Positions 1-64,000 of a DNA stretch of 64,000 bases are shown here, one piece after another. Position 1 is the first letter of the stretch, and the number at the start of each line of letters is the position of its first letter. A program made the translations under genes and the position numbers. Source of the stretch: Erythrobacter sp. (GTDB taxonomy: Bacteria; Pseudomonadota; Alphaproteobacteria; Sphingomonadales; Sphingomonadaceae); contig JAACTC010000007.1 in assembly GCA_009993635.1 (NCBI GenBank), forward strand, positions 1-64,000, in the 5' to 3' direction. The notes beneath the pieces are model-generated. The model was given only the letters and a program-made list of their open reading frames with translations. It searched no databases and was not told where the DNA came from.

Positions 1-352
<352 letters not shown>

Positions 353-726
353 GTGTCACTCACCTACCAGGCACGATCCGAAGATCGCAAACCCGACAAG
401 CAAGAGTTCAAGGAGCCGATACCTGCACTGTCAAACGTAATGGATACGAATGAACATGCATCATCTGTGGGAAACGTGGAGTTTCCCATGGATGTGGCGT
501 CGGCTTAGTTATACCGGTTACTGCGACCTTAAACTTCGCAGACCGGGCGCCGTCGCCCACATGTCCCTTCATCAATAACCAACAATTTCAAAGAGCCGCC
601 AAAAGCAAGAGGCGGACAGTCAGTGATCCCCGACCTGATGACCGGGGGACGGCCTGTCCGACAATGTTGGCGACCGATGCGGTGGGCGGTGGAAGCCGCC
701 AGCGCCGCGTCGGTGAGCTCCATCTA
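353..726 (-). promoter_or_regulatory. rRNA operon leader region
   Basis: About 360 nt separate the candidate rrn promoter from the 16S 5' end. No convincing gene lies here; short open frames in the stretch are incidental. The leader holds a perfect 7-bp hairpin at 469-487 (GGGAAAC/GTTTCCC, 5-nt loop) and a GC-rich inverted stretch near 625-660. Such leaders usually carry RNase III processing stems and antitermination signals, but I could not pin down a boxA. Confidence 0.6.
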
Positions 727-749
727 GGCGGGGGTCGGGATTCGGGCAA
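721..749 (-). promoter_or_regulatory. candidate rrn promoter
   Basis: On the minus strand TTGCCC (744-749) is followed after exactly 17 nt by TAGATG (721-726). An A/T-rich tract lies upstream at 751-810 and could act as an UP element. Orientation and distance suit the rRNA operon. The assignment rests on spacing and context only. Confidence 0.5.
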
Positions 750-943
750 GAACTTTTTTCAAATATCTGAAATGAATTGCTCAAACATCTGATTCTAAAG
801 CGATATTTCTGCCTGTTTGAGCCATGGCCAAACCTTGGTCGAGCAACCACCGGGCGGCGAATCTGGCTCCAAAGCCTGATTCCACGGTGAATTGGGGGGT
901 GAATCGCCCCGTTTGGCAAACGTATCTTTACCCTGAAGCGCCT

Positions 944-1915
944 ATGCGGGTGGTCGAAATGGTCGATCCCACCCCTCCCCACCCTCACGCAGGGTCTGAG
1001 CGCGCGCGCAAAAGCGCACGCGAGCATGCTCCTACGCGCGCGGGATCTATATATGGGGACACGCCGGAGCTCTCCATCGTCCTGCCCGTGCACAATGGTG
1101 AGGCCTTCCTGGCCCAAGCGATCGAATCGATTCTCGCGCAGAGCTTCACCGATTTCGAGCTGATCGCGGTCGACGATTGTTCGGACGATTCGTCGCCGGC
1201 AATCCTCGCGCGTTACGCCGCGCGGGATTTGCGGATGCACATCGTTACCCTCGATAGCAACGTCAGGCTGCCGGGCGCACTCAACGCAGGCTTCGCACAG
1301 GCGCGTGGGCAATGGCTGAGCTGGACCTCGGACGACAACATCCTGCACCCGGCCATGCTGACGACCTTGCTCGGCAAGCGAAACCGACAGTCCGGGGCCG
1401 ACATACTCTATGCAGGCTACCGCGTGATCGATGCACAGGGGCGTGGGATCGGGGAAGTCCGCGCCGAACCCGATGACCACTTGCTGGAACGCAATGTGGT
1501 CGGCTGCTGCTTCGTGTACCGGCGGGCAGTGCATGAAGAGCTGGGGGGCTACGACGAATCCCTGTTCGGGGTGGAGGACTACGACTTCTGGCTGCGCGCC
1601 GCCCGCGCGGGCTTCCGCCTGCAGCCGGTCGACGCACAGCTCTACGACTACCGGCGGCACGAGAGCAGCCTGACCGACCGGCGCTGGCACGATATCCGCG
1701 CAGGCGTGGAGCACGTCGTCGAGCGCGAGATCGAACACACCGCCGATTCCGGCCGTCGCGCACGCGGCTGGCTGACGCTGTTCACCGGCAATCCCTACCG
1801 GCCCACGCCTCGATTCCTTCTGAAGGCGCTGCGCGCGCGCCCATCGGTCGTCATTGCCCGCTGGCGCGACCTGCTGGGCTGGACCTGGCGTACCCTCGCC
1901 TGGCGGCTCAAATGA
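944..1915 (+). CDS. family 2 glycosyltransferase
   Basis: The protein is a predicted GT2 (GT-A fold) transferase of about 323 residues. It probably adds a sugar to a lipid-linked or surface glycan at the cytoplasmic membrane. The N-terminal nucleotide-binding start LSIVLPVHNGE is near residues 43-53, VDD near 76-78, and SDDN near 129-132 takes the DXD position; an ED pair follows in GVEDYDFW. The open frame extends upstream to 824, but the first 40 residues are unlike the family and lie next to the rrn promoter, so the ATG at 944 (or 959) is preferred; neither has a strong ribosome binding site. The gene overlaps the flippase by ATGA, so the pair is probably translated together in a small polysaccharide function. 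The acceptor is unknown. Confidence 0.82.
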   Translation: MRVVEMVDPTPPHPHAGSERARKSAREHAPTRAGSIYGDTPELSIVLPVHNGEAFLAQAIESILAQSFTDFELIAVDDCSDDSSPAILARYAARDLRMHIVTLDSNVRLPGALNAGFAQARGQWLSWTSDDNILHPAMLTTLLGKRNRQSGADILYAGYRVIDAQGRGIGEVRAEPDDHLLERNVVGCCFVYRRAVHEELGGYDESLFGVEDYDFWLRAARAGFRLQPVDAQLYDYRRHESSLTDRRWHDIRAGVEHVVEREIEHTADSGRRARGWLTLFTGNPYRPTPRFLLKALRARPSVVIARWRDLLGWTWRTLAWRLK

Positions 1916-3369
1916 GCCTGCTCGACTCTGTCCGTTCCGCGGTGGCCTGGCGTTCGGGCAGCCAGATCGTCGCCCAGATCATCACCTGGAGCGTGACGCT
2001 GGCGGTGGTGCGAATCCTCGATCCGGGCGACTATGGCCTGTTCGCGATGGGCCAGGTGGTCATTACCTTCCTGTCCTTCCTCAACGGCTATGGCTTTGCC
2101 AGCGCGCTGATCCAGCGCGAGACGATCGACCGGCAGATGATCCGGCAGACCTTCGGGATGCTGCTGCTGGTCAACGGCGTGCTGGCAGCGACGCAATACG
2201 CGCTCGCGCCGGTGGCGGCGGATTATTACGGGCAACCGATGGTCGAGCATTTGCTGCGCGTGCAGGTGCTGCTGTTCCTTTCGGTGCCCTTCGTCGCGAT
2301 GCCCGAAGTGCTGCTGATGCGCGAACTCGACTTCAAGAAACCTGCCGTGGTCAATGTGATCGCCGCGCTGATCTCGGCCGCGGTGGCATTGAGCTGCGCG
2401 CTTGCCGGGCTTGGCGTGTGGGCGCTGGTCTGGGCACCCATCGCCCTGTTCTGGACCCGCGCCATCGGGCTGACCCTCGCCGCGCGCTGCCTCGACTGGC
2501 CGAGTTTCGACTTCCGCGGCAGCCGGTACCTTTTCACCTATGGATCGTGGATGCTGGCGAGCCACTTTTGCTGGACCATCGCGACGCAGGCGGACATCTT
2601 CCTCGCGGGCAGCAGGCTCGATGCCCACCAGGTGGGCCTGTATGCAGAGGCGATCTTCCTCGTCACCATCGTCACCGCGCGGTTCATCCCGCCGCTCAAC
2701 GATGTGGCCTTCCCCAGCTTCGCCCGCCTGCAGTCCGACCGCGCGGCGCTCGCCCGCGCCTTCCTGAAGGCGGTGCGCCTGATCATGCTGGTGGTCAGCC
2801 CGATCTTCCTCGGGATGCACGCCGCGGCCGGGCCGCTGGTGCTGACCGCGTTCGGCGACAAGTGGGGGGAGATGGTCCCGATCGTCGCCACTCTGGCGCT
2901 CGCGATGCCCGCCTTCACGGTCTACATCCTGTTCGCGCCCGCCTTTAACGCCATCGACCGGCCAGACCTTTCGGCAAAGACCAGCGCGGTGGTTGCCGCG
3001 ATCCTGATCGGCGCCTTCCTGCTGGGGCTGCCCTATGGCGCGGCGGGCCTCGCGCGGGCGTGGGTCTTCGCCAGTCCGCTCTTGCCGCTCACCGCGCTCC
3101 TCATGGGCGCGCGCGCGCTGAGGATAGACGGACGGGGGCTGCTGGGTGCGGTGACGCCGGGCCTTGGCGCTGCATGCGGCATGGCGCTGGTTGTGCACGG
3201 GGTGGCAAGGGTTCTGCCCGAACTGGTCGCCCCGCTCGAACTGGCCATGCTCGTGAGCGCCGGTGCGGTGACCTATTTCGCGATCCTTTTCGCCCTGCGC
3301 CGCGAGATGCTGGCCGAGATCGTGGAGCTGGTGGTCCGCCGCCGGGAGGCGACCTCGCCAGCGGCCTGA
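1912..3369 (+). CDS. polysaccharide flippase (Wzx/MOP superfamily)
   Basis: The 485-residue, strongly hydrophobic protein has about 12 to 14 predicted membrane segments, the size and pattern of MOP-superfamily lipid-linked oligosaccharide flippases. It starts SLLDSVRSAVAWRSGSQI, as lipopolysaccharide-biosynthesis flippases often do, and has the family-like stretch VVRILDPGDYGLFAMG near residue 35. It would move a lipid-linked repeat unit across the inner membrane. The start codon overlaps the glycosyltransferase stop (ATGA). No polymerase or chain-length gene is nearby, so this is probably a satellite pair rather than a whole capsule locus. Confidence 0.85.
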   Translation: MSLLDSVRSAVAWRSGSQIVAQIITWSVTLAVVRILDPGDYGLFAMGQVVITFLSFLNGYGFASALIQRETIDRQMIRQTFGMLLLVNGVLAATQYALAPVAADYYGQPMVEHLLRVQVLLFLSVPFVAMPEVLLMRELDFKKPAVVNVIAALISAAVALSCALAGLGVWALVWAPIALFWTRAIGLTLAARCLDWPSFDFRGSRYLFTYGSWMLASHFCWTIATQADIFLAGSRLDAHQVGLYAEAIFLVTIVTARFIPPLNDVAFPSFARLQSDRAALARAFLKAVRLIMLVVSPIFLGMHAAAGPLVLTAFGDKWGEMVPIVATLALAMPAFTVYILFAPAFNAIDRPDLSAKTSAVVAAILIGAFLLGLPYGAAGLARAWVFASPLLPLTALLMGARALRIDGRGLLGAVTPGLGAACGMALVVHGVARVLPELVAPLELAMLVSAGAVTYFAILFALRREMLAEIVELVVRRREATSPAA

Positions 3370-3469
3370 ACCCTGCTGCCCGAACACGGCGCGCCCCGCG
3401 CCCGTTTTTGGCGAACGTCCCGACAGGTGGTATCAACTCTCTGCATAAAGGAGAGAGGACCGCGGTGAG

Positions 3470-4477
3470 ATGACACGGGGTGGCTTCGCGAAACTGGCAC
3501 TTTGTGCCGCGTCGGTCATGCTGGGTACGGGCCAGTCGCCGCCCGCGACTGATCCGGATCAGCCCACGCCGCCGCCTGCCGCCACCGACCTAGCCAGCCC
3601 TTCGCCAGCGCAGATCGACCGCGTGATGCTGGATGAAGACGGCAGCGACCGTTTCACCGTACCGGTGCGTATCGGCACGAACGGCCCCTACCCCTTCCTT
3701 ATCGATACCGGCGCGCAGGCGACCATCGTCAGCGAGAGGCTGGCGGCGAAGCTGGCGATACCCTCATCCGGCAGCGCGGTGATCGTCAGCACCGCCAGCA
3801 CCCGGCAGGTTCCGACCATTAGGCTGCCCGACCTCGCCTTTGCCAACCGCACCATCCCACCCCTGGATGCGCCGATGCTGCAATTCCATCATCTGGGGGT
3901 AGACGGGATCCTCGGGCTCGACGCCTTGCAGGATCTGCGGGTGCTGATCGACTTTCGCGATGGCCACATGGATGTGGTCGATGCGCGCGATAAAAAGCCA
4001 GACGGGCGGTTCGACATTATCGTGCGCGCGCGGGCGATAAAGGGGCACATGATCATTGCCGATGCGCGGATCGACGGCATCCGCACGGCGGTGATCATCG
4101 ACACCGGGGCGCAGATTTCGGTCGGCAATTTCGCCTTGCGTGACAGGATGCGGAGCCGCGACCTGGGCGAAGTCGCCGGGATCGACGTTCTGGGGACCGA
4201 CTATTCGGGTCGCGTATCCTTCGCGCGCAGGGTCGATCTTGGCCGCCTGCAAATGGGCAACCTTCCGATCGCCTTCGTCGAAAGCCCCGCCTTCGCGCAG
4301 CTGGGCTATTCCGACACTCCGGCTCTGCTGCTCGGCGTGGGCAGCATGCGACAGCTCGATCGGGTCGCGATCGACTTCGTGCGCCGGTCGGTGCTGTTCG
4401 ACATTCCCGACGATGTCATGCGCCGGGCGCTGCCGGCCAGCCTCGATCGGCGGCGCACGTATGCCACCGCACCATAG
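3470..4477 (+). CDS. retropepsin-like aspartyl protease with two DTG motifs
   Basis: The 335-residue protein starts with a short hydrophobic signal-like segment, then a Pro/Ala-rich linker. Two retropepsin-type half-domains follow: LIDTGAQATIV with DTG at 79-81, and VIIDTGAQISVG with DTG at 211-213. Two catalytic motifs in one chain suggest that it can form the active site without dimerising. A purine-rich GGAGAG lies upstream of the ATG. It probably acts in the periplasm or on the membrane; the substrate is unknown. The next gene, an Atm1-like exporter, starts 48 nt downstream on the same strand, but no functional link is evident. Confidence 0.8.
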   Translation: MTRGGFAKLALCAASVMLGTGQSPPATDPDQPTPPPAATDLASPSPAQIDRVMLDEDGSDRFTVPVRIGTNGPYPFLIDTGAQATIVSERLAAKLAIPSSGSAVIVSTASTRQVPTIRLPDLAFANRTIPPLDAPMLQFHHLGVDGILGLDALQDLRVLIDFRDGHMDVVDARDKKPDGRFDIIVRARAIKGHMIIADARIDGIRTAVIIDTGAQISVGNFALRDRMRSRDLGEVAGIDVLGTDYSGRVSFARRVDLGRLQMGNLPIAFVESPAFAQLGYSDTPALLLGVGSMRQLDRVAIDFVRRSVLFDIPDDVMRRALPASLDRRRTYATAP

Positions 4478-4525
4478 CCTTGCGCCTTGTGCTGGACGTG
4501 CCGGGTGACCAAATGCTGATCCTCG

Positions 4526-6334
4526 ATGGGACCAGCAGATAGCCAGAACACCGGCCGGGACGACCGGCCAACGCCAGAGGGCTGGCCGACGCTCAAGCGT
4601 TTCCTGCCTTATCTCTGGCCGAAGGATCGCACCGATCTGCGCGTCCGGATCGTGATCGCACTGCTGCTGGTGCTGGTGGCCAAGGGCGTCACACTGGCCC
4701 TGCCCTATGCCTATCGCGCCGCAGTCGACGCGATGACGACGCCCGCCAACACCGCGGCAATGGTCGCGATCTCTTTCGTCGTCGCCTATTCCGCCGGTCG
4801 CTTCGCCAGCGTCATGTTCGACAATGTGCGCAACATGATCTTCGAGCGCGTCGGCCAGGACGCGACCCGGCAGTTCGCCGAAGACGTGTTCCGCCGTCTG
4901 CACCAGCTGTCGCTGCGCTTCCACCTGTCGCGCCGCACGGGCGAGGTCACCAAGACGGTCGAGCGTGGCACGAAAAGCATCGACACGATGCTCTATTTCC
5001 TGCTGTTCAACATCGCGCCCACGGTGATCGAGCTGATCGCGGTGGCGGTGATCTTCTACCTCAACTTCGGCCTTGGCCTGGTCGCGGCGACTGCGGTGAC
5101 GGTGATCGCCTATATCGCGGTGACCCAGATCATCACCGAATGGCGCACCAAGCTGCGGCGGGAGATGAACGATCTGGACGGGCACGCGCTCGCCCGGGCG
5201 GTCGATTCGCTGCTGAACTACGAGACTGTGAAGTATTTCGGCGCGGAAGCGCGCGAGCACGAACGCTACGCCACGGCCGCGCGGCAATATTCCGAAGCGG
5301 CAATCAAATCCGATTCCTCGCTCGGCCTGCTCAACATCGCGCAGGCGCTGATCATGAACCTGCTGATGGCGGGTGCGATGGCCTATACCGTTTGGGGATG
5401 GAGCCGGGGCAACCTGACCACCGGCGATCTGGTGTTCGTGAACACCTACCTGACCCAGCTTTTCCGCCCGCTCGACATGCTCGGCTTCGTCTACCGCACG
5501 ATCCGGCAGGGCCTGATCGACATGGCGGCGATGTTCCGCCTGATCGATGCCGACGTCGAGGTGGAAGACGCGCCCGGCGCGCCCGCGCTGCACATCGAAC
5601 GGCCCGCGATCCGGTTCGAAAACGTGCATTTCGGGTACGAGGACGACCGGACCATCCTCGACGGGCTCGATTTCGAGATCGCGGCGGGCGAAACCGTGGC
5701 GCTGGTCGGCCCATCGGGCGCGGGCAAGAGCACCATCGCCCGGCTGATGTTCCGCTTCTACGATCCGCGCTCGGGCCGCATCCTGATCGACGGGCAGGAC
5801 ATCGCGCAGGTAACGCAGGAAAGCCTGCGCGCCAGCATCGGCATCGTGCCCCAGGACAGCGTGCTGTTCAACGACACCATCGGCTACAATATCGGTTATG
5901 GGCGCGCGGACGCGCATGAAGCCACGATCCGCGAGGCGGCACGCGGTGCCGCCATCCTGCCATTCATCGAAAGCCTGCCCGATGGCTTCGATACGCAGGT
6001 GGGCGAGCGCGGCCTCAAGCTATCGGGCGGCGAGAAGCAGCGGGTCGCCATCGCGCGCACGCTGCTGAAAGACCCGCCGATCGTGATCCTGGACGAGGCG
6101 ACCAGCGCGCTCGATTCCCGCACCGAGCAGGAAATCCTCGCCACACTCAACCGCGTGGCGCGCGGGCGCACCACGCTGGCCATCGCGCACCGCCTTTCGA
6201 CCATCGCCGATGCGGACCGCATTCTGGTGCTGGAGGACGGGCGGCTGGCAGAACAGGGCCGCCACGCGGACCTGCTCCGCCGTGACGGCCTCTACGCCGA
6301 AATGTGGGCGCGCCAGCAGGCCGACGCCGAATAG
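4526..6334 (+). CDS. Atm1-type ABC exporter (fused permease/ATPase)
   Basis: The 602-residue half-transporter has an N-terminal six-helix ABC exporter domain (about 40-340) and a C-terminal ATPase with Walker A GPSGAGKST at 395-403, signature LSGGE at 499-503 and Walker B IVILDE at 519-524. Length and the opening WPTLKRFLPYLWP match the Atm1/ABCB7/HMT1 group; a structurally known member comes from the sphingomonad Novosphingobium. The family exports glutathione conjugates or glutathione-polysulfide and is linked to heavy-metal detoxification and Fe-S supply. It would act as a homodimer in the inner membrane. The start has no obvious ribosome binding site, so an alternative nearby start is possible. 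Confidence 0.93.
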   Translation: MGPADSQNTGRDDRPTPEGWPTLKRFLPYLWPKDRTDLRVRIVIALLLVLVAKGVTLALPYAYRAAVDAMTTPANTAAMVAISFVVAYSAGRFASVMFDNVRNMIFERVGQDATRQFAEDVFRRLHQLSLRFHLSRRTGEVTKTVERGTKSIDTMLYFLLFNIAPTVIELIAVAVIFYLNFGLGLVAATAVTVIAYIAVTQIITEWRTKLRREMNDLDGHALARAVDSLLNYETVKYFGAEAREHERYATAARQYSEAAIKSDSSLGLLNIAQALIMNLLMAGAMAYTVWGWSRGNLTTGDLVFVNTYLTQLFRPLDMLGFVYRTIRQGLIDMAAMFRLIDADVEVEDAPGAPALHIERPAIRFENVHFGYEDDRTILDGLDFEIAAGETVALVGPSGAGKSTIARLMFRFYDPRSGRILIDGQDIAQVTQESLRASIGIVPQDSVLFNDTIGYNIGYGRADAHEATIREAARGAAILPFIESLPDGFDTQVGERGLKLSGGEKQRVAIARTLLKDPPIVILDEATSALDSRTEQEILATLNRVARGRTTLAIAHRLSTIADADRILVLEDGRLAEQGRHADLLRRDGLYAEMWARQQADAE

Positions 6335-6335
6335 G

Positions 6336-7298
6336 TCAGGGTGCGCAGATACGCGCGTAGAGCGCCCGGTGGTCGGACCCGTTATTCGGCAGAACCTCGA
6401 ATTCCTGCAATTCCAGATCGCCTTTCAGCATCAACTGGTCCAGCGGCCAGCCGGCCGCCACGAAAACTGCTGGAAAGGTGGGATAGGTGCCCCGCCCGAT
6501 CCGTGGATCGCGCCATTGCCCCGTCCCGCGAAACTTGGTTGTCGTGCGCGACCACGGCACATCGTTGAAATCGCCGACAACGACCGCGTTCGGCAGCCGG
6601 TCAGGCGTCTGCGTGCCCGCATTGACGATATTCTCATCGCGCATCTGCGTATTCCACGTCGGCAATGGGGGCTTGGGATGAAGGCCGATGATCTCCACCG
6701 GCTGCGTGCCCGGCTGCACCGTGGCATATAGCGTGGGCGTGTCGCGATGCGTATTCTCGACGATATTCGTTTTGCGCACCGGAAGCCGGGTGGCAAAAAC
6801 CAGCCCGAAGGCGTGGGGTTGGGGATGCCGATCCACATGAGGATAGTCGGCCAGCAGGGGTTCGAGCTGATCGATCCAAGCCTGATCCGTTTCCATGAGG
6901 AAAAGGACATCGGGATCGATCTGCCGGATCTGCTCGGCAACCTGCGCGTACCCGTCGTTCTTGACCTTCACGTTCACCGACATGATCGAAAAACAGCGTG
7001 CACCGGGCGCCTGAGGCCCCTCGGCGTAGGACACCTGCGTCCCGGCAAGGAAGGTGTAGGGCCAGATGCGCCAGATGTTGATCGCGATGACCAGGCCAAG
7101 AAGCGCCACCGTCAGCCAACGCCAGCGAAACTTCACGAATAGCGCGGCCAGCAGCAGGACCGCAGCGAGGTAGGACACCGGCTCGCGGACCAGATCGAGA
7201 GTGCGCACGAACCAGGCATCGGTGTTGGAAAGCGACACGAGCAACGCGATCAGTATTGCGGCGGCGAGGCCGAGCAAGATGTAACCCACCACTTTCAT
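6336..7298 (-). CDS. membrane-anchored endonuclease/exonuclease/phosphatase family protein
   Basis: The 320-residue protein has about three hydrophobic segments in the first 95 residues, then an EEP (DNase I-like) domain. Visible motifs are SVNVK for the first strand, METD for the metal-binding Glu, GDFNDVPWS, and the C-terminal GSDHRAL with catalytic Asp-His. The domain probably faces the periplasm and hydrolyses a phosphodiester or phosphomonoester; the substrate cannot be told from sequence. The gene is convergent with the Atm1-like exporter, with a gap of one base. It is divergent from the SulP gene with about 175 nt between them. Confidence 0.82.
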   Translation of the reverse strand: MKVVGYILLGLAAAILIALLVSLSNTDAWFVRTLDLVREPVSYLAAVLLLAALFVKFRWRWLTVALLGLVIAINIWRIWPYTFLAGTQVSYAEGPQAPGARCFSIMSVNVKVKNDGYAQVAEQIRQIDPDVLFLMETDQAWIDQLEPLLADYPHVDRHPQPHAFGLVFATRLPVRKTNIVENTHRDTPTLYATVQPGTQPVEIIGLHPKPPLPTWNTQMRDENIVNAGTQTPDRLPNAVVVGDFNDVPWSRTTTKFRGTGQWRDPRIGRGTYPTFPAVFVAAGWPLDQLMLKGDLELQEFEVLPNNGSDHRALYARICAP

Positions 7299-7473
7299 CG
7301 GTCATTCTCCATGCGTTCGGCCCTTGGTGGCGAGGGCTCGGCCTCGGCCTGTAGCCGGGCGAATGCGACGCTTTCAATGCCCGTCATTCGATCGCGCCGG
7401 AAACGCCGGAGGGTTGTGTTGCATCGCAGCATGGGGCACTGGGCAGCCTTCCGATCAAACGAGTGGATTTCCC

Positions 7474-9009
7474 ATGACGCCCAGCACCGGCGCGAGCGCG
7501 CACGCCAGCAAGACAGTCCGATGGAAGAGCGAATGGTTCGGCAACATCCGGGCCGATGTGCTCGCGGGCATCGTCGTCGCGCTGGCGCTGATCCCCGAGG
7601 CGATCGGCTTCTCGATCATCGCAGGGGTGGACCCGCGCGTTGGCCTCTATGCCTCGGTCGCGATCGCGATGGTTATCGCGTTTACCGGCGGGCGCCCCGG
7701 CATGATCTCCGCCGCGACTGCTGCCGTGGCCGTGGTGGTGGTGCCGCTGGTGCGCGATCATGGCGTCGAATATCTGTTCGCCGCGACGATCCTGATGGGC
7801 ATCTTTCAGCTCATCGCTGCGCTGCTGAAACTCAACCTGCTGATGCAGTTCGTCAGCCGTTCGGTCATCACGGGTTTCGTCAACGCGCTCGCGATCCTGA
7901 TCTTCATGGCGCAGCTGCCGCAGCTCGATCCCACGAACGAGGGCGTCAACTGGATCACCTATGCGATGGTCGCGGGTGGCCTTGCGATGATCTACCTCGT
8001 GCCCCGCCTGACCACCGCGATCCCCAGCCCGCTGATAGCGATCATCGTGCTTACCTGCCTCTCGCTATGGCTCGGTTCGCCGGTCAACACCGTCAGCGAC
8101 ATGGGCGAGCTCCCGCAGGGCCTGCCCTTCTTCATGCTGCCCGACGTGCCGCTGACCTGGGAGACGCTGGCGATCATCGCACCGTACTCGCTCACCATGG
8201 CGGCGGTCGGCCTGCTCGAAAGCCTGCTCACCGCGCAGATCGTCGACGACATGACGCACACCGGCAGCGACAAGCAGCGCGAGAGCGGCGGACAGGGCAT
8301 CGCCAATATCGTCGCCGCGCTGTTCGGCGGCATGGGCGGCTGCGCGATGATCGGCCAGTCGGTCATCAACGTGACCAGCGGCGGGCGCGGACGGCTTTCC
8401 ACCTTCGTTGCGGGCCTGGCGCTGCTGATCATGCTCGTCCTGCTGGGCGGGATCGTGGGCCAGGTGCCGATGCCCGCGCTGGTCGCGATCATGATCATGG
8501 TCTCCATCGGCACATTCAGCTGGAACTCGATCCCCAACCTGCGCGTGCACCCGTGGCAAAGCTCGATGGTGATGTTCGTCACCGTCGCGGTGGTGGTGTT
8601 CACCCATAACCTCGCCATCGGCGTGCTGGTGGGCGTGCTGCTGTCGGGCATCTTCTTCGTCCAGAAGGTGATGCACATGTTCGAGGTGGAGCGGACCAAG
8701 GACGGCGACACCGCCACCTACACCGCGCATGGCGAAATCTTCTTCGGCAGCGTCGCCCGGTTCGAGGCGGCACTGGGCCCGGAAAGCCTGCAGCCCGATC
8801 CTGCCGACCACGTCATCATCGACGTCACCCGCGCGCACTTCTGGGACATTTCCGCCATCGGCGCGCTCGACAAGGTGGTCGAGCGGATGCGGATGCACGG
8901 GCGCAGCGTGCAGGTGGTGGGGCTGAACGAAGCCAGCGCCGATCTGGTCGACCGCCACGGCGCGACCGACCGCACGGGCGTGGAAATCGGCCTCGCCCCG
9001 CACCCCTGA
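7474..9009 (+). CDS. SulP-family anion transporter with STAS domain
   Basis: The 511-residue protein has a SulP/SLC26 membrane domain (about residues 25-400, with the entry signature [20 protein letters not shown]). A C-terminal STAS domain follows, with [20 protein letters not shown]. Family members carry sulfate, bicarbonate or other anions; the short STAS and the overall pattern recall bicarbonate/sulfate types, but the substrate is undetermined. The frame is open further upstream, but the ATG at 7474 begins a normal cytoplasmic leader and is preferred. The gene is convergent with the following MFS gene (5-nt gap). Confidence 0.88.
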
Positions 9010-9014
9010 CGGGC

Positions 9015-10217
9015 TCAGCCGGTCGGCTGATCCCGGTCGCCGTATAGCCGGTAACCCACGTAAGACAGCACGGTAAGGCAGACGCAGCTGGCGAGGATGG
9101 CGAGCGCCGTCCCCGTCCAGCCATACGCCTCGAACAGCGCGGTGCCCGCAATGCTGCCCACCGCGCCGCCGAGGAACATCATAACGATGTAGATCGTGGT
9201 GAGGCGCGTGCGCAGCTCCGGCTCCTGCGAAAGGAAGGTCATCCGGCTGGTGACGTCGATTGCCGGGCCGACGATATTGCCGATCAGGATCGGGATCATC
9301 AGCAGCCACAGATTGTCGCCGAAGGGCAGCAGCAGCGCGATGCCCAGCGCCTGGACGATGGCATAGCCGACACGCGCCTTGCGCGGCCCGATCCGGTCCG
9401 CCAGCCGGCCCCAGTAGGGCGTCGAGAACACGCTGACTGCCGCGAACCCGGCCAGATAGCCGACCACATCGGTGCCGTAGCCCATCTCCGGCCCGGTCAG
9501 ATGCAGCGCCAGCCCCAGCCACAGCGCGATGAACTGGCCAAAGCCGATCCCCTGAATCGCACCCGACAGCAGGATCTCGCGCCGGTCGCGCGCCAGCGCC
9601 AGCAGCGAGGCGATTAGTTTTGCGTAAGGCAGGCGGCTCGCGTCCCGGTCGCGCACGCCCTTTTCCATGATGGTGGGCAGCGCGAGCGTGATCGCGATCA
9701 TCAGGCCGGTCGCGATCCAGTAGACCGCCCGCCAGCCGTAATATTCCGCGACCACCCCCGCCCCGACCCGCGCGACGAGGATGCCGAAGATCACGCCTGC
9801 GGTCAGCAGCGCGGTCACCTGGCCCAGCCGCTCGGGCGCGACGCGCTTCGATGCGTAGGCGGGCAGAAGGTAGGGCGCGATGGTGAAGAAGCCGAGCAAG
9901 GTCGAGCCGACCGTGAACAGCGTCAGCCCCTGCGCCAGCGTCATCACTATCAACCCGCCGCACTGGCCGATGGTGAACAGGATCGTCAGCGTGCGGTTGG
10001 AAAACCGGTCCCCCAGCGGCAGCAGCAGCAGGATGCCCAGCGCCAGCGCCAGCTGGTTGAGCGCCGGGACGAGGCCGATCTGCGCTGCGCTGACCCCGAA
10101 ATGCCGCGCGACGTCGCCGATGATGGGGTGGATGTAATAGGCGTTCGCGGTGACGACGGCGGCCGCGACGGCAAGCCAGTATTCCTGCGCGGTCGTGAGG
10201 CGGGTCGGTTCGGTCAT
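9015..10217 (-). CDS. MFS transporter, 12 TM
   Basis: The 400-residue protein has twelve predicted membrane segments in two halves. An MFS loop 2-3 signature (PLGDRFSNRTLT) lies near residue 85 and a matching loop (GRLADRIGPRKARVG) near residue 270. It resembles small sugar or drug exporters of the AraJ/YgaY-like type. It stands 64 nt downstream of the diguanylate cyclase gene on the same strand, so the two may be cotranscribed. Substrate unknown. Confidence 0.85.
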   Translation of the reverse strand: MTEPTRLTTAQEYWLAVAAAVVTANAYYIHPIIGDVARHFGVSAAQIGLVPALNQLALALGILLLLPLGDRFSNRTLTILFTIGQCGGLIVMTLAQGLTLFTVGSTLLGFFTIAPYLLPAYASKRVAPERLGQVTALLTAGVIFGILVARVGAGVVAEYYGWRAVYWIATGLMIAITLALPTIMEKGVRDRDASRLPYAKLIASLLALARDRREILLSGAIQGIGFGQFIALWLGLALHLTGPEMGYGTDVVGYLAGFAAVSVFSTPYWGRLADRIGPRKARVGYAIVQALGIALLLPFGDNLWLLMIPILIGNIVGPAIDVTSRMTFLSQEPELRTRLTTIYIVMMFLGGAVGSIAGTALFEAYGWTGTALAILASCVCLTVLSYVGYRLYGDRDQPTG

Positions 10218-10281
10218 GCGCGCCCGCCATCGGGTGCGGATGCAGCGCGGTCAAGCGGGCTGTGCAAACAGCCCGGCCCGA

Positions 10282-11478
10282 TCAGGTGAATGCGCGCCTG
10301 AGCGCGTCGTTGAGTTCATCGATCGGCTGATCCAGATTGCGAAACCGCCGGCAAGTCTGCTTGCCGGCGTTCTTCGCATCGTAGAGTGCCAGATCGGCGC
10401 GGATCCTCAGTTCATGGGTCGTCAGCGCATCTTGCGGAATGCACGCAAAGCCGGCGCTTGCGCCAACACGCACCGGGACGCCCGAGGCGACCTCGATCTC
10501 CTCTTCGGCCACCGCCCGGACCAGTTCCTCGCCAAGAGCGCCGATCTGCTCGATCCCGCACGCGCAAACCACCACCATGAATTCGTCGCCCCCCATGCGG
10601 GCCACGACGCCACGTCTGGCGGCCACTCTTTCGATCCGCCTCGCGACTTCGACCAGAACCGTGTCGCCTGCGCCGTGGCCATATTCGTCGTTGATGGCCT
10701 TGAACCCGTCAAGGTCAATGGAAACGATCGCCAGCGTCTGATCCGGCTTGCTCGTCAGCCCGGCCAGGTGGTGGTCCATCCCCTGTCGATTGAGAATGCC
10801 CGTAAGACTGTCGTGGAAGGCCAGATGAAGGTTCTGCTGCTCTGCCTTCAGGCTCTTCACGAGCGTGTCGTGGAAGGTGGTGATGATCTGGCGCGCACCG
10901 AAAATGAACGGCGGCGTGAGGATGACGATGACCGACAGAAGGGGCTGATCGGCAAGTACGGCCCCCACCACGAAGGGAATATCCATCAGCAGCAAAAGCA
11001 CGGTGGCGAACGGGGGTGCGGCATAATTGCGTGCGCTGATCTGCCCCAGCGCAGCCATGACCAGCGTGGCGGACAACACCTGCAGCATGTGATCGCCGCC
11101 GCTCATGATGACGAACGCAACGCCGCCTTGCAGCGCGCACCACAGCAGCGAGAGCAGGGCCGACCAGCTGACGTCGATCGGCAAGGCCGCGGCTTCACGC
11201 CTCTTCGTCCATTGCCACAAGGCCGTACGAGCAATGGCGACCCCCACCTCGACAATGGCGAAGACGACGAAAATCGGCGCGGACGATCGATAGACGGCCA
11301 CGGCCAGAATGCACAGGGCACATAGCGATCCCATCAGGGCCGCTGCGGGAGAACCGAGCAATTGGGCATACAGACGGCTTTGGATCTCGGCATCGAGCGT
11401 AGGTCCGCTACGAAACATGCGTCCGAGTCCGAGGCGATCGGCGGCTGCAACGGTATATGTCGGACGGATCGTTTCCAT
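10282..11478 (-). CDS. membrane diguanylate cyclase (GGDEF) lacking the I-site
   Basis: The protein has five to six hydrophobic segments as an N-terminal sensor, a short linker, then a GGDEF domain starting AFHDSLTGILNRQG. The active-site motif RMGGDEF is intact, so it should make cyclic di-GMP from GTP at the inner membrane. The upstream RxxD inhibitory site is absent: the corresponding residues in RRGVVARM are Ala and Gly. Loss of product feedback is therefore predicted. Several in-frame starts exist (11499, 11496, 11478); the last gives METIRPTYTV and is chosen, but the ribosome binding signals are weak for all. No EAL domain is present. Confidence 0.87.
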   Translation of the reverse strand: METIRPTYTVAAADRLGLGRMFRSGPTLDAEIQSRLYAQLLGSPAAALMGSLCALCILAVAVYRSSAPIFVVFAIVEVGVAIARTALWQWTKRREAAALPIDVSWSALLSLLWCALQGGVAFVIMSGGDHMLQVLSATLVMAALGQISARNYAAPPFATVLLLLMDIPFVVGAVLADQPLLSVIVILTPPFIFGARQIITTFHDTLVKSLKAEQQNLHLAFHDSLTGILNRQGMDHHLAGLTSKPDQTLAIVSIDLDGFKAINDEYGHGAGDTVLVEVARRIERVAARRGVVARMGGDEFMVVVCACGIEQIGALGEELVRAVAEEEIEVASGVPVRVGASAGFACIPQDALTTHELRIRADLALYDAKNAGKQTCRRFRNLDQPIDELNDALRRAFT

Positions 11479-11685
11479 CCGCCGATCATGCGACATCATG
11501 CTTAAGAAAAAGTGGTGCTGCGAAAAACGCCCGCACGGCGCCCCGGATCGGGCAAAGGATAGAAGTACGCGGCAAAGCCCGGCTGCATCGCCCATAATTG
11601 AGCGCAAGTATCAGGTTCTGGCCGTCACCCTCGCTGCTGCGACGGTCAAGCGATCGGGAGTAACGCGGCCGCTGCCGCTGCCGAG

Positions 11686-11856
11686 TCAGCGTTTGTGAGG
11701 GCCGGGATTACCCTTCGCGACCCGATTATGCTCCGCGTCATTCTTGTGGCCGATATTTCTCTCCCGCCCGCCCGAAGGCCTCCGGGCTTCAGACTTGGCT
11801 TCAGAACCTGCAGATCGATTGCCTGTCTTGCCATCATTGACGTGCTTCTTGCCCAT
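11686..11856 (-). CDS. small hydrophilic basic protein, 56 aa
   Basis: A 56-codon frame begins MGKKHVNDGKTGNRS and is rich in Lys, Arg, Gly, Asn and Glu with almost no hydrophobic residues, so it is probably disordered. A strong ribosome binding site (GAGAGGAG, 8 nt before the ATG) and a candidate promoter at 11885-11913 support expression. The look is that of small stress-related or nucleic-acid-binding proteins often annotated as hypothetical in sphingomonads. I do not recognise a named family. It is the only coding candidate between the cyclase and hslU. Confidence 0.65.
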   Translation of the reverse strand: MGKKHVNDGKTGNRSAGSEAKSEARRPSGGRERNIGHKNDAEHNRVAKGNPGPHKR

Positions 11857-12088
11857 AGCTCCAACTCCTCTCATAGCATAAGAATACTTACACTATGACA
11901 CAGCGATTGGCAAATTCATGCTAAAAGAAAAGGATGCTTATCATTCTCATCGACTTACATCGTCGCGATAATCTAAGCAATAATACGTATAATACTTTCG
12001 ATTCACCCGTGCGTCGCACGCTCTGGCTCTCTCGCCATAGCACACCGGTAAGTATTTCTTGCGATGTAGCCCGAGGCCAGCGCCTGCC
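11857..12088. other. AT-rich intergenic region with a Fur-box-like sequence
   Basis: The 232 nt between the small gene and the hslU stop are clearly A/T-richer than their surroundings. At 11935-11949 the sequence TGCTTATCATTCTCA matches the 7-1-7 Fur consensus TGATAATnATTATCA at 12 of 14 positions when read on the minus strand. No further gene was recognised here. Confidence 0.4.
11885..11913 (-). promoter_or_regulatory. candidate promoter of the 56-aa gene
   Basis: On the minus strand TTGCCA (11908-11913) and TAAGTA (11885-11890) are separated by 17 nt and lie 29 nt upstream of the start codon. Confidence 0.4.
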
Positions 12089-13390
12089 TTAGAGAATATA
12101 CTTGCTCAGGTCGGTATCCTTCGCGAGATCGTCCAGCCGTTCGCGCACATAGGCCGCGTCGATGGTGATCGTCTCGCCCGCATGGTCCTCGGCCTCGAAG
12201 CTGATTTCCTCCAGCAGCCGCTCCATGATGGTCTGCAGGCGGCGCGCGCCGATATTCTCGATCGCCTCGTTCACCTGCGCGGCGATCTTGGCGACCTCGC
12301 GCACGGCTTCGTCGGTAATGTCGAGCGTGACCTTCTCGGTGCCGATCAGGGCCGTGTACTGCTGCACCAGGTTGGCGCGCGTTTCGGACAGGATGCGCAC
12401 GAAATCTTCCTCGGTCAGCGCGCGCAGTTCGACCCGGATCGGCAGGCGGCCTTGCAGTTCGGGCAGCATGTCGCTGGGCTTGGAGACATGGAACGCGCCG
12501 CTGGCGATGAACAGCACGTGGTCGGTCTTCATCGGACCGTGCTTGGTCGCCACCGTGGTGCCTTCGATCAGCGGCAGCAGGTCGCGCTGCACGCCTTCGC
12601 GGCTCACCGTGCCGCCGCGCTGGTCGGACACCGCGATCTTGTCGATCTCGTCGAGGAAGACGATGCCGTTGGTTTCCGCGTTCTGCAGCGCGATGCGGGC
12701 GACATCGTCCTGGTCCATGCGCTTTTCGGCTTCTTCATCGACCAGACGATCCCACGCGTCGGGCACGCGCAGCTTGCGGCGGCTGGTGGGCTTCTTGCCC
12801 ATCGCCTTGCCGAACATGTCGGAAAGGTCGATCATCCCGACATTGCCGCCCATGCCGGGAATATCCATCGCGGTCGTGGGCTGGTCCTGCAGCTCGATCT
12901 CGACCTCGACGTCGTTCATCGCGTTCTGCGTGATGCGTTCACGGAAGCTCTGGCGGGTCGCTTCCGAGGCATTGTCGCCGACCAGCGCATCGAGCAGCCG
13001 CTCCATCGCCGCTTCGCTGGCGGATTCGCGCACGGCTTCGCGCCGCCGGTCTTTCTCGAGGCGGATCGCCTCTTCCACCAGATCGCGTGCAATCTGCTCC
13101 ACGTCGCGGCCGACATAGCCGACTTCGGTGAACTTGGTCGCCTCCACCTTTACAAAGGGCGCTTCGGCCAGCCGCGCCAGCCGCCGCGAGATCTCGGTCT
13201 TGCCGCAGCCAGTCGGGCCGATCATCAGGATGTTCTTGGGCGTCACCTCGTCGCGCAGGTCGGGGCCGAGCCGCTGGCGGCGCCAGCGATTGCGCAACGC
13301 CACGGCGACCGCGCGCTTGGCGTCCTTCTGGCCGACAATATGTTCGTCGAGGGCGGCGACGATCGCCTTGGGGGTAAGGGAATCGGTCAA
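12089..13390 (-). CDS. hslU: HslU, ATPase subunit of the HslUV protease
   Basis: The 433-residue AAA+ ATPase has Walker A GPTGCGKT at 58-65, the pore-loop-like sequence [11 protein letters not shown] after it, the HslU-specific intermediate domain, Walker B IVFLDEID, and the C-terminal tail ending KYIL that inserts between HslV subunits. It unfolds proteins and feeds them to the HslV peptidase in the cytoplasm. It starts 23 nt after the hslV stop, so the pair is an operon in the usual order. Heat-shock control is suggested by the promoter before hslV. Confidence 0.97.
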
Positions 13391-13413
13391 GATATCTCTC
13401 TGAATTACGGGGT

Positions 13414-13971
13414 TCAGACGCTTTCCAGCGTCACCTGGTCATTGGTGAAGACGCAGACTTCGGCCGCGACCTGCATGGCGCGCCGGGCGATCTTTTCCGG
13501 GTCCTGTTCGTAATCGGAAAGCGCGCGCGCCGCGGCGAGCGCGTAATTGCCGCCCGATCCGATCGCGGCGATGCCGCCTTCCGGCTCCAGCACGTCGCCA
13601 TTGCCGGTCAGCACCAGCATCGTGTCCTTGTCGGCCACGATCATCAGGGCTTCGAGATTGCGCAGGTACTTGTCGGTCCGCCAGTCCTTGGCGAGCTCAA
13701 CCGCGGCGCGCATCAGCTGGCCGGAATACTGGTCAAGCTTGCGCTCCAGCCGTTCGAACAGGGTAAAGGCATCGGCGGTCGCACCCGCGAACCCGGCGAC
13801 GACCTTGCCCTCGCCGATCCGGCGCACTTTCTTGGCGTTGGGCTTCATCACCGTGTTGCCCATGGAAACCTGACCATCGCCGGCGAGCACGGTTCTGTCC
13901 CCGCGCTTGACGCCGATGATGGTGGTGCCGTGCCACTGTTGAAGGCCGTGGGCCGCCGCGCTGTCTGTCAT
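13414..13971 (-). CDS. hslV: HslV, peptidase subunit of the HslUV protease
   Basis: The 185-residue Ntn-hydrolase has the catalytic stretch [10 protein letters not shown] around residue 16. The chain therefore carries a short N-terminal extension that must be removed to expose the Thr nucleophile, as in other alphaproteobacteria. The subunit core motifs AGDGQVSMG and [15 protein letters not shown] are present. An ATG at 13971 is chosen; an upstream in-frame TTG lies within the candidate promoter and is less likely. No Shine-Dalgarno sequence precedes the ATG, and the predicted transcript start is within a few bases of it, so the message may be leaderless. Confidence 0.95.
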
Positions 13972-13979
13972 GAAGCGCG

Positions 13980-14007
13980 ATATGGGGGGCAAGGCCGCGC
14001 TATCAAG
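13980..14007 (-). promoter_or_regulatory. candidate RpoH (sigma-32) promoter of hslVU
   Basis: On the minus strand CTTGATA (14001-14007) is followed after 13 nt by CCCCATAT (13980-13987). This matches the sigma-32 consensus CTTGAAA / CCCCATnT at 14 of 14 informative positions but one. It ends 8 nt before the hslV ATG. hslVU is a classical heat-shock operon, so both sequence and context agree. Confidence 0.75.
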
Positions 14008-14027
14008 CGCAGCCCGCGAAGAACCGC

Positions 14028-14492
14028 CTAGCCGCCGCCCGGCGCGCCGGGGCCGCCAGCGCCGACAGTGCCGATATTGCCGAACAGGTCTTCCAGGAAG
14101 CCGCGCTCGCGGCCCAGCGTCGGGGTCTGGTCGCCATCGGGCCGCAGGTAGACGACATCTTCCATCCCCTTGCGGTCGGTCGACACGACATTGCCGTTAC
14201 CGTCGAAGCTCACTTCCAGCACGCTGTGGCCTTCGATCCGCGGACGGACGAACGGCTTGCGGGCGGTAACGCTGGATACGTAATACCAGGTTTCCGGCCC
14301 GAACTGGCTGGCGAAGGTGGGCCGCCCCAGCGTCGCTTCGACGGACTGGCGGTTGTCGATCCCCGGCTGGACCAGCCCGGCGAGGCGCGCATCGGTGATG
14401 TAGCCGCGCGATTCGCGGATCGAGGAGCACCCCCCCGCCGACACTGCCAGCCCCAGCAACACGACCGGCGCGATAGCCTTGACGATCCGCAT
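14028..14492 (-). CDS. bamE: BamE-like outer membrane assembly lipoprotein
   Basis: The 154-residue precursor has a signal sequence and a lipobox-like SAGGC near residue 21, then the SmpA/OmlA fold with the family pattern [11 protein letters not shown] and a WYYVSS strand. BamE is a helper lipoprotein of the BAM complex that inserts outer membrane beta-barrels. The C-terminus ends in a Gly/Pro-rich tail. A ribosome binding site (GAAGAGGG) lies upstream of the ATG. The gene is transcribed toward hslVU, 56 nt before hslV. Confidence 0.88.
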
Positions 14493-14695
14493 AAATTCCA
14501 AACCCTCTTCGCAAATTCGGTGCGCGCCCTTTCGTGACGGGTCGCGCGCGCTATATCTTGGCGCGAGCCTTACGGCCTCGCCCCGGCAGGTGCAATGGCC
14601 CCGCGAAATGGCACCGGCAATGCCACCTGCAACAAGGCACGCACAATCTTGTGCGCGCAATGCTTGAATTGCCGCTGAATGAAGGGAAATCCGAC

Positions 14696-15220
14696 ATGTC
14701 GATCCTCTCCCGCCTGCTTGGCACGAAGCCCGATCCGCGCGAGGCGTGGCGGCCGCTGTGGCACCGGCTGGTGGTCGCCGCGCGCGAGGAACACTGGTTC
14801 CGCGAACGCGGCGCCGCCGACACGCTGGATGGCCGGTTCGACATGGTATCCATGCTGACCGCACTTGCGATCCTGCGGCTGGAGACAGAGCCCGAGGAAG
14901 GCGTGCCCGCAGCCGCGCGGCTGACAGAACTGTTCGTCGAAGACATGGACGGGCAGATGCGCGAGGCGGGCATCGGCGATCCCACCGTGGGCAAGATGAT
15001 CGGCCGGATGATGGCGACGCTGGGCGGGCGCGCCGGAACCCTGCGCGCCGCACTGGCGCAGCAGGACGACGGCGAGCTGGCCCAGGTCGTCGAACGCAAC
15101 ATGCACCTTGCCGACGAGGATCGCGGCCCGGCCCTGATCGCCGCGGGTCTACGCGATTTCCATGCGCGCCTCGCCCGCACCGATTTTGCCGCGCTTGCTC
15201 GCGGAGAGATCGCCGAATGA
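14696..15220 (+). CDS. ubiquinol-cytochrome c chaperone family protein
   Basis: The 174-residue protein matches the bacterial relatives of the mitochondrial Cbp3 assembly chaperone (UbiCytChap domain). Motifs include FRERGAADTLDGRFDMV and the helical core GIGDPTVGKMIGRMMATLGGR. It is expected to help assemble cytochrome b of the bc1 complex. The ATG at 14696 has a good ribosome binding site (GAAGGGA). It overlaps the next gene by ATGA, the common chaperone-YceD arrangement in alphaproteobacteria. Confidence 0.88.
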   Translation: MSILSRLLGTKPDPREAWRPLWHRLVVAAREEHWFRERGAADTLDGRFDMVSMLTALAILRLETEPEEGVPAAARLTELFVEDMDGQMREAGIGDPTVGKMIGRMMATLGGRAGTLRAALAQQDDGELAQVVERNMHLADEDRGPALIAAGLRDFHARLARTDFAALARGEIAE

Positions 15221-15765
15221 CCCATCCCGTCCCCCCGCCCGAATTCTCTCGCATGGTTTCGGTGCGCCAGATCCTGGAGCACCCGCTGGAACTGGAAGCC
15301 AGCGCGGACGAACGCGCCGCGCTTGCGCGCAGGTTCGGGATCAGCGCGGTCGACGCGCTGGTGGCGCGCATATCGCTTGATCGCAATGGCGAACGGATCA
15401 GCGCCGAAGGCACCCTGAAGGCCAGCATCGTGCAGCCCTGCGCGGTCTCGGGCGAGGATTTCCCGACCGAGGTCGAGGAAAAAGTCGCCATCCGTTTCGT
15501 GCCCGAAGGATCGATTCACCCTTCGTTGCAGGAGGGCGACGATATCGAGATCGAGCTCGACGAAGGCGATCTGGACGAGATCGAGTATGCGGGCGAAAGC
15601 TTCGATCTGGGCGAAGCCGTGGCGCAATCGCTGGCGCTGGCGATCGATCCCTATGCCGAAGGCCCGAATGCGGATGCGGTACGCGCGAGGGTTGGCATCA
15701 AGACCGACGATGCGCCCAGCGGCCCCCTGGCAGAGGCACTTGGCGCTGCACTGAAGAAAAGCTGA
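15217..15765 (+). CDS. YceD/DUF177 family protein
   Basis: The 182-residue protein belongs to the YceD (DUF177) family, which affects large-subunit rRNA accumulation. The family pattern is the stretch around SIVQPCAVSGEDF, followed by an acidic segment and the C-terminal GEAVAQSLALAIDPY. In many bacteria the gene precedes rpmF, but here it is followed by the convergent potassium genes. It starts inside the stop codon of the chaperone gene. Confidence 0.87.
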   Translation: MTHPVPPPEFSRMVSVRQILEHPLELEASADERAALARRFGISAVDALVARISLDRNGERISAEGTLKASIVQPCAVSGEDFPTEVEEKVAIRFVPEGSIHPSLQEGDDIEIELDEGDLDEIEYAGESFDLGEAVAQSLALAIDPYAEGPNADAVRARVGIKTDDAPSGPLAEALGAALKKS

Positions 15766-15780
15766 GCCGGACGCGCGCGG

Positions 15781-16437
15781 TTACATCCCGGCGAAGGCTT
15801 CGATGTTGCGGATGCGCCCCGAAACGACCAGCTCGTCGCCGGGGAAGATGAGCGTGTCGGGCACGGCATGGATGAAATCCTCCCCCTCGCGCTTCACGCC
15901 AACCACCGTCACATCGTATTTCTTGCGGCAATTGCTGGTCATCAGCGGCAGGCCAACGATCGGCTCTGGCGCGGCCAGCCGGGCGATCGCGAACTCGTCC
16001 CCGAATGCGATGAAGTCGAGCAGCCGTTCGTTGAGCAGGTGGGCCACTCGCTTTCCCATATTCTGTTCGGGGAACACCACATGGGTTGCCCCGGTACGCT
16101 CCAGGATCCGGGCGTGCCGTTCGTTGGTCGCCTTGGCCCAGATATTGCCCAGCCCGAGATCGGCGAGCGCCAGCACCGTCAGCACGCTGGCTTCGATATC
16201 GGTCCCGATGGCGACCACGGCGGACTGAAAATCGGTCGCCCCCAGCCGCTTGAGCGCATTGGCATCGGTGCTGTCCGCTTCGACCACCTTGGTCACATCG
16301 GGCGCGAATTCCTGCACCAGCCGGGGATCGGTATCGATTGCCAGAACCTCGTGGCCCATTCTTTCGAGCGTCCGGGCCACCGCGCCGCCAAACCGGCCGA
16401 GGCCGATCACCAGCACGGGCTTGCGCTTGTCAGCCAA
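15781..16437 (-). CDS. ktrA: KtrA/TrkA-type potassium channel regulatory subunit
   Basis: The 218-residue cytoplasmic protein has an N-terminal RCK (TrkA-N) Rossmann domain with VIGLGRFGGAVARTL near residues 8-22 and an acidic AIDTD after strand 2, then a TrkA-C domain. It should bind nucleotides and gate the membrane subunit. The most likely start is the TTG at 16437, which overlaps the end of the upstream transporter gene by 8 nt and gives the normal RCK N-terminus. An upstream in-frame start would add 18 unusual residues. One RCK unit per chain fits the Ktr rather than the double-RCK Trk type. Confidence 0.88.
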   Translation of the reverse strand: MADKRKPVLVIGLGRFGGAVARTLERMGHEVLAIDTDPRLVQEFAPDVTKVVEADSTDANALKRLGATDFQSAVVAIGTDIEASVLTVLALADLGLGNIWAKATNERHARILERTGATHVVFPEQNMGKRVAHLLNERLLDFIAFGDEFAIARLAAPEPIVGLPLMTSNCRKKYDVTVVGVKREGEDFIHAVPDTLIFPGDELVVSGRIRNIEAFAGM

Positions 16438-17758
16438 CAATGGGGTTCTCCTGCGGATAGCGATAGGGGCGATCCCGCCCGCCAAGGGCAAGCGCGGTGG
16501 CCACGGTGATGGTTCCCACCCGCCCGACGAACATCAGCATAACGATCACCAGCTGCGCGCTGGGCGGAAGGTCGCCGGTGATCCCGGTCGACAGCCCGAC
16601 GGTGGAAAAGGCGGAGATCGTTTCGAACAGGATATCGTCCAGCGGAATGGGCGTGATCGAGGCGATGTAGGTGGTCGATGCAAAGATCAGCGCGGCGGAC
16701 ATCACGGTCACCGAAAGCGCCTGCCGTTCGATGTCATGCCCGAAGCGGCGCTGGAAAAGGCCTGCATCCTTGCGCCCCATCACTTCCGACAGGACGATGG
16801 CGAACAGGACGAAGAAGGTCGTCACCTTGATCCCCCCCGCGGTCCCGGCACTGCCGCCGCCGATGAACATGAGGAAGAAATTGGCCATGATCGTTTCGTC
16901 GTGGAACGCCCCCACATCCAGGCTGTTGAAACCTGCGGTGCGCGGCATCACCGAATGAAACGCGGCGTTGAGGATCTTCGAACCCCAGCCCATCGGCCCC
17001 AGCGTGGCGGGGTTGTCCCACTCCATCGCAAGGATCGCGATGAACCCGAACGCCAGCAGCGCGCCCGTTCCCAACACGGTGATCTTGGTATGCAGCGACC
17101 AGCGGCGCCACGAGAAATGGTTCGCCCGCAGATCCTGCATCACCGGAAAACCGAGCGCGGTCAGAACAACCGCGAACATGATCGGGCCCAGAAACAGCGG
17201 ATCGGACTGGAAGCCCATCACGCTGTCCGAATAGGTCGAAAATCCGGCATTGTTGAACGCGCTGACCGAATGGAACACACCATTCCACAACGCGTTGAGC
17301 GGCGGCGCATCGTAGAACGCAATCAGCCGCGCCGTCAGGATGATGGCCACCACCGCTTCCACCGTCACGGTGATCGCGAAGATCAGCTTCAGCGCCGACA
17401 GCGCGTCGCCCGTTTCCAGCCGGTTGCGTTCAACCTGCGTCGCCATGCGTTCGCGCAGGCTGACGCCCCGGCCCGCCATCAGCCCGAACAGCGTCGCCGC
17501 GGTCATGATCCCGAACCCGCCGATCTGGAACAGCAGCAGGATCACGCCCTGCCCGAAGCCCGACCAGTAGGTGGGCGTATCCACCACGATCAGCCCGGTA
17601 ACCGCCACCGCCGACGTCGATGTGAACAGCGCGGTGAGCAGCGGCGCGCCAACGCCCTCGTTCGTCGCGAAAGGCAGGCTGAGAAGGATGGTCCCGACGA
17701 TGATCGCGCCGGCAAACAGCAGCGGAATCAATCGAATCGGATCGCGCAGGGCACTCAC
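16430..17758 (-). CDS. ktrB: KtrB/TrkH-type potassium uptake membrane subunit
   Basis: The 442-residue protein has four repeated M1-P-M2-like units. The four selectivity-filter regions are TSTSAVAVTGL, SVSAFNNAGFS, PRTAGFNS and STVGLSTG. Such proteins form the K+ (often Na+-coupled) pore in the inner membrane. It is followed by its regulatory subunit in an overlapping arrangement. The length fits KtrB. Confidence 0.92.
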   Translation of the reverse strand: MSALRDPIRLIPLLFAGAIIVGTILLSLPFATNEGVGAPLLTALFTSTSAVAVTGLIVVDTPTYWSGFGQGVILLLFQIGGFGIMTAATLFGLMAGRGVSLRERMATQVERNRLETGDALSALKLIFAITVTVEAVVAIILTARLIAFYDAPPLNALWNGVFHSVSAFNNAGFSTYSDSVMGFQSDPLFLGPIMFAVVLTALGFPVMQDLRANHFSWRRWSLHTKITVLGTGALLAFGFIAILAMEWDNPATLGPMGWGSKILNAAFHSVMPRTAGFNSLDVGAFHDETIMANFFLMFIGGGSAGTAGGIKVTTFFVLFAIVLSEVMGRKDAGLFQRRFGHDIERQALSVTVMSAALIFASTTYIASITPIPLDDILFETISAFSTVGLSTGITGDLPPSAQLVIVMLMFVGRVGTITVATALALGGRDRPYRYPQENPIVG

Positions 17759-17836
17759 GAGGCGCGTCTGCGCCCATTGCGCGCCGGAATAAAGCCCGAT
17801 CGAGCCCCCGCGATGCGCCGTGCCAGCAGACTCACC

Positions 17837-18772
17837 TCACCCCTGCCGGTGCCCGCGTGCGTGTTCAACGATCATCAGCACCAGCCCGACGAAGACCAGG
17901 CCGAACCCGGCAAGGTGTATCCAGCGGAACGTCTCGCCCAGCAGCAGGTATGACAGGGCCAGCGCGCTCAGCGGCATGACCGCCATCGCACCCGCCGTCA
18001 GCGCGCCGGGCGCCTTGCGCACTCCCCGGTACCACAGCACCGGGGCGAGACCGCCCGTCGCCGCACCCCAGAAGGCGAGCGCATAGAGCCCGGACGCATC
18101 GGACCCCGAAAAGTCGAACGGCCGGCTATCGAACGCGAAGGCCAGCACAACGAACAGCACCGCCGCCATCAGCGAGGCGGCGAGAGTGGTCTCGAGCGAG
18201 CTGATTCCGTCCGACAACTTGCGCGACAGCAGCGTATAGGCCGCTTCCATGCAGATGGCCGCGCCGACCAGCGCAGCACCCAGCAGCATCGCGTTTCCGC
18301 CCTGCCCATCGCCGCCGCCGCCGCCGCCGCGAAACAGGTTGATCACCGCGATTCCAGCAACCCCCAGCGCCAGCGCACCCGCCTTGCGCCAGTTCATCGC
18401 CGCACCGAAGAACACGACCGCGCCGATCGCGGTGGCCGCAGGCGTCGCACTCATTATGGTTGATCCGATCACCCCGGTTGTCAGGCGCATCCCATACAGC
18501 ATGGTCGCGGTGAAGCCGACCATGCCGAACGCGGAAATCGCAGCGATCACCCACCAGTCGGACCGCTGCATCTTCGCAAAGCGATCGGTTGCAAACCAGA
18601 CAAAGGGTGCGAGCACGACCGCCGCGATGAGCATGCGCAGGCAGGATGCGGTGAAGACCGAGAAGTTCTCGCCCACGATCTTGCTGAGCGGAGTGGCCGT
18701 CCCGAACAGTGCCATCCCTGCAAGCAGCTGGGCAATGGTAACGGGAGACGACGATGTGTCTGTGCGGGCCAT
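17837..18772 (-). CDS. DMT-superfamily transporter (EamA domains)
   Basis: The 311-residue protein has ten predicted membrane segments in two EamA repeats, joined by a Gly-rich loop near the middle (GGGGGGDGQGG). Typical EamA features are the TPLSKI segment in helix 1 and the C-terminal LSYLLLGETFRWIH. It probably exports metabolites. The ATG at 18772 is preferred over one 24 nt upstream because GGTAG lies just before it. The substrate is unknown. Confidence 0.85.
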   Translation of the reverse strand: MARTDTSSSPVTIAQLLAGMALFGTATPLSKIVGENFSVFTASCLRMLIAAVVLAPFVWFATDRFAKMQRSDWWVIAAISAFGMVGFTATMLYGMRLTTGVIGSTIMSATPAATAIGAVVFFGAAMNWRKAGALALGVAGIAVINLFRGGGGGGDGQGGNAMLLGAALVGAAICMEAAYTLLSRKLSDGISSLETTLAASLMAAVLFVVLAFAFDSRPFDFSGSDASGLYALAFWGAATGGLAPVLWYRGVRKAPGALTAGAMAVMPLSALALSYLLLGETFRWIHLAGFGLVFVGLVLMIVEHARGHRQG

Positions 18773-18953
18773 GATTGCTACCTGCCAGACCGACAAGGCT
18801 TGCGCGAGTTCCCGCCTCCGCGCGGTTCAGCCCCGGCATGAAGCATGGAATTGCGCTGTCCTACACGGACGCGGCGCGGCAAGGTGCCCGCCGCTCTTTG
18901 ACACTGTCGATTGCCCGTGGGGATCGCCTCCTCGCGACCCACGGGGTTTCTCG

Positions 18954-18993
18954 CCCTAGACACTGTGTCAGGTGTGTCAGGGCACCGCCCGGT
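18954..18993 (-). repeat. dispersed 3'-end element, copy 1 (downstream of ssb)
   Basis: Read on the minus strand, this 40-nt block is the same as the one at 27035-27075 at 38 of 41 aligned positions, with one single-base gap. It contains the core GACACACCTGACACAGTGTC. A perfect 8-bp hairpin (18979-18998, AGGGCACC/GGTGCCCT) overlaps its upstream side. It lies just after the ssb stop in the sense direction. Confidence 0.75.
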
Positions 18994-19013
18994 GCCCTGC
19001 GTCATACGGCCAC

Positions 19014-19544
19014 CTAGAACGGGATATCGTCTTCCAGATCGTCGTAATTGGCACCGCCGCCCGAGCCACCGCCCGAGCCGCCACCGCCCTGGTTCCAGCC
19101 GCCGCCCTGGTCGCTGCCGCCCGATCCGCCGCCGTAGCCGCCGCCCGAACCGCCGCCGCGCTGGCCACCGCCACCGCCGCCGCCGCCGCCTTGGGCGCCG
19201 TCGAGCATGGTCAGCGTGCCGTCGAACCCGCGCAGCACCACTTCGGTGCTGTAGCGGTCGTTACCCTGCTGATCCTGCCACTTGCGGGTCTGCAGCTTGC
19301 CTTCGATGTAGACTTTGCTGCCCTTCTTCAGGAACCGCTCGACCACATTGACGAGGCCTTCGGAGAAGATCGCGACGGTGTGCCACTCGGTCCGCTCCTG
19401 CCGTTCGCCGGTGTTGCGGTCCTTCCATGTCTCGCTGGTCGCGATGCGCAGGTTGGCGACCTTGCCGCCGTTCTGGAAGCTGCGGATTTCGGGGTCCGCG
19501 CCCAGATTGCCGATCAGCATGACCTTGTTGAGGCTGCCCGCCAT
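19014..19544 (-). CDS. ssb: single-stranded DNA-binding protein
   Basis: The 176-residue protein has the OB-fold of bacterial SSB in the first 112 residues ([41 protein letters not shown]). A long Gly-rich disordered linker and the acidic C-terminal tip DDIPF, which recruits replication and repair partners, follow. It binds ssDNA as a tetramer. The linker is unusually dominated by Gly runs. A hairpin-containing repeat element lies downstream. Confidence 0.97.
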
Positions 19545-19636
19545 GATTCGTATCCCTTCGTGTCTGTTGGAAGGGGCCTATCGAATGGCGCGGACGGGTG
19601 CCAGTGCGTAGCAGCCCCCAGCTGTGAAAAGCCGCG

Positions 19637-21481
19637 CTAAAGCCCCAGCGCCACCGCGCTCCAGTAGGTGATCCCCGCGAAGACGTAAGCCAGCGCGAAC
19701 AGGTAGACCAGCATGAAGATCGGCCATTTCCAGCCGTTGGTTTCCCGCCGGGTCACCGCGATGGTCGAAAGGCACTGCGGCGCGAAGACGAACCACGCGA
19801 GGAAGGCGAGCGCGGTGGGCAGGCTCCAGCGGCTCGACAGCGTGGTCGCCAGCCCTTCGGCCTCCTCCTCTTCGTCGTTCGCGTCGATCGCATAGGTCGT
19901 GGCGAGCGAGGCGACCGCCACTTCGCGCGCGGCCATTGCCGGGATCAGCGCCAGGCTGATCTCGCGGTTGAAGCCGATCGGCTCCAGCACGACGTTGAGC
20001 CCGCCTGCGATCTGGCCCGCGAATGAGGCGTCGACCTGGCTCTCCCCCGGCTCGGCCTGCGGGAAGCTCAGCAGCAGCCAGAGGATCACCGTGGCCGAGA
20101 AGATGATGGTGCCCGCGCGGCGCAGGAACACCCATGCGCGCTGCCACAGACCTATGGCGATGTCGCCCACGGATGGCAGCTGGTAGCGGGGCAGTTCCAT
20201 GATGAAACCGGTCGCGCCGCCCCTGGTCAGCGTGCCGCGCAGGATCAGCGCGACGATCAGCGCGCCGACGATTCCCGCGAGGTAGAGTGCGAAAAGGACA
20301 AGACCCTGAAGCCCGATCCCTCCCCACACGGTGCTCTGCGGGATGAAGGCGGCAATGATGATGGCATATACCGGAAGGCGCGCCGAACAGGTCATCAGCG
20401 GGGCGATCAGGATGGTGGTCAGCCGGTCCTTCGGGTCGGCGATGCTGCGGGTCGCCATGATGCCGGGGATCGCGCAGGCGAAGCTGGAAAGCAGCGGGAT
20501 GAAGCTGCGGCCCGACAGGCCCACACCCGCCATCAGCCGGTCCATCAGGAAGGCGGCGCGCGCCATGTAACCGGTCGCCTCCATGATCAGGATGAACAGG
20601 AACAGGATGACGATCTGCGGCAGGAAGACCACCACCGACCCGACGCCAGCGATGATCCCTTCGGTCAGCAGGTCACGCAGGAAACTCTCGGGCATCGCGC
20701 CCTCGACCCACGCCCCCAGCGCGCCTGCCCCTGCATCGAGGGCATCGGTCAGCGGTGCGGCCCAGGCGAACACCGCCTGGAAGATGACGAACAGGAGGAC
20801 CAGCAGAAACAGCGGGCCGAACCAGGGGTTGAGCAGTACGCCGTCGAGCCTGTCGCCTATCCGGCGCGCCTTGGAGGTCTGGTAGACGACCGCCTTGGCG
20901 ATGGTGCGCGCTTCCATCCGGCGCTCGGTCTGGTCCATCCGGGGGCGGTCGGCGAGTGTGCCGATCCCTGCCCGCGCCGCGGCGATGGCGCCTTTGAGCT
21001 CGTCGAGCCCGCGCCGGCGCACGGCCACGGTCTCCACCACCGGCACGCCCAGCGCCTTGGACAGCACTTCGACGTCCAGCTTCAGCCCGTCGCGTTCGGC
21101 CATGTCGACCATGTTGAGCGCCACGATGGTCGGCTTGCCCAGCGCCAGCACCTCCTGCGCGAAGACCAGGTGTTGCTCCAGATTGCCCGCGTCGAGCACC
21201 AGTACCAGCACATCGGGCTCGGCCTCGCCGGGAAAATCGCCGTGCACGACCTGGCGGGTCACTTCCTCGTCCGGGCTAGATGCATCGAAGGCATAGGCGC
21301 CGGGAAGGTCGATCACCTCGGCCTGCGTCCCGTCGGGCAGCGGCAACACACCGGCCACGCGCTCCACGGTTACGCCGGGATAATTGGCGATTTTCTGCCG
21401 CGCACCGGTCAGTTTGTTGAACAGCGCGCTTTTGCCCGCATTGGGATTGCCGAGCAGCGCGATCCTGAAGCTGTCACTCAT
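19637..21481 (-). CDS. feoB: FeoB ferrous iron transporter
   Basis: The 614-residue protein has an N-terminal GTPase domain (G1 GNPNAGKS at 11-18, G3 DLPG at 58-61, G4 NMVD at 123-126) and a C-terminal membrane part with the two Gate domains and FeoB-C-like region. It imports Fe2+ across the inner membrane. It is preceded by feoA with an 8-nt gap. At 614 residues it is a compact FeoB. A Fur-box-like sequence precedes feoA. Confidence 0.96.
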   Translation of the reverse strand: MSDSFRIALLGNPNAGKSALFNKLTGARQKIANYPGVTVERVAGVLPLPDGTQAEVIDLPGAYAFDASSPDEEVTRQVVHGDFPGEAEPDVLVLVLDAGNLEQHLVFAQEVLALGKPTIVALNMVDMAERDGLKLDVEVLSKALGVPVVETVAVRRRGLDELKGAIAAARAGIGTLADRPRMDQTERRMEARTIAKAVVYQTSKARRIGDRLDGVLLNPWFGPLFLLVLLFVIFQAVFAWAAPLTDALDAGAGALGAWVEGAMPESFLRDLLTEGIIAGVGSVVVFLPQIVILFLFILIMEATGYMARAAFLMDRLMAGVGLSGRSFIPLLSSFACAIPGIMATRSIADPKDRLTTILIAPLMTCSARLPVYAIIIAAFIPQSTVWGGIGLQGLVLFALYLAGIVGALIVALILRGTLTRGGATGFIMELPRYQLPSVGDIAIGLWQRAWVFLRRAGTIIFSATVILWLLLSFPQAEPGESQVDASFAGQIAGGLNVVLEPIGFNREISLALIPAMAAREVAVASLATTYAIDANDEEEEAEGLATTLSSRWSLPTALAFLAWFVFAPQCLSTIAVTRRETNGWKWPIFMLVYLFALAYVFAGITYWSAVALGL

Positions 21482-21489
21482 GGCGCGCC

Positions 21490-21729
21490 TCAGGCCGTTT
21501 CAAGCGAGATGGCGGCTGCCTGGACCTTGCGCAGCGCAATGGTCATCCGGCCGATAGAGACCGCCACCGGATCGCGCCCGCCGAACACACCGTGATGCGC
21601 CATACGCACCTCGACCCCCGGTTCGAAGCCCAGCGCACGCATCCGCTTCGCATCGGCAGGCGGCAATGCATTCCAGTCAATCGAGGAAATGCGGGCTGTG
21701 AGGCCGGGTTTCAGGCTTTCGAGCGTCAT
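21490..21729 (-). CDS. feoA: FeoA, small subunit of the ferrous iron system
   Basis: The 79-residue SH3-like protein has the usual pattern of FeoA with RMRALGFEPGVEVRM and a C-terminal IALRKVQA segment. FeoA modulates the FeoB transporter. The ATG at 21729 is preferred; an in-frame TTG at 21747 would add six residues. No feoC gene was seen. Confidence 0.9.
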   Translation of the reverse strand: MTLESLKPGLTARISSIDWNALPPADAKRMRALGFEPGVEVRMAHHGVFGGRDPVAVSIGRMTIALRKVQAAAISLETA

Positions 21730-21762
21730 GGCCGCAGCTTCTGACAAAGCCGGGCGCTAGAT

Positions 21763-21781
21763 GCAACTGATTATCAATACT
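21763..21781 (-). promoter_or_regulatory. candidate Fur box before feoAB
   Basis: On the minus strand the core TGATAATCA (21768-21776) within GTATTGATAATCAGTTGC resembles the centre of the Fur consensus. It is about 40 nt upstream of feoA, where Fur normally acts on feo operons. Confidence 0.5.
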
Positions 21782-21792
21782 TGTCGAACGGT

Positions 21793-22470
21793 TCAGGCCG
21801 CCGGATAGCGCAGCCGGCCCAGCATCCGCACGGGGCTGAAGCTCTCACGGTCCGAGCCGCCGAGAAACTGCGCCTTGGTCTTTTCGAACTGCATCACATT
21901 GTCGATCCGCCGATCGAGGAAGGCGCGGGTTTCCGCCTTGTCCTCGCTCTCGTCGTCGATCCACACCAACAGGGTCGCGCTGTAGAGCGAGGCGAGGATA
22001 GCGCGTTTGGTATAGTGGTTGTAATCGGTCGCCGTATCGCCCGCCAGCCGCCACATGATGTCCGCGCTGTTCCACGCCCCGCGCATCGAGGCGCGCAGGT
22101 TTTGCGGCATCGAACCGATCGCCAGCGCGCGGCGCATGGCTTCCTCCTGGCCCGCGACCGCATCCAGCCGATAGAGCACCAGATCGCGGATCTTGTCGCG
22201 GATCTTGCGCCCCGCCAGCGCCTCTGCCGACAGGTCGCGCTGCATGGCCATGTCGATCGATTCGATCCACGCGGCGACCATCGCCATCGTGCCGGTCTGC
22301 CGCCCGCTCGATTTGTAAGCGAGGCGCGCCAGCGCCGGATTGACGCCTTCCATCTCGGCGGCGGAGAGCAGGGCAGCCTGCGTCCAGCCGTCGAAAATCG
22401 CCGAATCGGCGATTGCGGGAGCCAGCGCGATGCGCAGTTCGTCCAGCGTCAGGTCGGCGGCGTCTATCAT
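21793..22470 (-). CDS. COQ9 family protein
   Basis: The 225-residue protein matches the COQ9 family, lipid-binding helpers of the Coq7 hydroxylase in ubiquinone synthesis. The C-terminal COQ9 region contains GAWNSADIMWRLAGD and DYNHYTKRAILASLYSATLL. The ATG at 22470 has a good ribosome binding site (GAGGAA). It lies 34 nt downstream of the ankyrin gene on the same strand, so they may be cotranscribed. No coq7 is in the window. Confidence 0.88.
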   Translation of the reverse strand: MIDAADLTLDELRIALAPAIADSAIFDGWTQAALLSAAEMEGVNPALARLAYKSSGRQTGTMAMVAAWIESIDMAMQRDLSAEALAGRKIRDKIRDLVLYRLDAVAGQEEAMRRALAIGSMPQNLRASMRGAWNSADIMWRLAGDTATDYNHYTKRAILASLYSATLLVWIDDESEDKAETRAFLDRRIDNVMQFEKTKAQFLGGSDRESFSPVRMLGRLRYPAA

Positions 22471-22504
22471 CGTGTTCCTCGCTTCGTGCCCGGTCGCATC
22501 GAGC

Positions 22505-23137
22505 CTAGAGGCTCGGGCCGTATTGCTGCGAGGAAACGTCCTCGCGCGCTTGGTCGGCCGTGGCAAATGCGTCGCTCAGACGCCGTTCGCCGATCAATTC
22601 CACATAATCGCGGGCGGTGCGGCCGGAGTTGTCGGCGCGATCGGGATCCGCACCATAGCCAAGCAGCACGCGCACCAGCGGAATATCGCGCTTGTGGACT
22701 GCGAAGATCAGCGGCGTTTCACCGGTCGAGGTGAGCGGATCGACCCGCGCACCCGATTCAAGCAGAGCGGTCACGCTGGGAAGATCGCCCTGCCGGGTCG
22801 CGATGACCAGCGGGGTCACCCCCTCCTTGTCGGCGATGTTGGGATTGGCGCCGTTCGCCACGAGATAGCGGATCCAGGTGACGTCGCCCCGCTCGGTCAC
22901 GATGTGCATCGCGGTCTGGCCATTTGTCTGGTCGCGCGTGTTGATCAGCGAGCCGAAGCCCGGCTCCTCGACCATCGCGGTCACGACGTCTACATCCGTT
23001 TCGCGCACGGCCTTGAGGAATTTGTACCCGTCCGAAAACAGCGTGGCCTGCGCGAAAGCGGCCCCGGATAGCGCGGCCAGCGAAAGGATGGCCAAACGGG
23101 CCCAATTGCGGATAAGAGACGGCGACACCTTAAACAC
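22505..23137 (-). CDS. exported ankyrin-repeat protein
   Basis: The 210-residue precursor has a cleavable signal sequence ending AFAQA and then about four ankyrin repeats (for example NGQTAMHIVTERGDVTWIRYL and GVTPLVIATRQGDLPSVTALL). It is probably a periplasmic protein-interaction module. The start is a GTG at 23137; a second in-frame GTG nine bases downstream is nearly as likely. No enzymatic domain is present. Confidence 0.85.
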   Translation of the reverse strand: MFKVSPSLIRNWARLAILSLAALSGAAFAQATLFSDGYKFLKAVRETDVDVVTAMVEEPGFGSLINTRDQTNGQTAMHIVTERGDVTWIRYLVANGANPNIADKEGVTPLVIATRQGDLPSVTALLESGARVDPLTSTGETPLIFAVHKRDIPLVRVLLGYGADPDRADNSGRTARDYVELIGERRLSDAFATADQAREDVSSQQYGPSL

Positions 23138-23210
23138 CTTTGCGATAGCCCCTAGTTTGCTCTGCGAGCCATTTCACATCCGCAGTTAGCAGACGCTGAA
23201 CCCGATTGCC

Positions 23211-23810
23211 ATGAGCACCACATTCAAGCTTCTTTCGATCCTGATGCCCTGCGCGCTTGGCCTTGCCGCGTGTTCGCAGCCCGCGCAACCGGCTGGTCCG
23301 CCGCCGCTGGAAGGCGCCGCCATCGGCGGCGATTTCACGCTGACGGGCGAGGATGGCGAACCCGTTTCGTGGAGCGATTTCGACGGGCAGTACCGCACGC
23401 TCTATTTCGGCTACACCTTCTGCCCCGACGTCTGCCCGGTCGATACCGGGCGCGCGATGGCCGGGCTCAAGGCTTTCGAGAAAGAAGCTCCGGATCGCGC
23501 TGCCAAGGTCCAGCCGCTGTTTATCAGCGTCGATTCCGAACGCGATACGCCCGCGGTCCTGCGCGAATTTACCGACCAGTTCCATCCGCGCCTGATCGGG
23601 ATGACCGGCACCAAGGAACAGCTGGACAAGGTAACCAAGGACTACGCCGCGCAGTATTCTCTGGGCGAGAAGAACGAGGAAGGCGGCTACCTCGTCAACC
23701 ACACCAGCATCACCTACCTTTTCGGCCCCGATGGAGAGCCGATTGCGATCCTCCCAACCGATGCAGGCTCTGAAGCGGTCGCTGCGGAGCTCGACAAATG
23801 GGTGCGCTGA
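23211..23810 (+). CDS. SCO1/SenC family lipoprotein
   Basis: The 199-residue precursor has a lipobox LAAC near residue 21 and a thioredoxin-like SCO domain with the copper-binding Cys pair in FCPDVCP and the third ligand His in VNHTS. SCO proteins deliver copper to, or reduce, the CuA centre of cytochrome oxidase in the periplasm. The gene overlaps the following ycgN-like gene by 13 nt. No oxidase genes are nearby. Confidence 0.92.
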   Translation: MSTTFKLLSILMPCALGLAACSQPAQPAGPPPLEGAAIGGDFTLTGEDGEPVSWSDFDGQYRTLYFGYTFCPDVCPVDTGRAMAGLKAFEKEAPDRAAKVQPLFISVDSERDTPAVLREFTDQFHPRLIGMTGTKEQLDKVTKDYAAQYSLGEKNEEGGYLVNHTSITYLFGPDGEPIAILPTDAGSEAVAAELDKWVR

Positions 23811-24238
23811 GGGACCGTTTCTGGGAGCGCCCGCTGGACGAGCTGACGCAGCCCGAGTGGGAGGCGCTATGCGACGGCTGCGGGCGCTGCTGCCTGCACA
23901 AGCTGGAAGACGAGGATACCGGCGAGCTGGCCGAAACCAACGTCGCGTGCCGCCTGCTCGATTGCAAGACCGCGCGCTGCCGCGACTATGCCAACCGCAA
24001 GACCTTCGTGCCCGACTGCCTGCGCCTGACCCGCTCGCTGGTCGACAAGCTGCCCTGGCTGCCCGACACCTGCGCTTATCGCCGCCGCGCGGAGGGCCGC
24101 CGCCTGCCCCGGTGGCATTACCTCCTCACGGGCTCGCGTGAAGACGTTCACCGTGCAGGGGCGGGAGTTGCCGGGCGCGTGATCTCGGAAACCCATGCGG
24201 GTCCGATCGAGCATCATATCGTCGAGTGGGGCGGATGA
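23798..24238 (+). CDS. YcgN/UPF0260 family cysteine-cluster protein
   Basis: The 146-residue protein has a Cys-rich cluster CDGCGRCCLHKLEDE, more conserved Cys in ACRLLDCKTARC, and a downstream PDC. This pattern is typical of the YcgN (UPF0260) family, which may bind metal or an Fe-S cluster; its function is not established. It overlaps the SCO gene upstream and the metallopeptidase gene downstream (ATGA), so all are probably cotranslated. Confidence 0.9.
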   Translation: MGALRDRFWERPLDELTQPEWEALCDGCGRCCLHKLEDEDTGELAETNVACRLLDCKTARCRDYANRKTFVPDCLRLTRSLVDKLPWLPDTCAYRRRAEGRRLPRWHYLLTGSREDVHRAGAGVAGRVISETHAGPIEHHIVEWGG

Positions 24239-24954
24239 TCGACTGGCTGCGCGACTCGCCCGATCCGGTGGTCGCGCTGGGCGATACCGACCTGCCGCTG
24301 ACGATCCGCCGGCATCCGCGTGCCACGCGCATGACCCTGCGCCTCGTCGATGATGGCGAGAGCGCGCGCGTCACGCTGCCGCGATGGGGCACCACACGCG
24401 AGGCGGTGCGGTTTGCCCAGTCGCGCGCCGACTGGCTGGCTGCGCAGCGCGCCAGGCGGCCCGCACGGATCGATCCCGCCCCCGGCGGCACGCTGAGCTT
24501 TCGCGGCGACACGCTGCGGATCGACTGGTCTGCGCAGCACCCGCGCCGGGTCACTTTATCCCACGATGCGATCACGCTCGGCGGGCCGCAGGATAACCTT
24601 GCTGCCCGGCTCAAACGCTGGATGCAGGGCGAAGCGCGCGCTTTGTTCGAGGGTGACCTCGCCTTCTATGCCCGGCGCGCCGGGCTGGAGACGCCCGACT
24701 TCGCGCTCAGCAGCGCGCGGCGACGCTGGGGCAGCTGCTCGTCGGGCGGAACCGTGCGGCTCAACTGGCGGCTGGTGCAGGCGCCCGATCACGTCCGCCG
24801 CTCGGTCGTTGCGCACGAAACCGCGCACCGTATCCATTTCGACCATTCGCCGCGCTTCCACGCGCTGCTTGGCGACCTGTACGAAGGCGACCTGGCGCGC
24901 GCCGAAAGCTGGCTCAAGGCCAACGGGCCACGGCTTTTCAGCACCTTCGGCTGA
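24235..24954 (+). CDS. YgjP-like metallopeptidase domain protein (DUF45)
   Basis: The 239-residue protein has the M48-like zinc motif HETAH in VVAHETAHRIHFDHSPRFH, with the later His of the DHSPRFH pattern as a likely third ligand. The preceding block RWGSCSSGGTVRLNWRLV is diagnostic of the YgjP/DUF45 group. The substrate is unknown. The start overlaps the previous stop (ATGA). Confidence 0.87.
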   Translation: MIDWLRDSPDPVVALGDTDLPLTIRRHPRATRMTLRLVDDGESARVTLPRWGTTREAVRFAQSRADWLAAQRARRPARIDPAPGGTLSFRGDTLRIDWSAQHPRRVTLSHDAITLGGPQDNLAARLKRWMQGEARALFEGDLAFYARRAGLETPDFALSSARRRWGSCSSGGTVRLNWRLVQAPDHVRRSVVAHETAHRIHFDHSPRFHALLGDLYEGDLARAESWLKANGPRLFSTFG

Positions 24955-25009
24955 TACCCTGGGAATATCGGCACTGGCGGGGCGGCCTCGCACGCCTTAT
25001 GTTGGGGCC

Positions 25010-25459
25010 ATGCGTATCAGCCCGAAATACGATGTCGCCGGCGGGTTCGGCGACCTGTGGAACGAGATCAAGCGGCCCCAGCCCTATCGCTGGCCCATCC
25101 TGTTCGTGTCCTGCGCCCTGACCGGTACGATCCTGTATGCCTTCGCGCAGGAACGGGTGATCGTTCCCCCGCCCCGCCCCGAAGTGACCTATATCACCAC
25201 CTTCGCGCCCGACCGGACGGAGGAGCAGATCGTCGCCTCCAACCTCGAAAACCAGGAGCGCAAGGAGGCGCGCGAGCGGCTGGAGGAATACCGGGTCGAA
25301 AAGCGGCGCGATATGTATCGCACGCTGGGCAAGGCGACGGGCATCGATACCGACAAGATCGACGCCGAGATCGAAGCGGAACGCGCGCGCGAAGAGGCCG
25401 AGACGAAGCGACGGATCGAGCAGGCGACAGGCGGAACGGTTGCTACCGACGCCCAATGA
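25010..25459 (+). CDS. hypothetical membrane-anchored protein
   Basis: The 149-residue protein has one membrane segment at about 28-46 (PILFVSCALTGTILYAF). A charged, probably coiled-coil C-terminal part (about 75-140) follows, rich in Glu, Arg and Lys. No known domain was recognised. It lies between the metallopeptidase gene and ribD and overlaps ribD by 20 nt, so it may be translationally coupled to riboflavin genes. It could be a scaffold or stalk. Confidence 0.7.
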   Translation: MRISPKYDVAGGFGDLWNEIKRPQPYRWPILFVSCALTGTILYAFAQERVIVPPPRPEVTYITTFAPDRTEEQIVASNLENQERKEARERLEEYRVEKRRDMYRTLGKATGIDTDKIDAEIEAERAREEAETKRRIEQATGGTVATDAQ

Positions 25460-26417
25460 TGCGCGCTGGCTGGCCGCCGCCGCACGCCTTGCGCTGCGCG
25501 GTCGCCCGGCAAGTCATCCCAATCCGGCGGTCGGCTGCATCATCGTGAAGGATGGCTGCGTCGTCGGACGCGGCTGGACGCAGAGCGGCGGGCGTCCCCA
25601 TGCAGAGGCCATGGCGCTTGCCACGGCAGGCGATGCGGCGACGGGAGCGGATGTGTTCGTCACGCTCGAACCATGCGCCCACCAATCCGACCGCGGACCG
25701 GCCTGTGCCGACCTGCTGGCGGCGGCACGGCCTGCGCGGGTCATCGCTGGCCAGCGCGATCCCGACCCCCGCACGGCGGGCAAGGGAATTGAGCGGCTGA
25801 ACGGCGCGGGGATCGCGGCACAGGCGGTCGAATGCCCGGAGAGTGCCGCCAGCCTCGCCGGGTATCTCTCGCAGGCCAAGCTCCACCGGCCATACGTCAC
25901 TCTCAAGCTCGCGCTGTCGCTCGACGGGTGTATCGCGATGGCCGATGGCACCAGCCAGTGGATCACCGGCGCAGCGGCGCGCGCGCATGTCCACTCGCGC
26001 AGGGCGCTGGCGGACGCGATCCTTGTGGGTGGCGGCACCTGGCACGCCGACGCTCCGCGCCTCGATGTCCGACTGCCCGGCCTCGACGCGCGCAGTCCAC
26101 GGCGCTGGGTGCTGACATCGCACGCCATCGATGGGGTGCAGACCATCGCGTCGCCTGCCGACATCGCCCTCATTCCCGCGCAATACCTCTATATCGAAGG
26201 CGGCGCGCGGACCGCCGCCAGCATCCTTGCGGCGGACCTTGTCGACCGGCTGGAGATCTACCGCGCGCCGATCCTGATCGGCGGCGGCAGGCCTGCCGTG
26301 GCCGAAATCGGCCTGGCCGAGCTTGCACAGGCGCACGATCGCTGGCAGCCGGTCGAACGGCGCACGCTCGGCCCCGACACCTTCGAGGCTTTTGTGCGAA
26401 CCCGCGGAGAAAGCTGA
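25440..26417 (+). CDS. ribD: RibD, bifunctional pyrimidine deaminase/reductase
   Basis: The 325-residue protein combines an N-terminal deaminase with the zinc motif HAE (GGRPHAEAMAL) and EPCAHQSDRGPAC, and a C-terminal reductase (TLKLALSLDGCIAMADG, ILVGGGTWHADAP). It carries out two consecutive steps of riboflavin synthesis. The best start is the TTG at 25440, inside the preceding gene; no suitable ATG is in frame before the conserved region. ribE follows with no gap. Confidence 0.94.
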   Translation: MLPTPNDARWLAAAARLALRGRPASHPNPAVGCIIVKDGCVVGRGWTQSGGRPHAEAMALATAGDAATGADVFVTLEPCAHQSDRGPACADLLAAARPARVIAGQRDPDPRTAGKGIERLNGAGIAAQAVECPESAASLAGYLSQAKLHRPYVTLKLALSLDGCIAMADGTSQWITGAAARAHVHSRRALADAILVGGGTWHADAPRLDVRLPGLDARSPRRWVLTSHAIDGVQTIASPADIALIPAQYLYIEGGARTAASILAADLVDRLEIYRAPILIGGGRPAVAEIGLAELAQAHDRWQPVERRTLGPDTFEAFVRTRGES

Positions 26418-27035
26418 ATGTTCACCGGAATCGTCACTGCCATCGGCACCATCACCGAGGTCGAGCAACGCGGCGACCTGCGCGTGCGGATCGCCTGCCC
26501 CTACGATCCTGACGGCATCGCCATCGGCGCCTCGATCGCGTGCTCCGGCGTGTGCCTGACGGTAGTGGAACGCGGCGGGAAGCCGGGCGATTCCTGGTTC
26601 GCGGTCGATGTATCGGGCGAAACCGTATCGAAGTCCGCATCCGACCAGTGGAGCGAGGGGCGCCGCCTCAATCTCGAACGCGCTCTGAAACTGGGCGACG
26701 AACTGGGTGGGCACATCGTCACCGGCCATGTCGATTGCGTGGGCGAAGTCGTCGCCAAGCGCGACGATGGCGATTCGATCCGTCTCACCATCCGCGCACC
26801 GGCGGATTTCTCGCCCTTCATCGCCGCCAAGGGATCGATCACCGTCGACGGCGTGTCGCTGACCGTCAATGCGGTCGACGACCTGTCCGATGGCAGCTGC
26901 ACCTTTGCGCTCAACATCATCCCGCACACGGGCGAGATCACCACGCTGGGCGCGCTGGAAACCGGCGACATGGTCAATCTGGAGATCGACGTCCTCGCAC
27001 GGTACCTCAAGCGGATGCAGGCGCTGGCCGGCTGA
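26418..27035 (+). CDS. ribE: riboflavin synthase, alpha chain
   Basis: The 205-residue protein starts with the diagnostic MFTGIVTAIG and contains the two Lum_binding repeats. The ligand-binding motifs GASIACSGVCLTV and GSITVDGVSLTVN are repeated about 95 residues apart, and GGHIVTGHVD marks the second repeat. It converts two molecules of 6,7-dimethyl-8-ribityllumazine to riboflavin. It is directly adjacent to ribD. ribBA and ribH are not in the window, so the pathway is split. Confidence 0.96.
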   Translation: MFTGIVTAIGTITEVEQRGDLRVRIACPYDPDGIAIGASIACSGVCLTVVERGGKPGDSWFAVDVSGETVSKSASDQWSEGRRLNLERALKLGDELGGHIVTGHVDCVGEVVAKRDDGDSIRLTIRAPADFSPFIAAKGSITVDGVSLTVNAVDDLSDGSCTFALNIIPHTGEITTLGALETGDMVNLEIDVLARYLKRMQALAG

Positions 27036-27075
27036 CCGGGCGGCTGGCCTGACACACCTGACACAGTGTCCAGGG
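27035..27075 (+). repeat. dispersed 3'-end element, copy 2 (downstream of ribE)
   Basis: The block shares 38 of 41 aligned positions with the reverse complement of 18954-18993 and has the same orientation relative to its upstream gene. A 9-bp hairpin with two G-U pairs (27026-27049) spans the ribE stop codon and directly precedes the core. See the copy after ssb. Confidence 0.75.
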
Positions 27076-27184
27076 GGGAAAATCCTCCGCCCGAACCGCA
27101 TAGAGCTTCCGGGATAATCACGCTGTGAAAGAGCGGCGCGCAGCCTAGCCAAGCCGTGCGCTGTAGGACAGCGCCTGCCGCGCC

Positions 27185-27655
27185 TCATCCGGCGTCCGGG
27201 CGATCCACTTGGTCGAACGTCCGGATGACCTTGCCCACGAGGTGCAGGAAACGGTCGCGCTCCTCCGACGACAGGTCTGACAGGGCGACGCTGTTCACCG
27301 TCTCGGCCGCAGCAATCGCAGGCTCTCGCAGGCTCTGGCCCCGTTCGGTCAGCCAAATCTCCTGCACCCGGCCATCGGCCTTGCTGCGCTGCCTTGCGAT
27401 CAACCCGTCGCGCTGCATCCGTGCGAGCGTGTTCGCCATCGTCGCCTGCTCGACCCCGATCCGCCGGACCAGCTCGCTCTGCGTCAGGCCGTCATCCTCC
27501 CACAGCTGGACCATCACCGGGAACACCCCGGTCGAAAGCCCGAGTGGCTTGATCCGCGCCTGCAAGGCGGCGGCAAAGCGGCGCGCGAGGTCGTTCACCA
27601 GATAACCGGCAGAGCTGTCTTTCGAGAAGGTCATGCCCTGCCGATAGATCGACAT
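27185..27655 (-). CDS. MarR-family transcriptional regulator
   Basis: The 156-residue protein is a winged-helix MarR-type dimer, with LTQSELVRRIGVEQATMANTL as the DNA-binding helix-turn-helix and DGR in the wing. Its promoter region and that of the divergent membrane-protein gene contain three copies of the palindrome ATAGCnnGCTAT, so autoregulation and control of the neighbour are likely. An ATG at 27634 is an alternative start; the first palindrome overlaps the ATG at 27655. The effector is unknown. Confidence 0.92.
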   Translation of the reverse strand: MSIYRQGMTFSKDSSAGYLVNDLARRFAAALQARIKPLGLSTGVFPVMVQLWEDDGLTQSELVRRIGVEQATMANTLARMQRDGLIARQRSKADGRVQEIWLTERGQSLREPAIAAAETVNSVALSDLSSEERDRFLHLVGKVIRTFDQVDRPDAG

Positions 27656-27712
27656 AGCACGCTATGCAAACTGATACATAGCTTGCTATTTACATATTTA
27701 ATAGCTAGCTAT
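27654..27712. promoter_or_regulatory. three operator-like palindromes ATAGCnnGCTAT
   Basis: Exact copies of ATAGC-nn-GCTAT occur at 27654-27665, 27678-27689 and 27701-27712, with starts 24 and 23 nt apart, between the MarR gene and the divergent membrane-protein gene. Repeated spacing and perfect arms suggest cooperative binding on about the same face of the helix, most likely by the adjacent MarR protein. Confidence 0.82.
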
Positions 27713-27758
27713 GTACTCCGCAGGCCGCACGGCGCGGCACAGACTACGGAGCATCGTC

Positions 27759-28211
27759 ATGTCGAAATTCATCCATCCCATCGCCGGAACGCTCGCGACA
27801 TTGCTGGTCGCAAGCTTCTGGCTGTCGACCGTAATCGTCGAAGCCTTCGGCACCCACGCGCAGATCGCGGTAGTCAAACTGGCGATCCCGTGGGGCTTCC
27901 TGCTGCTGGTCCCCGCCCTCGCCGCCACCGGCGGCACGGGGCTGATCCGCGCGCGCGGACACCGCGGCGGGATTGTCGAGCGCAAGCTGCGGCGCATGCC
28001 GATCATCGCCGCAAATGGCGTGCTGGTGCTAATTCCCTCGGCGCTGTTCCTCGCGTGGAAGGCGGGCGCGGGCGCGTTCGACACGGCGTTCTATGCGGTG
28101 CAGGCGGTGGAGCTGGTTGCGGGCGCTGCGAACTTTACGCTGCTGGCGCTCAACATGCGCGACGGGCTGCGCATGACGCGCCGTCTGCCTAGATCCGCCA
28201 AAAGCCGATGA
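27759..28211 (+). CDS. small membrane protein, four TM, divergent from marR
   Basis: The 150-residue protein has four predicted membrane segments (about 10-30, 40-60, 82-102, 105-130), separated by a basic loop (RARGHRGGIVERKLRR). The start at 27759 has a ribosome binding site (ACGGAG). No named family is recognised. Its position opposite the MarR gene, with shared operators, suggests that it is the regulator's main target, perhaps in efflux or stress response; this is inference. Confidence 0.75.
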   Translation: MSKFIHPIAGTLATLLVASFWLSTVIVEAFGTHAQIAVVKLAIPWGFLLLVPALAATGGTGLIRARGHRGGIVERKLRRMPIIAANGVLVLIPSALFLAWKAGAGAFDTAFYAVQAVELVAGAANFTLLALNMRDGLRMTRRLPRSAKSR

Positions 28212-28221
28212 TCGAGAGAGC

Positions 28222-28800
28222 TCAGCCGCCCTGCACCAACGGCCCGGTCGCGAAATCCTCGCGGGTGATCGCATAGACCAAATGCAGCACGCGCTTGCCT
28301 TGATGTCTGGAAAGCTCGGTCCGCCGCGTCTGCTGCGCGCCGATCTTCTCCAGCGCGATGCGACTGCGCCAGTTTGCCTCGCCGACGCGGAAATCGACCC
28401 GCTCGACGCTTTCGAGCGCGTGGACGACCGTCAGCCGCTTGACCTCGCGGTTGGCGCCCTTGCCCCAGTAGCGTGGGGAGAGAAACGTCCAGCCGATCTC
28501 GACCGAGGTCTGTTCTTCCTCGTCATCATCGGCGCATTTCAGCGCCTGAAAACGCGATGAGCCGATGATGCTGTCATCGCATGTGTCGATGATCGCCAGC
28601 GCGCCGCCCCTGGCCAGCGCATCGTCGAAGAATTCCCGGAATACGTCCGCCCGCCAGCGATCCTGCATCGGGTGCTGTTCCCAAACTGCGGGATCGGACG
28701 CGACCGCATAGAGCGCGCTCCAGTCGTCCGGCGTCAGCGGCCTTAGCAGGTACCGATCCCCTTCGAGGACCGGCTGCCGGTCCAGCTCAGGCGGCGACAT
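28222..28800 (-). CDS. GNAT-family N-acetyltransferase
   Basis: The 192-residue protein resembles the RimJ/RimL group of GNAT enzymes: LEGDRYLLRPLTPDDWSALY at the start, and the acetyl-CoA motif region YWGKGANREVKRL, followed by NWRSRIALEKIGAQ. It would transfer an acetyl group to an unknown amine. The start overlaps the end of the aminotransferase gene by 14 nt, so they are probably cotranslated. Confidence 0.85.
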   Translation of the reverse strand: MSPPELDRQPVLEGDRYLLRPLTPDDWSALYAVASDPAVWEQHPMQDRWRADVFREFFDDALARGGALAIIDTCDDSIIGSSRFQALKCADDDEEEQTSVEIGWTFLSPRYWGKGANREVKRLTVVHALESVERVDFRVGEANWRSRIALEKIGAQQTRRTELSRHQGKRVLHLVYAITREDFATGPLVQGG

Positions 28801-29965
28801 CCGCCAGCGCGGCGATGAACTTGTCGATATTGCCCTTGGTCAGACCGGCAATATTGATCCTGCCCGAACCCGCCATGTAAACCGCGTGATCGTCGCGCAG
28901 TTTCGCGATCTGATCCTTGTCCAGCGGCAGCATCGCGAACAGGCCGTTCTGCTCTTCCAGGTGGGCGAGCGGGATGCCGTCCACCTTGTCGCCTGCCGCT
29001 GCCAGTGTGGCACGGACCCAGCGCAGGCGCTGGCGCATGCCGTCCAGCTCTTCCAGCCACTGTTCGCGCATTGCGTCGTCGCGCAGTACGATCCGCACCG
29101 CCGCACCCCCGTGATCGGGCGGCATGGACCAGTTCGCTCGGGCCAGCGCAGCGGCGTTCGACATCGACGCGCTCAGCATGCCCGGCTCGGCCACCTTGGC
29201 GTACAAGGCGCCGACACGGTCTCGGTAGAGGCCGAAATTCTTGTCGCAGCTATAGGCGATCAGCGCATACGGCACGCTGGCCAGTACCTTGCGCAGGCCG
29301 ACGGCGTCTTCCTCCAGCCCTTCGCCCAGCCCCTGATAGGCGCTGTCGATGATCGGCAGCACGGGGCTGTCCGCGAACGCTTCGGCCAGCGCATCCCACT
29401 GATCGGCGGAATAGTCGATTCCCGTGGGGTTATGACAGCAGGCGTGGATCAGCACCGCATCGCCTTCGCGCCCATCGCGGATGATGGAGAGCACGGCATC
29501 GACATCGGCCGTGCCGTCTTCCTTCGCGTGGCGGAATGTCGGCGCTTCCAGCCCGACATCCTCGATGATCGGAATATGATTGGGCCAGCTTGGCGTGCCG
29601 ACATGCACGCGGGTGATGCCCGCACGCTCCGCCAGCGCGATCGCGAGGCGCACCGCACCGGTGCCGCCGGGCGTCTGCAGGCCGTCGATCCGTCCGCCCA
29701 TGGTCGCGTCGCTGCCGAAGATGATCGGCATCAGCGCGTGGACGAAGCCGCGATCGCCTTCCGGCCCGAGGTAGCTTTTGGAATCCTGCTCTTCCCACAG
29801 GCGTTGCTCGCCCGCCTTGACCGCCCCGAATACGGGCGTCGCACCATCGTCGGTGCGGTAGACACCCACGCCGAGGTCGATCTTGTCCTCCCGCTGGTCG
29901 GCGGCGAATTGCGAGATCAGCGCGAGGAGCGCGTCGGGCGGAGTGTCTTGCAGGCGATCGAGCAT
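28787..29965 (-). CDS. class I aromatic/aspartate aminotransferase
   Basis: The 392-residue PLP enzyme has the aspartate/tyrosine aminotransferase layout. The cofactor Lys is residue 242 in SCDKNFGLYRDR, the substrate-binding Asn is in HNPTG, and the C-terminal SGRINIAGL carries the carboxylate-binding Arg. GVGVYRTDDG near the N-terminus is typical of the group that includes TyrB and AspC. It transaminates dicarboxylic or aromatic amino acids with 2-oxoglutarate. Confidence 0.9.
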   Translation of the reverse strand: MLDRLQDTPPDALLALISQFAADQREDKIDLGVGVYRTDDGATPVFGAVKAGEQRLWEEQDSKSYLGPEGDRGFVHALMPIIFGSDATMGGRIDGLQTPGGTGAVRLAIALAERAGITRVHVGTPSWPNHIPIIEDVGLEAPTFRHAKEDGTADVDAVLSIIRDGREGDAVLIHACCHNPTGIDYSADQWDALAEAFADSPVLPIIDSAYQGLGEGLEEDAVGLRKVLASVPYALIAYSCDKNFGLYRDRVGALYAKVAEPGMLSASMSNAAALARANWSMPPDHGGAAVRIVLRDDAMREQWLEELDGMRQRLRWVRATLAAAGDKVDGIPLAHLEEQNGLFAMLPLDKDQIAKLRDDHAVYMAGSGRINIAGLTKGNIDKFIAALADVAA

Positions 29966-30026
29966 GGCTGCCCCATGCTATCGCCGGGGCGCAACCGCAA
30001 CCACTATTTCCACCGCACGCCGCAGG

Positions 30027-30872
30027 CTAGAAGGGCAGCCAGCGGTGTTTCTTGGAGAATTTCATGTAGCCTGCATTGACCCCGAGGCGCAGGCCCGCAC
30101 CCATCCGGATCGGGATCAGCACCTTGTCACCCTTGCGCAGGTAGCTCGCGGTCAGGCCGCCCACCAGATAGGCCTGCCCCTCGCCCGCCGGGAAACGGGC
30201 GTAAAGCTCTTCGGTGTCGAAAAGGTTGTACACCAGCACGAAGGTCTTCCCGCCATTGGCCCCGACATCGAAGCCGATCGACGGGCCGGTCCAGTAGACG
30301 GGACGCTGGCCTTCGATCTTGTGGTACAACGTGCCCGAGCCGTAGCGCGCGCCGACGATGAACGCACCGCTCGCCTCGCGCCCGACGATATAGCCGTTGG
30401 GCGTGCCCTGATCGGCCAGGATACGCTCGATCATCCGGGCGATCCCTTCCGCATTCTCGCCGAAGAAATCCTGCGCCGCGCCGATCAGATCGTCGTCGCG
30501 CCAGGTTTCGGCGTCGGCAGGCGGAACCGCGGGCTGCGCGGGATAGGCATACTGCCCGGTGGCGGGATAGGCCGGTGCCTGCGCGTCCGGCGCAGCGGCT
30601 GCGGTATCCTGTTCGGGCCCAAGATCGGTCCAGCTGGCAACGCCGGACTGGCTCTGCGGCTGCGAGGGCGCATCCGCTGCCGGGGCCTGTACCGACCCAT
30701 CCTGAGGGGTGCCGTAGATCGACGGTTCGCCGGGGTTTTCGTTCACATCGCCGTCGATGACCAAGGTCGGGTCGACCGTTTCGAGCGACTGCGCGGCCAG
30801 CGGTGCCGCTGCGATCGAAAAGATGGCGGCGAGAAGTGCGGTGAACCGCCGGATGCTGGGTGTGCGGGGCAT
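30027..30872 (-). CDS. eipA: EipA-like periplasmic protein (DUF1134)
   Basis: The 281-residue precursor has a signal sequence ending PLAAQ, a long Pro/Ala/Gln/Tyr-rich low-complexity segment (about residues 45-110), and a C-terminal DUF1134 domain with EAYLVGGLTASYLRKGD-like sequence. The domain is named after Brucella EipA, an envelope-integrity protein of alphaproteobacteria. The ATG at 30872 has a strong ribosome binding site (GGAG). The low-complexity region may reach through the periplasm. Confidence 0.85.
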   Translation of the reverse strand: MPRTPSIRRFTALLAAIFSIAAAPLAAQSLETVDPTLVIDGDVNENPGEPSIYGTPQDGSVQAPAADAPSQPQSQSGVASWTDLGPEQDTAAAAPDAQAPAYPATGQYAYPAQPAVPPADAETWRDDDLIGAAQDFFGENAEGIARMIERILADQGTPNGYIVGREASGAFIVGARYGSGTLYHKIEGQRPVYWTGPSIGFDVGANGGKTFVLVYNLFDTEELYARFPAGEGQAYLVGGLTASYLRKGDKVLIPIRMGAGLRLGVNAGYMKFSKKHRWLPF

Positions 30873-31026
30873 GAACCACGCTCCTTCGCGAAAAATGATG
30901 GGGCCGAACCCGGTGGTAGACTGAATCTCCTGAACCTCACGCATCAAGAGTGTTGGCGGCGAACCGAATCGAAAACGGGCTGAAGCGAGTCTTTTGCCGG
31001 GAACCGCGCCGATGCCACACATGCCC

Positions 31027-31055
31027 TTGTGCCCGGCGAATGCGATGGTTATAGC
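31027..31055 (+). promoter_or_regulatory. candidate tRNA-Ser promoter
   Basis: TTGTGC (31027-31032) and TATAGC (31050-31055) are separated by 17 nt and lie 41 nt before the tRNA start. Spacing and context fit a sigma-70-type promoter. Confidence 0.5.
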
Positions 31056-31095
31056 GCGCCGCTCTCGGGCCGCAGTTAGCCAGCGGCGCGTGTGC

Positions 31096-31187
31096 GGAGA
31101 CGTGGGTGAGTGGCTGAAACCAGCTCCCTGCTAAGGAGCCATACCTCTATCGGGGTATCGAGGGTTCGAATCCCTCCGTCTCCGCCA
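31096..31187 (+). tRNA. tRNA-Ser (anticodon GCT)
   Basis: The 92-nt sequence folds as a class II tRNA: acceptor GGAGACG/CGTCTCC, anticodon loop CTGCTAA with stem CTCC/GGAG, an extended variable arm (CATACCTCTATCGGGGTATCG), T arm with GGTTCGAATCC, discriminator G and an encoded CCA. It reads AGC/AGU serine codons. Apparent ORFs over this site are spurious. Confidence 0.97.
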
Positions 31188-31485
31188 TTCTTTCGATCTC
31201 GCGGCCAATCGCTTGGCCCCCCAGTCTCGCGCGTGGCGAAACTTTCGATCCATCGCCGGGCGCGTAGCCAGGCGATCTCGCCCTGGCCTCAAGCCACGAA
31301 CCGTGCTGCATTTGCATCGATAGTCTTTCCGGACCCACATCCTGCGGCGACCTGGCCCGGCAGGCAACTGTTCAAATCCAGCCACCGCATCCACCGTTTC
31401 GCGATAGGGGCAGAGTCAGCCCGCTGTCGGGGCACTCAGGTTTAGAGCAGGCCGAATACGCACCGATCCGAACAGCATCTTGCGG
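31188..31485. other. non-coding gap downstream of tRNA-Ser
   Basis: About 300 nt between the tRNA and the carboxymuconolactone-decarboxylase-like gene hold no convincing gene. No repeat of the tRNA 3' end was found, and no integrase or terminator was clear. Confidence 0.5.
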
Positions 31486-32016
31486 TCAGAGCCACTCGAG
31501 GTGATCGAGATCCTCCTCGATCTCGATGTCGAAGTTGCGCAGGAAGCGCGCCGCCATCAGATAGAAGCCCACCACCATCGTGAGCTGCGCAACGGCGTCG
31601 GTCCCGAGAGCCTTCCGGGCTTCTTCGAAGACATCGTCCGGCGCCCGGACCTGCAGGCAAAGAGCATCGACAAAGTGCATGGCCACTCTGGTTCTGACGT
31701 CGAGGGAATGCAGCGCACCATTTTCGACAGCGGCCAGATCTTTTTCGTCCACGCCGACGGACAGGGCGATCTGCCTGTGATGATGAACCTCGTAAGCCGC
31801 ATCGGTCAGAATGCCGGTACGCACGATCGCCAGTTCGCGAATTTTCGGATCGAGCGACAGGTCGTTGCGGATGGCACCGCCCATCTCGAGGAAATGCTCC
31901 GCCAGTATCCCTGCCCGGGGCAGCATCCGGTACAGGTTCAGGGGTGGCCGCGACTCGAGTATCTCGCGTAGCCGGTCACTGCCGGTGCCGTCGGCGGGAA
32001 AATCTGCGCGGCTCAT
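31486..32016 (-). CDS. carboxymuconolactone decarboxylase/AhpD-like family protein
   Basis: The 176-residue all-helical protein matches the carboxymuconolactone decarboxylase-like family (RELAIVRTGILTDAAYEVHHH, with the His at the usual position, and a C-terminal VVGFYLMAARFLRNFDIE). The peroxidase-type Cys pair (CxxC) of AhpD is not present, so enzyme activity is uncertain. The start has a strong ribosome binding site (AGGAAAGG). It overlaps the end of the truncated transporter by about 40 nt. Confidence 0.8.
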   Translation of the reverse strand: MSRADFPADGTGSDRLREILESRPPLNLYRMLPRAGILAEHFLEMGGAIRNDLSLDPKIRELAIVRTGILTDAAYEVHHHRQIALSVGVDEKDLAAVENGALHSLDVRTRVAMHFVDALCLQVRAPDDVFEEARKALGTDAVAQLTMVVGFYLMAARFLRNFDIEIEEDLDHLEWL

Positions 32017-32866
32017 CGTATCCTTTCCTGCCGGCTTCAGCCGACGATTCCTCTTGCAGGTATCGCTTCGAGTACTGGAAGCTTGCAGCCGCCAGCAATC
32101 CGGCGAGACTGCATATTGCCATCGACAGGCGCAGCGATGCGCCATCGCCATCGCCTGTGCCGGACAAGGCAGTGCTCAGCAGGCCTACGCACAAGGGGCC
32201 AAGGCCCAATCCGATAATGTTGATCACCAGCTGAAGGCACGCGCCGCAGCTGGCGCGCACTCGCGGCCTGACGAGCCCCACGATAACGGCGAACACAGGG
32301 CCGAACCAGAACGCGGTCAACACCCCGGGAATGCAGAACAGGGCGAGCGACAGCCATAGGTCCGACACGAATAGAGCCGCGACGAAGAACGGGATCTGGG
32401 CAACCCCCGCCAGCGCGGGTGCCGTCATGTAGGAAGTCACGCCGCGAAGCGCGGCGCGGTCCGCGATCTTGCCGCCCAGGATGACGCCGATCCCGCCGGA
32501 AAGGCCCAACAATACGCCGAGCATGATCCCGAGGAAGCTGAGTGGAGGCAGCGTCAGCCCGGTGGCGACGCCGAAGCCCTCTGCCGCGCCTTCAAGCTGC
32601 GCGGCATGGTTGCGCAGGAAGAACGAGCCGTAAAAGGCCACCTTGCCGTAACTGACGAATGCCATCATCGCAGCCCCGAACCCCAGCAACCAGAAGCTGC
32701 GTTTGCTCGCGATTTCGCGCAGCGCCTCGCCCAGGGGCGGCGGTGCGGTGGCAGCAGCCTTGAAGTTCGCGCGCGGTTCGCGAAGGGTCAGCAGGGCAAG
32801 GATGGCGACGAGCAGACCCGGCACACCGGCGAGGAAGAACGCCACCCTCCAACCGAAAAGCTCCAT
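31976..32866 (-). pseudogene. N-terminally truncated MFS transporter (spinster-like)
   Basis: The 296-residue product starts in the middle of an MFS fold: GWRVAFFLAGVPGLLVAILALLTLREP is normally helix 5-6 of a roughly 440-residue protein. About 140-150 N-terminal residues are missing, including helices 1-4 and the first MFS signature. The remaining helices, including the second half, are intact. The upstream sequence in the same frame is not MFS-like. This looks like a deletion scar rather than a shorter gene. Confidence 0.8.
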
Positions 32867-32964
32867 CGTCGCCTTGTCGGTTTCAATCCCGCGATCACAT
32901 CGCCCGGAGCAATGCGATCGTCGTCGGCGACAGCGCGGGCATGGTTATCTCGAGCGACATTGTT
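32867..32964. other. junction between truncated transporter and transketolase-like gene
   Basis: The 98 nt contain no gene. On the plus strand, frame 2 encodes a fragment that includes NAIVVGDSAGMVISSD, which resembles the VGDSxGMV motif of PanB-type enzymes (ketopantoate hydroxymethyltransferase). This could be a remnant of a lost gene; evidence is weak. Confidence 0.3.
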
Positions 32965-35292
32965 TCAGCCACCGAACAGCTTCGCCATCGCACCGATTAT
33001 GGCGTCGGGATCGAGGCGATATTCGCGATAGAGGTCCACCAGATCCCCGGTCTGGCCGAAGCGGTCGACGCCGAGTGGCGACACGCGCCGCCCATCGACG
33101 CCGCCCAGCCAAGACAGCGCACCCGGCGATCCGTCGAGCAGCGTGACGAGCTGCGCGCCGGGGGGAAGCTGCGACAGCAGGCTCTCGATATGGGAAACAC
33201 CTGCGCGACCCCGCGCCATCCGCGCGCTCCATTCGCGGTGCAGCAGGTCGGGCGATGTGACGAGCAGCAGGCCGAGGCCGGGCAGGTCGTCCGCCATCGC
33301 ATCGCAGGCGGCGATGGCCTCGGGCGTGACTGCGCCCATGGTGACGATCGCGGCCTCGGCCCCCTCGCCCGGTTCGCGCAGCCAGTAGGCGCCCTTGATA
33401 GCACCCTCCTTCCAAGCGTCATCGGTCCGCTCGATCTGCGGGATGGAGCGGGTTGTGAGGCGGAAATAGACCGATTCCCCGTCGGGTGCCTGAAGCAGGC
33501 CGAAGGCCTCCTCCATGAGCACGGCAAGTTCGTCGACGAAGGCGGGTTCGTAGTGTCGCAATCCAGGCTGCCCCATCGCGATCAGCGGGGGATTGATCGA
33601 CTGGTGCGCCCCGCCCTCCGGCCCCAGCGTCACCCCTGCAGGGGTCGCGACCAGCATGAAGCGCGCATCTTGGTAACAGCCGTAATTGAGCGCATCGAGG
33701 CCGCGCGCGATGAACGGATCGTAGACCGTCCCGATGGGCAGCAGACGCTCGCCGAAAAGCGCGCCCGACAGCCCCATCGCGGCGAGCGCGAGGAACAGGT
33801 TGTTCTCCGCAATACCGAGCTCGAGATGTTGCCCAGCCGTATCCCCTTCCCACTTCTGGGCCGAGGGGATGCGCGCCTTGCGGAACACGTCTTCCATCTG
33901 CTGGCGGCGGAACAGTCCGCGCTGGTTGACCCATGCGCCCAGATTGGTGGAGACGGTCACATCGGGCGAGGTCGTGATGATCCGGTCGGCCAGCGGCGTG
34001 TCGCCTTTCGCCAGATCGAGCAGGATCTTCCCGAAGGCGGTCTGGGTGGCCTGCTCGCTCCCCTGCGGCGCGGCGATCGGGGGCACATCCAAAGTCGGGG
34101 CGTGCGCGTCCACCTTCTCGCGGGCGATCTGTGTGCCTTCGACCAGATCGCGCAGCGCGGATTCCACATTGTCGCCGATCCCGGCGTAAGGCTCCCACTC
34201 GTCCCCTTCGGCGATGCCCTGCTGATCGCGCAGTGCCTCGATCTGGCCGGTGTTCATCAGGCCCGCGTGATTGTCCTTGTGGCCCGCAAACGGCAGGCCG
34301 TAGCCCTTGATCGTGTAGGCGATGAACAGCGTCGGCGTGTCGTCGTCGGCCGCGTCGAAGGCTTCGGTCAGGCTTTCCATGCAATGGCCGCCGAGGTTGG
34401 TCATCAGCCGTGCCAGCGCCTCGTCGTCGCGCCGCTCCAGCAGCTTGGCAACGCCGGGCTGCTCGCCGATGTCCTTCATCAGGCGCGCGCGCCATTGCTC
34501 GCCTCCCTGGTAGGTCAGTGCGGCATATTCGGCGTTGGAGGTGGTATCGATCCACTCGCGCAGCGCCTCGCCGCCCGGCTCCTCGAAGGCCTCTTCCATC
34601 AGCTTGCCGTATTTGAGGGTGACGACCCGCCAGCCGCAGGTGCGGAAGATGTCGTCGAAGCGGCGGAACATGCGATCGGCGGTTGTGTGGTCGAGCGACT
34701 GGCGGTTGTAGTCGACGATCCACCAGCAATTTCGCACGTCGTGCTTGTACCCCTCGATCAGGCATTCGTAGATATTGCCTTCGTCGAGTTCCGCATCGCC
34801 CATCAGCGCGACCATCCGCCCGGCCTTCTCAGGCTCCAGAGCGCCGTGGGCGACCAGATAATCCTGTACCAGGCTGGCAAAGGCGGTGACCGCCACGCCC
34901 AGCCCGACCGAGCCGGTGGAGAAATCGACCGGAATGCGGTCCTTGGTCCGGCTGGGATAGCTCTGCGCGCCGCCGAACCCGCGAAACGCCTCCAGCTGTT
35001 CGCGCGACTGGCTGCCCAGCAGGTAGTGTATGGCGTGCAGCACCGGCCCGGCATGCGGCTTGACCGCGACCTTGTCGTTGGGGCCCAGCGCATGGAAATA
35101 GAGCGCAGCCATGATGCTGCTGATCGACGCGCAGCTGGCCTGATGGCCGCCGACCTTCAGCTGGTCGCGGCTCTCGCGCACGTTGTTGGCGTTGTGGATC
35201 GTCCAGGAGGACAGCCAGCGCAGCCGCCGGTCGAGCGTCTCGAGCAGGGCAATACGGTCCGGTTCGATCCGAGGCTTGGTTTTCGTCGCCAT
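32965..35292 (-). CDS. transketolase-like/AceE-type homodimeric 2-oxoacid dehydrogenase E1
   Basis: The 775-residue ThDP enzyme starts WTIHNANNVRESRDQLKVGGH and has GDAELDEGNIYEC as the ThDP/Mg site, followed by the central Pyr domain (LELGIAENNLF) and a C-terminal transketolase-C domain. This arrangement is shared by homodimeric pyruvate dehydrogenase E1 (AceE) and the transketolase/MdeB group. The substrate cannot be settled from sequence; neither E2 nor E3 genes are nearby. The length is 100 or so residues shorter than E. coli AceE. Confidence 0.85.
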   Translation of the reverse strand: MATKTKPRIEPDRIALLETLDRRLRWLSSWTIHNANNVRESRDQLKVGGHQASCASISSIMAALYFHALGPNDKVAVKPHAGPVLHAIHYLLGSQSREQLEAFRGFGGAQSYPSRTKDRIPVDFSTGSVGLGVAVTAFASLVQDYLVAHGALEPEKAGRMVALMGDAELDEGNIYECLIEGYKHDVRNCWWIVDYNRQSLDHTTADRMFRRFDDIFRTCGWRVVTLKYGKLMEEAFEEPGGEALREWIDTTSNAEYAALTYQGGEQWRARLMKDIGEQPGVAKLLERRDDEALARLMTNLGGHCMESLTEAFDAADDDTPTLFIAYTIKGYGLPFAGHKDNHAGLMNTGQIEALRDQQGIAEGDEWEPYAGIGDNVESALRDLVEGTQIAREKVDAHAPTLDVPPIAAPQGSEQATQTAFGKILLDLAKGDTPLADRIITTSPDVTVSTNLGAWVNQRGLFRRQQMEDVFRKARIPSAQKWEGDTAGQHLELGIAENNLFLALAAMGLSGALFGERLLPIGTVYDPFIARGLDALNYGCYQDARFMLVATPAGVTLGPEGGAHQSINPPLIAMGQPGLRHYEPAFVDELAVLMEEAFGLLQAPDGESVYFRLTTRSIPQIERTDDAWKEGAIKGAYWLREPGEGAEAAIVTMGAVTPEAIAACDAMADDLPGLGLLLVTSPDLLHREWSARMARGRAGVSHIESLLSQLPPGAQLVTLLDGSPGALSWLGGVDGRRVSPLGVDRFGQTGDLVDLYREYRLDPDAIIGAMAKLFGG

Positions 35293-35643
35293 GAGTTATC
35301 CTGAATATGCGGGTCTACCGCTCCGATATCGCGTCTTCGCCCTACGCGCCAACCGGTCCGGGTAGAGGGCCCATAGCATTAGCCGCGCGAGATGATCAGC
35401 GTGCAGGAATTGCCCGGGGGGTCGCGGGGTCCAAAACGCGATCCGCCCGAAGCTCTGGGCGTGTTGTGCACGCCGGTGCTCATGCCGACTGCCATTCTGA
35501 CGCGGAGGGGCTTGTCAGCGGCTTACCAAACCGCGGTTTGGCGGGCAGCCAGCCGACAAGTTGCACTTGCTCCAAGCCGCCTGCGGGATGGGCTGAGGTA
35601 TCACGCCAGGCAATCGCCATCCCTCCCTAGCAACCAATTACGA
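35293..35643. promoter_or_regulatory. 351-nt region upstream of the transketolase-like gene
   Basis: This region holds the promoter of the transketolase-like gene, though no clear -35/-10 was picked. It contains a perfect 16-bp palindrome CCAAACCGCGGTTTGG at 35526-35541, a possible operator. A 46-codon minus-strand frame (35480-35620, MAIAWRDTSAHPAGG at the start) has only a very close purine tract before its ATG and is doubtful. Confidence 0.45.
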
Positions 35644-36966
35644 TCAGGTCTTCCTCCGAAGGGCGAGCGTCGCGAGCCTCTCGACCAGATAGATCGCCAC
35701 AAGCGAGATGCCGAACAGCGGCAGAAGCACGCCCAGCACCACGATGGCGGCGATCAGCTTTTTCGGCAGCGCCCCACCCTTCGGCGGCGCGCCCAGCTCC
35801 CCACTCGGCCTGCGCTTCAGCCAAAGCATCACGCCCAGCACGGACAACGCGATCAGTGCGAGCGCAATGGCCAGCCCCATGATCTGGTTGGCGAGGCCGA
35901 ACAGCGCGCCTTCGTGCCACGCGATGCCGACATTGATGGCCCGGTCGATCGGGTGCTTGTCCGCAAAGCCGCTACGCGACAGTTCGGCACCGGTCTGCGG
36001 ATCGTAGGTGACCGCGCGGACCAGCGGGCGGTTCTGCGCCTCCGATTTCACGGTCCAGACGTTGCCGGTGGGCGGCCCGAACCGCTGCGGCGCATGGGGC
36101 GGCAGGACCAGCGCCGGGAAGGCCATCGCCTCGCCCTCGGCACGCGCCACAAAGATAGCGAGCGGCAGCGATTGCGAAGGCACCGGGGGCGCCGGGGTCA
36201 TGGCATGGCCCCCGCCGCCGTGATCGTGGCCAACCGGCACAGCGACGGCAGCCTTCTGCGCGCCGATCTTCCACTCCTGCGGGCCTTCGACGAGGCCGAG
36301 CTCGCCGCGCGCCCATTTGAACGCGCTGCCCCAGGTGCCCGCCCAGGGGAGCCCGCTGGCAAGCATCAGGAGCACGAATCCCGCAAGCCAGAAGCCGATC
36401 ACCCGATGCAGATCCTTCATCAGCGGTCGGCCCTTCAGCGAAAGCCGCGGCCATAGCGTTCCGGCGGCGCGCATCGGCCTTGGCCACCAGAGGTAGAGGC
36501 CCGTCAGGATCATCACGATGGTCCAGCTGGCGGCCAGTTCGACCAGTCGGTCCCCCCAGTCGCCCATCATCAGCGAACCGTGGAAGCGCGAGACCACGTT
36601 CGAAATCCGCTCCGCCGGGTCGAGCGTACCGAGCACCTGCCCCTGCGGCGAAACGAAAACTTCGGCCAGCGATCCGTCCGGCAGACCCATCTGCACCATG
36701 GCTGCATCGCCCGGTTCTTCGGGCAGCCGGTAATGGTTGAACGAAGCATCTGGAAACCCCGCTTTTGCCGCATGCAGCTGCCGGTCGGCCGATACCGCGC
36801 CCTCCAGCGAAAGACCGCGATAATCGCGTTCCTCCCACCGGTCGATCTGCGGCTTGAACAGATAGATCGCCCCGCTGACCGACAGCAGCATGACGAAGGG
36901 GAGCACGAAAAGTCCGGCGTAGAAATGCCAGCGCCAGATCGTGCGATAGGTTGCGGTATCGGCCAT
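35644..36966 (-). CDS. PepSY-associated membrane protein (iron-regulated type)
   Basis: The 440-residue protein has about four to five membrane segments and PepSY_TM-type motifs: an N-terminal WHFYAGLFVLPFVMLLSVSG, a middle DLHRVIGFWLAGFVLLMLASG and a C-terminal WHEGALFGLANQIMGL. Such proteins often sit next to TonB-dependent receptors and may be ferric reductases or transport partners. The ATG at 36966 (second of two adjacent ATGs) has AGGAGG at good spacing. It lies 10 nt after the TonB receptor. Confidence 0.85.
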   Translation of the reverse strand: MADTATYRTIWRWHFYAGLFVLPFVMLLSVSGAIYLFKPQIDRWEERDYRGLSLEGAVSADRQLHAAKAGFPDASFNHYRLPEEPGDAAMVQMGLPDGSLAEVFVSPQGQVLGTLDPAERISNVVSRFHGSLMMGDWGDRLVELAASWTIVMILTGLYLWWPRPMRAAGTLWPRLSLKGRPLMKDLHRVIGFWLAGFVLLMLASGLPWAGTWGSAFKWARGELGLVEGPQEWKIGAQKAAVAVPVGHDHGGGGHAMTPAPPVPSQSLPLAIFVARAEGEAMAFPALVLPPHAPQRFGPPTGNVWTVKSEAQNRPLVRAVTYDPQTGAELSRSGFADKHPIDRAINVGIAWHEGALFGLANQIMGLAIALALIALSVLGVMLWLKRRPSGELGAPPKGGALPKKLIAAIVVLGVLLPLFGISLVAIYLVERLATLALRRKT

Positions 36967-36976
36967 CATGCGCCTC

Positions 36977-39004
36977 CTAGAACCGCGCGCGCACGCCGCC
37001 GAACACGGCGCGACGCTCAACCGGGTAGAAGATCGCCGAAGCAGGCGTTGCGGTGATCGCGGCGCTGATGTCGCCCACCGCCTTGCGGTCGAAGAGGTTG
37101 CGCGCATCCACGAACAGGTCGATCCCGTCGGTCAACGTGGCACCGGCGGTGAAGCCCACCAGCGCATAGCCATCGACCTGCAGGCTGTTGTCGTAATCGG
37201 CGAAAGGCCCATCGGGCACCCACTCGACATTGGGCGCAATGTGCAGGCCATCGGTGCCGAGACGCAGTTCTGCGCGATAGACATGCTCGGGCACCACCGG
37301 CAGGCGGTTGTCGCCATATTGCGGATCGTCTTCGAACCGGAAGTCGCTGTAGGTGTATATCTGACGCAGGCGTGCCCATGGCGTGAGATCGATCGACAGC
37401 GCCGCTTCGATGCCCTGGTGATAGGTTTCACCGGCGTTGAAGGTCGATGCGGGAATGTCCGGGCCCACGTTGAACTGCAGCAGCTCCCCGTCAATGTCCG
37501 CGCGATAGGCGGCCAGATCCCACTCCAGTATGCCCGCACGCCCGCGCGTGCCGATCTCTGCGGTCCACGCACGCTGCGGGTCGAGGTTCACGAAGCTGGC
37601 GATCTGCGCGACCTCGGCAAAGCCCGGAAATTCGACCGAGCGGCTGTAGTTGGCGAAAAGCTGGATGGCCTCGTTCGCCTCGAACAGCACGCCGAACTTG
37701 GGCGAGAACCCGTCGAAATCGGCGCGCCCGGTGATGTCGACCGCCCCGCCCGCAAAGCTGTTGAACAGCAGGCGCTGTTCGCGAAAACCATCGGCATAGA
37801 TCGCGCCTGCGATCAGCTGCAGCGGTGCGACCGGCCGGAAGCGGACTTCGCCATAGATGTTGGAGGTCGCAGCGCGCTGATCCGCATCGAAGGTCGGTGC
37901 GCCGCGCTGCCCGTTGATGTTCACGAAACGCTTCGCGTCGGTTTCGCCAAAGCGGGTCTCGCCGCCCAGCGTCAGCTCGAATGGACCCGTCGCGTAGTCG
38001 AACCGCGCATAGATGCCGCGATCGGTCGATTTGTAGTCGAGCACCTGGAAGATCGGGTGGTAGAGCGACTTGGCGTTGATGAACCCGCCAATGTCGAGCC
38101 GACCGTCACCGAACGAAAAACGCGTCCTGTTCTGCAGCCGGATCGAGTCGATGTCGCGCGCCTGATCGTTCGCAAAATTGCCGGTCTCTGGCGCAGTCAG
38201 CACCGTGGCAAGGTTCAGCGCACCGGGAATCTCCTGATCGATCGAATTGACGCTTGCGTAAAAGCGGTTCTCGATATTGTCCGCGACCTGCAGCCCGACA
38301 TTGCCGTGGAAGCGCAGCGAACTGCGCTTCGCATGGTCGCGGTCGCCTTCCGACGTGTCGTAGCTGATCGCGGCCCATGCGTCGCCGGGCCCGCTTTCGA
38401 CGCCATAGGATACGAGCCCACGATACATATCGAAGCTGCCGGCGTCGCCGCGCAGATAGAGCCCGCTGGCGCTCTGGCCCGTCGGCGTTACGCCATTCAC
38501 CGCACCGCCCAGCGTGCCCGAACCGAACCGCAGCGCATTGGCCCCGCGATAGACTTCGAGATATTCGAAGAAGATCGGCTCAAGCTCCTGAAAATCGCCA
38601 TTGTCGTCGGCCAGATTGATCGGCACGCCGTCCTGCAACAGCGTGAGTCCGCGCATGTGGAAGCCGCGCGACAGGCCCGAACCGCGGATCGAAATGCGCA
38701 CCTCCTGCCCGTAGCGCGGCTGGAGATAGACCCCGGGCGAGAACGCCAGCGCATCGCGCAGGGAGACGAGCGACTTGTCGGCATATTCGTCATAGGTGAC
38801 GACATCGGTGCCGCCCGGCGTTTGCGACGCACGCTCTTCGGCTTCGTTTGCCGCGCGTTCGCCGGTGACGATGATCGTCCGCTCGGGATCCTGTTCGGAC
38901 TCGGTTTCGGGGGTAGCCTCTGCGAAGGTTTCGGAAGTGTCTGCAAGCGCAGGCGAGGCGGCAGCCAGCATGGCTGCGCCCAGCGCAATATGGGAAATTT
39001 TCAC
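36977..39004 (-). CDS. TonB-dependent outer membrane receptor
   Basis: The 675-residue precursor has a signal sequence ending SPALAD, a plug with the TonB-box-like TIIVTGERA and the patterns RGSGLSRGFHMRGL and GTLGGAVNGVTPTG, and a C-terminal beta-barrel ending in RARF. A GTG start at 39004 with GGAG at 7-nt spacing is preferred over the upstream frame. The plug resembles FecA-type ferric receptors. The adjacent genes point to metal uptake, but the ligand is unknown. Confidence 0.92.
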   Translation of the reverse strand: MKISHIALGAAMLAAASPALADTSETFAEATPETESEQDPERTIIVTGERAANEAEERASQTPGGTDVVTYDEYADKSLVSLRDALAFSPGVYLQPRYGQEVRISIRGSGLSRGFHMRGLTLLQDGVPINLADDNGDFQELEPIFFEYLEVYRGANALRFGSGTLGGAVNGVTPTGQSASGLYLRGDAGSFDMYRGLVSYGVESGPGDAWAAISYDTSEGDRDHAKRSSLRFHGNVGLQVADNIENRFYASVNSIDQEIPGALNLATVLTAPETGNFANDQARDIDSIRLQNRTRFSFGDGRLDIGGFINAKSLYHPIFQVLDYKSTDRGIYARFDYATGPFELTLGGETRFGETDAKRFVNINGQRGAPTFDADQRAATSNIYGEVRFRPVAPLQLIAGAIYADGFREQRLLFNSFAGGAVDITGRADFDGFSPKFGVLFEANEAIQLFANYSRSVEFPGFAEVAQIASFVNLDPQRAWTAEIGTRGRAGILEWDLAAYRADIDGELLQFNVGPDIPASTFNAGETYHQGIEAALSIDLTPWARLRQIYTYSDFRFEDDPQYGDNRLPVVPEHVYRAELRLGTDGLHIAPNVEWVPDGPFADYDNSLQVDGYALVGFTAGATLTDGIDLFVDARNLFDRKAVGDISAAITATPASAIFYPVERRAVFGGVRARF

Positions 39005-39082
39005 GTTAAGTCTCCGATGCGCGGCACGCCCGGACATTCCAGCCCGAGCCGCGGCGCGCGTGATCTGAATGGTCTGGTGGGG

Positions 39083-39589
39083 TCAGATCGCCGGAGGCGG
39101 CCCGCGCAGCGGCGGGCGCAAAAAAGGCTGCGAGGGGAGAACCAGCGGCCGAATGGGCTTGAGGCCGAGCAGGACGGCATAGGCCACCTCCTCTGCCAGC
39201 ACGGCCTCACCGACCCAATGCAATGCGAGCTTCGCGGCGCTCGCGAGGGCGCAATGGCCATCGTTCGCGGTCACCGGCGCGGAATCGTCGCTGTCATGGC
39301 CCATTGCGGAATGGTCCATCGTGGCATGATCCATTGTGGCGTGGTCCATCGCCATGTGCCCCATTGCCGCATGGTCCATCGCCGCGCCTTGCTGCGGCTG
39401 CGGGGAGGACGCTGCGAGCGCGCGGGCCAGCGGATGGGTCTCGGGACAGACCGCGATGGTCGGCAGGCCGCCGTGTCCCGGCGCGATCATGTATCCAGCT
39501 GGGGCGAGCACGTTCACGCCGAAAGCCAGCAGCAGGATCGCAATCATCCTCCAGGGCGGCGATCGCCGAAAGTGCTGTAGCGGGGACAT
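39083..39589 (-). CDS. His/Met-rich membrane protein (DUF2946-like)
   Basis: The 168-residue protein has an N-terminal membrane segment (RMIAILLLAFGVNVLAPAG), a central run of about seven MDHAxM/MGHxAM repeats rich in His and Met, and a second hydrophobic region near the C-terminus. The His/Met repeats are a typical soft-metal (copper) binding feature. The gene precedes the TonB receptor by 78 nt in the same direction. Whether it is a copper chaperone or scavenger is inferred. Confidence 0.75.
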   Translation of the reverse strand: MSPLQHFRRSPPWRMIAILLLAFGVNVLAPAGYMIAPGHGGLPTIAVCPETHPLARALAASSPQPQQGAAMDHAAMGHMAMDHATMDHATMDHSAMGHDSDDSAPVTANDGHCALASAAKLALHWVGEAVLAEEVAYAVLLGLKPIRPLVLPSQPFLRPPLRGPPPAI

Positions 39590-39729
39590 CAGGCGCGTGC
39601 CCTACTTCGCCGGAACGGGCGCGTCACCATGAAACTGTCAGCGCGATGCCGGTCTTCGGTCTCTCAGCTTCAAATAGGCGGCAAGGCCCACGCCGGGCAA
39701 TACAGGCATGAGAAAAGCCCTGAGTGCCC

Positions 39730-40443
39730 TTACGGCCTGCCTTCGGCCAAGCCCATGTCGGCCCATGCCAGCTGGATCAGCTTGCGGGTCGCGCGTGCCG
39801 CCTCGTCCGCGTCGCGACTGGCGATGGCCCGGTACACCGCTTTGTGATCGCCAATGGAATCGCGCGGATTGGCCTGGTTCTTCTGCTTGAACCGCGTGGT
39901 GAGGCCAACGGCGGATTCGATGGACACCGAAAGCGCGATAAGGAAGCGATTGCCCCCGGCATCGAAAATCGCGGCGTGAAAGGCCCGGTCTGCCTCGCGT
40001 CCACCCTCCTGCGACAGGCCATGAGCCTCCATCGCGTCCAGCGCCCGTTCGATCGCGGCCAGAGACTGCGCGTCATGGTGCAACGCCGCCAGCGCGGCCG
40101 CGTGCGGCTCGATCATTTCGCGCAATTCGAACAGGTCGCGCACGAAGCCCGGGTCGGGATCGTCCGACAACATCCAGCCGAGAATATCGGGGTCGAGCAG
40201 GTTCCAGTGGCGCGGATCGCGCACATGGGTTCCGGCCTTGGGGCGGCTTTCGACCAGCCCCTTGGCCACCAGGCTGCGCATGGCTTCGCGATAGACGGTG
40301 CGAGAAACGCCGCGCGCCTCCGCCGCCTCGATCTCGCCCTTGAGGCCGCTGCCCGGCGGATGCCTGCCCTGCAGGATCTGCGTGCCGAGCTCGCGCGCGA
40401 TGATCTGGTTGATCCGTTCGCTGCGTGGTCGGCCATCTGCCAT
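39730..40443 (-). CDS. GntR/FadR-type regulator (FCD domain)
   Basis: The 237-residue protein has an N-terminal GntR winged helix (QIIARELGTQILQGRHPPGS and EARGVSRTVYREAMRSL). A C-terminal FCD ligand domain follows, with helices containing FVRDLFELREMIEPHAAALAA, DRAFHAAIF and IGDHKAVYRAI. His residues in these helices usually bind a metal and acid ligand. It is the last gene of the pentose oxidation operon, with a 4-nt gap after the sugar dehydrogenase, so it probably senses a pentonate or 2-keto acid and regulates this operon. Operator-like TTGTAnnAGTA motifs occur in two promoter regions of the locus. Confidence 0.92.
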   Translation of the reverse strand: MADGRPRSERINQIIARELGTQILQGRHPPGSGLKGEIEAAEARGVSRTVYREAMRSLVAKGLVESRPKAGTHVRDPRHWNLLDPDILGWMLSDDPDPGFVRDLFELREMIEPHAAALAALHHDAQSLAAIERALDAMEAHGLSQEGGREADRAFHAAIFDAGGNRFLIALSVSIESAVGLTTRFKQKNQANPRDSIGDHKAVYRAIASRDADEAARATRKLIQLAWADMGLAEGRP

Positions 40444-40447
40444 CGGG

Positions 40448-41398
40448 TCAGCTCTCGTCGTAAAAAGGCTCTACGTTCCGGCGTTCGCCGCACAGAAACG
40501 CATCGGCGACAAGGCGCAGCGGCGCAAGGTCTACGTCGCTGCGGCCGCTGGCGACCAGATCGACGAAATGCCGGTACAGCGCGCGATATTCGTTCGAGTC
40601 CTCCAGGTCCACGGCCTGCCCATCGATGGACAAAGCATTGCCACCCTCGCCCAGCAGTAGCGATCCGTCTTTGGTCTGGACGGAAATATCCCAGGTTTGC
40701 GGGCCGGTCTGCAGGAAGTCGAACTCCGCGCACACCGGCGTACCCGATGCGGTCGCCATGTCGAGCACCGCTTCGATGGGTGCCTGCCGGTTCTCCGGAA
40801 ATGCGAGTTGCGCCGCGGTGACGCGAATGGCTTCGGGCACGATGTGGGTGAGGATCGACAGCGCGTTGATGCCCGGGTCGAACACCCCGAACCCGCCGGG
40901 TTGCCAGATCCAGTCCTGCCCCGGATGCCAGACGCGCACATCCTCTTTCCAGTCGATCCGAATGCTCTCGATGGTCCGGTCGGCCAGCCAGCTGCGTGCA
41001 CGCTCTACGGCGGTGCCGCCTCGCGAATGCCATGAGGCGAACAGGGTTACGCCAGCACTGCGGGCGACCGCGTTCAACGCTTCCACCTCCGACAGCGTCG
41101 TGCCCGGCGGCTTTTCCATGAAGACATGCTTACCCGCCAGCAGCGCCTGCCGGGCTGCCGCATAGCGGACCTGCGGCGGCTGGCACAGGACGACTGCCTG
41201 CAGATCGGCCTGCTTCGCCAGCATCTCCCCGATATCGTGATAGTTCGCCACGCCGGGATGCTCCGCCCCGCGACTGGCGACTGCGACCAGTTCGATCCCA
41301 TCGGTATGCGCGATGGCAGGCAGGTGCTGGTCGCGCGCGATCTTGCCGAGCCCGACAAGGCCGAGCTTCACGGTTCCGGAGGCTGCATTTGCGATCAC
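40448..41398 (-). CDS. Gfo/Idh/MocA sugar 1-dehydrogenase
   Basis: The 316-residue NAD(P) enzyme opens KLGLVGLGKIARDQHLPAI, with the sugar-dehydrogenase pattern EKPPGTTLSEVEAL and WHPGQDWIWQPGGFGVFDPGI. The last motif is typical of the D-galactose/L-arabinose 1-dehydrogenase subgroup rather than inositol dehydrogenases. It oxidises the sugar at C1 to the lactone, the first step of an oxidative pathway. The start overlaps the stop of the FAH gene (ATGA). The natural sugar is probably L-arabinose or another pentose; galactose is possible. Confidence 0.86.
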   Translation of the reverse strand: MIANAASGTVKLGLVGLGKIARDQHLPAIAHTDGIELVAVASRGAEHPGVANYHDIGEMLAKQADLQAVVLCQPPQVRYAAARQALLAGKHVFMEKPPGTTLSEVEALNAVARSAGVTLFASWHSRGGTAVERARSWLADRTIESIRIDWKEDVRVWHPGQDWIWQPGGFGVFDPGINALSILTHIVPEAIRVTAAQLAFPENRQAPIEAVLDMATASGTPVCAEFDFLQTGPQTWDISVQTKDGSLLLGEGGNALSIDGQAVDLEDSNEYRALYRHFVDLVASGRSDVDLAPLRLVADAFLCGERRNVEPFYDES

Positions 41399-42369
41399 AA
41401 AGCCTTCGCCTGTGCAAGCGGGGCAGGTGTGCCCGTTTCGAGAGCATTGGAGACCGGCATCCGGAAAGGTTCAGCCGTTATCTCGAACCGGTCGCCATCC
41501 TGCGCGGTCACGCCATCGGCGTAGGACAGGGTTGCGGTGCCGAAGAAATGGACGTGGATATCCCCCGGACGGCGGAACGGGGCGTTCTTGAAATGGTGGT
41601 GCTCTAAGTTGGCGATCGTGTGCGACATGTTCGCCTCGCCCGAGACGAAAGGCTTCTCCCACACCACCTCGTCGCCGCGCAGAATGCGGCTGGTGCCTTC
41701 CACGTGGTCTGGCAAATCGCCCAGCAGCAGCTCCGGCCCCAAGGCCGCAGGGCGCAGCTTGGAATGGGCGAGCCACAGGTAATTGACCTGTTCGGTCACG
41801 TGGTCGGAAAATTCGTTGCCCAGAGCGAAACCCAAGCGGCGCGGCTGGCCTTCGTCGTCGATGATGTAGATGCCGGCAATCTCCGGCTCCTCTCCACCGT
41901 CGCCCGCGAAGGCGGGGCGAACCAGAGCTTCACCCGGGGCGACCAGAATCGATCCATCGCCCTTGTAAAACCATTCGGGCTGCGCGCCCTCGCCGCTTTC
42001 GGACTTGCCACCCTCCAGCCCCATAAGGAACATGCGCATGCTATCGGTCGCGGTGCCCGCAGCCGCCGCCTTGTGCATGGAGTCGCGCCCCTCGGCAGAG
42101 CCCAGATGGGTCAGCCCGGTACCGCTGACCAGCAGATGCGCGTCGTCGGGATGGTCGATGGGCGACAGCAGGCGGACCGATTGCAGGTCCACTCGCTCCC
42201 CGCGCCGCGCCTCTGCCAGATCGGCCAGCGCCGTGCCTTCGGCCAGACACTGGCGAGCCAGATCATAGACCGAGGCCGTCTCGTTCAGGAGGTGGGCAAC
42301 CCCCTCGTCATCGAGCAGCGCCACCCCGCGCTGCCCGTCCTGTTCGAATTGGATCAGGCTGGGCGTCAC
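41395..42369 (-). CDS. FAH-family 2-keto-3-deoxypentonate dehydratase (AraD1/GguC-like)
   Basis: The 324-residue protein belongs to the fumarylacetoacetate hydrolase superfamily; metal-binding residues are in EIAGIYIIDDEGQPRRLGFALGNEFSDH. In pentose oxidation operons this family dehydrates 2-keto-3-deoxypentonate to 2-oxoglutarate semialdehyde. The GTG start at 42369 overlaps the stop of the dehydrogenase gene upstream (GTGA), and its own stop overlaps the next gene (ATGA). The pathway position is a strong argument; the substrate stereochemistry is not settled. Confidence 0.85.
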   Translation of the reverse strand: MTPSLIQFEQDGQRGVALLDDEGVAHLLNETASVYDLARQCLAEGTALADLAEARRGERVDLQSVRLLSPIDHPDDAHLLVSGTGLTHLGSAEGRDSMHKAAAAGTATDSMRMFLMGLEGGKSESGEGAQPEWFYKGDGSILVAPGEALVRPAFAGDGGEEPEIAGIYIIDDEGQPRRLGFALGNEFSDHVTEQVNYLWLAHSKLRPAALGPELLLGDLPDHVEGTSRILRGDEVVWEKPFVSGEANMSHTIANLEHHHFKNAPFRRPGDIHVHFFGTATLSYADGVTAQDGDRFEITAEPFRMPVSNALETGTPAPLAQAKAL

Positions 42370-43946
42370 TGTGCCAACTCCATCCGGCCATCCACCCGCC
42401 GTGGGATGTTTAGCGGATTGGCCTGCCGCAGCGCGGGCGGCAGCAGGCCCTCGGGCGTGTCCTGATAGCAGACGGGGCGGACGAAGCGCATCATCGCCAG
42501 CGTACCGACAGACGTGGTGCGCGTGTCGGTGGTTGCCGGGAAGGGCCCGCCATGGATCATTGCGCGGCACACTTCGACCCCGGTGGGCCAGCCGTTGAAC
42601 AGCACTCGGCCGCAGCGGTCGCGGGCGACGGGCAGCAGTTCGGCCACCGAAGGCTCGTCTTCCGGTTCGCTCTGGAAGGTGATGGTCAGCTGGCCTTCCA
42701 TCGCTGCCAGAACCGCGCGCATCTGCGCCAGATCGCTGCATTGGACGATAATCGACGCCGCGCCGAACACCTCATCCGACAGCGCGGAATCGGCGAGGAA
42801 ATCCTCCCCCGAAACGGCGAAGACGGCTGCGGTGCACTGGTTCGGGCCATCGCCCTTGCCACCCGTGGCAACGCGGTTTGTGGCGCGGTGATCGTCAAGC
42901 CGCGACACGGCGGCTTCGTAATTGCGGTGAATGTCCTGCGTCAGCATCACGGCGGGCTGGCCTGCGGAAAGCGCCTCGGATGCGGCGCGCACGAATTCCT
43001 CGTAACCCTCTCCGCCCAAAGTCAGCACGATGCCGGGATTGGTGCAGAACTGGCCCGCGCCCATGGTGAGCGATCCGGCAAACCCTTCCCCCAGCGCGGT
43101 CGCCCGCTTGGCGAGCGCCTCGGGCATCAGGCACACCGGATTGATGCTGCTCATTTCCGCGTAGACGGGGATCGGTACTTCGCGGCTCGCCGCGATCTTT
43201 GCGAGAGCAAGGCCGCCGCCGCGCGAACCGGTCAAGCCGACCGCTGCGATGCGCGGATCGCGCACCAGCGCCTCGCCCAGGGCATTGGCAGTGCCGGGCA
43301 GGTAGGAGAACACGCCTTCGTGAAGCCCGCTTTTGGCTACCGCGCTGCGCACGGCCCGCGCGACCAGTTCGCCCGTGCCGGGATGGGCTGGATGGCCCTT
43401 CACCACCACGGGACAGCCCGCCGCCAGCGCCGATGCGGTGTCGCCCCCCGCGACCGAAAAGGCGAGCGGAAAATTGGATGCACCGAACACCGCGACCGGG
43501 CCGACCGCCTGGTTCGCACGGCGCAGATCGGCACGCGGTGGCTGGCGATCGGGCATCGCCGGGTCGATCGTGGCATCGAGCCACAGTCCCTGCCGAACCT
43601 CCTCGGCGAACAGGCGCAGCTGGTTGCAGGTGCGCCCCCGCTCCCCTTCCAGCCGGGCGCGCGGCAGGCCGCTTTCCGCCATTGCGGTGACGATCAGATC
43701 GTCGCCGATATCCATGATCGCATCGGCGGCGGCTTCCAGAAACGCGCCGCGCGCTTCCGGCTCCAGATCGGCAAAGCCCTGCGCCGCTTGCGCTGCCAGC
43801 TTGCAGACGGCATCGACGTGGGATTCATCGGCTTCGGCAAAGGCACCGTCCAGCGCCTCGCCCGTGGTGGGATTGTGTGCGGTGAAAGTGCTGCTGCCGC
43901 TCTCTTCGCGCGCGCCGATCAGAATGGCGCCGTTGGGATGGGTCAT
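42366..43946 (-). CDS. 2-oxoglutarate semialdehyde dehydrogenase (KGSADH)
   Basis: The 526-residue ALDH has the catalytic Cys at 301 in GAGQFCTNPG and Glu 264 in VYAEMSS. Length, the N-terminal extension and sequence context are those of 2,5-dioxopentanoate dehydrogenases. It would oxidise the semialdehyde to 2-oxoglutarate, linking the pathway to the TCA cycle. It has a GGAG ribosome binding site and is translationally coupled to the FAH gene. Confidence 0.92.
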   Translation of the reverse strand: MTHPNGAILIGAREESGSSTFTAHNPTTGEALDGAFAEADESHVDAVCKLAAQAAQGFADLEPEARGAFLEAAADAIMDIGDDLIVTAMAESGLPRARLEGERGRTCNQLRLFAEEVRQGLWLDATIDPAMPDRQPPRADLRRANQAVGPVAVFGASNFPLAFSVAGGDTASALAAGCPVVVKGHPAHPGTGELVARAVRSAVAKSGLHEGVFSYLPGTANALGEALVRDPRIAAVGLTGSRGGGLALAKIAASREVPIPVYAEMSSINPVCLMPEALAKRATALGEGFAGSLTMGAGQFCTNPGIVLTLGGEGYEEFVRAASEALSAGQPAVMLTQDIHRNYEAAVSRLDDHRATNRVATGGKGDGPNQCTAAVFAVSGEDFLADSALSDEVFGAASIIVQCSDLAQMRAVLAAMEGQLTITFQSEPEDEPSVAELLPVARDRCGRVLFNGWPTGVEVCRAMIHGGPFPATTDTRTTSVGTLAMMRFVRPVCYQDTPEGLLPPALRQANPLNIPRRVDGRMELAQ

Positions 43947-43976
43947 GGGATTAAGCTCCGCAAATTCGTGTGAGTA

Positions 43977-45779
43977 TCAGTGGCTGTCGCGCGGCAGACC
44001 GCGCGTCTGCGCGATGCGCTGGAATTTCTCCGCGCCTTCGAGGATCGCGCCGTCGCCCATCTGGCCGGTCAGGCCGCGTTGGATTTCCTGCCAAGGTGTC
44101 TGCGAAGCGGGGAACTGGTAACCGCCCTCGTCTGCCAGAGCCGTGCGGCGGGCGGCGAGCTCTTCATCGGAAAGAAGCACGTCGACCCTGCCCCGGCGCA
44201 GGTCGATGCGGATCCGATCGCCGGATTTGAGAAGCGCCAGTCCGCCTCCAGCTGCTGCTTCGGGCGAAGCGTTAAGGATCGACGGGCTGCCGCTGGTGCC
44301 CGATTGGCGTCCGTCGCCCATGCAGGGCAGGTTTTCCACGCCTTCGCGAAGCAGGTGCGCGGGCGCGCGCATGTTCACGACTTCGGCAGAGCCGGGATAG
44401 CCGATTGGCCCCGCACCGCGCATCACCAGCACGGTGCTCGCATCGATGCCGCTGTCGGGATCGTCGATGCGGGCGTGATAGTCTTCCGGCCCGTCGAACA
44501 CCATCACCGGGCCTTCGAAGGCGTCGGGATCTTCGGCATCGGACAGGTAACGCTTCCGGAAATCGTCGGAGATCACGCTGCGCTTCATAATCGCGCTGTC
44601 GAACAGGTTGCCGGTCAGCACCAAGAAGCCCGCATTGTCGCGCAGCGGATCGTCGAGCGACCGGATGACACGCTCGTCCTCAATCGACACCTCGCGGCAA
44701 TTCTCCCCGATGGAGCGGCCGTTGACTGTCTGCGCACCTTCGCGGATCAGCCCTGCTTTCAGCAACTGGGCGATAACCGCAGGCACCCCGCCGGCGCGGT
44801 AGTAGTCCTCGCCCAGATATTCGCCTGCGGGTTGCAGGTTCACCAGCAGCGGCACGTCGTGCCCGAATTCCTGCCAATCCTGCATCGTCAGCTCGACCCC
44901 CATGTGGCGGGCGATGGCGGCGAGGTGGATCGGCGCGTTGGTTGATCCGCCGATGGCGGTGTTCACCACGATAGCGTTCAGGAACGCCTCGCGCGTCATG
45001 ATGTCCGCGGGGGTGAGGTCTTCGCGCACCATATCGACGATGCGCTTGCCCGTACGATAGGCGTTCTCCTGCCGGTCGCGATAGGGAGCGGGGATTGCGG
45101 CGGAACCGGGCAGGCTCATGCCCAGCGCCTCGGTCAGCGAATTCATCGTCGTGGCGGTGCCCATCGTGTTGCAATAGCCGGTGGACGGCGCGCTCGAGGC
45201 GACCAGCTTCACGAAGCCGTCCTGATCGATTTCCCCCCGGCTGAGCATCTCGCGCGCTTTCCACACGATGGTGCCGGAGCCCGTCCGCTCCCCCTTGTGC
45301 CAGCCGTTCAGCATCGGACCTACCGAAAGGGCGATGGCGGGAATGTTGACTGTGGCCGCCGCCATCAGCGCGGCGGGCGTCGTCTTGTCGCACCCGATGG
45401 TCAGCACCACGCCATCCAGCGGATAGCCGTGCAGAACCTCGACCAGCCCGAGATAAGAGAGGTTGCGATCCAGCCCCGCCGTGGGCCGCTTGCCCGTTTC
45501 CTGGATGGGATGGACGGGGAACTCGATGGCGATCCCGCCAGCTTCTCGAATGCCCTCGCGCACGCGCTCTGCCAGCACCAGATGATGCCGGTTGCACGGC
45601 GACAGGTCGCTACCGGTCTGCGCGATGCCGATAATCGGGCGGCCAGACCTCAGCTCCTCCGCCGTCAGGCCGAAATTAAGATACCGCTCCAGATAGAGCG
45701 CAGTCATGTCGATGTTGTCGGGATTGTCGAACCAGGCCGCCGAACGCAGCTTGCGCTCGTTGGGGTCGTGCGATGCCAT
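43977..45779 (-). CDS. IlvD/Edd-family pentonate dehydratase
   Basis: The 600-residue protein has the three conserved cluster-ligating Cys of the IlvD/Edd family: Cys62 in [10 protein letters not shown], Cys130 in IGCDKTTP, and Cys203 in [11 protein letters not shown]-arabonate and D-xylonate dehydratases form one subgroup of this length and context. It would convert pentonate to 2-keto-3-deoxypentonate. The ATG at 45779 has AGGGA upstream. It leads the five-gene operon and is divergent from the lactonase with 89 nt between. Confidence 0.92.
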
Positions 45780-45819
45780 TGCGTTAGTCCCTGTAGTTGT
45801 CCAGTTGACGCTCCGGATA

Positions 45820-45830
45820 TACTCATACAA
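45820..45830 (-). promoter_or_regulatory. candidate GntR/FCD operator, pentose oxidation promoter region
   Basis: On the minus strand TTGTATGAGTA matches the FCD-type half-site pattern TnGTnnnACnA at 5 of 6 positions and matches the motif at 60207-60217 at 9 of 11. It lies within the 89-nt divergent region between dehydratase and lactonase. A weaker relative, TCGTGTGAGTA, is at 43966-43976. Confidence 0.55.
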
Positions 45831-45868
45831 ATAGGATTTCAAGCGAGGTCAGGGGCGAAGGAAGAGAT

Positions 45869-46735
45869 ATGACCAAGGTCGAAATCGCGTGGCGCGCGGG
45901 CACCTTGCTGGGCGAAGGTCCGGTGTGGCTGGAAGAGCGGCAGCGGCTGGCATTCGTCGATATCAAGGGCGGGCGCATCTGCCTGTTCGACCCGGTGGGC
46001 GGCACGGGAGAGGACCTTCCCTGCACCGGCCAGCCGAGCTTTATCTATCCTTCGGAAAAGCCGGGCGAACTGGTCTACGGATCGAACCGTTCGCTGCGGC
46101 GGATCGCCGCCGATGGCACCGACACTCTGCTACGCGACATTCCCGCGCCGGAGGGAACGCGCACGAACGATGCCGCGGTGGACCCGGCCGGGCGCCTGTG
46201 GCTGGGAATGTCGCACGATGCGGAGACCGATCCGCTGGGCGGGCTCTACCTGTTCGACGCCGGGCGCATCGGCCAGGTGCTGGGCGATGTCGTGGTACCC
46301 AATGGCCCGGCCATATCCGCCGATGGCATGCTGCTCTACCATGTCGATTCCCCCCGGCGCACGATCTGGCGCTACCGCATTTCGGCAGACGGCACGCTGG
46401 TAGATGGACAGGTGCACATCCGCATCGCGGAAGAGGACGGCTACCCCGATGGCGTCGTGCTCGACAGCGAGGGCTGCCTGTGGGTCTGCCTGTGGCAGGG
46501 CTGGGGCCTGAGGCGCCACGATTCGTCCGGCAGGATGATGCAGCACATCGCCCTGCCCTGCGCACGGGTGACCAAGCTGGCCTTTGGCGGAGCGGACCTG
46601 ACCACCGCCTACGTGACGACGGCGCGCAACGGGCTGTCGGAAGCCGAACTGGAAGAACAGCCCGATGCAGGCAGCCTGTTCGCGTTCGATCCGGGCGTCA
46701 GCGGCCTGCCTGCGGTGCCGGTGAAAACCGACTGA
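45869..46735 (+). CDS. SMP-30/gluconolactonase family sugar lactonase
   Basis: The 288-residue six-bladed propeller has the family signatures LLGEGPVWLEERQRLAFVD, RTNDAAVDPAGRLWLG, VVPNGPAISADG and DGYPDGVVLDSEGCLWV, which carry the metal-binding Glu, Asn and Asp residues. It hydrolyses a sugar lactone to the aldonic acid, here most likely the pentonolactone from the sugar 1-dehydrogenase. The ribosome binding site is AAGGAAGAG. It is divergent from the dehydratase. Confidence 0.9.
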   Translation: MTKVEIAWRAGTLLGEGPVWLEERQRLAFVDIKGGRICLFDPVGGTGEDLPCTGQPSFIYPSEKPGELVYGSNRSLRRIAADGTDTLLRDIPAPEGTRTNDAAVDPAGRLWLGMSHDAETDPLGGLYLFDAGRIGQVLGDVVVPNGPAISADGMLLYHVDSPRRTIWRYRISADGTLVDGQVHIRIAEEDGYPDGVVLDSEGCLWVCLWQGWGLRRHDSSGRMMQHIALPCARVTKLAFGGADLTTAYVTTARNGLSEAELEEQPDAGSLFAFDPGVSGLPAVPVKTD

Positions 46736-46753
46736 CCCCGCGCGGCGGAAGCC

Positions 46754-47713
46754 TCAGCCGGCCACCACTTGCTGGTCCACCACGCCGAATGGCGTCGATC
46801 CGTCCGCAGCACGGCCCACCATACGGACCCGGTCGCCGAAGCGCATGAACTGCGTTTCGATCGCGCCTTTCTCGATCATGTCGATGGCCCGCCGCTCCGA
46901 TATGCAACTGGAACCCACCGTCGCGTAATCGGCATTGGATACCGTGCCAGAGCCGATGATCGTGCCCGCCACCAGATCGCGCGTGCGCGCTGCGTGCGCG
47001 ACCAGTTCGTGGAAGCCGAAAGCCATCTCGCGCCCGTTGGCTGCCCCGAACCGCTGTTCGTTCCAGTCGATCTCCAGTGCCATGCACACGCGCCCGTCCT
47101 GCCAGGCATCGCCCAGTTCGTCGGGTGTGACGGCGAAGGGAGCCATCGAACAGGCGGGCTTGGCCTGCACCCAGCCGAACCCCGTCTTCATCTCGATCGG
47201 GGCGATGGCGCGCAGCGACCAGTCGTTGATCTGCACCACCAGCCTGATGTGCTTCATTGCGTCGGCTGCGGTGGTGCCCATCGGTACGGCATCCAAAATC
47301 ACCCCGAATTCGCCTTCGAAGTCGATCCCGTCAGCCTCGTCGGGCAAGGGGACCGCGTCGGTCGGGCCGTAGAAGCGGTCGGACATGCCCTGATACATCA
47401 GCGGGCGGTCGGTCTCGATCGGATCGAGGCCGAAGGCGATCTGCATCAGCTCGCCGTGCTGACCGAAGGCGGAGCCGTCCAGCCATTGCCAGCTGCGCGG
47501 CATGGGCGCGCGGACGTCGTTTATCTGCTCCCCCTCGCCCGCTGTGAGCTGCGCCGCCGCAGCCTCCAGCGCAGCCTGCCCGCCTTGCCAGTCCTGCATC
47601 AGCGTCAGCAGACTGGGCGCGCCCTCGCCCACCTTCACAGCCCGCTCGCCAGTGGCATCGACCACCGCCAGCGCACCATCGGGCGTGCCGTCGTCCAGCG
47701 TCGCCAGCCTCAT
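46754..47713 (-). CDS. fumarylacetoacetate hydrolase family protein
   Basis: The 319-residue protein carries the FAH core: DFEGEFGVILDAVPMGTTAADAMKHI, IEMKTGFGWVQAKPACSMAPF with metal and substrate residues, and GTIIGSGTVSNADYATVGSSC. It is more like classical fumarylacetoacetate hydrolases than the pentose AraD1 protein in the same window. As the last gene of the aromatic operon it probably hydrolyses or hydrates a ring-cleavage product. It overlaps the cupin gene by ATGA. Confidence 0.87.
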   Translation of the reverse strand: MRLATLDDGTPDGALAVVDATGERAVKVGEGAPSLLTLMQDWQGGQAALEAAAAQLTAGEGEQINDVRAPMPRSWQWLDGSAFGQHGELMQIAFGLDPIETDRPLMYQGMSDRFYGPTDAVPLPDEADGIDFEGEFGVILDAVPMGTTAADAMKHIRLVVQINDWSLRAIAPIEMKTGFGWVQAKPACSMAPFAVTPDELGDAWQDGRVCMALEIDWNEQRFGAANGREMAFGFHELVAHAARTRDLVAGTIIGSGTVSNADYATVGSSCISERRAIDMIEKGAIETQFMRFGDRVRMVGRAADGSTPFGVVDQQVVAG

Positions 47714-48279
47714 TCGGCGAGGCTTTCGTCGAATTCGCCGTCGATCAGCACGAAGCAGATGCGGCAGGTCTTGTCGCTGCGGTTGGCCCAGCCGTGGTTG
47801 GTACCGCGCTGGATCACGATGTCGCCTGCCCGCACGGTGGTTTCGCCTTCGTCCATGATCAGCACCAGTTCGCCTTCAAGCACGATGCCGTAATCGATGG
47901 TTTCGGTACGGTGCATCAGCGCGTGCTTCGCGCCTTGCTTGCCCGCATTGGACGAATGGCCCGCGCCGATTTCCGCAAAGTGCGCGGCGGCCTCTTCCGG
48001 AGTCATGTCGCGGATGCCGTCGCCTTCGGGCGGAATGTCGAGCACGCGGATGCGGGTGCCGTTCTTGGGCGGAGCCAGCACGATACCTTCTTCCGCCGGT
48101 TCACCGCTGGCCGCGTCGATGGGCGCGGGCGTGGCGCGGGTGTTCCATACCTCGTGGAACATCGGCCCGATCGCGCCGCCAACCTGCTGCACGCGCGGCA
48201 CCGCGCCGTCTTCCTGGATGATGGCGCGGCCTTCGCCATCGTGGCCGGTTACGACGCGGCGAACGATCTTGGTTTCCAT
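47710..48279 (-). CDS. cupin-domain protein
   Basis: The 189-residue protein has a C-terminal cupin barrel (about 115-185) with HRTETIDYGIVLEGELVLI, ETTVRAGDIVIQRGTNHGW. The usual metal-binding His and Glu are present in part. The N-terminal half (about 1-90) is rich in charged residues. It may be a small dioxygenase, isomerase or regulator of the operon. It starts at an ATG with AGGACAT-like ribosome binding. Confidence 0.8.
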   Translation of the reverse strand: METKIVRRVVTGHDGEGRAIIQEDGAVPRVQQVGGAIGPMFHEVWNTRATPAPIDAASGEPAEEGIVLAPPKNGTRIRVLDIPPEGDGIRDMTPEEAAAHFAEIGAGHSSNAGKQGAKHALMHRTETIDYGIVLEGELVLIMDEGETTVRAGDIVIQRGTNHGWANRSDKTCRICFVLIDGEFDESLAE

Positions 48280-48338
48280 GTCCTGTGTCCTGTTCGATAT
48301 TGGGGCCTGCCGTTCGCGCGGGCAGGCGTTGTTCGGGC

Positions 48339-49337
48339 CTAACGGCAGTTGAAGCTTATGATATCCTGCCTGTCCGGCTCGGACTGCAATGACAGCCATT
48401 GCGCGAAGCTGTCGATCCAGCCGGATGGTGCGCTCTTGCGGCGGCCCAGGCCGAAGCCGTGTCCGCCATCGTTGAAGAGATGGAATTCGACCGGTCGGCA
48501 GGCGTCCAGCCACGAATGCACCAGCCCCAGCGAGCCATCGGCGATGAGAAAGTCGTCGCGCGCAATCGCGATGAAGGCCGGCGGGGTCCGGGCGTCCAGC
48601 GATCGGGCATCCATGCGCGGATAGATCGGCGCGATGAAAGCCGGGCGATCCTCTGCGGGAAGATCGATCGCTGCCGACAGTGTCAGGAACGCTCCGGCGG
48701 AAAATCCCATCATCCCGATACGGTCGGGGTCGATACCCCATTCACCGGCATGGGCGCGCAGATATCGCAATGCGAGGCGCGCGTCCGCTAGCGCATAATC
48801 GGGCGTATCGGGAGGCGGACGAAAACTCGCCTCCCCTCCCGACATGACAGAGGACAGTTCGCTCTTGAACCGGTCGAAGTCCGCCGGCGTATCGACCAGC
48901 CGGTATTTGAGAACGAACGCCGCGATCCCTCGCTCGTTCAGCGCCCTGGCGACATCGATCCCCTCCGCCTGGAAAGCAAGGCCGAGAAACCCGCCGCCCG
49001 GGGCTACGATGACAGCATCGCCCGTTGCGAGATGGCTGGGCGGAAGGAAGGGCACCATGTCCGCATCGTTCACGTTGCGAACCTGCAGTTCGCCGTTCAT
49101 CCGAAACCATTCTTCGCGCGGGGACTGGTCGGAACCGTCCCCGCCAAGCGCGATGACCTGTTCAAATCGCGGGGCTTGCGCTTTCGAGTAGGCGAGCTGC
49201 TTCGCCTGGGCCTGAGCACCGACGGGGTACACCGAGGCAAGCAGGAGGAGCAGGACCGGCGCAATCTTCGCCAGCGCCGCACCGACAAGCGAAGGTCTCC
49301 CGCGAAATGCGTGGCGGTCGATATGGCGCTCCCGCAC
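48339..49337 (-). CDS. exported alpha/beta-hydrolase (acetyl-xylan-esterase-like)
   Basis: The protein has an N-terminal signal-like helix (KIAPVLLLLLASVYPVGAQA). An alpha/beta-hydrolase fold follows, with HLATGDAVIVAPGGGF as the oxyanion loop (HGGG-like), nucleophile Ser in MMGFSAGAFL, Asp in IARDDFL, and His near HGFGLG. Sequence and export suit an acetylxylan-type or other periplasmic esterase. The start is uncertain: GTG at 49337 gives an acceptable signal sequence but has no clear ribosome binding site. It sits in the aromatic operon between the hydrolase and cupin genes. Confidence 0.8.
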   Translation of the reverse strand: MRERHIDRHAFRGRPSLVGAALAKIAPVLLLLLASVYPVGAQAQAKQLAYSKAQAPRFEQVIALGGDGSDQSPREEWFRMNGELQVRNVNDADMVPFLPPSHLATGDAVIVAPGGGFLGLAFQAEGIDVARALNERGIAAFVLKYRLVDTPADFDRFKSELSSVMSGGEASFRPPPDTPDYALADARLALRYLRAHAGEWGIDPDRIGMMGFSAGAFLTLSAAIDLPAEDRPAFIAPIYPRMDARSLDARTPPAFIAIARDDFLIADGSLGLVHSWLDACRPVEFHLFNDGGHGFGLGRRKSAPSGWIDSFAQWLSLQSEPDRQDIISFNCR

Positions 49338-49399
49338 GCTTATCGAACCGTGTCGGTGGCTTACGCCGGCAGCCTCTATGCGGGAGACGGTCGCTGCGA

Positions 49400-50572
49400 T
49401 CACGCGGTCTGCCCGCCAAGCGTTTCCGCGAACCAGTCGGCCAGCAGGTCGCGGCCATAGGCCATGTTGTCGGCGCCCACATGCTCCACTCCGCCCTCGC
49501 GCTCGGTGAAGATCACCTTCTCGCGACGGGGCGAATTGACCAGCTGGTCGTACAGATCGTCCGCATAGGAAGGGCTGATCTGCCGGTCGTTCGCGCCATG
49601 CGTCACCAGGAACGGCACCTTGATCCGGTCCATGTGGCCGTTGAGGTTCATATCGGCGGACTTTTCCAGGAAATCCTCCTGCCCGTCCGCGCCGAACGCC
49701 CAGTGCACGTGCGCCCAGTAATGCGGCACGGGGTTTTCCCCTTCGCGCTGCATCCGCTTGTCCTGCACCTCGCGCCAGTTGTGGTTCGCGCCCCACACGG
49801 CTCCGCTGGCAAAGCGCGGTTCGTAAGCGACGGCACGCGGCGCGAAGTGGCCGCCCAGCGAAATGCCCGTCATGCCGATGCGGTCGGGATCGACATCGTC
49901 CTGCGCCTCCAGCCAGTCGACCGCCTTGGAAGCCCAGCTTTCGCTGTGCGGATCGACCGGCAGGTTCTGCAGCCGCAGCGCCTCGCCGCTGCCCGGCTGG
50001 TCGACGCACAGCGTCGAGATGCCCCTGCGGGCAAGCTCTTCAGGCAGGCGGGTCCAGTAAAGCAGTTCCTTGCAGCTATCGAGGCCATTGCAAAAAACGA
50101 CGACGGGTCGGCGCGTTTCCGCTGCCGACCCGTCGCCAGTTGCACGCGTGTAGAGCGCCGGCATGGTGCCGTCGGGAAGGGAGATTTCTACACGTTCGCG
50201 ATTGATGCGGCCGAGGCGCGTGGAACGGTCGAAGGCCTCGCGCGCCTTGGCAAAGGTTTCGGTGCGGCCCGGATGGCCGTGGCCCTGCATGCGTTCTGCG
50301 GTGAACAGGTAGAGCGACGCACGCTCAAGCTTGTTGGAGGCAGAAAATGCCCGGCCTTTCGCCTCGTCCTCGGCGGCCAGTTCGAGCAGTTTCTCGCCCA
50401 TCCTGGCCCATTCGCGCATGAAGGCGGGCGTACCCGCGTCCGCGCCTTCGTTCGCCGCGTCCTGGATCGGCTGGCACATATCGACGATCTCGCCGATCTG
50501 CCCGCCGCTTTCCATCGCGATGGCGACGCTGAGATTCCAGATATAGTTCGGAAAAGGAGAATAGAGCGCCAC
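49400..50572 (-). CDS. alpha/beta-hydrolase, possible C-C bond hydrolase
   Basis: The 390-residue cytoplasmic protein has an N-terminal helical extension (about 1-130) and a hydrolase core with VVVFCNGLDSCKELL, nucleophile Ser in IGMTGISLGGHFAPR, and GANDRQISPSYADDLYD and HVGADN for the acid and His. It resembles the FrsA/2,6-dihydropseudooxynicotine hydrolase group, which cleave C-C bonds of ring products. It starts 3 nt after the extradiol-type gene stop, so the pair is tightly coupled. Confidence 0.82.
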   Translation of the reverse strand: MALYSPFPNYIWNLSVAIAMESGGQIGEIVDMCQPIQDAANEGADAGTPAFMREWARMGEKLLELAAEDEAKGRAFSASNKLERASLYLFTAERMQGHGHPGRTETFAKAREAFDRSTRLGRINRERVEISLPDGTMPALYTRATGDGSAAETRRPVVVFCNGLDSCKELLYWTRLPEELARRGISTLCVDQPGSGEALRLQNLPVDPHSESWASKAVDWLEAQDDVDPDRIGMTGISLGGHFAPRAVAYEPRFASGAVWGANHNWREVQDKRMQREGENPVPHYWAHVHWAFGADGQEDFLEKSADMNLNGHMDRIKVPFLVTHGANDRQISPSYADDLYDQLVNSPRREKVIFTEREGGVEHVGADNMAYGRDLLADWFAETLGGQTA

Positions 50573-50575
50573 GAA

Positions 50576-51481
50576 TCAAATCTCCGCCGGGGTGAACAGG
50601 CAGGGATCGGGCGCGGGCTTGGGCATGGTCTGCGGGCCGCCGACCCCGGTGCCCCACTGGTCCATGACCTGCGGTCCGGGCTCGTGCACCTTCGCCTCGT
50701 GCGCTTCGAAGTCCACATCTTCCAGTTCGGACGTGTATTCGACAGCAAAGCCGCCGGGCGTGGTGAAATAGCTGAAGGTATTGTTGCCCGCCGTGTGCCG
50801 GCCCGGGCCCCAGCGCAGCTCCGTGCCGCTTTTCTTCAGCCTGCTGGCACCACGCATCATGTCGTCCACGCTCAGCATGTCGTAAGCCACATGGTTCAGG
50901 CACGGCGGCCCCGGCAGCAGCGCAATGCGGTGATGCGCCTCGTTGCAGCGCAGGAAGCACATGAAGTCGCCGAGCCAGTCGGATACCTTGAAGCCGAGCA
51001 CATCGGTGAAGAACTTCGCCATTGCCTGATGGTCGGGCGAATGCAGCACGATGTGGCTGATCTTCACGGGCATGCCTTCCCAGCGTTCCATCGCGCGCTT
51101 GTCCAGCTTTGCGACATCGGCGCTGATCTCGAACGGCAGGCCATCGGGCGAGAAGAAGCGGAACCCGTACCCGCCGCCGGGGCCGTCAAGATCGCGCGGC
51201 TCGTGCACGATCTTGCAGCCCGCATCGCTCACACGGCGATGCAGCGCGTCCACATCCTCGCGGTTGTCCGCCGCCAGCGCGATGACCTCCACGCAATTGC
51301 TGTCGCGCTTGTGCAGGCGCACGACGTGATGTTCGTCATGGCCGTGGGTCTTGAACCATACCGTGTCATCATCGGCGTCGACTTCGACCAGGCCCCAGTC
51401 GTCGGTGTAGAAATTGCGTTCGGTGTCGAGATCCTCGACCCCGTATCCGACATAGCGGATTTCCGTCACTCGGGCATTCAT
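50576..51481 (-). CDS. two-domain VOC (extradiol-dioxygenase-like) protein
   Basis: The 301-residue protein has two vicinal oxygen chelate units, the second containing KISHIVLHSPDHQAMAKFF (His), LNHVAYDML (His) and FAVEYTSELE (Glu). This is the three-residue Fe(II) pattern of type I extradiol dioxygenases. It would open a catechol-type ring. The ATG at 51481 has GAGGA at good spacing; an in-frame TTG 15 nt upstream is less likely. Confidence 0.87.
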   Translation of the reverse strand: MNARVTEIRYVGYGVEDLDTERNFYTDDWGLVEVDADDDTVWFKTHGHDEHHVVRLHKRDSNCVEVIALAADNREDVDALHRRVSDAGCKIVHEPRDLDGPGGGYGFRFFSPDGLPFEISADVAKLDKRAMERWEGMPVKISHIVLHSPDHQAMAKFFTDVLGFKVSDWLGDFMCFLRCNEAHHRIALLPGPPCLNHVAYDMLSVDDMMRGASRLKKSGTELRWGPGRHTAGNNTFSYFTTPGGFAVEYTSELEDVDFEAHEAKVHEPGPQVMDQWGTGVGGPQTMPKPAPDPCLFTPAEI

Positions 51482-51492
51482 GGGCAGCGTCC

Positions 51493-52626
51493 TCAAATTG
51501 GTTGGGAAACCACGGCGAACATTTCCTCCGTGGCTTGATGATTGTCGATTTGCGGGCCGCGGCCGGTCTGGCCGTGGCAGATGGCGAGGCTGCTTTCGAC
51601 GATGTAGCGGCAGCGTTCTAAGCGGCGGTCGCGGTAGGCGGCAAAGGCCTGTTCGGGCGTGTCGGCCTTAGCCAGTTCCTCGGCCAGAACGATCGCGTCC
51701 TCGATCGCCATTCCGGCCCCCTGCCCAAGGTGCGGCGTGGTCGCGTGGACGGCATCGCCCAGCAGCACGATCCGCCCCCGATGCCAGTCCCCATCCAGCA
51801 GCAGGGTCTCGAGCGGGCGATAGACCACTTCCGCGTCGTCGGTAATGTCGTCGGCCAAGGCGCGGATGGCGGGGGAGGCATCCTGCAGGTGCGCGCGCAT
51901 CCTGCCCGCCATCCCTGCCCGCTCCTCACGCGCGTTCTCATCCGCCGGGGTGGTGACGAACATGTACATCGTGCCCGGCCCCATCGGCACGAGGCCGACA
52001 CCGATCCGGCCATTATATACCTGCAACGCGTCCATCCCCTGCGGACGCCGCAGATTGTAGCGCCACACCGCCTGGCCGGTGAATGCGGGCTGCGGCGCAT
52101 CGGGAAACAGCGTGGCGCGCATCTGCGAAGCGATGCCATCGGCGCCGATCACCAGATCGTAGCGGCCGTGCGTCCCATCAGAGAATGCGACATCTACGCC
52201 TTCACCATCGTCGACAAGCGATTGCGCCGTCACACCCAGGCGGATCTGCGCCCCACGCTCTCTTGCGGCATCCGCGAGTACGCGCTGCAATTCGCGGCGA
52301 CCGATACCGACATTCGCGGGCTTGCCTTCGACCAGCCCGCGCGCAGGCACGCGGGCAAGCTTCGTCCCATCGGGCGCGAAAATCTCCACTGCGTCGAACC
52401 CGCTGGCGGCGTCCAGAAAAGAATCGAGCACACCCAAACGATCCATCGCCCGAACCACGTTGGCCTGCTGGATAATCCCGACGCCGTAGACCGACCATTC
52501 GGGATCGCGTTCGATCACGGTGACCCTTGCATCCGTGTCGCACAGGGCGATTGCAGCGGCCAGGCCGCCGATGCCCGCACCGACCACTAAGATTTCAGGG
52601 CTTTCCACTCGGTCCTCTCCGACCAT
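51493..52626 (-). CDS. FAD-dependent aromatic monooxygenase
   Basis: The 377-residue flavoprotein has the Rossmann start ILVVGAGIGGLAAAIAL, the DG motif YDLVIGADGIASQMR and the FAD ribityl motif GRIVLLGDAVHATTPHLGQGAGMAIED. This set defines single-component hydroxylases of the salicylate/6-hydroxynicotinate type. It would hydroxylate an aromatic ring using NAD(P)H. It is the first gene of a six-gene operon and has a TTARAATGA..CTTCTA operator just before its start. Confidence 0.9.
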   Translation of the reverse strand: MVGEDRVESPEILVVGAGIGGLAAAIALCDTDARVTVIERDPEWSVYGVGIIQQANVVRAMDRLGVLDSFLDAASGFDAVEIFAPDGTKLARVPARGLVEGKPANVGIGRRELQRVLADAARERGAQIRLGVTAQSLVDDGEGVDVAFSDGTHGRYDLVIGADGIASQMRATLFPDAPQPAFTGQAVWRYNLRRPQGMDALQVYNGRIGVGLVPMGPGTMYMFVTTPADENAREERAGMAGRMRAHLQDASPAIRALADDITDDAEVVYRPLETLLLDGDWHRGRIVLLGDAVHATTPHLGQGAGMAIEDAIVLAEELAKADTPEQAFAAYRDRRLERCRYIVESSLAICHGQTGRGPQIDNHQATEEMFAVVSQPI

Positions 52627-52633
52627 CCTTTTT

Positions 52634-52653
52634 TTAGAATGAACCTTCTAATT
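52634..52653 (-). promoter_or_regulatory. shared operator-like site before the aromatic operon
   Basis: The 20-bp sequence TTAGAATGAACCTTCTAATT has inverted arms TTAGAA/TTCTAA. It matches TTAAAATGATGCTTCTATTA at 54178-54197 at 15 of 20 positions. It lies 7 bp upstream of the FAD monooxygenase start. Confidence 0.6.
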
Positions 52654-52669
52654 AAGCATGGGCCGATGG

Positions 52670-54130
52670 TCAATGCTTGGCCCGGTTCCCCTGTCCGAAA
52701 AGATCGGACGGCAGGCGCAGGACGGCGACGACCGCGAGGCCGAGCGCGATGACGACCACCACGTTGGCCGGGCCCAGACCCGCCAGCCGGGCGACGGCTT
52801 CCCGGCCCTCCGCCGAAAAATAGAACGCGCCGACGATTGCGATGCCCAGTGCGCCGCCGATCTGCTGTGCGGTGCGCAGCGTGGCGCTGGCCGTGCCCGC
52901 GCTGCTGCGCTCCACCTCCGCCACGACGATGGGGCCGAGCGGGCCGGAGAGCGTGCCCATGCCGACGCCCGCCAGCGCGAGGAAGGCGTACAGGAATGCA
53001 TCCCCGCTATTGCCGCCCATGATGGCCTGCAGCGTGAGCGTGGTACCGGCGATCATCGCAATGCCCCCGGTCACCGGCAGCACTTTTCCAATCCGCGGCA
53101 ACAGGCGCGGGACCAGCAGCCCGATGCCGATCATGACGCCCGCACTGAACGGGATGTGGACCAGCGCGGTCTCCAGCGGCGTCAGCCCCAGGCCCTGTTG
53201 GAGCGATACCGACAGGACGAGCAGGAAGCCGATCGACGCGCTGGAGAAGCAGAATGCCGACAACACGCCCCAGCGGAATGTGCCGATGTCGAACAGCGCA
53301 GGCTCGATAATCGCGGGGTAACCGGCTGCACGCCGCCCTCCGGCACGCACCCAGCCGAAGACGATCAGCCCGCAGGCAGCCACTACCAGCGCCATCAGCA
53401 GCGTGCTCCAGCCGGTTTCCGCCCCGGTAATCAATGCATACAGCAGGCTGCCGAAACCGGCAGCGAAGATCGCCGCACCGACGGGGTCGATCCGCAGGTC
53501 GCGGATGGCCTGCCGCGGCGGCAGGACGAACCAGCCGACGGCGATCGCGGCGAGTCCGATCGGCAGGTTGATCAGGAAGACCAGCCGCCACCCCAGGTCG
53601 AAAAGGTTCAGTTCGATCAGCAGCCCGCCCACGATCGGCCCCAGGATCGCGGCCAGCCCCACGATCACGCCGAAATAGGCGAGCTTCGATACCCGCTCCA
53701 GCGGGGTGTAGAGCACCTGCACGATGGCCATCGTCTGGGGCGCCATGATCGCGCCCGCCGCACCCTGCACCATCCGCGCCGCGACCAGCTGTTGCGGCGT
53801 CTGCGCCAGACCGCAGCAGACCGAAGCCGCGACGAAGCAGCCCGTCCCGATCAGGAAAACCCGCGAATAGCCGAACGCATCGCCAAGCCGCCCGCCCAGC
53901 AGCAGCAACGATCCCAGCGTGAGCAGGTATCCCGCCACGATCCACTGCATTGCGCTGGGCGATGCGAGCAATCCGTCACGGATCGCCGGCAACGCCGTGT
54001 TGACGATGGTTGAATCGGCCACCTCCAGCACCACGGCCGTCAGAACCGTCAGAAAGGCAGCGGTCTTGCGCCGTTCCGATGGCTCCGCCGACGCAGGTTG
54101 CGCCAGCTGCGCCGTGTCCGAATTGCTCAC
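52670..54130 (-). CDS. DHA2-family MFS transporter, 14 TM
   Basis: The 486-residue protein has fourteen predicted membrane segments and the DHA2 signatures LEVADSTIVNTALPAI in helix 1, and GGRLGDAFGYSRVFLIG. Such pumps export drugs or aromatic compounds with H+. It is immediately upstream (43 nt) of the aromatic operon on the same strand and divergent from another MFS gene, so it may belong to this catabolic unit. Confidence 0.9.
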   Translation of the reverse strand: MSNSDTAQLAQPASAEPSERRKTAAFLTVLTAVVLEVADSTIVNTALPAIRDGLLASPSAMQWIVAGYLLTLGSLLLLGGRLGDAFGYSRVFLIGTGCFVAASVCCGLAQTPQQLVAARMVQGAAGAIMAPQTMAIVQVLYTPLERVSKLAYFGVIVGLAAILGPIVGGLLIELNLFDLGWRLVFLINLPIGLAAIAVGWFVLPPRQAIRDLRIDPVGAAIFAAGFGSLLYALITGAETGWSTLLMALVVAACGLIVFGWVRAGGRRAAGYPAIIEPALFDIGTFRWGVLSAFCFSSASIGFLLVLSVSLQQGLGLTPLETALVHIPFSAGVMIGIGLLVPRLLPRIGKVLPVTGGIAMIAGTTLTLQAIMGGNSGDAFLYAFLALAGVGMGTLSGPLGPIVVAEVERSSAGTASATLRTAQQIGGALGIAIVGAFYFSAEGREAVARLAGLGPANVVVVIALGLAVVAVLRLPSDLFGQGNRAKH

Positions 54131-54177
54131 CGTTCCGTCCCTCCAGACCTAAGGCAACGAACACCGCGACCCTAAAA

Positions 54178-54197
54178 TTAAAATGATGCTTCTATTA
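54178..54197. promoter_or_regulatory. shared operator-like site between the two transporter genes
   Basis: TTAAAATGATGCTTCTATTA lies in the 145-nt region between the DHA2 gene and the divergent MFS gene. It matches the site before the aromatic operon (15 of 20 positions). Confidence 0.6.
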
Positions 54198-54275
54198 CCG
54201 CTTCTTTTTGCTAAGGGTCAATCTTCGTCCGGTCGAAACTGCGCAAAAGCAGGCGGTCGGGCGACCGAAAATCGT

Positions 54276-55550
54276 ATGGGAGAGACAGCTTTGGAAACCG
54301 CCAACCCAGCCACGCGCACGCCGGGAATCCCGCAAGGGCTGACCGTGATTCTTGCCGGGTTCCTGCCGATCCTTGCGATCGTTTCGATGTTCCCGGCCGT
54401 GGGCGCGATGATCGGGCATTTCGCGCCGACCGATCCCACTGCGCCGACCAAGGTGCCGTCCATGGTGACGGCCCCAGGCCTGGCAATCGCGGTGACGGCG
54501 CTTTTCATGGGGATGCTGGTCGATAAGTTCGGGCGGCGCAAACTGCTGCTGGTGTCGACGTTTTCCTACGGAATTATCGGGGTGATCCCCTTTTTCCTCG
54601 AAGATCTGGACTGGATCTACGCCTCTCGCCTGCTGTTGGGCTTCAGCGAGGCCGCCATCCTGACAACGGTCAACACGCTCATCGCCGATTACTGGGCCGA
54701 AGAGGGCCGCCGCCGCTGGCTGACGTTGCAAGGCATGGTCGGCCCTGCGCTCTCTTCGATCATGATCTTCTTCGCCGGCACACTCGCGGCCTGGAAATGG
54801 AACGGAATTTTCCTGCTCTATCTCGTCGCGATTCCCATCGCCATCGCGATGTGGCGCTACATGTACGAACCGGAAAGCGATGCGACCGTGCGCCGCAATC
54901 TGGGCATGGACGAAGCGCACAGCGGGATAGCGTCTTTCCCCTGGGCCAGCGTTCTGGGAATCGCGGTGCTCACCCTGTTCAGCTCCGCAATCTACTACGT
55001 GTTCATCGTCAACGGCTCGGTGGTTTGGGAAGAGCTGGGCATTGCCGATCCGGAAAGCATCGGTCAGATTACCGCCTTGCCCAGCCTGTTCATTCTGGCC
55101 GGTGCGGGAATCTTCTGGCTGCTGGGCCGCAAGGGCTTCAGCTTCCGCGTGCAGGTGGCGACGTTCCTCGCCCTTCTGGGTGCCGGATTGGCACTCATGG
55201 GTCTGACATCGAACTGGCAGGGAATGATCGCCGGAATGGCACTGCAACAAACGGGCGCGGGTATGACCGTCATTACCCTGATCGCCTGGGCGCAGAGCCG
55301 GCTGCCGTTCCAACATCGCGGGCGCGGCATGGGCGTGTGGACGGCGACCTTCTTCTTCGGCCAGTTCTCCTCCCCCCTGCTGGTCAGCCTGCTGCGTACC
55401 GAGATGGGGTCGATGCAGGCTGCCTTCCTGGCGATGGGGCTGACATCGGTCGTCGGGGCAGTCATCGTGCTCCTGATCCTCGGCCGCAACAACACGCCGA
55501 CGGAGGAAACCGTGGTCGAAACCGCAACTGAGAACGCGAAGGTGCCCTGA
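54276..55550 (+). CDS. MFS transporter (aromatic acid or sugar-acid type)
   Basis: The 424-residue protein has twelve predicted membrane segments and the MFS loop signature GMLVDKFGRRKLLLV near residue 80. The second half ends in a polar tail. The ATG at 54276 gives MGETALETAN; an in-frame TTG at 54291 is preceded by GGGAGAG and could be the real start. The shared operator and divergent layout suggest uptake of the compound degraded by the neighbouring operon. A strong terminator follows. Confidence 0.85.
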   Translation: MGETALETANPATRTPGIPQGLTVILAGFLPILAIVSMFPAVGAMIGHFAPTDPTAPTKVPSMVTAPGLAIAVTALFMGMLVDKFGRRKLLLVSTFSYGIIGVIPFFLEDLDWIYASRLLLGFSEAAILTTVNTLIADYWAEEGRRRWLTLQGMVGPALSSIMIFFAGTLAAWKWNGIFLLYLVAIPIAIAMWRYMYEPESDATVRRNLGMDEAHSGIASFPWASVLGIAVLTLFSSAIYYVFIVNGSVVWEELGIADPESIGQITALPSLFILAGAGIFWLLGRKGFSFRVQVATFLALLGAGLALMGLTSNWQGMIAGMALQQTGAGMTVITLIAWAQSRLPFQHRGRGMGVWTATFFFGQFSSPLLVSLLRTEMGSMQAAFLAMGLTSVVGAVIVLLILGRNNTPTEETVVETATENAKVP

Positions 55551-55597
55551 GCCACGAAGCGCCGGGCGCACCGAGCGCACGAGGGACTCCACATGAG

Positions 55598-55638
55598 AAA
55601 GGCCGGCGTTGCGGGTTCCCCTGCTCGCCGGCCTTTTT
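55598..55638 (+). terminator. Rho-independent terminator
   Basis: A 10-bp stem AAGGCCGGCG/CGCCGGCCTT (599-608 with 626-635 within 55 kb) closes on a GC-rich 17-nt loop and is followed by a T run. It ends the MFS gene and may also serve the convergent GMC gene, since the A-rich side faces the other strand. Confidence 0.85.
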
Positions 55639-55671
55639 CGTTCTACCGCTCCCGCAGGATCGGTGCTGCAG

Positions 55672-57363
55672 CTAGATCAGGTTTTCCTTCAGCAGACCCA
55701 CCGCCCGGTCCGCCGCTCTTGCCGTCAGCGCCATGTAGGTGAGCGAGGGGTTCTGGCATGCAGACGAGCTCATCTGCGCACCGTCGGTGACGAACAGGTT
55801 GGGCACATCGTGCGCCTGGCTCCACCGGTTCAGCACGCTGGTGGCAGGGTCCCAACCCATGCGCGCACCGCCCATTTCGTGGATCGCGCCGCCGCCTGCT
55901 CCCGGCTGGTCGAAGCCCATAATCACATGCCCGCCCGCCTCGGTCAGCATGGCAGCCGAATCCGCCTTGGCCTGCGCCAGTGCAGCCTGCTCTTCCTTGC
56001 CGAAGGCGAACGCGATGTTGAGCTGCGGAATGCCATGCGCGTCCGTTTTCGTGCGGTCCAGCGTCAGCCGGTTGCGGGCGCGCGGCACGCAGTCGGCGAA
56101 GGCCACCAGCACGACGCGCCATGGCCCCGGGGGACGCAGCGAGTCCTTGAAATCGACGCCCACACCGGGTTCGCGCTTGCCGCGCGTCCAGCCCGATTGC
56201 AGCGCCCCGCCCTGGAACGAGAAGCCACGCGTGTGCCCTTCGCCGTCCATTTCGTCCATATTGCGATAGCGTGCGATGACCACGCCCGTCGGGCGGTTTC
56301 CGTAGGTCGTCACATCCTCGAACCCCGGCATGATCGCCATCGCCGAAAGCGTGGACGGGTGATCCATGATATGCGTGCCCAAAACGCCGCTCGAATTCGC
56401 AAGCCCGCCGGGCATCGCCTCGCTGGCGGAATTCATCATCAGCTGGACGGAATTGAAGCTGCCCGCGTTGAGGAACACCATCCGCGCACCGGCGCGGCTG
56501 CGTGTACCGTCCTTGCTGTCGACCCACCGCACGCCGGTGACCCGGTTGGTGGCAGGATCGTAATCGACCTTCTCCACGATCGCATCGGTCACGAGCGTGA
56601 GGTTGCCGGTCGCTTTCGCGGCGGGCAGCGTGCTCGACTGGGTGGAGAAATAGGCACCGTAGGAACAACCGCGCGCGCAGATAGAGCGCGCCTGGCACTG
56701 CCCCCGCTCACCCAGCGGCTGGGTGAGGTTCGCCGTGCGGCCAACGGTCAGCACCCGTTCGGGCCAGCGTTGCCGAATCCGCTCGCGGGTGGCGCGTTCT
56801 ACCGCGTTGAGCGCCCAGGGGGGCTGGAACTGGCCATCGGGCAGTTGCGGCAGGCCTTCCGCCGCTCCGGCCACGCCGATGAATTCCTCCACCTTGTCGT
56901 ACCAGGGCGCCACGTCCTCGTACCGGATCGGCCAGTCGGTGCCGTGGCCATCGCGCTTGTTGGCTGCGAAGTCGTAGTCCGACCAGCGATAGCTCTGGCG
57001 GCCCCAGGTCAGCGACCGACCACCCAGGTTATAGCTGCGGAACCAGTTGAAATCCGTGCCCGGCGCCGTCTGATAGGGGTTGAGCCGGTCGTTGACGAAA
57101 TGACCCTGCGTGTACTCCGTGAAGTGGCGATTGAGCATCTGCACGGGATGCTCGCGCTTCCACTCCTCGGCATCGCCGCTGCCGCGAAACGGCATGTCCC
57201 ACGGCTTTTTCATCTCGGTGTCGTAGCCGGTCTGGTGGGGGATATCGCGCCCCCGCTCCAGCATCAGCACCTTCAGGCCCGCCTCGGTCAGTTCCTTCGC
57301 CGCCCAGCCGCCGGTAATGCCGGAGCCGACGACGATGGCGTCGAATTGCGCAGTATCTACCAT
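55672..57363 (-). CDS. GMC-family FAD oxidoreductase (sugar 3-dehydrogenase type)
   Basis: The 563-residue flavoprotein has the FAD motif VVGSGITGGWAAKEL (13-18 GSGITG), ARGCSYGAYFS in the middle, the active-site His in AIHEMGGARMG, and Asn in ACQNPSLTYMAL near the C-terminus. It has no own Tat signal; with the adjacent small subunit, it fits the two-subunit membrane-associated dehydrogenases that oxidise gluconate, sorbitol or, in many gut and sphingomonad clusters, C3 of sugars. It overlaps the small subunit stop/start. Confidence 0.85.
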   Translation of the reverse strand: MVDTAQFDAIVVGSGITGGWAAKELTEAGLKVLMLERGRDIPHQTGYDTEMKKPWDMPFRGSGDAEEWKREHPVQMLNRHFTEYTQGHFVNDRLNPYQTAPGTDFNWFRSYNLGGRSLTWGRQSYRWSDYDFAANKRDGHGTDWPIRYEDVAPWYDKVEEFIGVAGAAEGLPQLPDGQFQPPWALNAVERATRERIRQRWPERVLTVGRTANLTQPLGERGQCQARSICARGCSYGAYFSTQSSTLPAAKATGNLTLVTDAIVEKVDYDPATNRVTGVRWVDSKDGTRSRAGARMVFLNAGSFNSVQLMMNSASEAMPGGLANSSGVLGTHIMDHPSTLSAMAIMPGFEDVTTYGNRPTGVVIARYRNMDEMDGEGHTRGFSFQGGALQSGWTRGKREPGVGVDFKDSLRPPGPWRVVLVAFADCVPRARNRLTLDRTKTDAHGIPQLNIAFAFGKEEQAALAQAKADSAAMLTEAGGHVIMGFDQPGAGGGAIHEMGGARMGWDPATSVLNRWSQAHDVPNLFVTDGAQMSSSACQNPSLTYMALTARAADRAVGLLKENLI

Positions 57364-57995
57364 CAGCCGAACTCCACCGCGGTCCAGTCGCTCGACCAGG
57401 CCCGCGTATTTGGCCCCATCGGCAGGGCGGGATCGAAGCGGCCCGGCGTCAGCTCGAACCGCAGTTCCTGCGATCCGCCGACTTCGGACGTGTAATATCC
57501 CAGAAGGATCAGCCCCTTGATCGCCCGCCAGGGATGCGCATCCGCGCCCTCCGCGAAGGCCTCGGCGTCGATCCGGGCGACCAGATCGTGCAGACCCGCG
57601 TCATCGCGGCGCAGGAAGTCGCCATTGCCCATCCGGCTCAGCGTCCCCTCCAGCCAGTCGACATAGCGCACGCTGCCATCGCGCCGCTGATATTGCGGCA
57701 CCGCCCAGGGTATCTCGGCCGATCCGGCGGGTTCGCGTGTGCCGTCGAGCCCGTGGGCCAGTGCCAGGATCACGAAGTCGCCCACACCCACATCGCCCGC
57801 GCCGGGCGTGTCGGTCGCAGGCAGCACGGCCTGGCTGACGCGCCGCATCATTTCGCGCTGGCGGTCGGTGGGCGCCTCGCTTGCGTCGAGGTCGGACAAG
57901 GAAACACCCGCCACGGGTACGCCGATGGCGAGTGCCAGCAGCGCCGCGCCGCGCAGGAAGTCGCGCCGCTGCCAGGAGCCTTCGGTTTGCGACAC
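57363..57995 (-). CDS. gluconate 2-dehydrogenase subunit 3 family protein (Tat-exported)
   Basis: The roughly 210-residue protein has a twin-arginine signal (RRDFLRGAALLALAIG) and a small all-helical domain typical of the third subunit of membrane-bound gluconate dehydrogenase and of small subunits of GMC dehydrogenases (RRVSQAVLPATDTPGAGD). It is thought to carry the large flavoprotein through the Tat system and hold it in the periplasm. A GTG at 57995 is preferred; a TTG at 58004 is possible. It follows the TIM-barrel gene after one base. Confidence 0.85.
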   Translation of the reverse strand: MSQTEGSWQRRDFLRGAALLALAIGVPVAGVSLSDLDASEAPTDRQREMMRRVSQAVLPATDTPGAGDVGVGDFVILALAHGLDGTREPAGSAEIPWAVPQYQRRDGSVRYVDWLEGTLSRMGNGDFLRRDDAGLHDLVARIDAEAFAEGADAHPWRAIKGLILLGYYTSEVGGSQELRFELTPGRFDPALPMGPNTRAWSSDWTAVEFG

Positions 57996-57996
57996 G

Positions 57997-59052
57997 TCAG
58001 CCAATTCCCATGATCCGCTTGTTGAGTTCGCGATCCGCACCGCCCGCGGCGAAATCGTCGAACGCATGCTCGGTAACACGGATGATGTGATCCCGGATGA
58101 ACGGGGCGCCTTCGGCTGCGCCCTGCTCGGGATGCTTCAGCGCGCATTCCCATTCGAGCACCGCCCAGCCATCGAAATCATTGGCCGCCATCTTGGAGAA
58201 GATGCCGCCGAAATCGACCTGTCCATCGCCCAGCGAGCGGAACCGCCCCGCGCGATCGACCCAGCTCTGGTAGCCGCCATAGACGCCCTGCCGCCCGGTC
58301 GGGTTGAACTCGGCATCCTTCACATGGAAGCAACGGATGCGATCGCGGTAGATGTCGATGAAGTCGAGGTAATCGAGCTGCTGCAGCACGAAGTGGCTGG
58401 GATCGTACAGGATGTTCGCGCGCGGGTGGTTTCCGACCCGTTCGAGGAACATTTCGAAGGTGACACCGTCGTGCAGATCTTCGCCGGGGTGGATCTCATA
58501 CGCGGCGTCGACGCCTTGTTCGTCGAAATGATCTAGGATCGGCTTCCAGCGGCGGGCGAGCTCGTCGAAGGCGTCTTCCACCAACCCGGCGGGACGCTGC
58601 GGCCAAGGATAGACGTAAGGCCATGCGAGCGCGCCGGAGAAGGTGGCATGCCGGTCCAGCCCCAGACGGCGGCTGGCCGTTGCCGCCTTCTTCACCTGGT
58701 CGACCGCCCATTCCTGCCGCGCTGCAGGATTGCCGCGGACATGCTCTGCCGCGAACCCGTCGAACATCGCATCATAGGCCGGATGCACTGCGACAAGCTG
58801 GCCCTGAAGGTGGGTGGACAGTTCGGTGATGGTCAGCCCGTGGCCCTGTGCCACGCCCGCAACCTCGTCGCAGTAATCCTGGCTCTCCGCAGCCTTGTCC
58901 ACATCGAACAGGCGGCCATCCCAGCTGGGGATCTGAATGCCCTTGTAGCCGTGGCCGGCCACCCATTGGCAGATCGCGTCCAGCGAATTGAAAGGCGCAT
59001 CGTCGCCCGCGAACTGGGCCAGAAAAATGGCTGGCCCCTTGATCGTCCTCAT
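57997..59052 (-). CDS. sugar phosphate isomerase/epimerase-type TIM-barrel protein
   Basis: The 351-residue protein is an AP-endonuclease-2-like TIM barrel. It has the metal-binding Glu in AYEIHPGEDLHDG, NILYDPSHFVLQQLDYLDF, the HVKDAEF strand and WAVLEWECALKHP. In 3-keto-sugar clusters such proteins act as isomerases or lyases on 3-keto-glycosides. The ATG at 59052 has a GGGAG ribosome binding site. Confidence 0.85.
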   Translation of the reverse strand: MRTIKGPAIFLAQFAGDDAPFNSLDAICQWVAGHGYKGIQIPSWDGRLFDVDKAAESQDYCDEVAGVAQGHGLTITELSTHLQGQLVAVHPAYDAMFDGFAAEHVRGNPAARQEWAVDQVKKAATASRRLGLDRHATFSGALAWPYVYPWPQRPAGLVEDAFDELARRWKPILDHFDEQGVDAAYEIHPGEDLHDGVTFEMFLERVGNHPRANILYDPSHFVLQQLDYLDFIDIYRDRIRCFHVKDAEFNPTGRQGVYGGYQSWVDRAGRFRSLGDGQVDFGGIFSKMAANDFDGWAVLEWECALKHPEQGAAEGAPFIRDHIIRVTEHAFDDFAAGGADRELNKRIMGIG

Positions 59053-59069
59053 GCTCGTTCTCCCGAATT

Positions 59070-60185
59070 TTATATTTTGAGCTCGGTCCAGCCTGCATCC
59101 TCGGCATTGGCGCGCACGCAGGTATCGATGAAGGCCATCGATCGCAGGCCCTCGTCCAGCCCCGGCAGCATGTTCGCTGCCTTGCCGCGCAATACGCCGG
59201 CGAAATCGCGATAGAGGTTGGCGAATGCCTCCAGATAGCCTTCCGGGTGCCCGCCGGGGATCCGCGTCATCGCGGTGGCGGCCGCACCCAGCGAGGCATC
59301 GGCGGCGCGCACGATTTCGGTCGTGCCGTCGGCCTTGTGCCAGATAAAGGAATTGGGCTCTTCCTGCCGCCACGCCATGCCGCCATCCGCGCCATAGACG
59401 CGAATGCGCAGGCCGTTCAGTTCGCCCAGCTCGATCTGGCTGGCCAGCAAGACGCCGCGCATTCCGCCATCGAACCGCAGCAGGACGGTGCAGTCGTCAT
59501 CCAGCCGGCGGCCCGGCACCACGGCTGCCAGATCGGGCATCACCTGGTTCACCCGGGTGCCCGTGACGAATTCGGCAAGATTGAAGGCGTGCACCCCGAT
59601 GTCGCCGATGCAGCCGCCCGCGCCCGCCAGTTCGGGATCGACACGCCATTCGGCCTGCTTGCCCTCGGCCTCGCCCGCCAGCCAGCCTTGCGGGTATTCG
59701 ACCACCACCTTGCGCAACTGGCCCAGCGCACCGGCGGCAATGCGATCGCGCATTTCGCGCACCAGCGGGTAGCCGGTGTAGGTAAAGGTGAGAGCGAAAG
59801 GCATCTGCGCCTCTCGCGCGACGTAGGCCAATTCGCGCGCCTGCGCCATCGTGGCCGTCATCGGCTTGTCGCAGATGACCGGCAGGCCAGCCTGCAGCGC
59901 CGCGCGGGCGGATGGCAGGTGATTGTGATTGGGAGTGACCACCGCAACGAAATCGATCCCGTCGTCGCGCTGCTTCTCCGCCGCCAGCATCTGCGCAAGG
60001 TCCGCATAGCCGCGATCTTCCTCGATCCGGTAGGATCGCGCGGCCTCGCGGCTGCGCCCGGCATCGGTGGAAAACGCACCGGCAACCAGCTCTATCTCGC
60101 GGTCAAGCTCTGCTGCGATACGGTGAACCGGCCCAATGAACGAACCGGGCCCACCGCCCACCATCCCCATACGAAGACGCCTCAA
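59070..60185 (-). CDS. Gfo/Idh/MocA-family oxidoreductase
   Basis: The 371-residue protein has an NAD(P)-binding start MGMVGGGPGSFIGPVH, DKPMTATMAQARELA and the GCIGDIGVHAFNLAEFVTG segment of the second domain. It starts at a TTG (60185) preceded by GGGAGAG; an ATG five codons on is possible. It belongs to the operon with the TIM-barrel, Tat small subunit and GMC genes and would reduce or interconvert a keto-sugar. It is divergent from xylB. Confidence 0.87.
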   Translation of the reverse strand: MRRLRMGMVGGGPGSFIGPVHRIAAELDREIELVAGAFSTDAGRSREAARSYRIEEDRGYADLAQMLAAEKQRDDGIDFVAVVTPNHNHLPSARAALQAGLPVICDKPMTATMAQARELAYVAREAQMPFALTFTYTGYPLVREMRDRIAAGALGQLRKVVVEYPQGWLAGEAEGKQAEWRVDPELAGAGGCIGDIGVHAFNLAEFVTGTRVNQVMPDLAAVVPGRRLDDDCTVLLRFDGGMRGVLLASQIELGELNGLRIRVYGADGGMAWRQEEPNSFIWHKADGTTEIVRAADASLGAAATAMTRIPGGHPEGYLEAFANLYRDFAGVLRGKAANMLPGLDEGLRSMAFIDTCVRANAEDAGWTELKI

Positions 60186-60206
60186 CCAATCTCTCCCAAC
60201 ATATAT

Positions 60207-60217
60207 TTGTAATAGTA
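60207..60217 (+). promoter_or_regulatory. candidate GntR/FCD operator, xylB-Gfo promoter region
   Basis: TTGTAATAGTA matches the motif near the lactonase/dehydratase genes at 9 of 11 positions (TTGTATGAGTA, opposite strand). It lies in the short A/T-rich divergent region between the Gfo and xylB genes. Confidence 0.55.
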
Positions 60218-60266
60218 ATTCTAATTTGATAGCGCGGGAATTTCAAGAGCCATAAGGGTGAGTGGG

Positions 60267-61724
60267 ATGTATCTGGGGATCGACCTCGGCACCTCCGGGG
60301 TGAAAGCTGCCGTGCTGGCCGGGGATGGCCGCACCATGGCCACCGCCAGCGCCCCACTATCCGCTTCGCACCCGCGATCGGGCTGGTCCGAACAGGATCC
60401 CGAGCACTGGTGGGCGGGCACCGACGCCGCCGTTCTGGCGATCGATCCGGCATTGCGCAGCGCGGTGCGGGGTATCGGCTTGAGCGGGCAGATGCACGGC
60501 GCCACACTGCTCGACGATGCGGATCGGGTTCTGCGCCCCTGCATCCTGTGGAACGACGGGCGCAGTGCCGCCCAGTGCCGGGCGCTGAAGCAGGCCGAAC
60601 CGGCGGTGGAAGAGATCACGGGCAACCTCGTGATGCCCGGTTTCACCGCGCCCAAGCTGCTCTGGGTAAGGGACAACGAGCCCGAAATCTTCGCCCGGAT
60701 AGCCACCGTCCTGCTTCCCAAGGACTATCTGCGGCTGCGGATGACGGGCGCCAAGGTCTCCGACATGTCGGACAGCGCGGGAACGCTGTGGCTCGACATG
60801 GCGAAGCGCGACTGGTCCGACGCGATGCTCGCCGCCTGCGGGATGGATCGCCGCCAGATGCCGCGCCTGCACGAAGGGCCGGAGATCACGGCGACGCTGC
60901 GTCCCGAAGTCGCAAGCGCGTGGGGCATGGAGCGCGTGCCGGTGGTCGCCGGTGGCGGCGACAATGCCGCCGGGGCGGTCGGCGCGGGCGTCGTGAACCC
61001 GGGTGATGCCTTCCTCTCGCTCGGCACGTCGGGCGTCACTTTCGTGGCGACGGAAAGCTACCGGCCCAATTCGGAGGGTGCGGTGCACACCTTCTGCCAT
61101 GCCCTGCCCGGACGCTGGCACCAGATGGCGGTGCATCTATCCGCCGCGTCGTGCATCGACTGGGCGATGCGCCAGCTCGGCGCGCCCGATGCGGCGGCAT
61201 TCCATGCGCTGGCACAGAGCGTGGAGCCCTTTGGCGGGCCGGAGATATTCCTGCCCTTCCTCAGCGGCGAGCGCACGCCGCACAATGATCCCGACATTCG
61301 TGCTGGCTGGTTACGCTGCGATTCATCGACACAGCCAGCGCGGCTTGCGTCGGCAGTGCTGGAAGGCGTCGCCTTCGCTTTCGCCGACGGGATCGAGGCA
61401 TTGCGCAATGCCGGCTCGCCGGTGGAGGAGGCAATGATGATCGGCGGCGGCGCGCGCTCGCGCCACTGGGGCACCATCCTCGCCAGCAGCACCAGAACGC
61501 GCCTGCTCTACGGCAACGAAGCCGAAGCCGGTCCGGCGGTGGGCGCGGCGCGGCTCGCACTCGCCGGAGTTTCGCGCGCGTCGGTCGAGAGCATTTGTCC
61601 GAAGCCCGATACCGTTTTCGTCGCGGAGCCGGACGAGGCGCTGGCAAACCGGCTCGCCCCCAATCTTTCCTACTACCGGCGTGCCTACGGCGCGCTCTCA
61701 TCCATCGAGGACACCGAGCAATGA
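60267..61724 (+). CDS. xylB: xylulokinase
   Basis: The 485-residue FGGY kinase starts MYLGIDLGTSGVKA and has SGQMHGATLLD, WNDGR, GGGDNAAGAVGAG and FLPFLSGERTPHNDP, which define xylulokinases. It phosphorylates D-xylulose to the 5-phosphate for the pentose phosphate pathway. The ATG at 60267 matches the usual start of the family; a GTG nine bases upstream is possible. It overlaps xylA by ATGA. Confidence 0.95.
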   Translation: MYLGIDLGTSGVKAAVLAGDGRTMATASAPLSASHPRSGWSEQDPEHWWAGTDAAVLAIDPALRSAVRGIGLSGQMHGATLLDDADRVLRPCILWNDGRSAAQCRALKQAEPAVEEITGNLVMPGFTAPKLLWVRDNEPEIFARIATVLLPKDYLRLRMTGAKVSDMSDSAGTLWLDMAKRDWSDAMLAACGMDRRQMPRLHEGPEITATLRPEVASAWGMERVPVVAGGGDNAAGAVGAGVVNPGDAFLSLGTSGVTFVATESYRPNSEGAVHTFCHALPGRWHQMAVHLSAASCIDWAMRQLGAPDAAAFHALAQSVEPFGGPEIFLPFLSGERTPHNDPDIRAGWLRCDSSTQPARLASAVLEGVAFAFADGIEALRNAGSPVEEAMMIGGGARSRHWGTILASSTRTRLLYGNEAEAGPAVGAARLALAGVSRASVESICPKPDTVFVAEPDEALANRLAPNLSYYRRAYGALSSIEDTEQ

Positions 61725-63034
61725 GCACCACTTTTTTCGACGACCTGCCGAGCATTCGCTTCGAAGGCACGGATAGCGAGAACGACCTCGCCTATCGCTG
61801 GTACGACAAGGATCGTCTGGTGATGGGCAAGCGCATGGAAGACCATCTGCGCTTCGCCGTGTGCATGTGGCACACCTTCTGCTGGCCGGGCAGCGATGTG
61901 TTCGGCGCGGGCACCTTCGACCGGCCGTGGCACGCAGGTGCCAACGATGCCGCAGCGGCGCGCACCAAGCGCGAGGCCGCACTCGCCTTCGTCGAAAAAC
62001 TCGACCTGCCGTTCTACTGTTTCCACGATGTCGACGTGATGGCCGATGCCGAAACCATCGGCGATTTTCGCGCCAGCTTCGCCGAGGCGGTCGACCATCT
62101 GGAAGAATTGCAGGGCCAGCATGGCCGCAGGCTGTTGTGGGGTACGGCGAACCTGTTCAGCCACCCGCGTTACATGGCAGGCGGCGCCACCAACCCCGAC
62201 CCCGAAGTCTATGCCTGGGCCGCCAGCCAAGTGCGCGACTGCCTTGAAGCGACCCATCGGTTGGGCGGCCAGAACTACGTTCTGTGGGGCGGGCGCGAAG
62301 GCTACGAGACGATCCTGAACACCGAGATCGGCACGGAGATGGACAATTTCGGCCGCTTCCTGAACCTTGTGGTCGACCACAAGCACCGCATCGGTTTCGA
62401 TGGTGCGATCCTGATCGAACCCAAGCCGCACGAGCCGACCAAGCACCAATACGACTTCGATACGCAGAGCGTTTACGCCTTCCTGAAGCGGTACGGCCTG
62501 GAGGACGAGGTCAAGGTCAACATTGAGGCCAACCATGCCACGCTGGCGGGCCACGCCTTCGAACACGAACTGGCGATGGCGCGCACGTTGGGCATTCTTG
62601 GTTCGGTCGATGCCAACCGGGGCGACCCGCAGAACGGGTGGGATACCGATCAATTCCCCAATTCGGTCGAGGAATGGACGCTGGCGATGCTGGAATGGCT
62701 GCGCGCGGGCGGCTTCACGACCGGCGGGTTCAATTTCGATGCCAAGGTCCGCCGCCAGTCGATCGATCCGCAAGATCTGATGCTGGGCCATATCGGCGGA
62801 GTCGATACGATCGCGCGCGGCCTGCTGAATGCGGAAAAGCTGCTGTCCGATGGTAAGCTGGAGGCGTTTCGTGAGGAGCGTTATGCCGGCTGGCAGGACG
62901 ATCTGGGCCAGATGATCCACGCGCCCGATACCAGCCTCGCCGACATCGCCGACCACGCGGTAAAGGCCGACCTGGCTCCCCAGCGCAAATCCGGCCGCCA
63001 GGAATGGTGCGAGAATATCGTCAACCGCGTTTGA
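61721..63034 (+). CDS. xylA: xylose isomerase
   Basis: The 437-residue TIM-barrel enzyme has FHDVDV with the catalytic His, VLWGGREGYE, ILIEPKPHEPTKHQYD with metal-binding Glu, NIEANHATLAGH, DANRGD and GGFNFDAKVRR with metal-binding Asp. It interconverts D-xylose and D-xylulose and works with xylB. The gene starts inside the xylB stop (ATGA). The length equals that of long class II isomerases. Confidence 0.96.
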   Translation: MSTTFFDDLPSIRFEGTDSENDLAYRWYDKDRLVMGKRMEDHLRFAVCMWHTFCWPGSDVFGAGTFDRPWHAGANDAAAARTKREAALAFVEKLDLPFYCFHDVDVMADAETIGDFRASFAEAVDHLEELQGQHGRRLLWGTANLFSHPRYMAGGATNPDPEVYAWAASQVRDCLEATHRLGGQNYVLWGGREGYETILNTEIGTEMDNFGRFLNLVVDHKHRIGFDGAILIEPKPHEPTKHQYDFDTQSVYAFLKRYGLEDEVKVNIEANHATLAGHAFEHELAMARTLGILGSVDANRGDPQNGWDTDQFPNSVEEWTLAMLEWLRAGGFTTGGFNFDAKVRRQSIDPQDLMLGHIGGVDTIARGLLNAEKLLSDGKLEAFREERYAGWQDDLGQMIHAPDTSLADIADHAVKADLAPQRKSGRQEWCENIVNRV

Positions 63035-63043
63035 AGGTTAGGT

Positions 63044-63072
63044 GCGGGAGCGGAGTTGCCCTCCGCTCCCGC
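63044..63072. terminator. strong hairpin between convergent xylA and GH3 genes
   Basis: A perfect 12-bp stem GCGGGAGCGGAG/CTCCGCTCCCGC with a 5-nt loop lies ten bases after the xylA stop and sixteen before the GH3 stop on the other strand. There is no T run on either side, so it is a bidirectional hairpin, not a typical intrinsic terminator. Confidence 0.65.
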
Positions 63073-63088
63073 CATCATTCCGGTCCGA

Positions 63089-64000
63089 TCAGACGAGTGC
63101 GGACATCTCGATATCCAGCGCCAGCCCGCTCTCGTCCGCATTGCGGGCGATGCGGATGGTGCGCGTTCCATCGGGATAGTCCCAGCCGCCATCGGCTCCG
63201 CCCGACCATCGGGCGAAGCTGCGCGGCTTGAGCGCAATGGTGACCCGCCGACTTTCGCCCGGCTCCAACAAAACCTTGGCAAAGCCGACCAGCGCATGCT
63301 CGGGCTCGTCGCGGTAGGCCTGCACCACATCGTTTCCTGCGCGCTGACCCGTATTTGTGACCATGACGGACACGCCGCCAGCCTCCTGCCGGGGTTCTTC
63401 CCACCGGAAGCTCGTGTAGCCCTGCCCCGCACCCAGCGCATGGCGGGCGGTCTTGCCCGCGGCGCGGATGCCGCGATAGCCGATGAGCACGCCTTCCGAA
63501 TAGGCCAGCTTGCCGTCGGCATCGGGTTGCAGGTGGAAGGCGGGATAATCCGCCTCTTCCCGCGCGATCGAGACCGGCAGGCGGCCGCCCGGCTCGATGT
63601 CTCCGGCCAGCACGGCAGCGATGGCATCGGCAAAACCTTCGCCGGGATACCATGCCGCAAGGTGCGCGGCGGCATGGTCTTCCCACGCGACATCATAGGC
63701 ATGGCCGACATTGGCGATCACCACGGTGCGCGGATTGGCGGCACACACGCGCTCGATCAGTTCGAGCTGCAATTCTGGCAGCAGCGTGTCCGGCCGGTCC
63801 TTGCTTTCCACTGAACTGTCAGAAGTCTCACCCACGAACAGCAGCACGGTATCCGCCTCTGCCGCGACCCGTTCCGCTTCGCGCAGCAGGTCTTCGGCGC
63901 TGCCCGGCTCGCGGATACCGTACCACAGCCCGTGTACGCGCGCGGCCTCGAACGGGAATTCCACGACCACTTCGATGCTTTGGCCTGCATCGAGCGTGAT
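63089..64000 (-). CDS. GH3 glycosidase, C-terminal part (runs off the right edge)
   Basis: The visible 303 residues cover the C-terminal alpha/beta sandwich of family 3 glycosidases (ADTVLLFVGETSDSSVESKDR, ANPRTVVIANVGHAYDV, AWYPGEGFADAIAAVLAGD). A fibronectin III-like tail with PGESRRVTIALKPRSFARW follows. The N-terminal catalytic domain and nucleophile lie beyond the window. The frame stays open to the edge. Next to xylAB it is most likely a beta-xylosidase or beta-glucosidase. Confidence 0.88.
   Translation of the reverse strand: MTLDAGQSIEVVVEFPFEAARVHGLWYGIREPGSAEDLLREAERVAAEADTVLLFVGETSDSSVESKDRPDTLLPELQLELIERVCAANPRTVVIANVGHAYDVAWEDHAAAHLAAWYPGEGFADAIAAVLAGDIEPGGRLPVSIAREEADYPAFHLQPDADGKLAYSEGVLIGYRGIRAAGKTARHALGAGQGYTSFRWEEPRQEAGGVSVMVTNTGQRAGNDVVQAYRDEPEHALVGFAKVLLEPGESRRVTIALKPRSFARWSGGADGGWDYPDGTRTIRIARNADESGLALDIEMSALV

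What the first reader, a model, noticed from the sequence alone, without database searches (positions are those of the whole stretch)
55672..60185. 3-keto-sugar module embedded in a pentose locus
GMC flavoprotein, Tat-exported small subunit, TIM-barrel protein and Gfo/Idh oxidoreductase are the four components described for pathways that oxidise sugars or glycosides at C3 before cleavage. Their place next to xylAB and a GH3 enzyme suggests a route acting on xylosides or related oligosaccharides, which to my knowledge is not a standard combination.
Basis: inference. Interest (0 to 1): 0.72.

Follow-up and report, generated by a model that had tools for sequence, protein, structure and literature searches.

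The report
C-glycoside-eating gene locus, not xyloside
This stretch of an Erythrobacter-like bacterium's genome belongs to a longer gene cluster that includes a close relative of the enzyme pair known to break carbon-carbon-linked sugars off plant compounds, and the cluster likely lets the bacterium oxidise such a sugar, cut it off, and eat both the sugar and the aromatic remainder.

Summary
The four genes are real and form one tight run: Gfo/Idh, TIM barrel, Tat-type small subunit, GMC flavoprotein. The TIM barrel is 71.7% identical to PDB 8ro4, "2-hydroxy-3-keto-glucal hydratase", so a 3-keto-sugar route is well founded. A cleaving enzyme begins 1.5 kb past the window end: a C-glycoside deglycosidase alpha/beta pair (alpha matches PDB 8qvc_A, E 5e-107, with all seven reported metal or catalytic residues kept; beta is Pfam CGDB, E 5e-39), next to the GH3 gene. 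In 296 genomes of the order, GMC proteins at least 72% identical to the window's occur in all 12 genomes with CGDB and in 0 of 284 without. Two close named relatives carry the cluster in the same order (one lacks the FAD monooxygenase), without xylAB between GH3 and Gfo/Idh, running into gene families used to cleave flavonoid A-rings. Best reading: aryl C-glycosides, probably flavonoids, are oxidised at C3 by a two-subunit dehydrogenase, cleaved, hydrated and reduced, and the aglycone is degraded next door. The pentose link is looser but real: hydratase and xylA co-occur across the order. Known chemistry in a new combination; substrates, export and electron acceptor are untested.

The parts
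55672..57363 (-). GMC flavoprotein, predicted catalytic subunit of a glycoside 3-dehydrogenase
   Evidence: Pfam GMC_oxred_N/C; full-length PDB matches are fructose and glucose dehydrogenase large subunits, E 2e-41 to 7e-40; only C-terminal matches to the glycoside 3-oxidases PsG3Ox and MtCarA; proteins >=72% identical are in exactly the 12 CGDB genomes of 296
57363..57995 (-). Small subunit, Gluconate_2-dh3, with twin-arginine motif; predicted export partner of the GMC subunit
   Evidence: Pfam PF13618 1.5e-18; QRRDFLR motif read from sequence; no PDB relative
57997..59052 (-). TIM-barrel protein, predicted 2-hydroxy-3-keto-glucal hydratase (HYD)
   Evidence: 251 of 350 aligned residues identical to PDB 8ro4
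59070..60185 (-). Gfo/Idh/MocA oxidoreductase, predicted NAD(P)H-dependent 3-keto-sugar reductase
   Evidence: Pfam; PDB 3v5n 1e-101; within 1 kb of HYD in 77 of 80 loci
60258..61724 (+). xylB, xylulokinase
   Evidence: TIGR01312 528 bits, cut-off 380
61721..63034 (+). xylA, xylose isomerase
   Evidence: TIGR02630 642 bits, cut-off 533; not between GH3 and Gfo/Idh in L053 and L133
63089..64000 (-). GH3 glycoside hydrolase, cut by the window end (whole gene C9:63089-65476). Directly beyond it on the contig, same strand, lie the C-glycoside deglycosidase beta subunit (C9:65484-65876) and alpha subunit (C9:65891-66901), which belong to the system but are outside the window
   Evidence: GH3: Pfam Glyco_hydro_3_C, Fn3-like on the 303 residues inside the window, gene call. 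Beta: PF19906 CGDB 5e-39, PDB 8qvc_B 8e-23, DgpB 1e-14. Alpha: PDB 8qvc_A 5e-107, 7bvr 3e-40; E142, H144, D174, H258, K260, E294, E296 invariant in own plus the 120 best-listed of 1407 homologues
54276..55550 (+). MFS transporter, possible importer of the oxidised glycoside
   Evidence: Pfam MFS_1 (on the longer ORF); a homologue of at least 44% identity in 12 of 19 CGD regions
51493..52626 (-). FAD-dependent monooxygenase, predicted aglycone hydroxylase
   Evidence: NCBIfam PRK06847 466 bits, cut-off 372
50576..51469 (-). Extradiol (VOC) dioxygenase, predicted ring cleavage
   Evidence: Pfam Glyoxalase; HpaD and catechol dioxygenase models below cut-off; PDB 3b59 6.5e-151
49400..50572 (-). 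alpha/beta hydrolase like 2,6-dihydroxypseudooxynicotine hydrolase
   Evidence: PDB 8qd7 9e-14, 2jbw 2.5e-13; relative at E <= 1e-80 in 12 of 12 CGDB genomes, 17 of 284 others
47710..48279 (-). Cupin
   Evidence: Pfam Cupin_2
46754..47713 (-). Fumarylacetoacetate hydrolase family protein
   Evidence: Pfam FAA_hydrolase 2.6e-31

Best explanation
The four genes likely work as the sugar-handling half of a catabolic cluster for aryl C-glycosides (probably C-glycosyl flavonoids), together with a C-glycoside deglycosidase pair encoded just past the window end and a predicted aromatic ring-cleavage operon beside them. Predicted steps: (1) the GMC subunit, carried across the membrane by the Tat-type small subunit, oxidises the 3-OH of the sugar and passes electrons to the respiratory chain (inferred); (2) the 3-keto-glycoside enters the cell through an MFS carrier (inferred); (3) CGD alpha/beta breaks the C-C bond by metal-assisted beta-elimination, giving aglycone and 2-hydroxy-3-keto-glucal (inferred from family and kept residues); (4) the TIM-barrel hydratase adds water to give 3-keto-glucose (inferred from 71.7% identity); (5) Gfo/Idh reduces it to glucose (inferred); (6) FAD monooxygenase, extradiol dioxygenase, C-C hydrolase, cupin and FAH-family protein open and degrade the aglycone's A-ring, as in fde/ifc pathways (inferred from family set), with a protocatechuate-type cluster further along. 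GH3 and XylAB would deal with extra O-linked sugars or with pentosyl substrates.
For: Identity of parts. Phyletic coupling in the same 296 genomes of the order: GMC >=72% in 12 of 12 CGDB genomes and 0 of 284 others, next GMC homologues <=53%; 11 of 14 such GMC genes, own included, lie within 14 kb of a CGDB gene; the C-C hydrolase in 12 of 12 against 17 of 284, hydratase in 10 of 12 against 39 of 284, and non-self hydratases >=79% identical in CGDB genomes 8 of 8, below that 1 of 40. Conserved order in named relatives: Aurantiacibacter zhengii, Croceicoccus marinus plasmid; same genes together on the Novosphingobium PP1Y plasmid. Second set: 7 of 8 plasmid records with GMC >=69% also carry CGD alpha. 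Published: GlycDH, co-expressed with a TAT-pathway signal protein, oxidises vitexin, isovitexin, orientin, puerarin and nothofagin (PMC10628242, section 6 and passages); ifcA FAD monooxygenase, ifcB glyoxalase-type dioxygenase, a dihydroxypseudooxynicotine-hydrolase-like protein and cupins form one isoflavone cluster (PMC11069340, passages).
Against: No activity is shown. The Novosphingobium capsulatum plasmid carries the Gfo/Idh-hydratase-small subunit-GMC unit (GMC 76%) with no CGDB on that record (its chromosome was not searched). In Sphingobium TomTYG65 the CGD genes stand on the other strand, about 4.5 kb from the hydratase and 14 kb from GMC, outside the run that joins the sugar and aromatic genes. 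So O-glycosides may be the basic substrates. 3 of 9 plasmid records with CGD alpha >=85% lack a close GMC on that record. 2 of 12 CGDB genomes have no hydratase match, and in a third it is 306 kb away. The C-C hydrolase is over 40 kb from CGDB in 4 of 12. 6 of 19 fetched CGD regions hold neither module. Hydratase relatives are far more widespread than CGD (49 against 12 of 296; also SAR11). The 72% line was drawn after seeing the gap, and related genomes are not independent. No c-type cytochrome domain turned up in the 39 proteins scanned with Pfam, so the electron acceptor is unknown.
Confidence: 0.7

Rival explanations
1. The module is mainly for flavonoid or phenolic O-glycosides: GMC oxidises them at C3, the keto-glycoside falls apart on its own or through an unseen eliminase, and the CGD pair is a side branch.
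For: Sphingobium TomTYG65 and Novosphingobium capsulatum carry the sugar module without CGD in the same run of genes. Oxidised O-glycosides are reported to deglycosylate without enzyme (PMC12724307, discussion read). Published GlycDH has broad O-glycoside activity (PMC10628242, section 6).
Against: The GMC subfamily tracks CGDB without exception in 296 genomes, and CGD, GH3 and the module are contiguous in the closest named relatives.
Confidence: 0.35
2. One reading: GH3 and the 3-keto module act on xylosides or xylo-oligosaccharides, feeding XylAB.
For: xylA and hydratase co-occur (27 of 49 against 14 of 247); xylA is near the hydratase in 13 of 78 loci without CGDB; genes resembling an oxidative pentose pathway lie at 39.7-46.7 kb; beta-xylosidase models are among the weaker GH3 matches.
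Against: No glycoside hydrolase family other than GH3 matched among 39 proteins scanned with Pfam; xylAB is missing from the operon in the two closest named relatives; the locus runs on into aromatic ring cleavage; the GH3 part inside the window matches beta-glucosidase and alpha-arabinopyranosidase models best, all below cut-off.
Confidence: 0.1
3. Gfo/Idh is the oxidant (a DgpA-like NAD enzyme) and the GMC pair serves something else.
For: DgpA of gut bacteria is an NAD-dependent enzyme paired with CGD (PMC12724307, discussion); DgpA structures are among the Gfo/Idh matches.
Against: Similarity to DgpA is weak (best 9m37, E 5e-11, against 3v5n 1e-101); Gfo/Idh accompanies the hydratase in 77 of 80 loci, 78 of the 80 without CGDB in the fetched flanks, as a reductase would; GMC tracks CGDB without exception.
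Confidence: 0.06

Closest known systems
Agrobacterium tumefaciens GlycDH-OGE-HYD-Gfo glycoside pathway (PMC10628242)
   Same: GMC dehydrogenase of the kind expressed with a Tat protein, hydratase (71.7% identical to 8ro4) and Gfo reductase; oxidation, elimination, hydration, reduction
   Different: The eliminase recognised here is a CGD alpha/beta pair; no OGE was recognised; the locus continues into predicted aglycone degradation and carries GH3 and xylAB
Soil C-glycoside pathways CarABC / PurABC / PsG3Ox-CGD (PMC12724307, PMC10646112, PMC8563793)
   Same: CGD alpha/beta partnered with an FAD-dependent GMC-superfamily enzyme
   Different: Known partners are oxidases using oxygen; here a dehydrogenase-type GMC with a Tat-type small subunit, plus separate hydratase and reductase genes
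Gut DgpABC puerarin pathway (PMC12724307)
   Same: CGD pair of the same family
   Different: Oxidant there is NAD-dependent DgpA
fde (Herbaspirillum) and ifc (Variovorax) flavonoid A-ring pathways (PMC11069340)
   Same: FAD monooxygenase, glyoxalase-type dioxygenase, DHPON-hydrolase-like protein, cupin in one cluster
   Different: Here joined to C-deglycosylation genes; sequence identity to FdeE, FdeC, IfcA, IfcB not measured
Caulobacter LacABC plus DUF1080 3-keto-lactose pathway (PMC9007349)
   Same: A three-component membrane-bound dehydrogenase oxidising glycosides at C3, with sugar epimerase and reductase genes nearby; that LacA and LacB are GMC and small subunit is recalled
   Different: No DUF1080 protein in this genome; no cytochrome domain among the neighbours scanned

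Membership tests
C-glycoside deglycosidase (CGD) | beta subunit of family CGDB/DUF6379 | tested here: met
   PF19906 E 5e-39; 8qvc_B, DgpB, DfgB, AgCarC2
C-glycoside deglycosidase (CGD) | TIM-barrel alpha subunit encoded side by side with beta | tested here: met
   8qvc_A 5e-107; gap 14 bases
C-glycoside deglycosidase (CGD) | metal ligands E, D, H, K, E and catalytic H and E | tested here: met
   E142, D174, H258, K260, E294, and H144, E296; invariant in 121 rows; roles from PMC8563793 passages, mapped by eye through the alignment to PuCGD alpha
C-glycoside deglycosidase (CGD) | cleaves 3-keto C-glycosides | not testable with these tools
   needs assay
A. tumefaciens-type four-enzyme glycoside pathway | 2-hydroxy-3-keto-glucal hydratase | tested here: met
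   251 of 350 identical to 8ro4; by sequence only
A. tumefaciens-type four-enzyme glycoside pathway | GMC dehydrogenase with Tat protein partner | tested here: met
   architecture only, GlycDH's own sequence was not compared
A. tumefaciens-type four-enzyme glycoside pathway | O-glycoside beta-eliminase (OGE) | tested here: inconclusive
   4 PF01261 proteins in the genome: hydratase, XylA, CGD alpha and TIM3; TIM3 matches hydroxypyruvate-isomerase- and epimerase-like proteins and by eye reads E-P-L where OGE has H-x-H; OGE sequence not held
C-glycoside oxidase (CarA/PurA/PsG3Ox) | full-length similarity to these GMC oxidases | tested here: not met
   PsG3Ox 7qf8 matches only residues 428-554 (3e-8) and MtCarA 7dve 420-552 (5e-8), against fructose dehydrogenase large subunit over 3-560 (2e-41) (entries identified)
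DUF1080 3-keto-glycoside hydrolase pathway | PF06439 protein | tested here: not met
   0 in the genome, 99.94% complete
fde/ifc flavonoid A-ring cleavage | FAD monooxygenase, VOC dioxygenase, DHPON-hydrolase-like protein and cupin together | tested here: met
   family level only
fde/ifc flavonoid A-ring cleavage | orthology to FdeE, FdeC, IfcA, IfcB | not tested
   their sequences were not held here

The most novel reading that the evidence does not exclude
A third, respiration-coupled way to consume C-glycosides: a periplasmic two-subunit GMC dehydrogenase makes the 3-keto C-glycoside outside the cytoplasm, a CGD pair splits it inside, a dedicated hydratase and reductase return the sugar, XylAB and GH3 take pentosyl decorations, and a flavonoid A-ring operon consumes the aglycone, so that one locus of Erythrobacteraceae and Novosphingobium mineralises C-glycosyl flavones completely.
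Probability: 0.42. Interest if true: 0.72.

Novelty: new variant of a known kind. Interest (0 to 1): 0.6.

Why it matters
[quoted passage not shown] CGD homologues in Proteobacteria and marine bacteria were already noted (PMC8563793, passages), but which oxidant and which downstream enzymes go with them there I did not find in print. This locus names a testable set of genes in named relatives (Croceicoccus marinus, Aurantiacibacter zhengii, Novosphingobium PP1Y), gives a candidate oxidant that would not use oxygen as its direct acceptor (inferred), marked by a clean phyletic signal, and links sugar removal to aglycone breakdown in one cluster. It also corrects the xyloside reading of the window.

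Tried and rejected
Rejected: the DUF1080 route (none in the genome); GMC as an oxygen-using glycoside 3-oxidase; TIM3 (C9:70794-71561) as the missing O-glycoside eliminase (and motif by eye; not excluded); xylAB as a fixed part of the operon; Gfo/Idh as the oxidant.

Led nowhere: single-sequence structure prediction of the small subunit (mean pLDDT 34.6; not used); PDB search of the small subunit (no real match); paper searches for a report of this combination (listings seen) gave none in the open library held, which lacks most subscription papers. A 2024 paper on the Agrobacterium hydratase is recalled and did not appear. The Chem Commun 2026 paper PMC13273386 was read in part 1 of 3 and is not leaned on.

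Dropped before counts: 19 of the 26 CGDB hits were fetched as centres; own and the six weakest (E 8e-14 to 6e-10) were not. L062 was left out of the hydratase tree because it appeared to be the same contig as L038; only matches of at least 330 residues entered that tree. In it all 10 CGD-linked hydratases fall in one group of 12 (support 99/94); the other 2 have no CGD seen in the fetched flanks.
Full report
WHAT IS THERE. The window is bases 1-64000 of a 312-kb contig (C9) of a 2.92-Mb genome, 99.94% complete. The four genes of the finding are real and read, in order of transcription on the minus strand, Gfo/Idh (59070-60185), TIM barrel (57997-59052), small subunit (57363-57995), GMC (55672-57363), with gaps of 17, 1 and -1 bases. 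The nearest named records are Aurantiacibacter and Croceicoccus (Erythrobacteraceae).

THE TIM BARREL. Its best PDB match is 8ro4, deposited as 2-hydroxy-3-keto-glucal hydratase, E 9e-178; 251 of 350 aligned residues are identical, 71.7%. In Agrobacterium tumefaciens a four-enzyme pathway oxidises a glycoside at C3 (GlycDH), eliminates the aglycone (OGE), hydrates the 2-hydroxy-3-keto-glucal (HYD) and reduces 3-keto-glucose to glucose (Gfo) (PMC10628242; abstract, sections 6, 7, 8 and 14 and passages read). That paper calls the evidence for the hydratase preliminary; the PDB entry carries the name. GlycDH was expressed with a TAT-pathway signal protein, oxidises vitexin, isovitexin, orientin, puerarin and nothofagin, and is at least 100-fold more active with ferricyanide than with oxygen (same paper). 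The window's GMC plus small subunit has that architecture; the sequences were not compared. The GMC matches the large subunits of fructose and glucose dehydrogenase over its whole length (E 2e-41 to 7e-40), and the glycoside 3-oxidases PsG3Ox (7qf8) and MtCarA (7dve) only in the C-terminal part.

A CLEAVAGE ENZYME. The DUF1080 family seen with LacABC (PMC9007349, passages) is absent from the genome. The genome has four AP_endonuc_2 proteins, all on this contig: the hydratase, XylA and two just past the window end. One of these (C9:65891-66901) is a C-glycoside deglycosidase alpha subunit: 8qvc_A E 5e-107, PuCGD near 3e-40. The next gene (65484-65876) is the beta subunit: Pfam CGDB 5e-39, 8qvc_B 8e-23, DgpB 1e-14. 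The residues reported as metal ligands and catalytic in CGDs (PMC8563793, passages) correspond, by eye through the alignment to PuCGD alpha, to E142, D174, H258, K260, E294, and H144 and E296 here; all are invariant in own plus the 120 best-listed of 1407 homologues. The GH3 gene follows beta after 7 bases.

COMPARATIVE TEST. The same 296 genomes of the order were searched for CGDB, hydratase, C-C hydrolase, GMC and xylA (proteins at E <= 1e-80). CGDB is in 12, own included. GMC proteins at least 72% identical to the window's are in exactly those 12 and in none of the other 284; the next homologues are at 53% or less, although 62 of 296 have some GMC relative. Of 14 such GMC genes, own included, 11 lie within 14 kb of a CGDB gene, one at 31 kb, two on contigs without one. 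The C-C hydrolase is in 12 of 12 against 17 of 284, but over 40 kb from CGDB in 4 of the 12. The hydratase is in 10 of 12 against 39 of 284, in one of the 10 at 306 kb. Eight of 8 non-self hydratases with 79% identity or more are in CGDB genomes, and 1 of 40 with less. Fisher p-values (1e-21, 7e-14, 3e-7 for GMC, C-C hydrolase, hydratase) overstate the case because the genomes are related, and the 72% line was drawn after seeing the gap. A second, smaller set agrees: of 8 plasmid records with GMC at 69% or more, 7 carry CGD alpha, though these include two pairs of one species; N. capsulatum has no CGDB on that record. In the other direction, of 9 plasmid records with CGD alpha at 85% or more, 6 have such a GMC and 3 do not on that record.

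GENE ORDER. In Aurantiacibacter zhengii and on a Croceicoccus marinus plasmid the cluster is continuous: TIM3, GPH carrier, ThuA, CGD alpha, CGD beta, GH3, Gfo/Idh, hydratase, small subunit, GMC, carriers, FAD monooxygenase (A. zhengii only), extradiol dioxygenase, C-C hydrolase, cupin, FAH, with a few genes on the other strand. xylAB is not there: Gfo/Idh follows GH3 after 96 bases in C. marinus and after about 100 in A. zhengii. In the window xylBA sits on the opposite strand at exactly that junction, so it was inserted into a conserved operon, or lost from it in both relatives. Novosphingobium PP1Y has the sugar, CGD and ring-cleavage genes together. Sphingobium TomTYG65 has small subunit, GMC, carriers, FAD monooxygenase, dioxygenase, C-C hydrolase, cyclase, FAH, Gfo/Idh and hydratase in one run, with CGD about 4.5 kb beyond the hydratase on the other strand. 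Among 19 fetched CGD regions, 10 hold a close sugar-module gene, 6 a close ring-cleavage gene, 13 one or the other, 6 neither. Among 78 hydratase loci without CGDB, none holds a GMC or ring-cleavage gene at 60% identity within the fetched flanks.

THE AROMATIC HALF. Window genes 46754-52626 are FAH family, cupin, two alpha/beta hydrolases, extradiol dioxygenase and FAD monooxygenase. The isoflavone cluster of Variovorax has an FAD monooxygenase, a glyoxalase-type dioxygenase, a 2,6-dihydroxypseudooxynicotine-hydrolase-like protein (whose disruption did not affect daidzein degradation) and cupins, similar to the naringenin fde genes of Herbaspirillum (PMC11069340, passages). The window's hydrolase matches that enzyme weakly (2jbw 2.5e-13). 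This is a match of families; FdeE, FdeC and Ifc sequences were not held. A protocatechuate-type cluster (dioxygenase subunits, Lyase_1, CMD/hydrolase fusion, CoA transferase, FAD_binding_3 protein) lies at C9:77859-84149.

THE PENTOSE LINK. Hydratase and xylA co-occur in the order: 27 of 49 hydratase genomes have xylA, 14 of 247 others; for CGDB it is 6 of 12 against 35 of 284. xylA is within the fetched flanks of 13 of 78 hydratase loci without CGDB, among them Sinorhizobium, Azospirillum and Variovorax, and within 6 kb of a CGDB gene in 4 of 12 CGDB genomes. So pentose release from such substrates is plausible (C-pentosides, or xylose on C-glycosides), but a life on plant matter would also explain it.

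MECHANISM AND LIMITS. Shown here: gene content, identities, kept residues, co-occurrence and order. Inferred: C3 oxidation, export of GMC by the small subunit, import of the keto-glycoside, C-C cleavage, hydration, reduction, and the fate of the aglycone. Not known: electron acceptor, substrate, role of GH3, ThuA, TIM3 and sulfatase.

NOVELTY. The CGD papers read here name two oxidants for C-glycosides in organisms: NAD-dependent DgpA, and FAD oxidases such as CarA, PurA and PsG3Ox, with PurABC homologues reported also in Pseudomonadota (PMC12724307, sections 36 and 37; PMC10646112, passages). GlycDH's action on C-glucosides was shown in vitro (PMC10628242). A two-subunit dehydrogenase genetically tied to CGD, with its own hydratase, reductase and ring-cleavage genes, did not appear in the paper searches. 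I rate it a new variant of a known kind.

Noticed in passing
window 39730-46735: A set resembling an oxidative pentose pathway: GntR regulator, Gfo/Idh, GguC/AraD1 family, aldehyde dehydrogenase, a dihydroxy-acid dehydratase related to L-arabinonate dehydratase, and SMP-30 lactonase.
   Followed up: no
C9:77859-84149, past the window: Protocatechuate/beta-ketoadipate-type cluster with a FAD_binding_3 protein of the size of a 4-hydroxybenzoate hydroxylase.
   Followed up: partly
C9:68409-72889, past the window: ThuA family protein, GPH-type sugar carrier, a hydroxypyruvate-isomerase-like TIM barrel and a sulfatase in one run. No sulfatase is annotated at that place in C. marinus; a sulfated substrate is conceivable.
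   Followed up: partly
L075, L079, L081-L083, L087, L092, L095, L102, L117: Pelagibacteraceae (SAR11) records carry hydratase (72-75% identical) and Gfo/Idh side by side, so this 3-keto-sugar step pair may occur in oligotrophic ocean bacteria.
   Followed up: no
L058, L074, L078, L086, L112, L128 and others: Hydratase and Gfo/Idh close to xylA, often with xylB, in Rhizobiales, Azospirillum and Variovorax, with no CGD gene in the fetched flanks.
   Followed up: partly
G186: One genome of the same family has six CGDB genes, suggesting a C-glycoside specialist.
   Followed up: no
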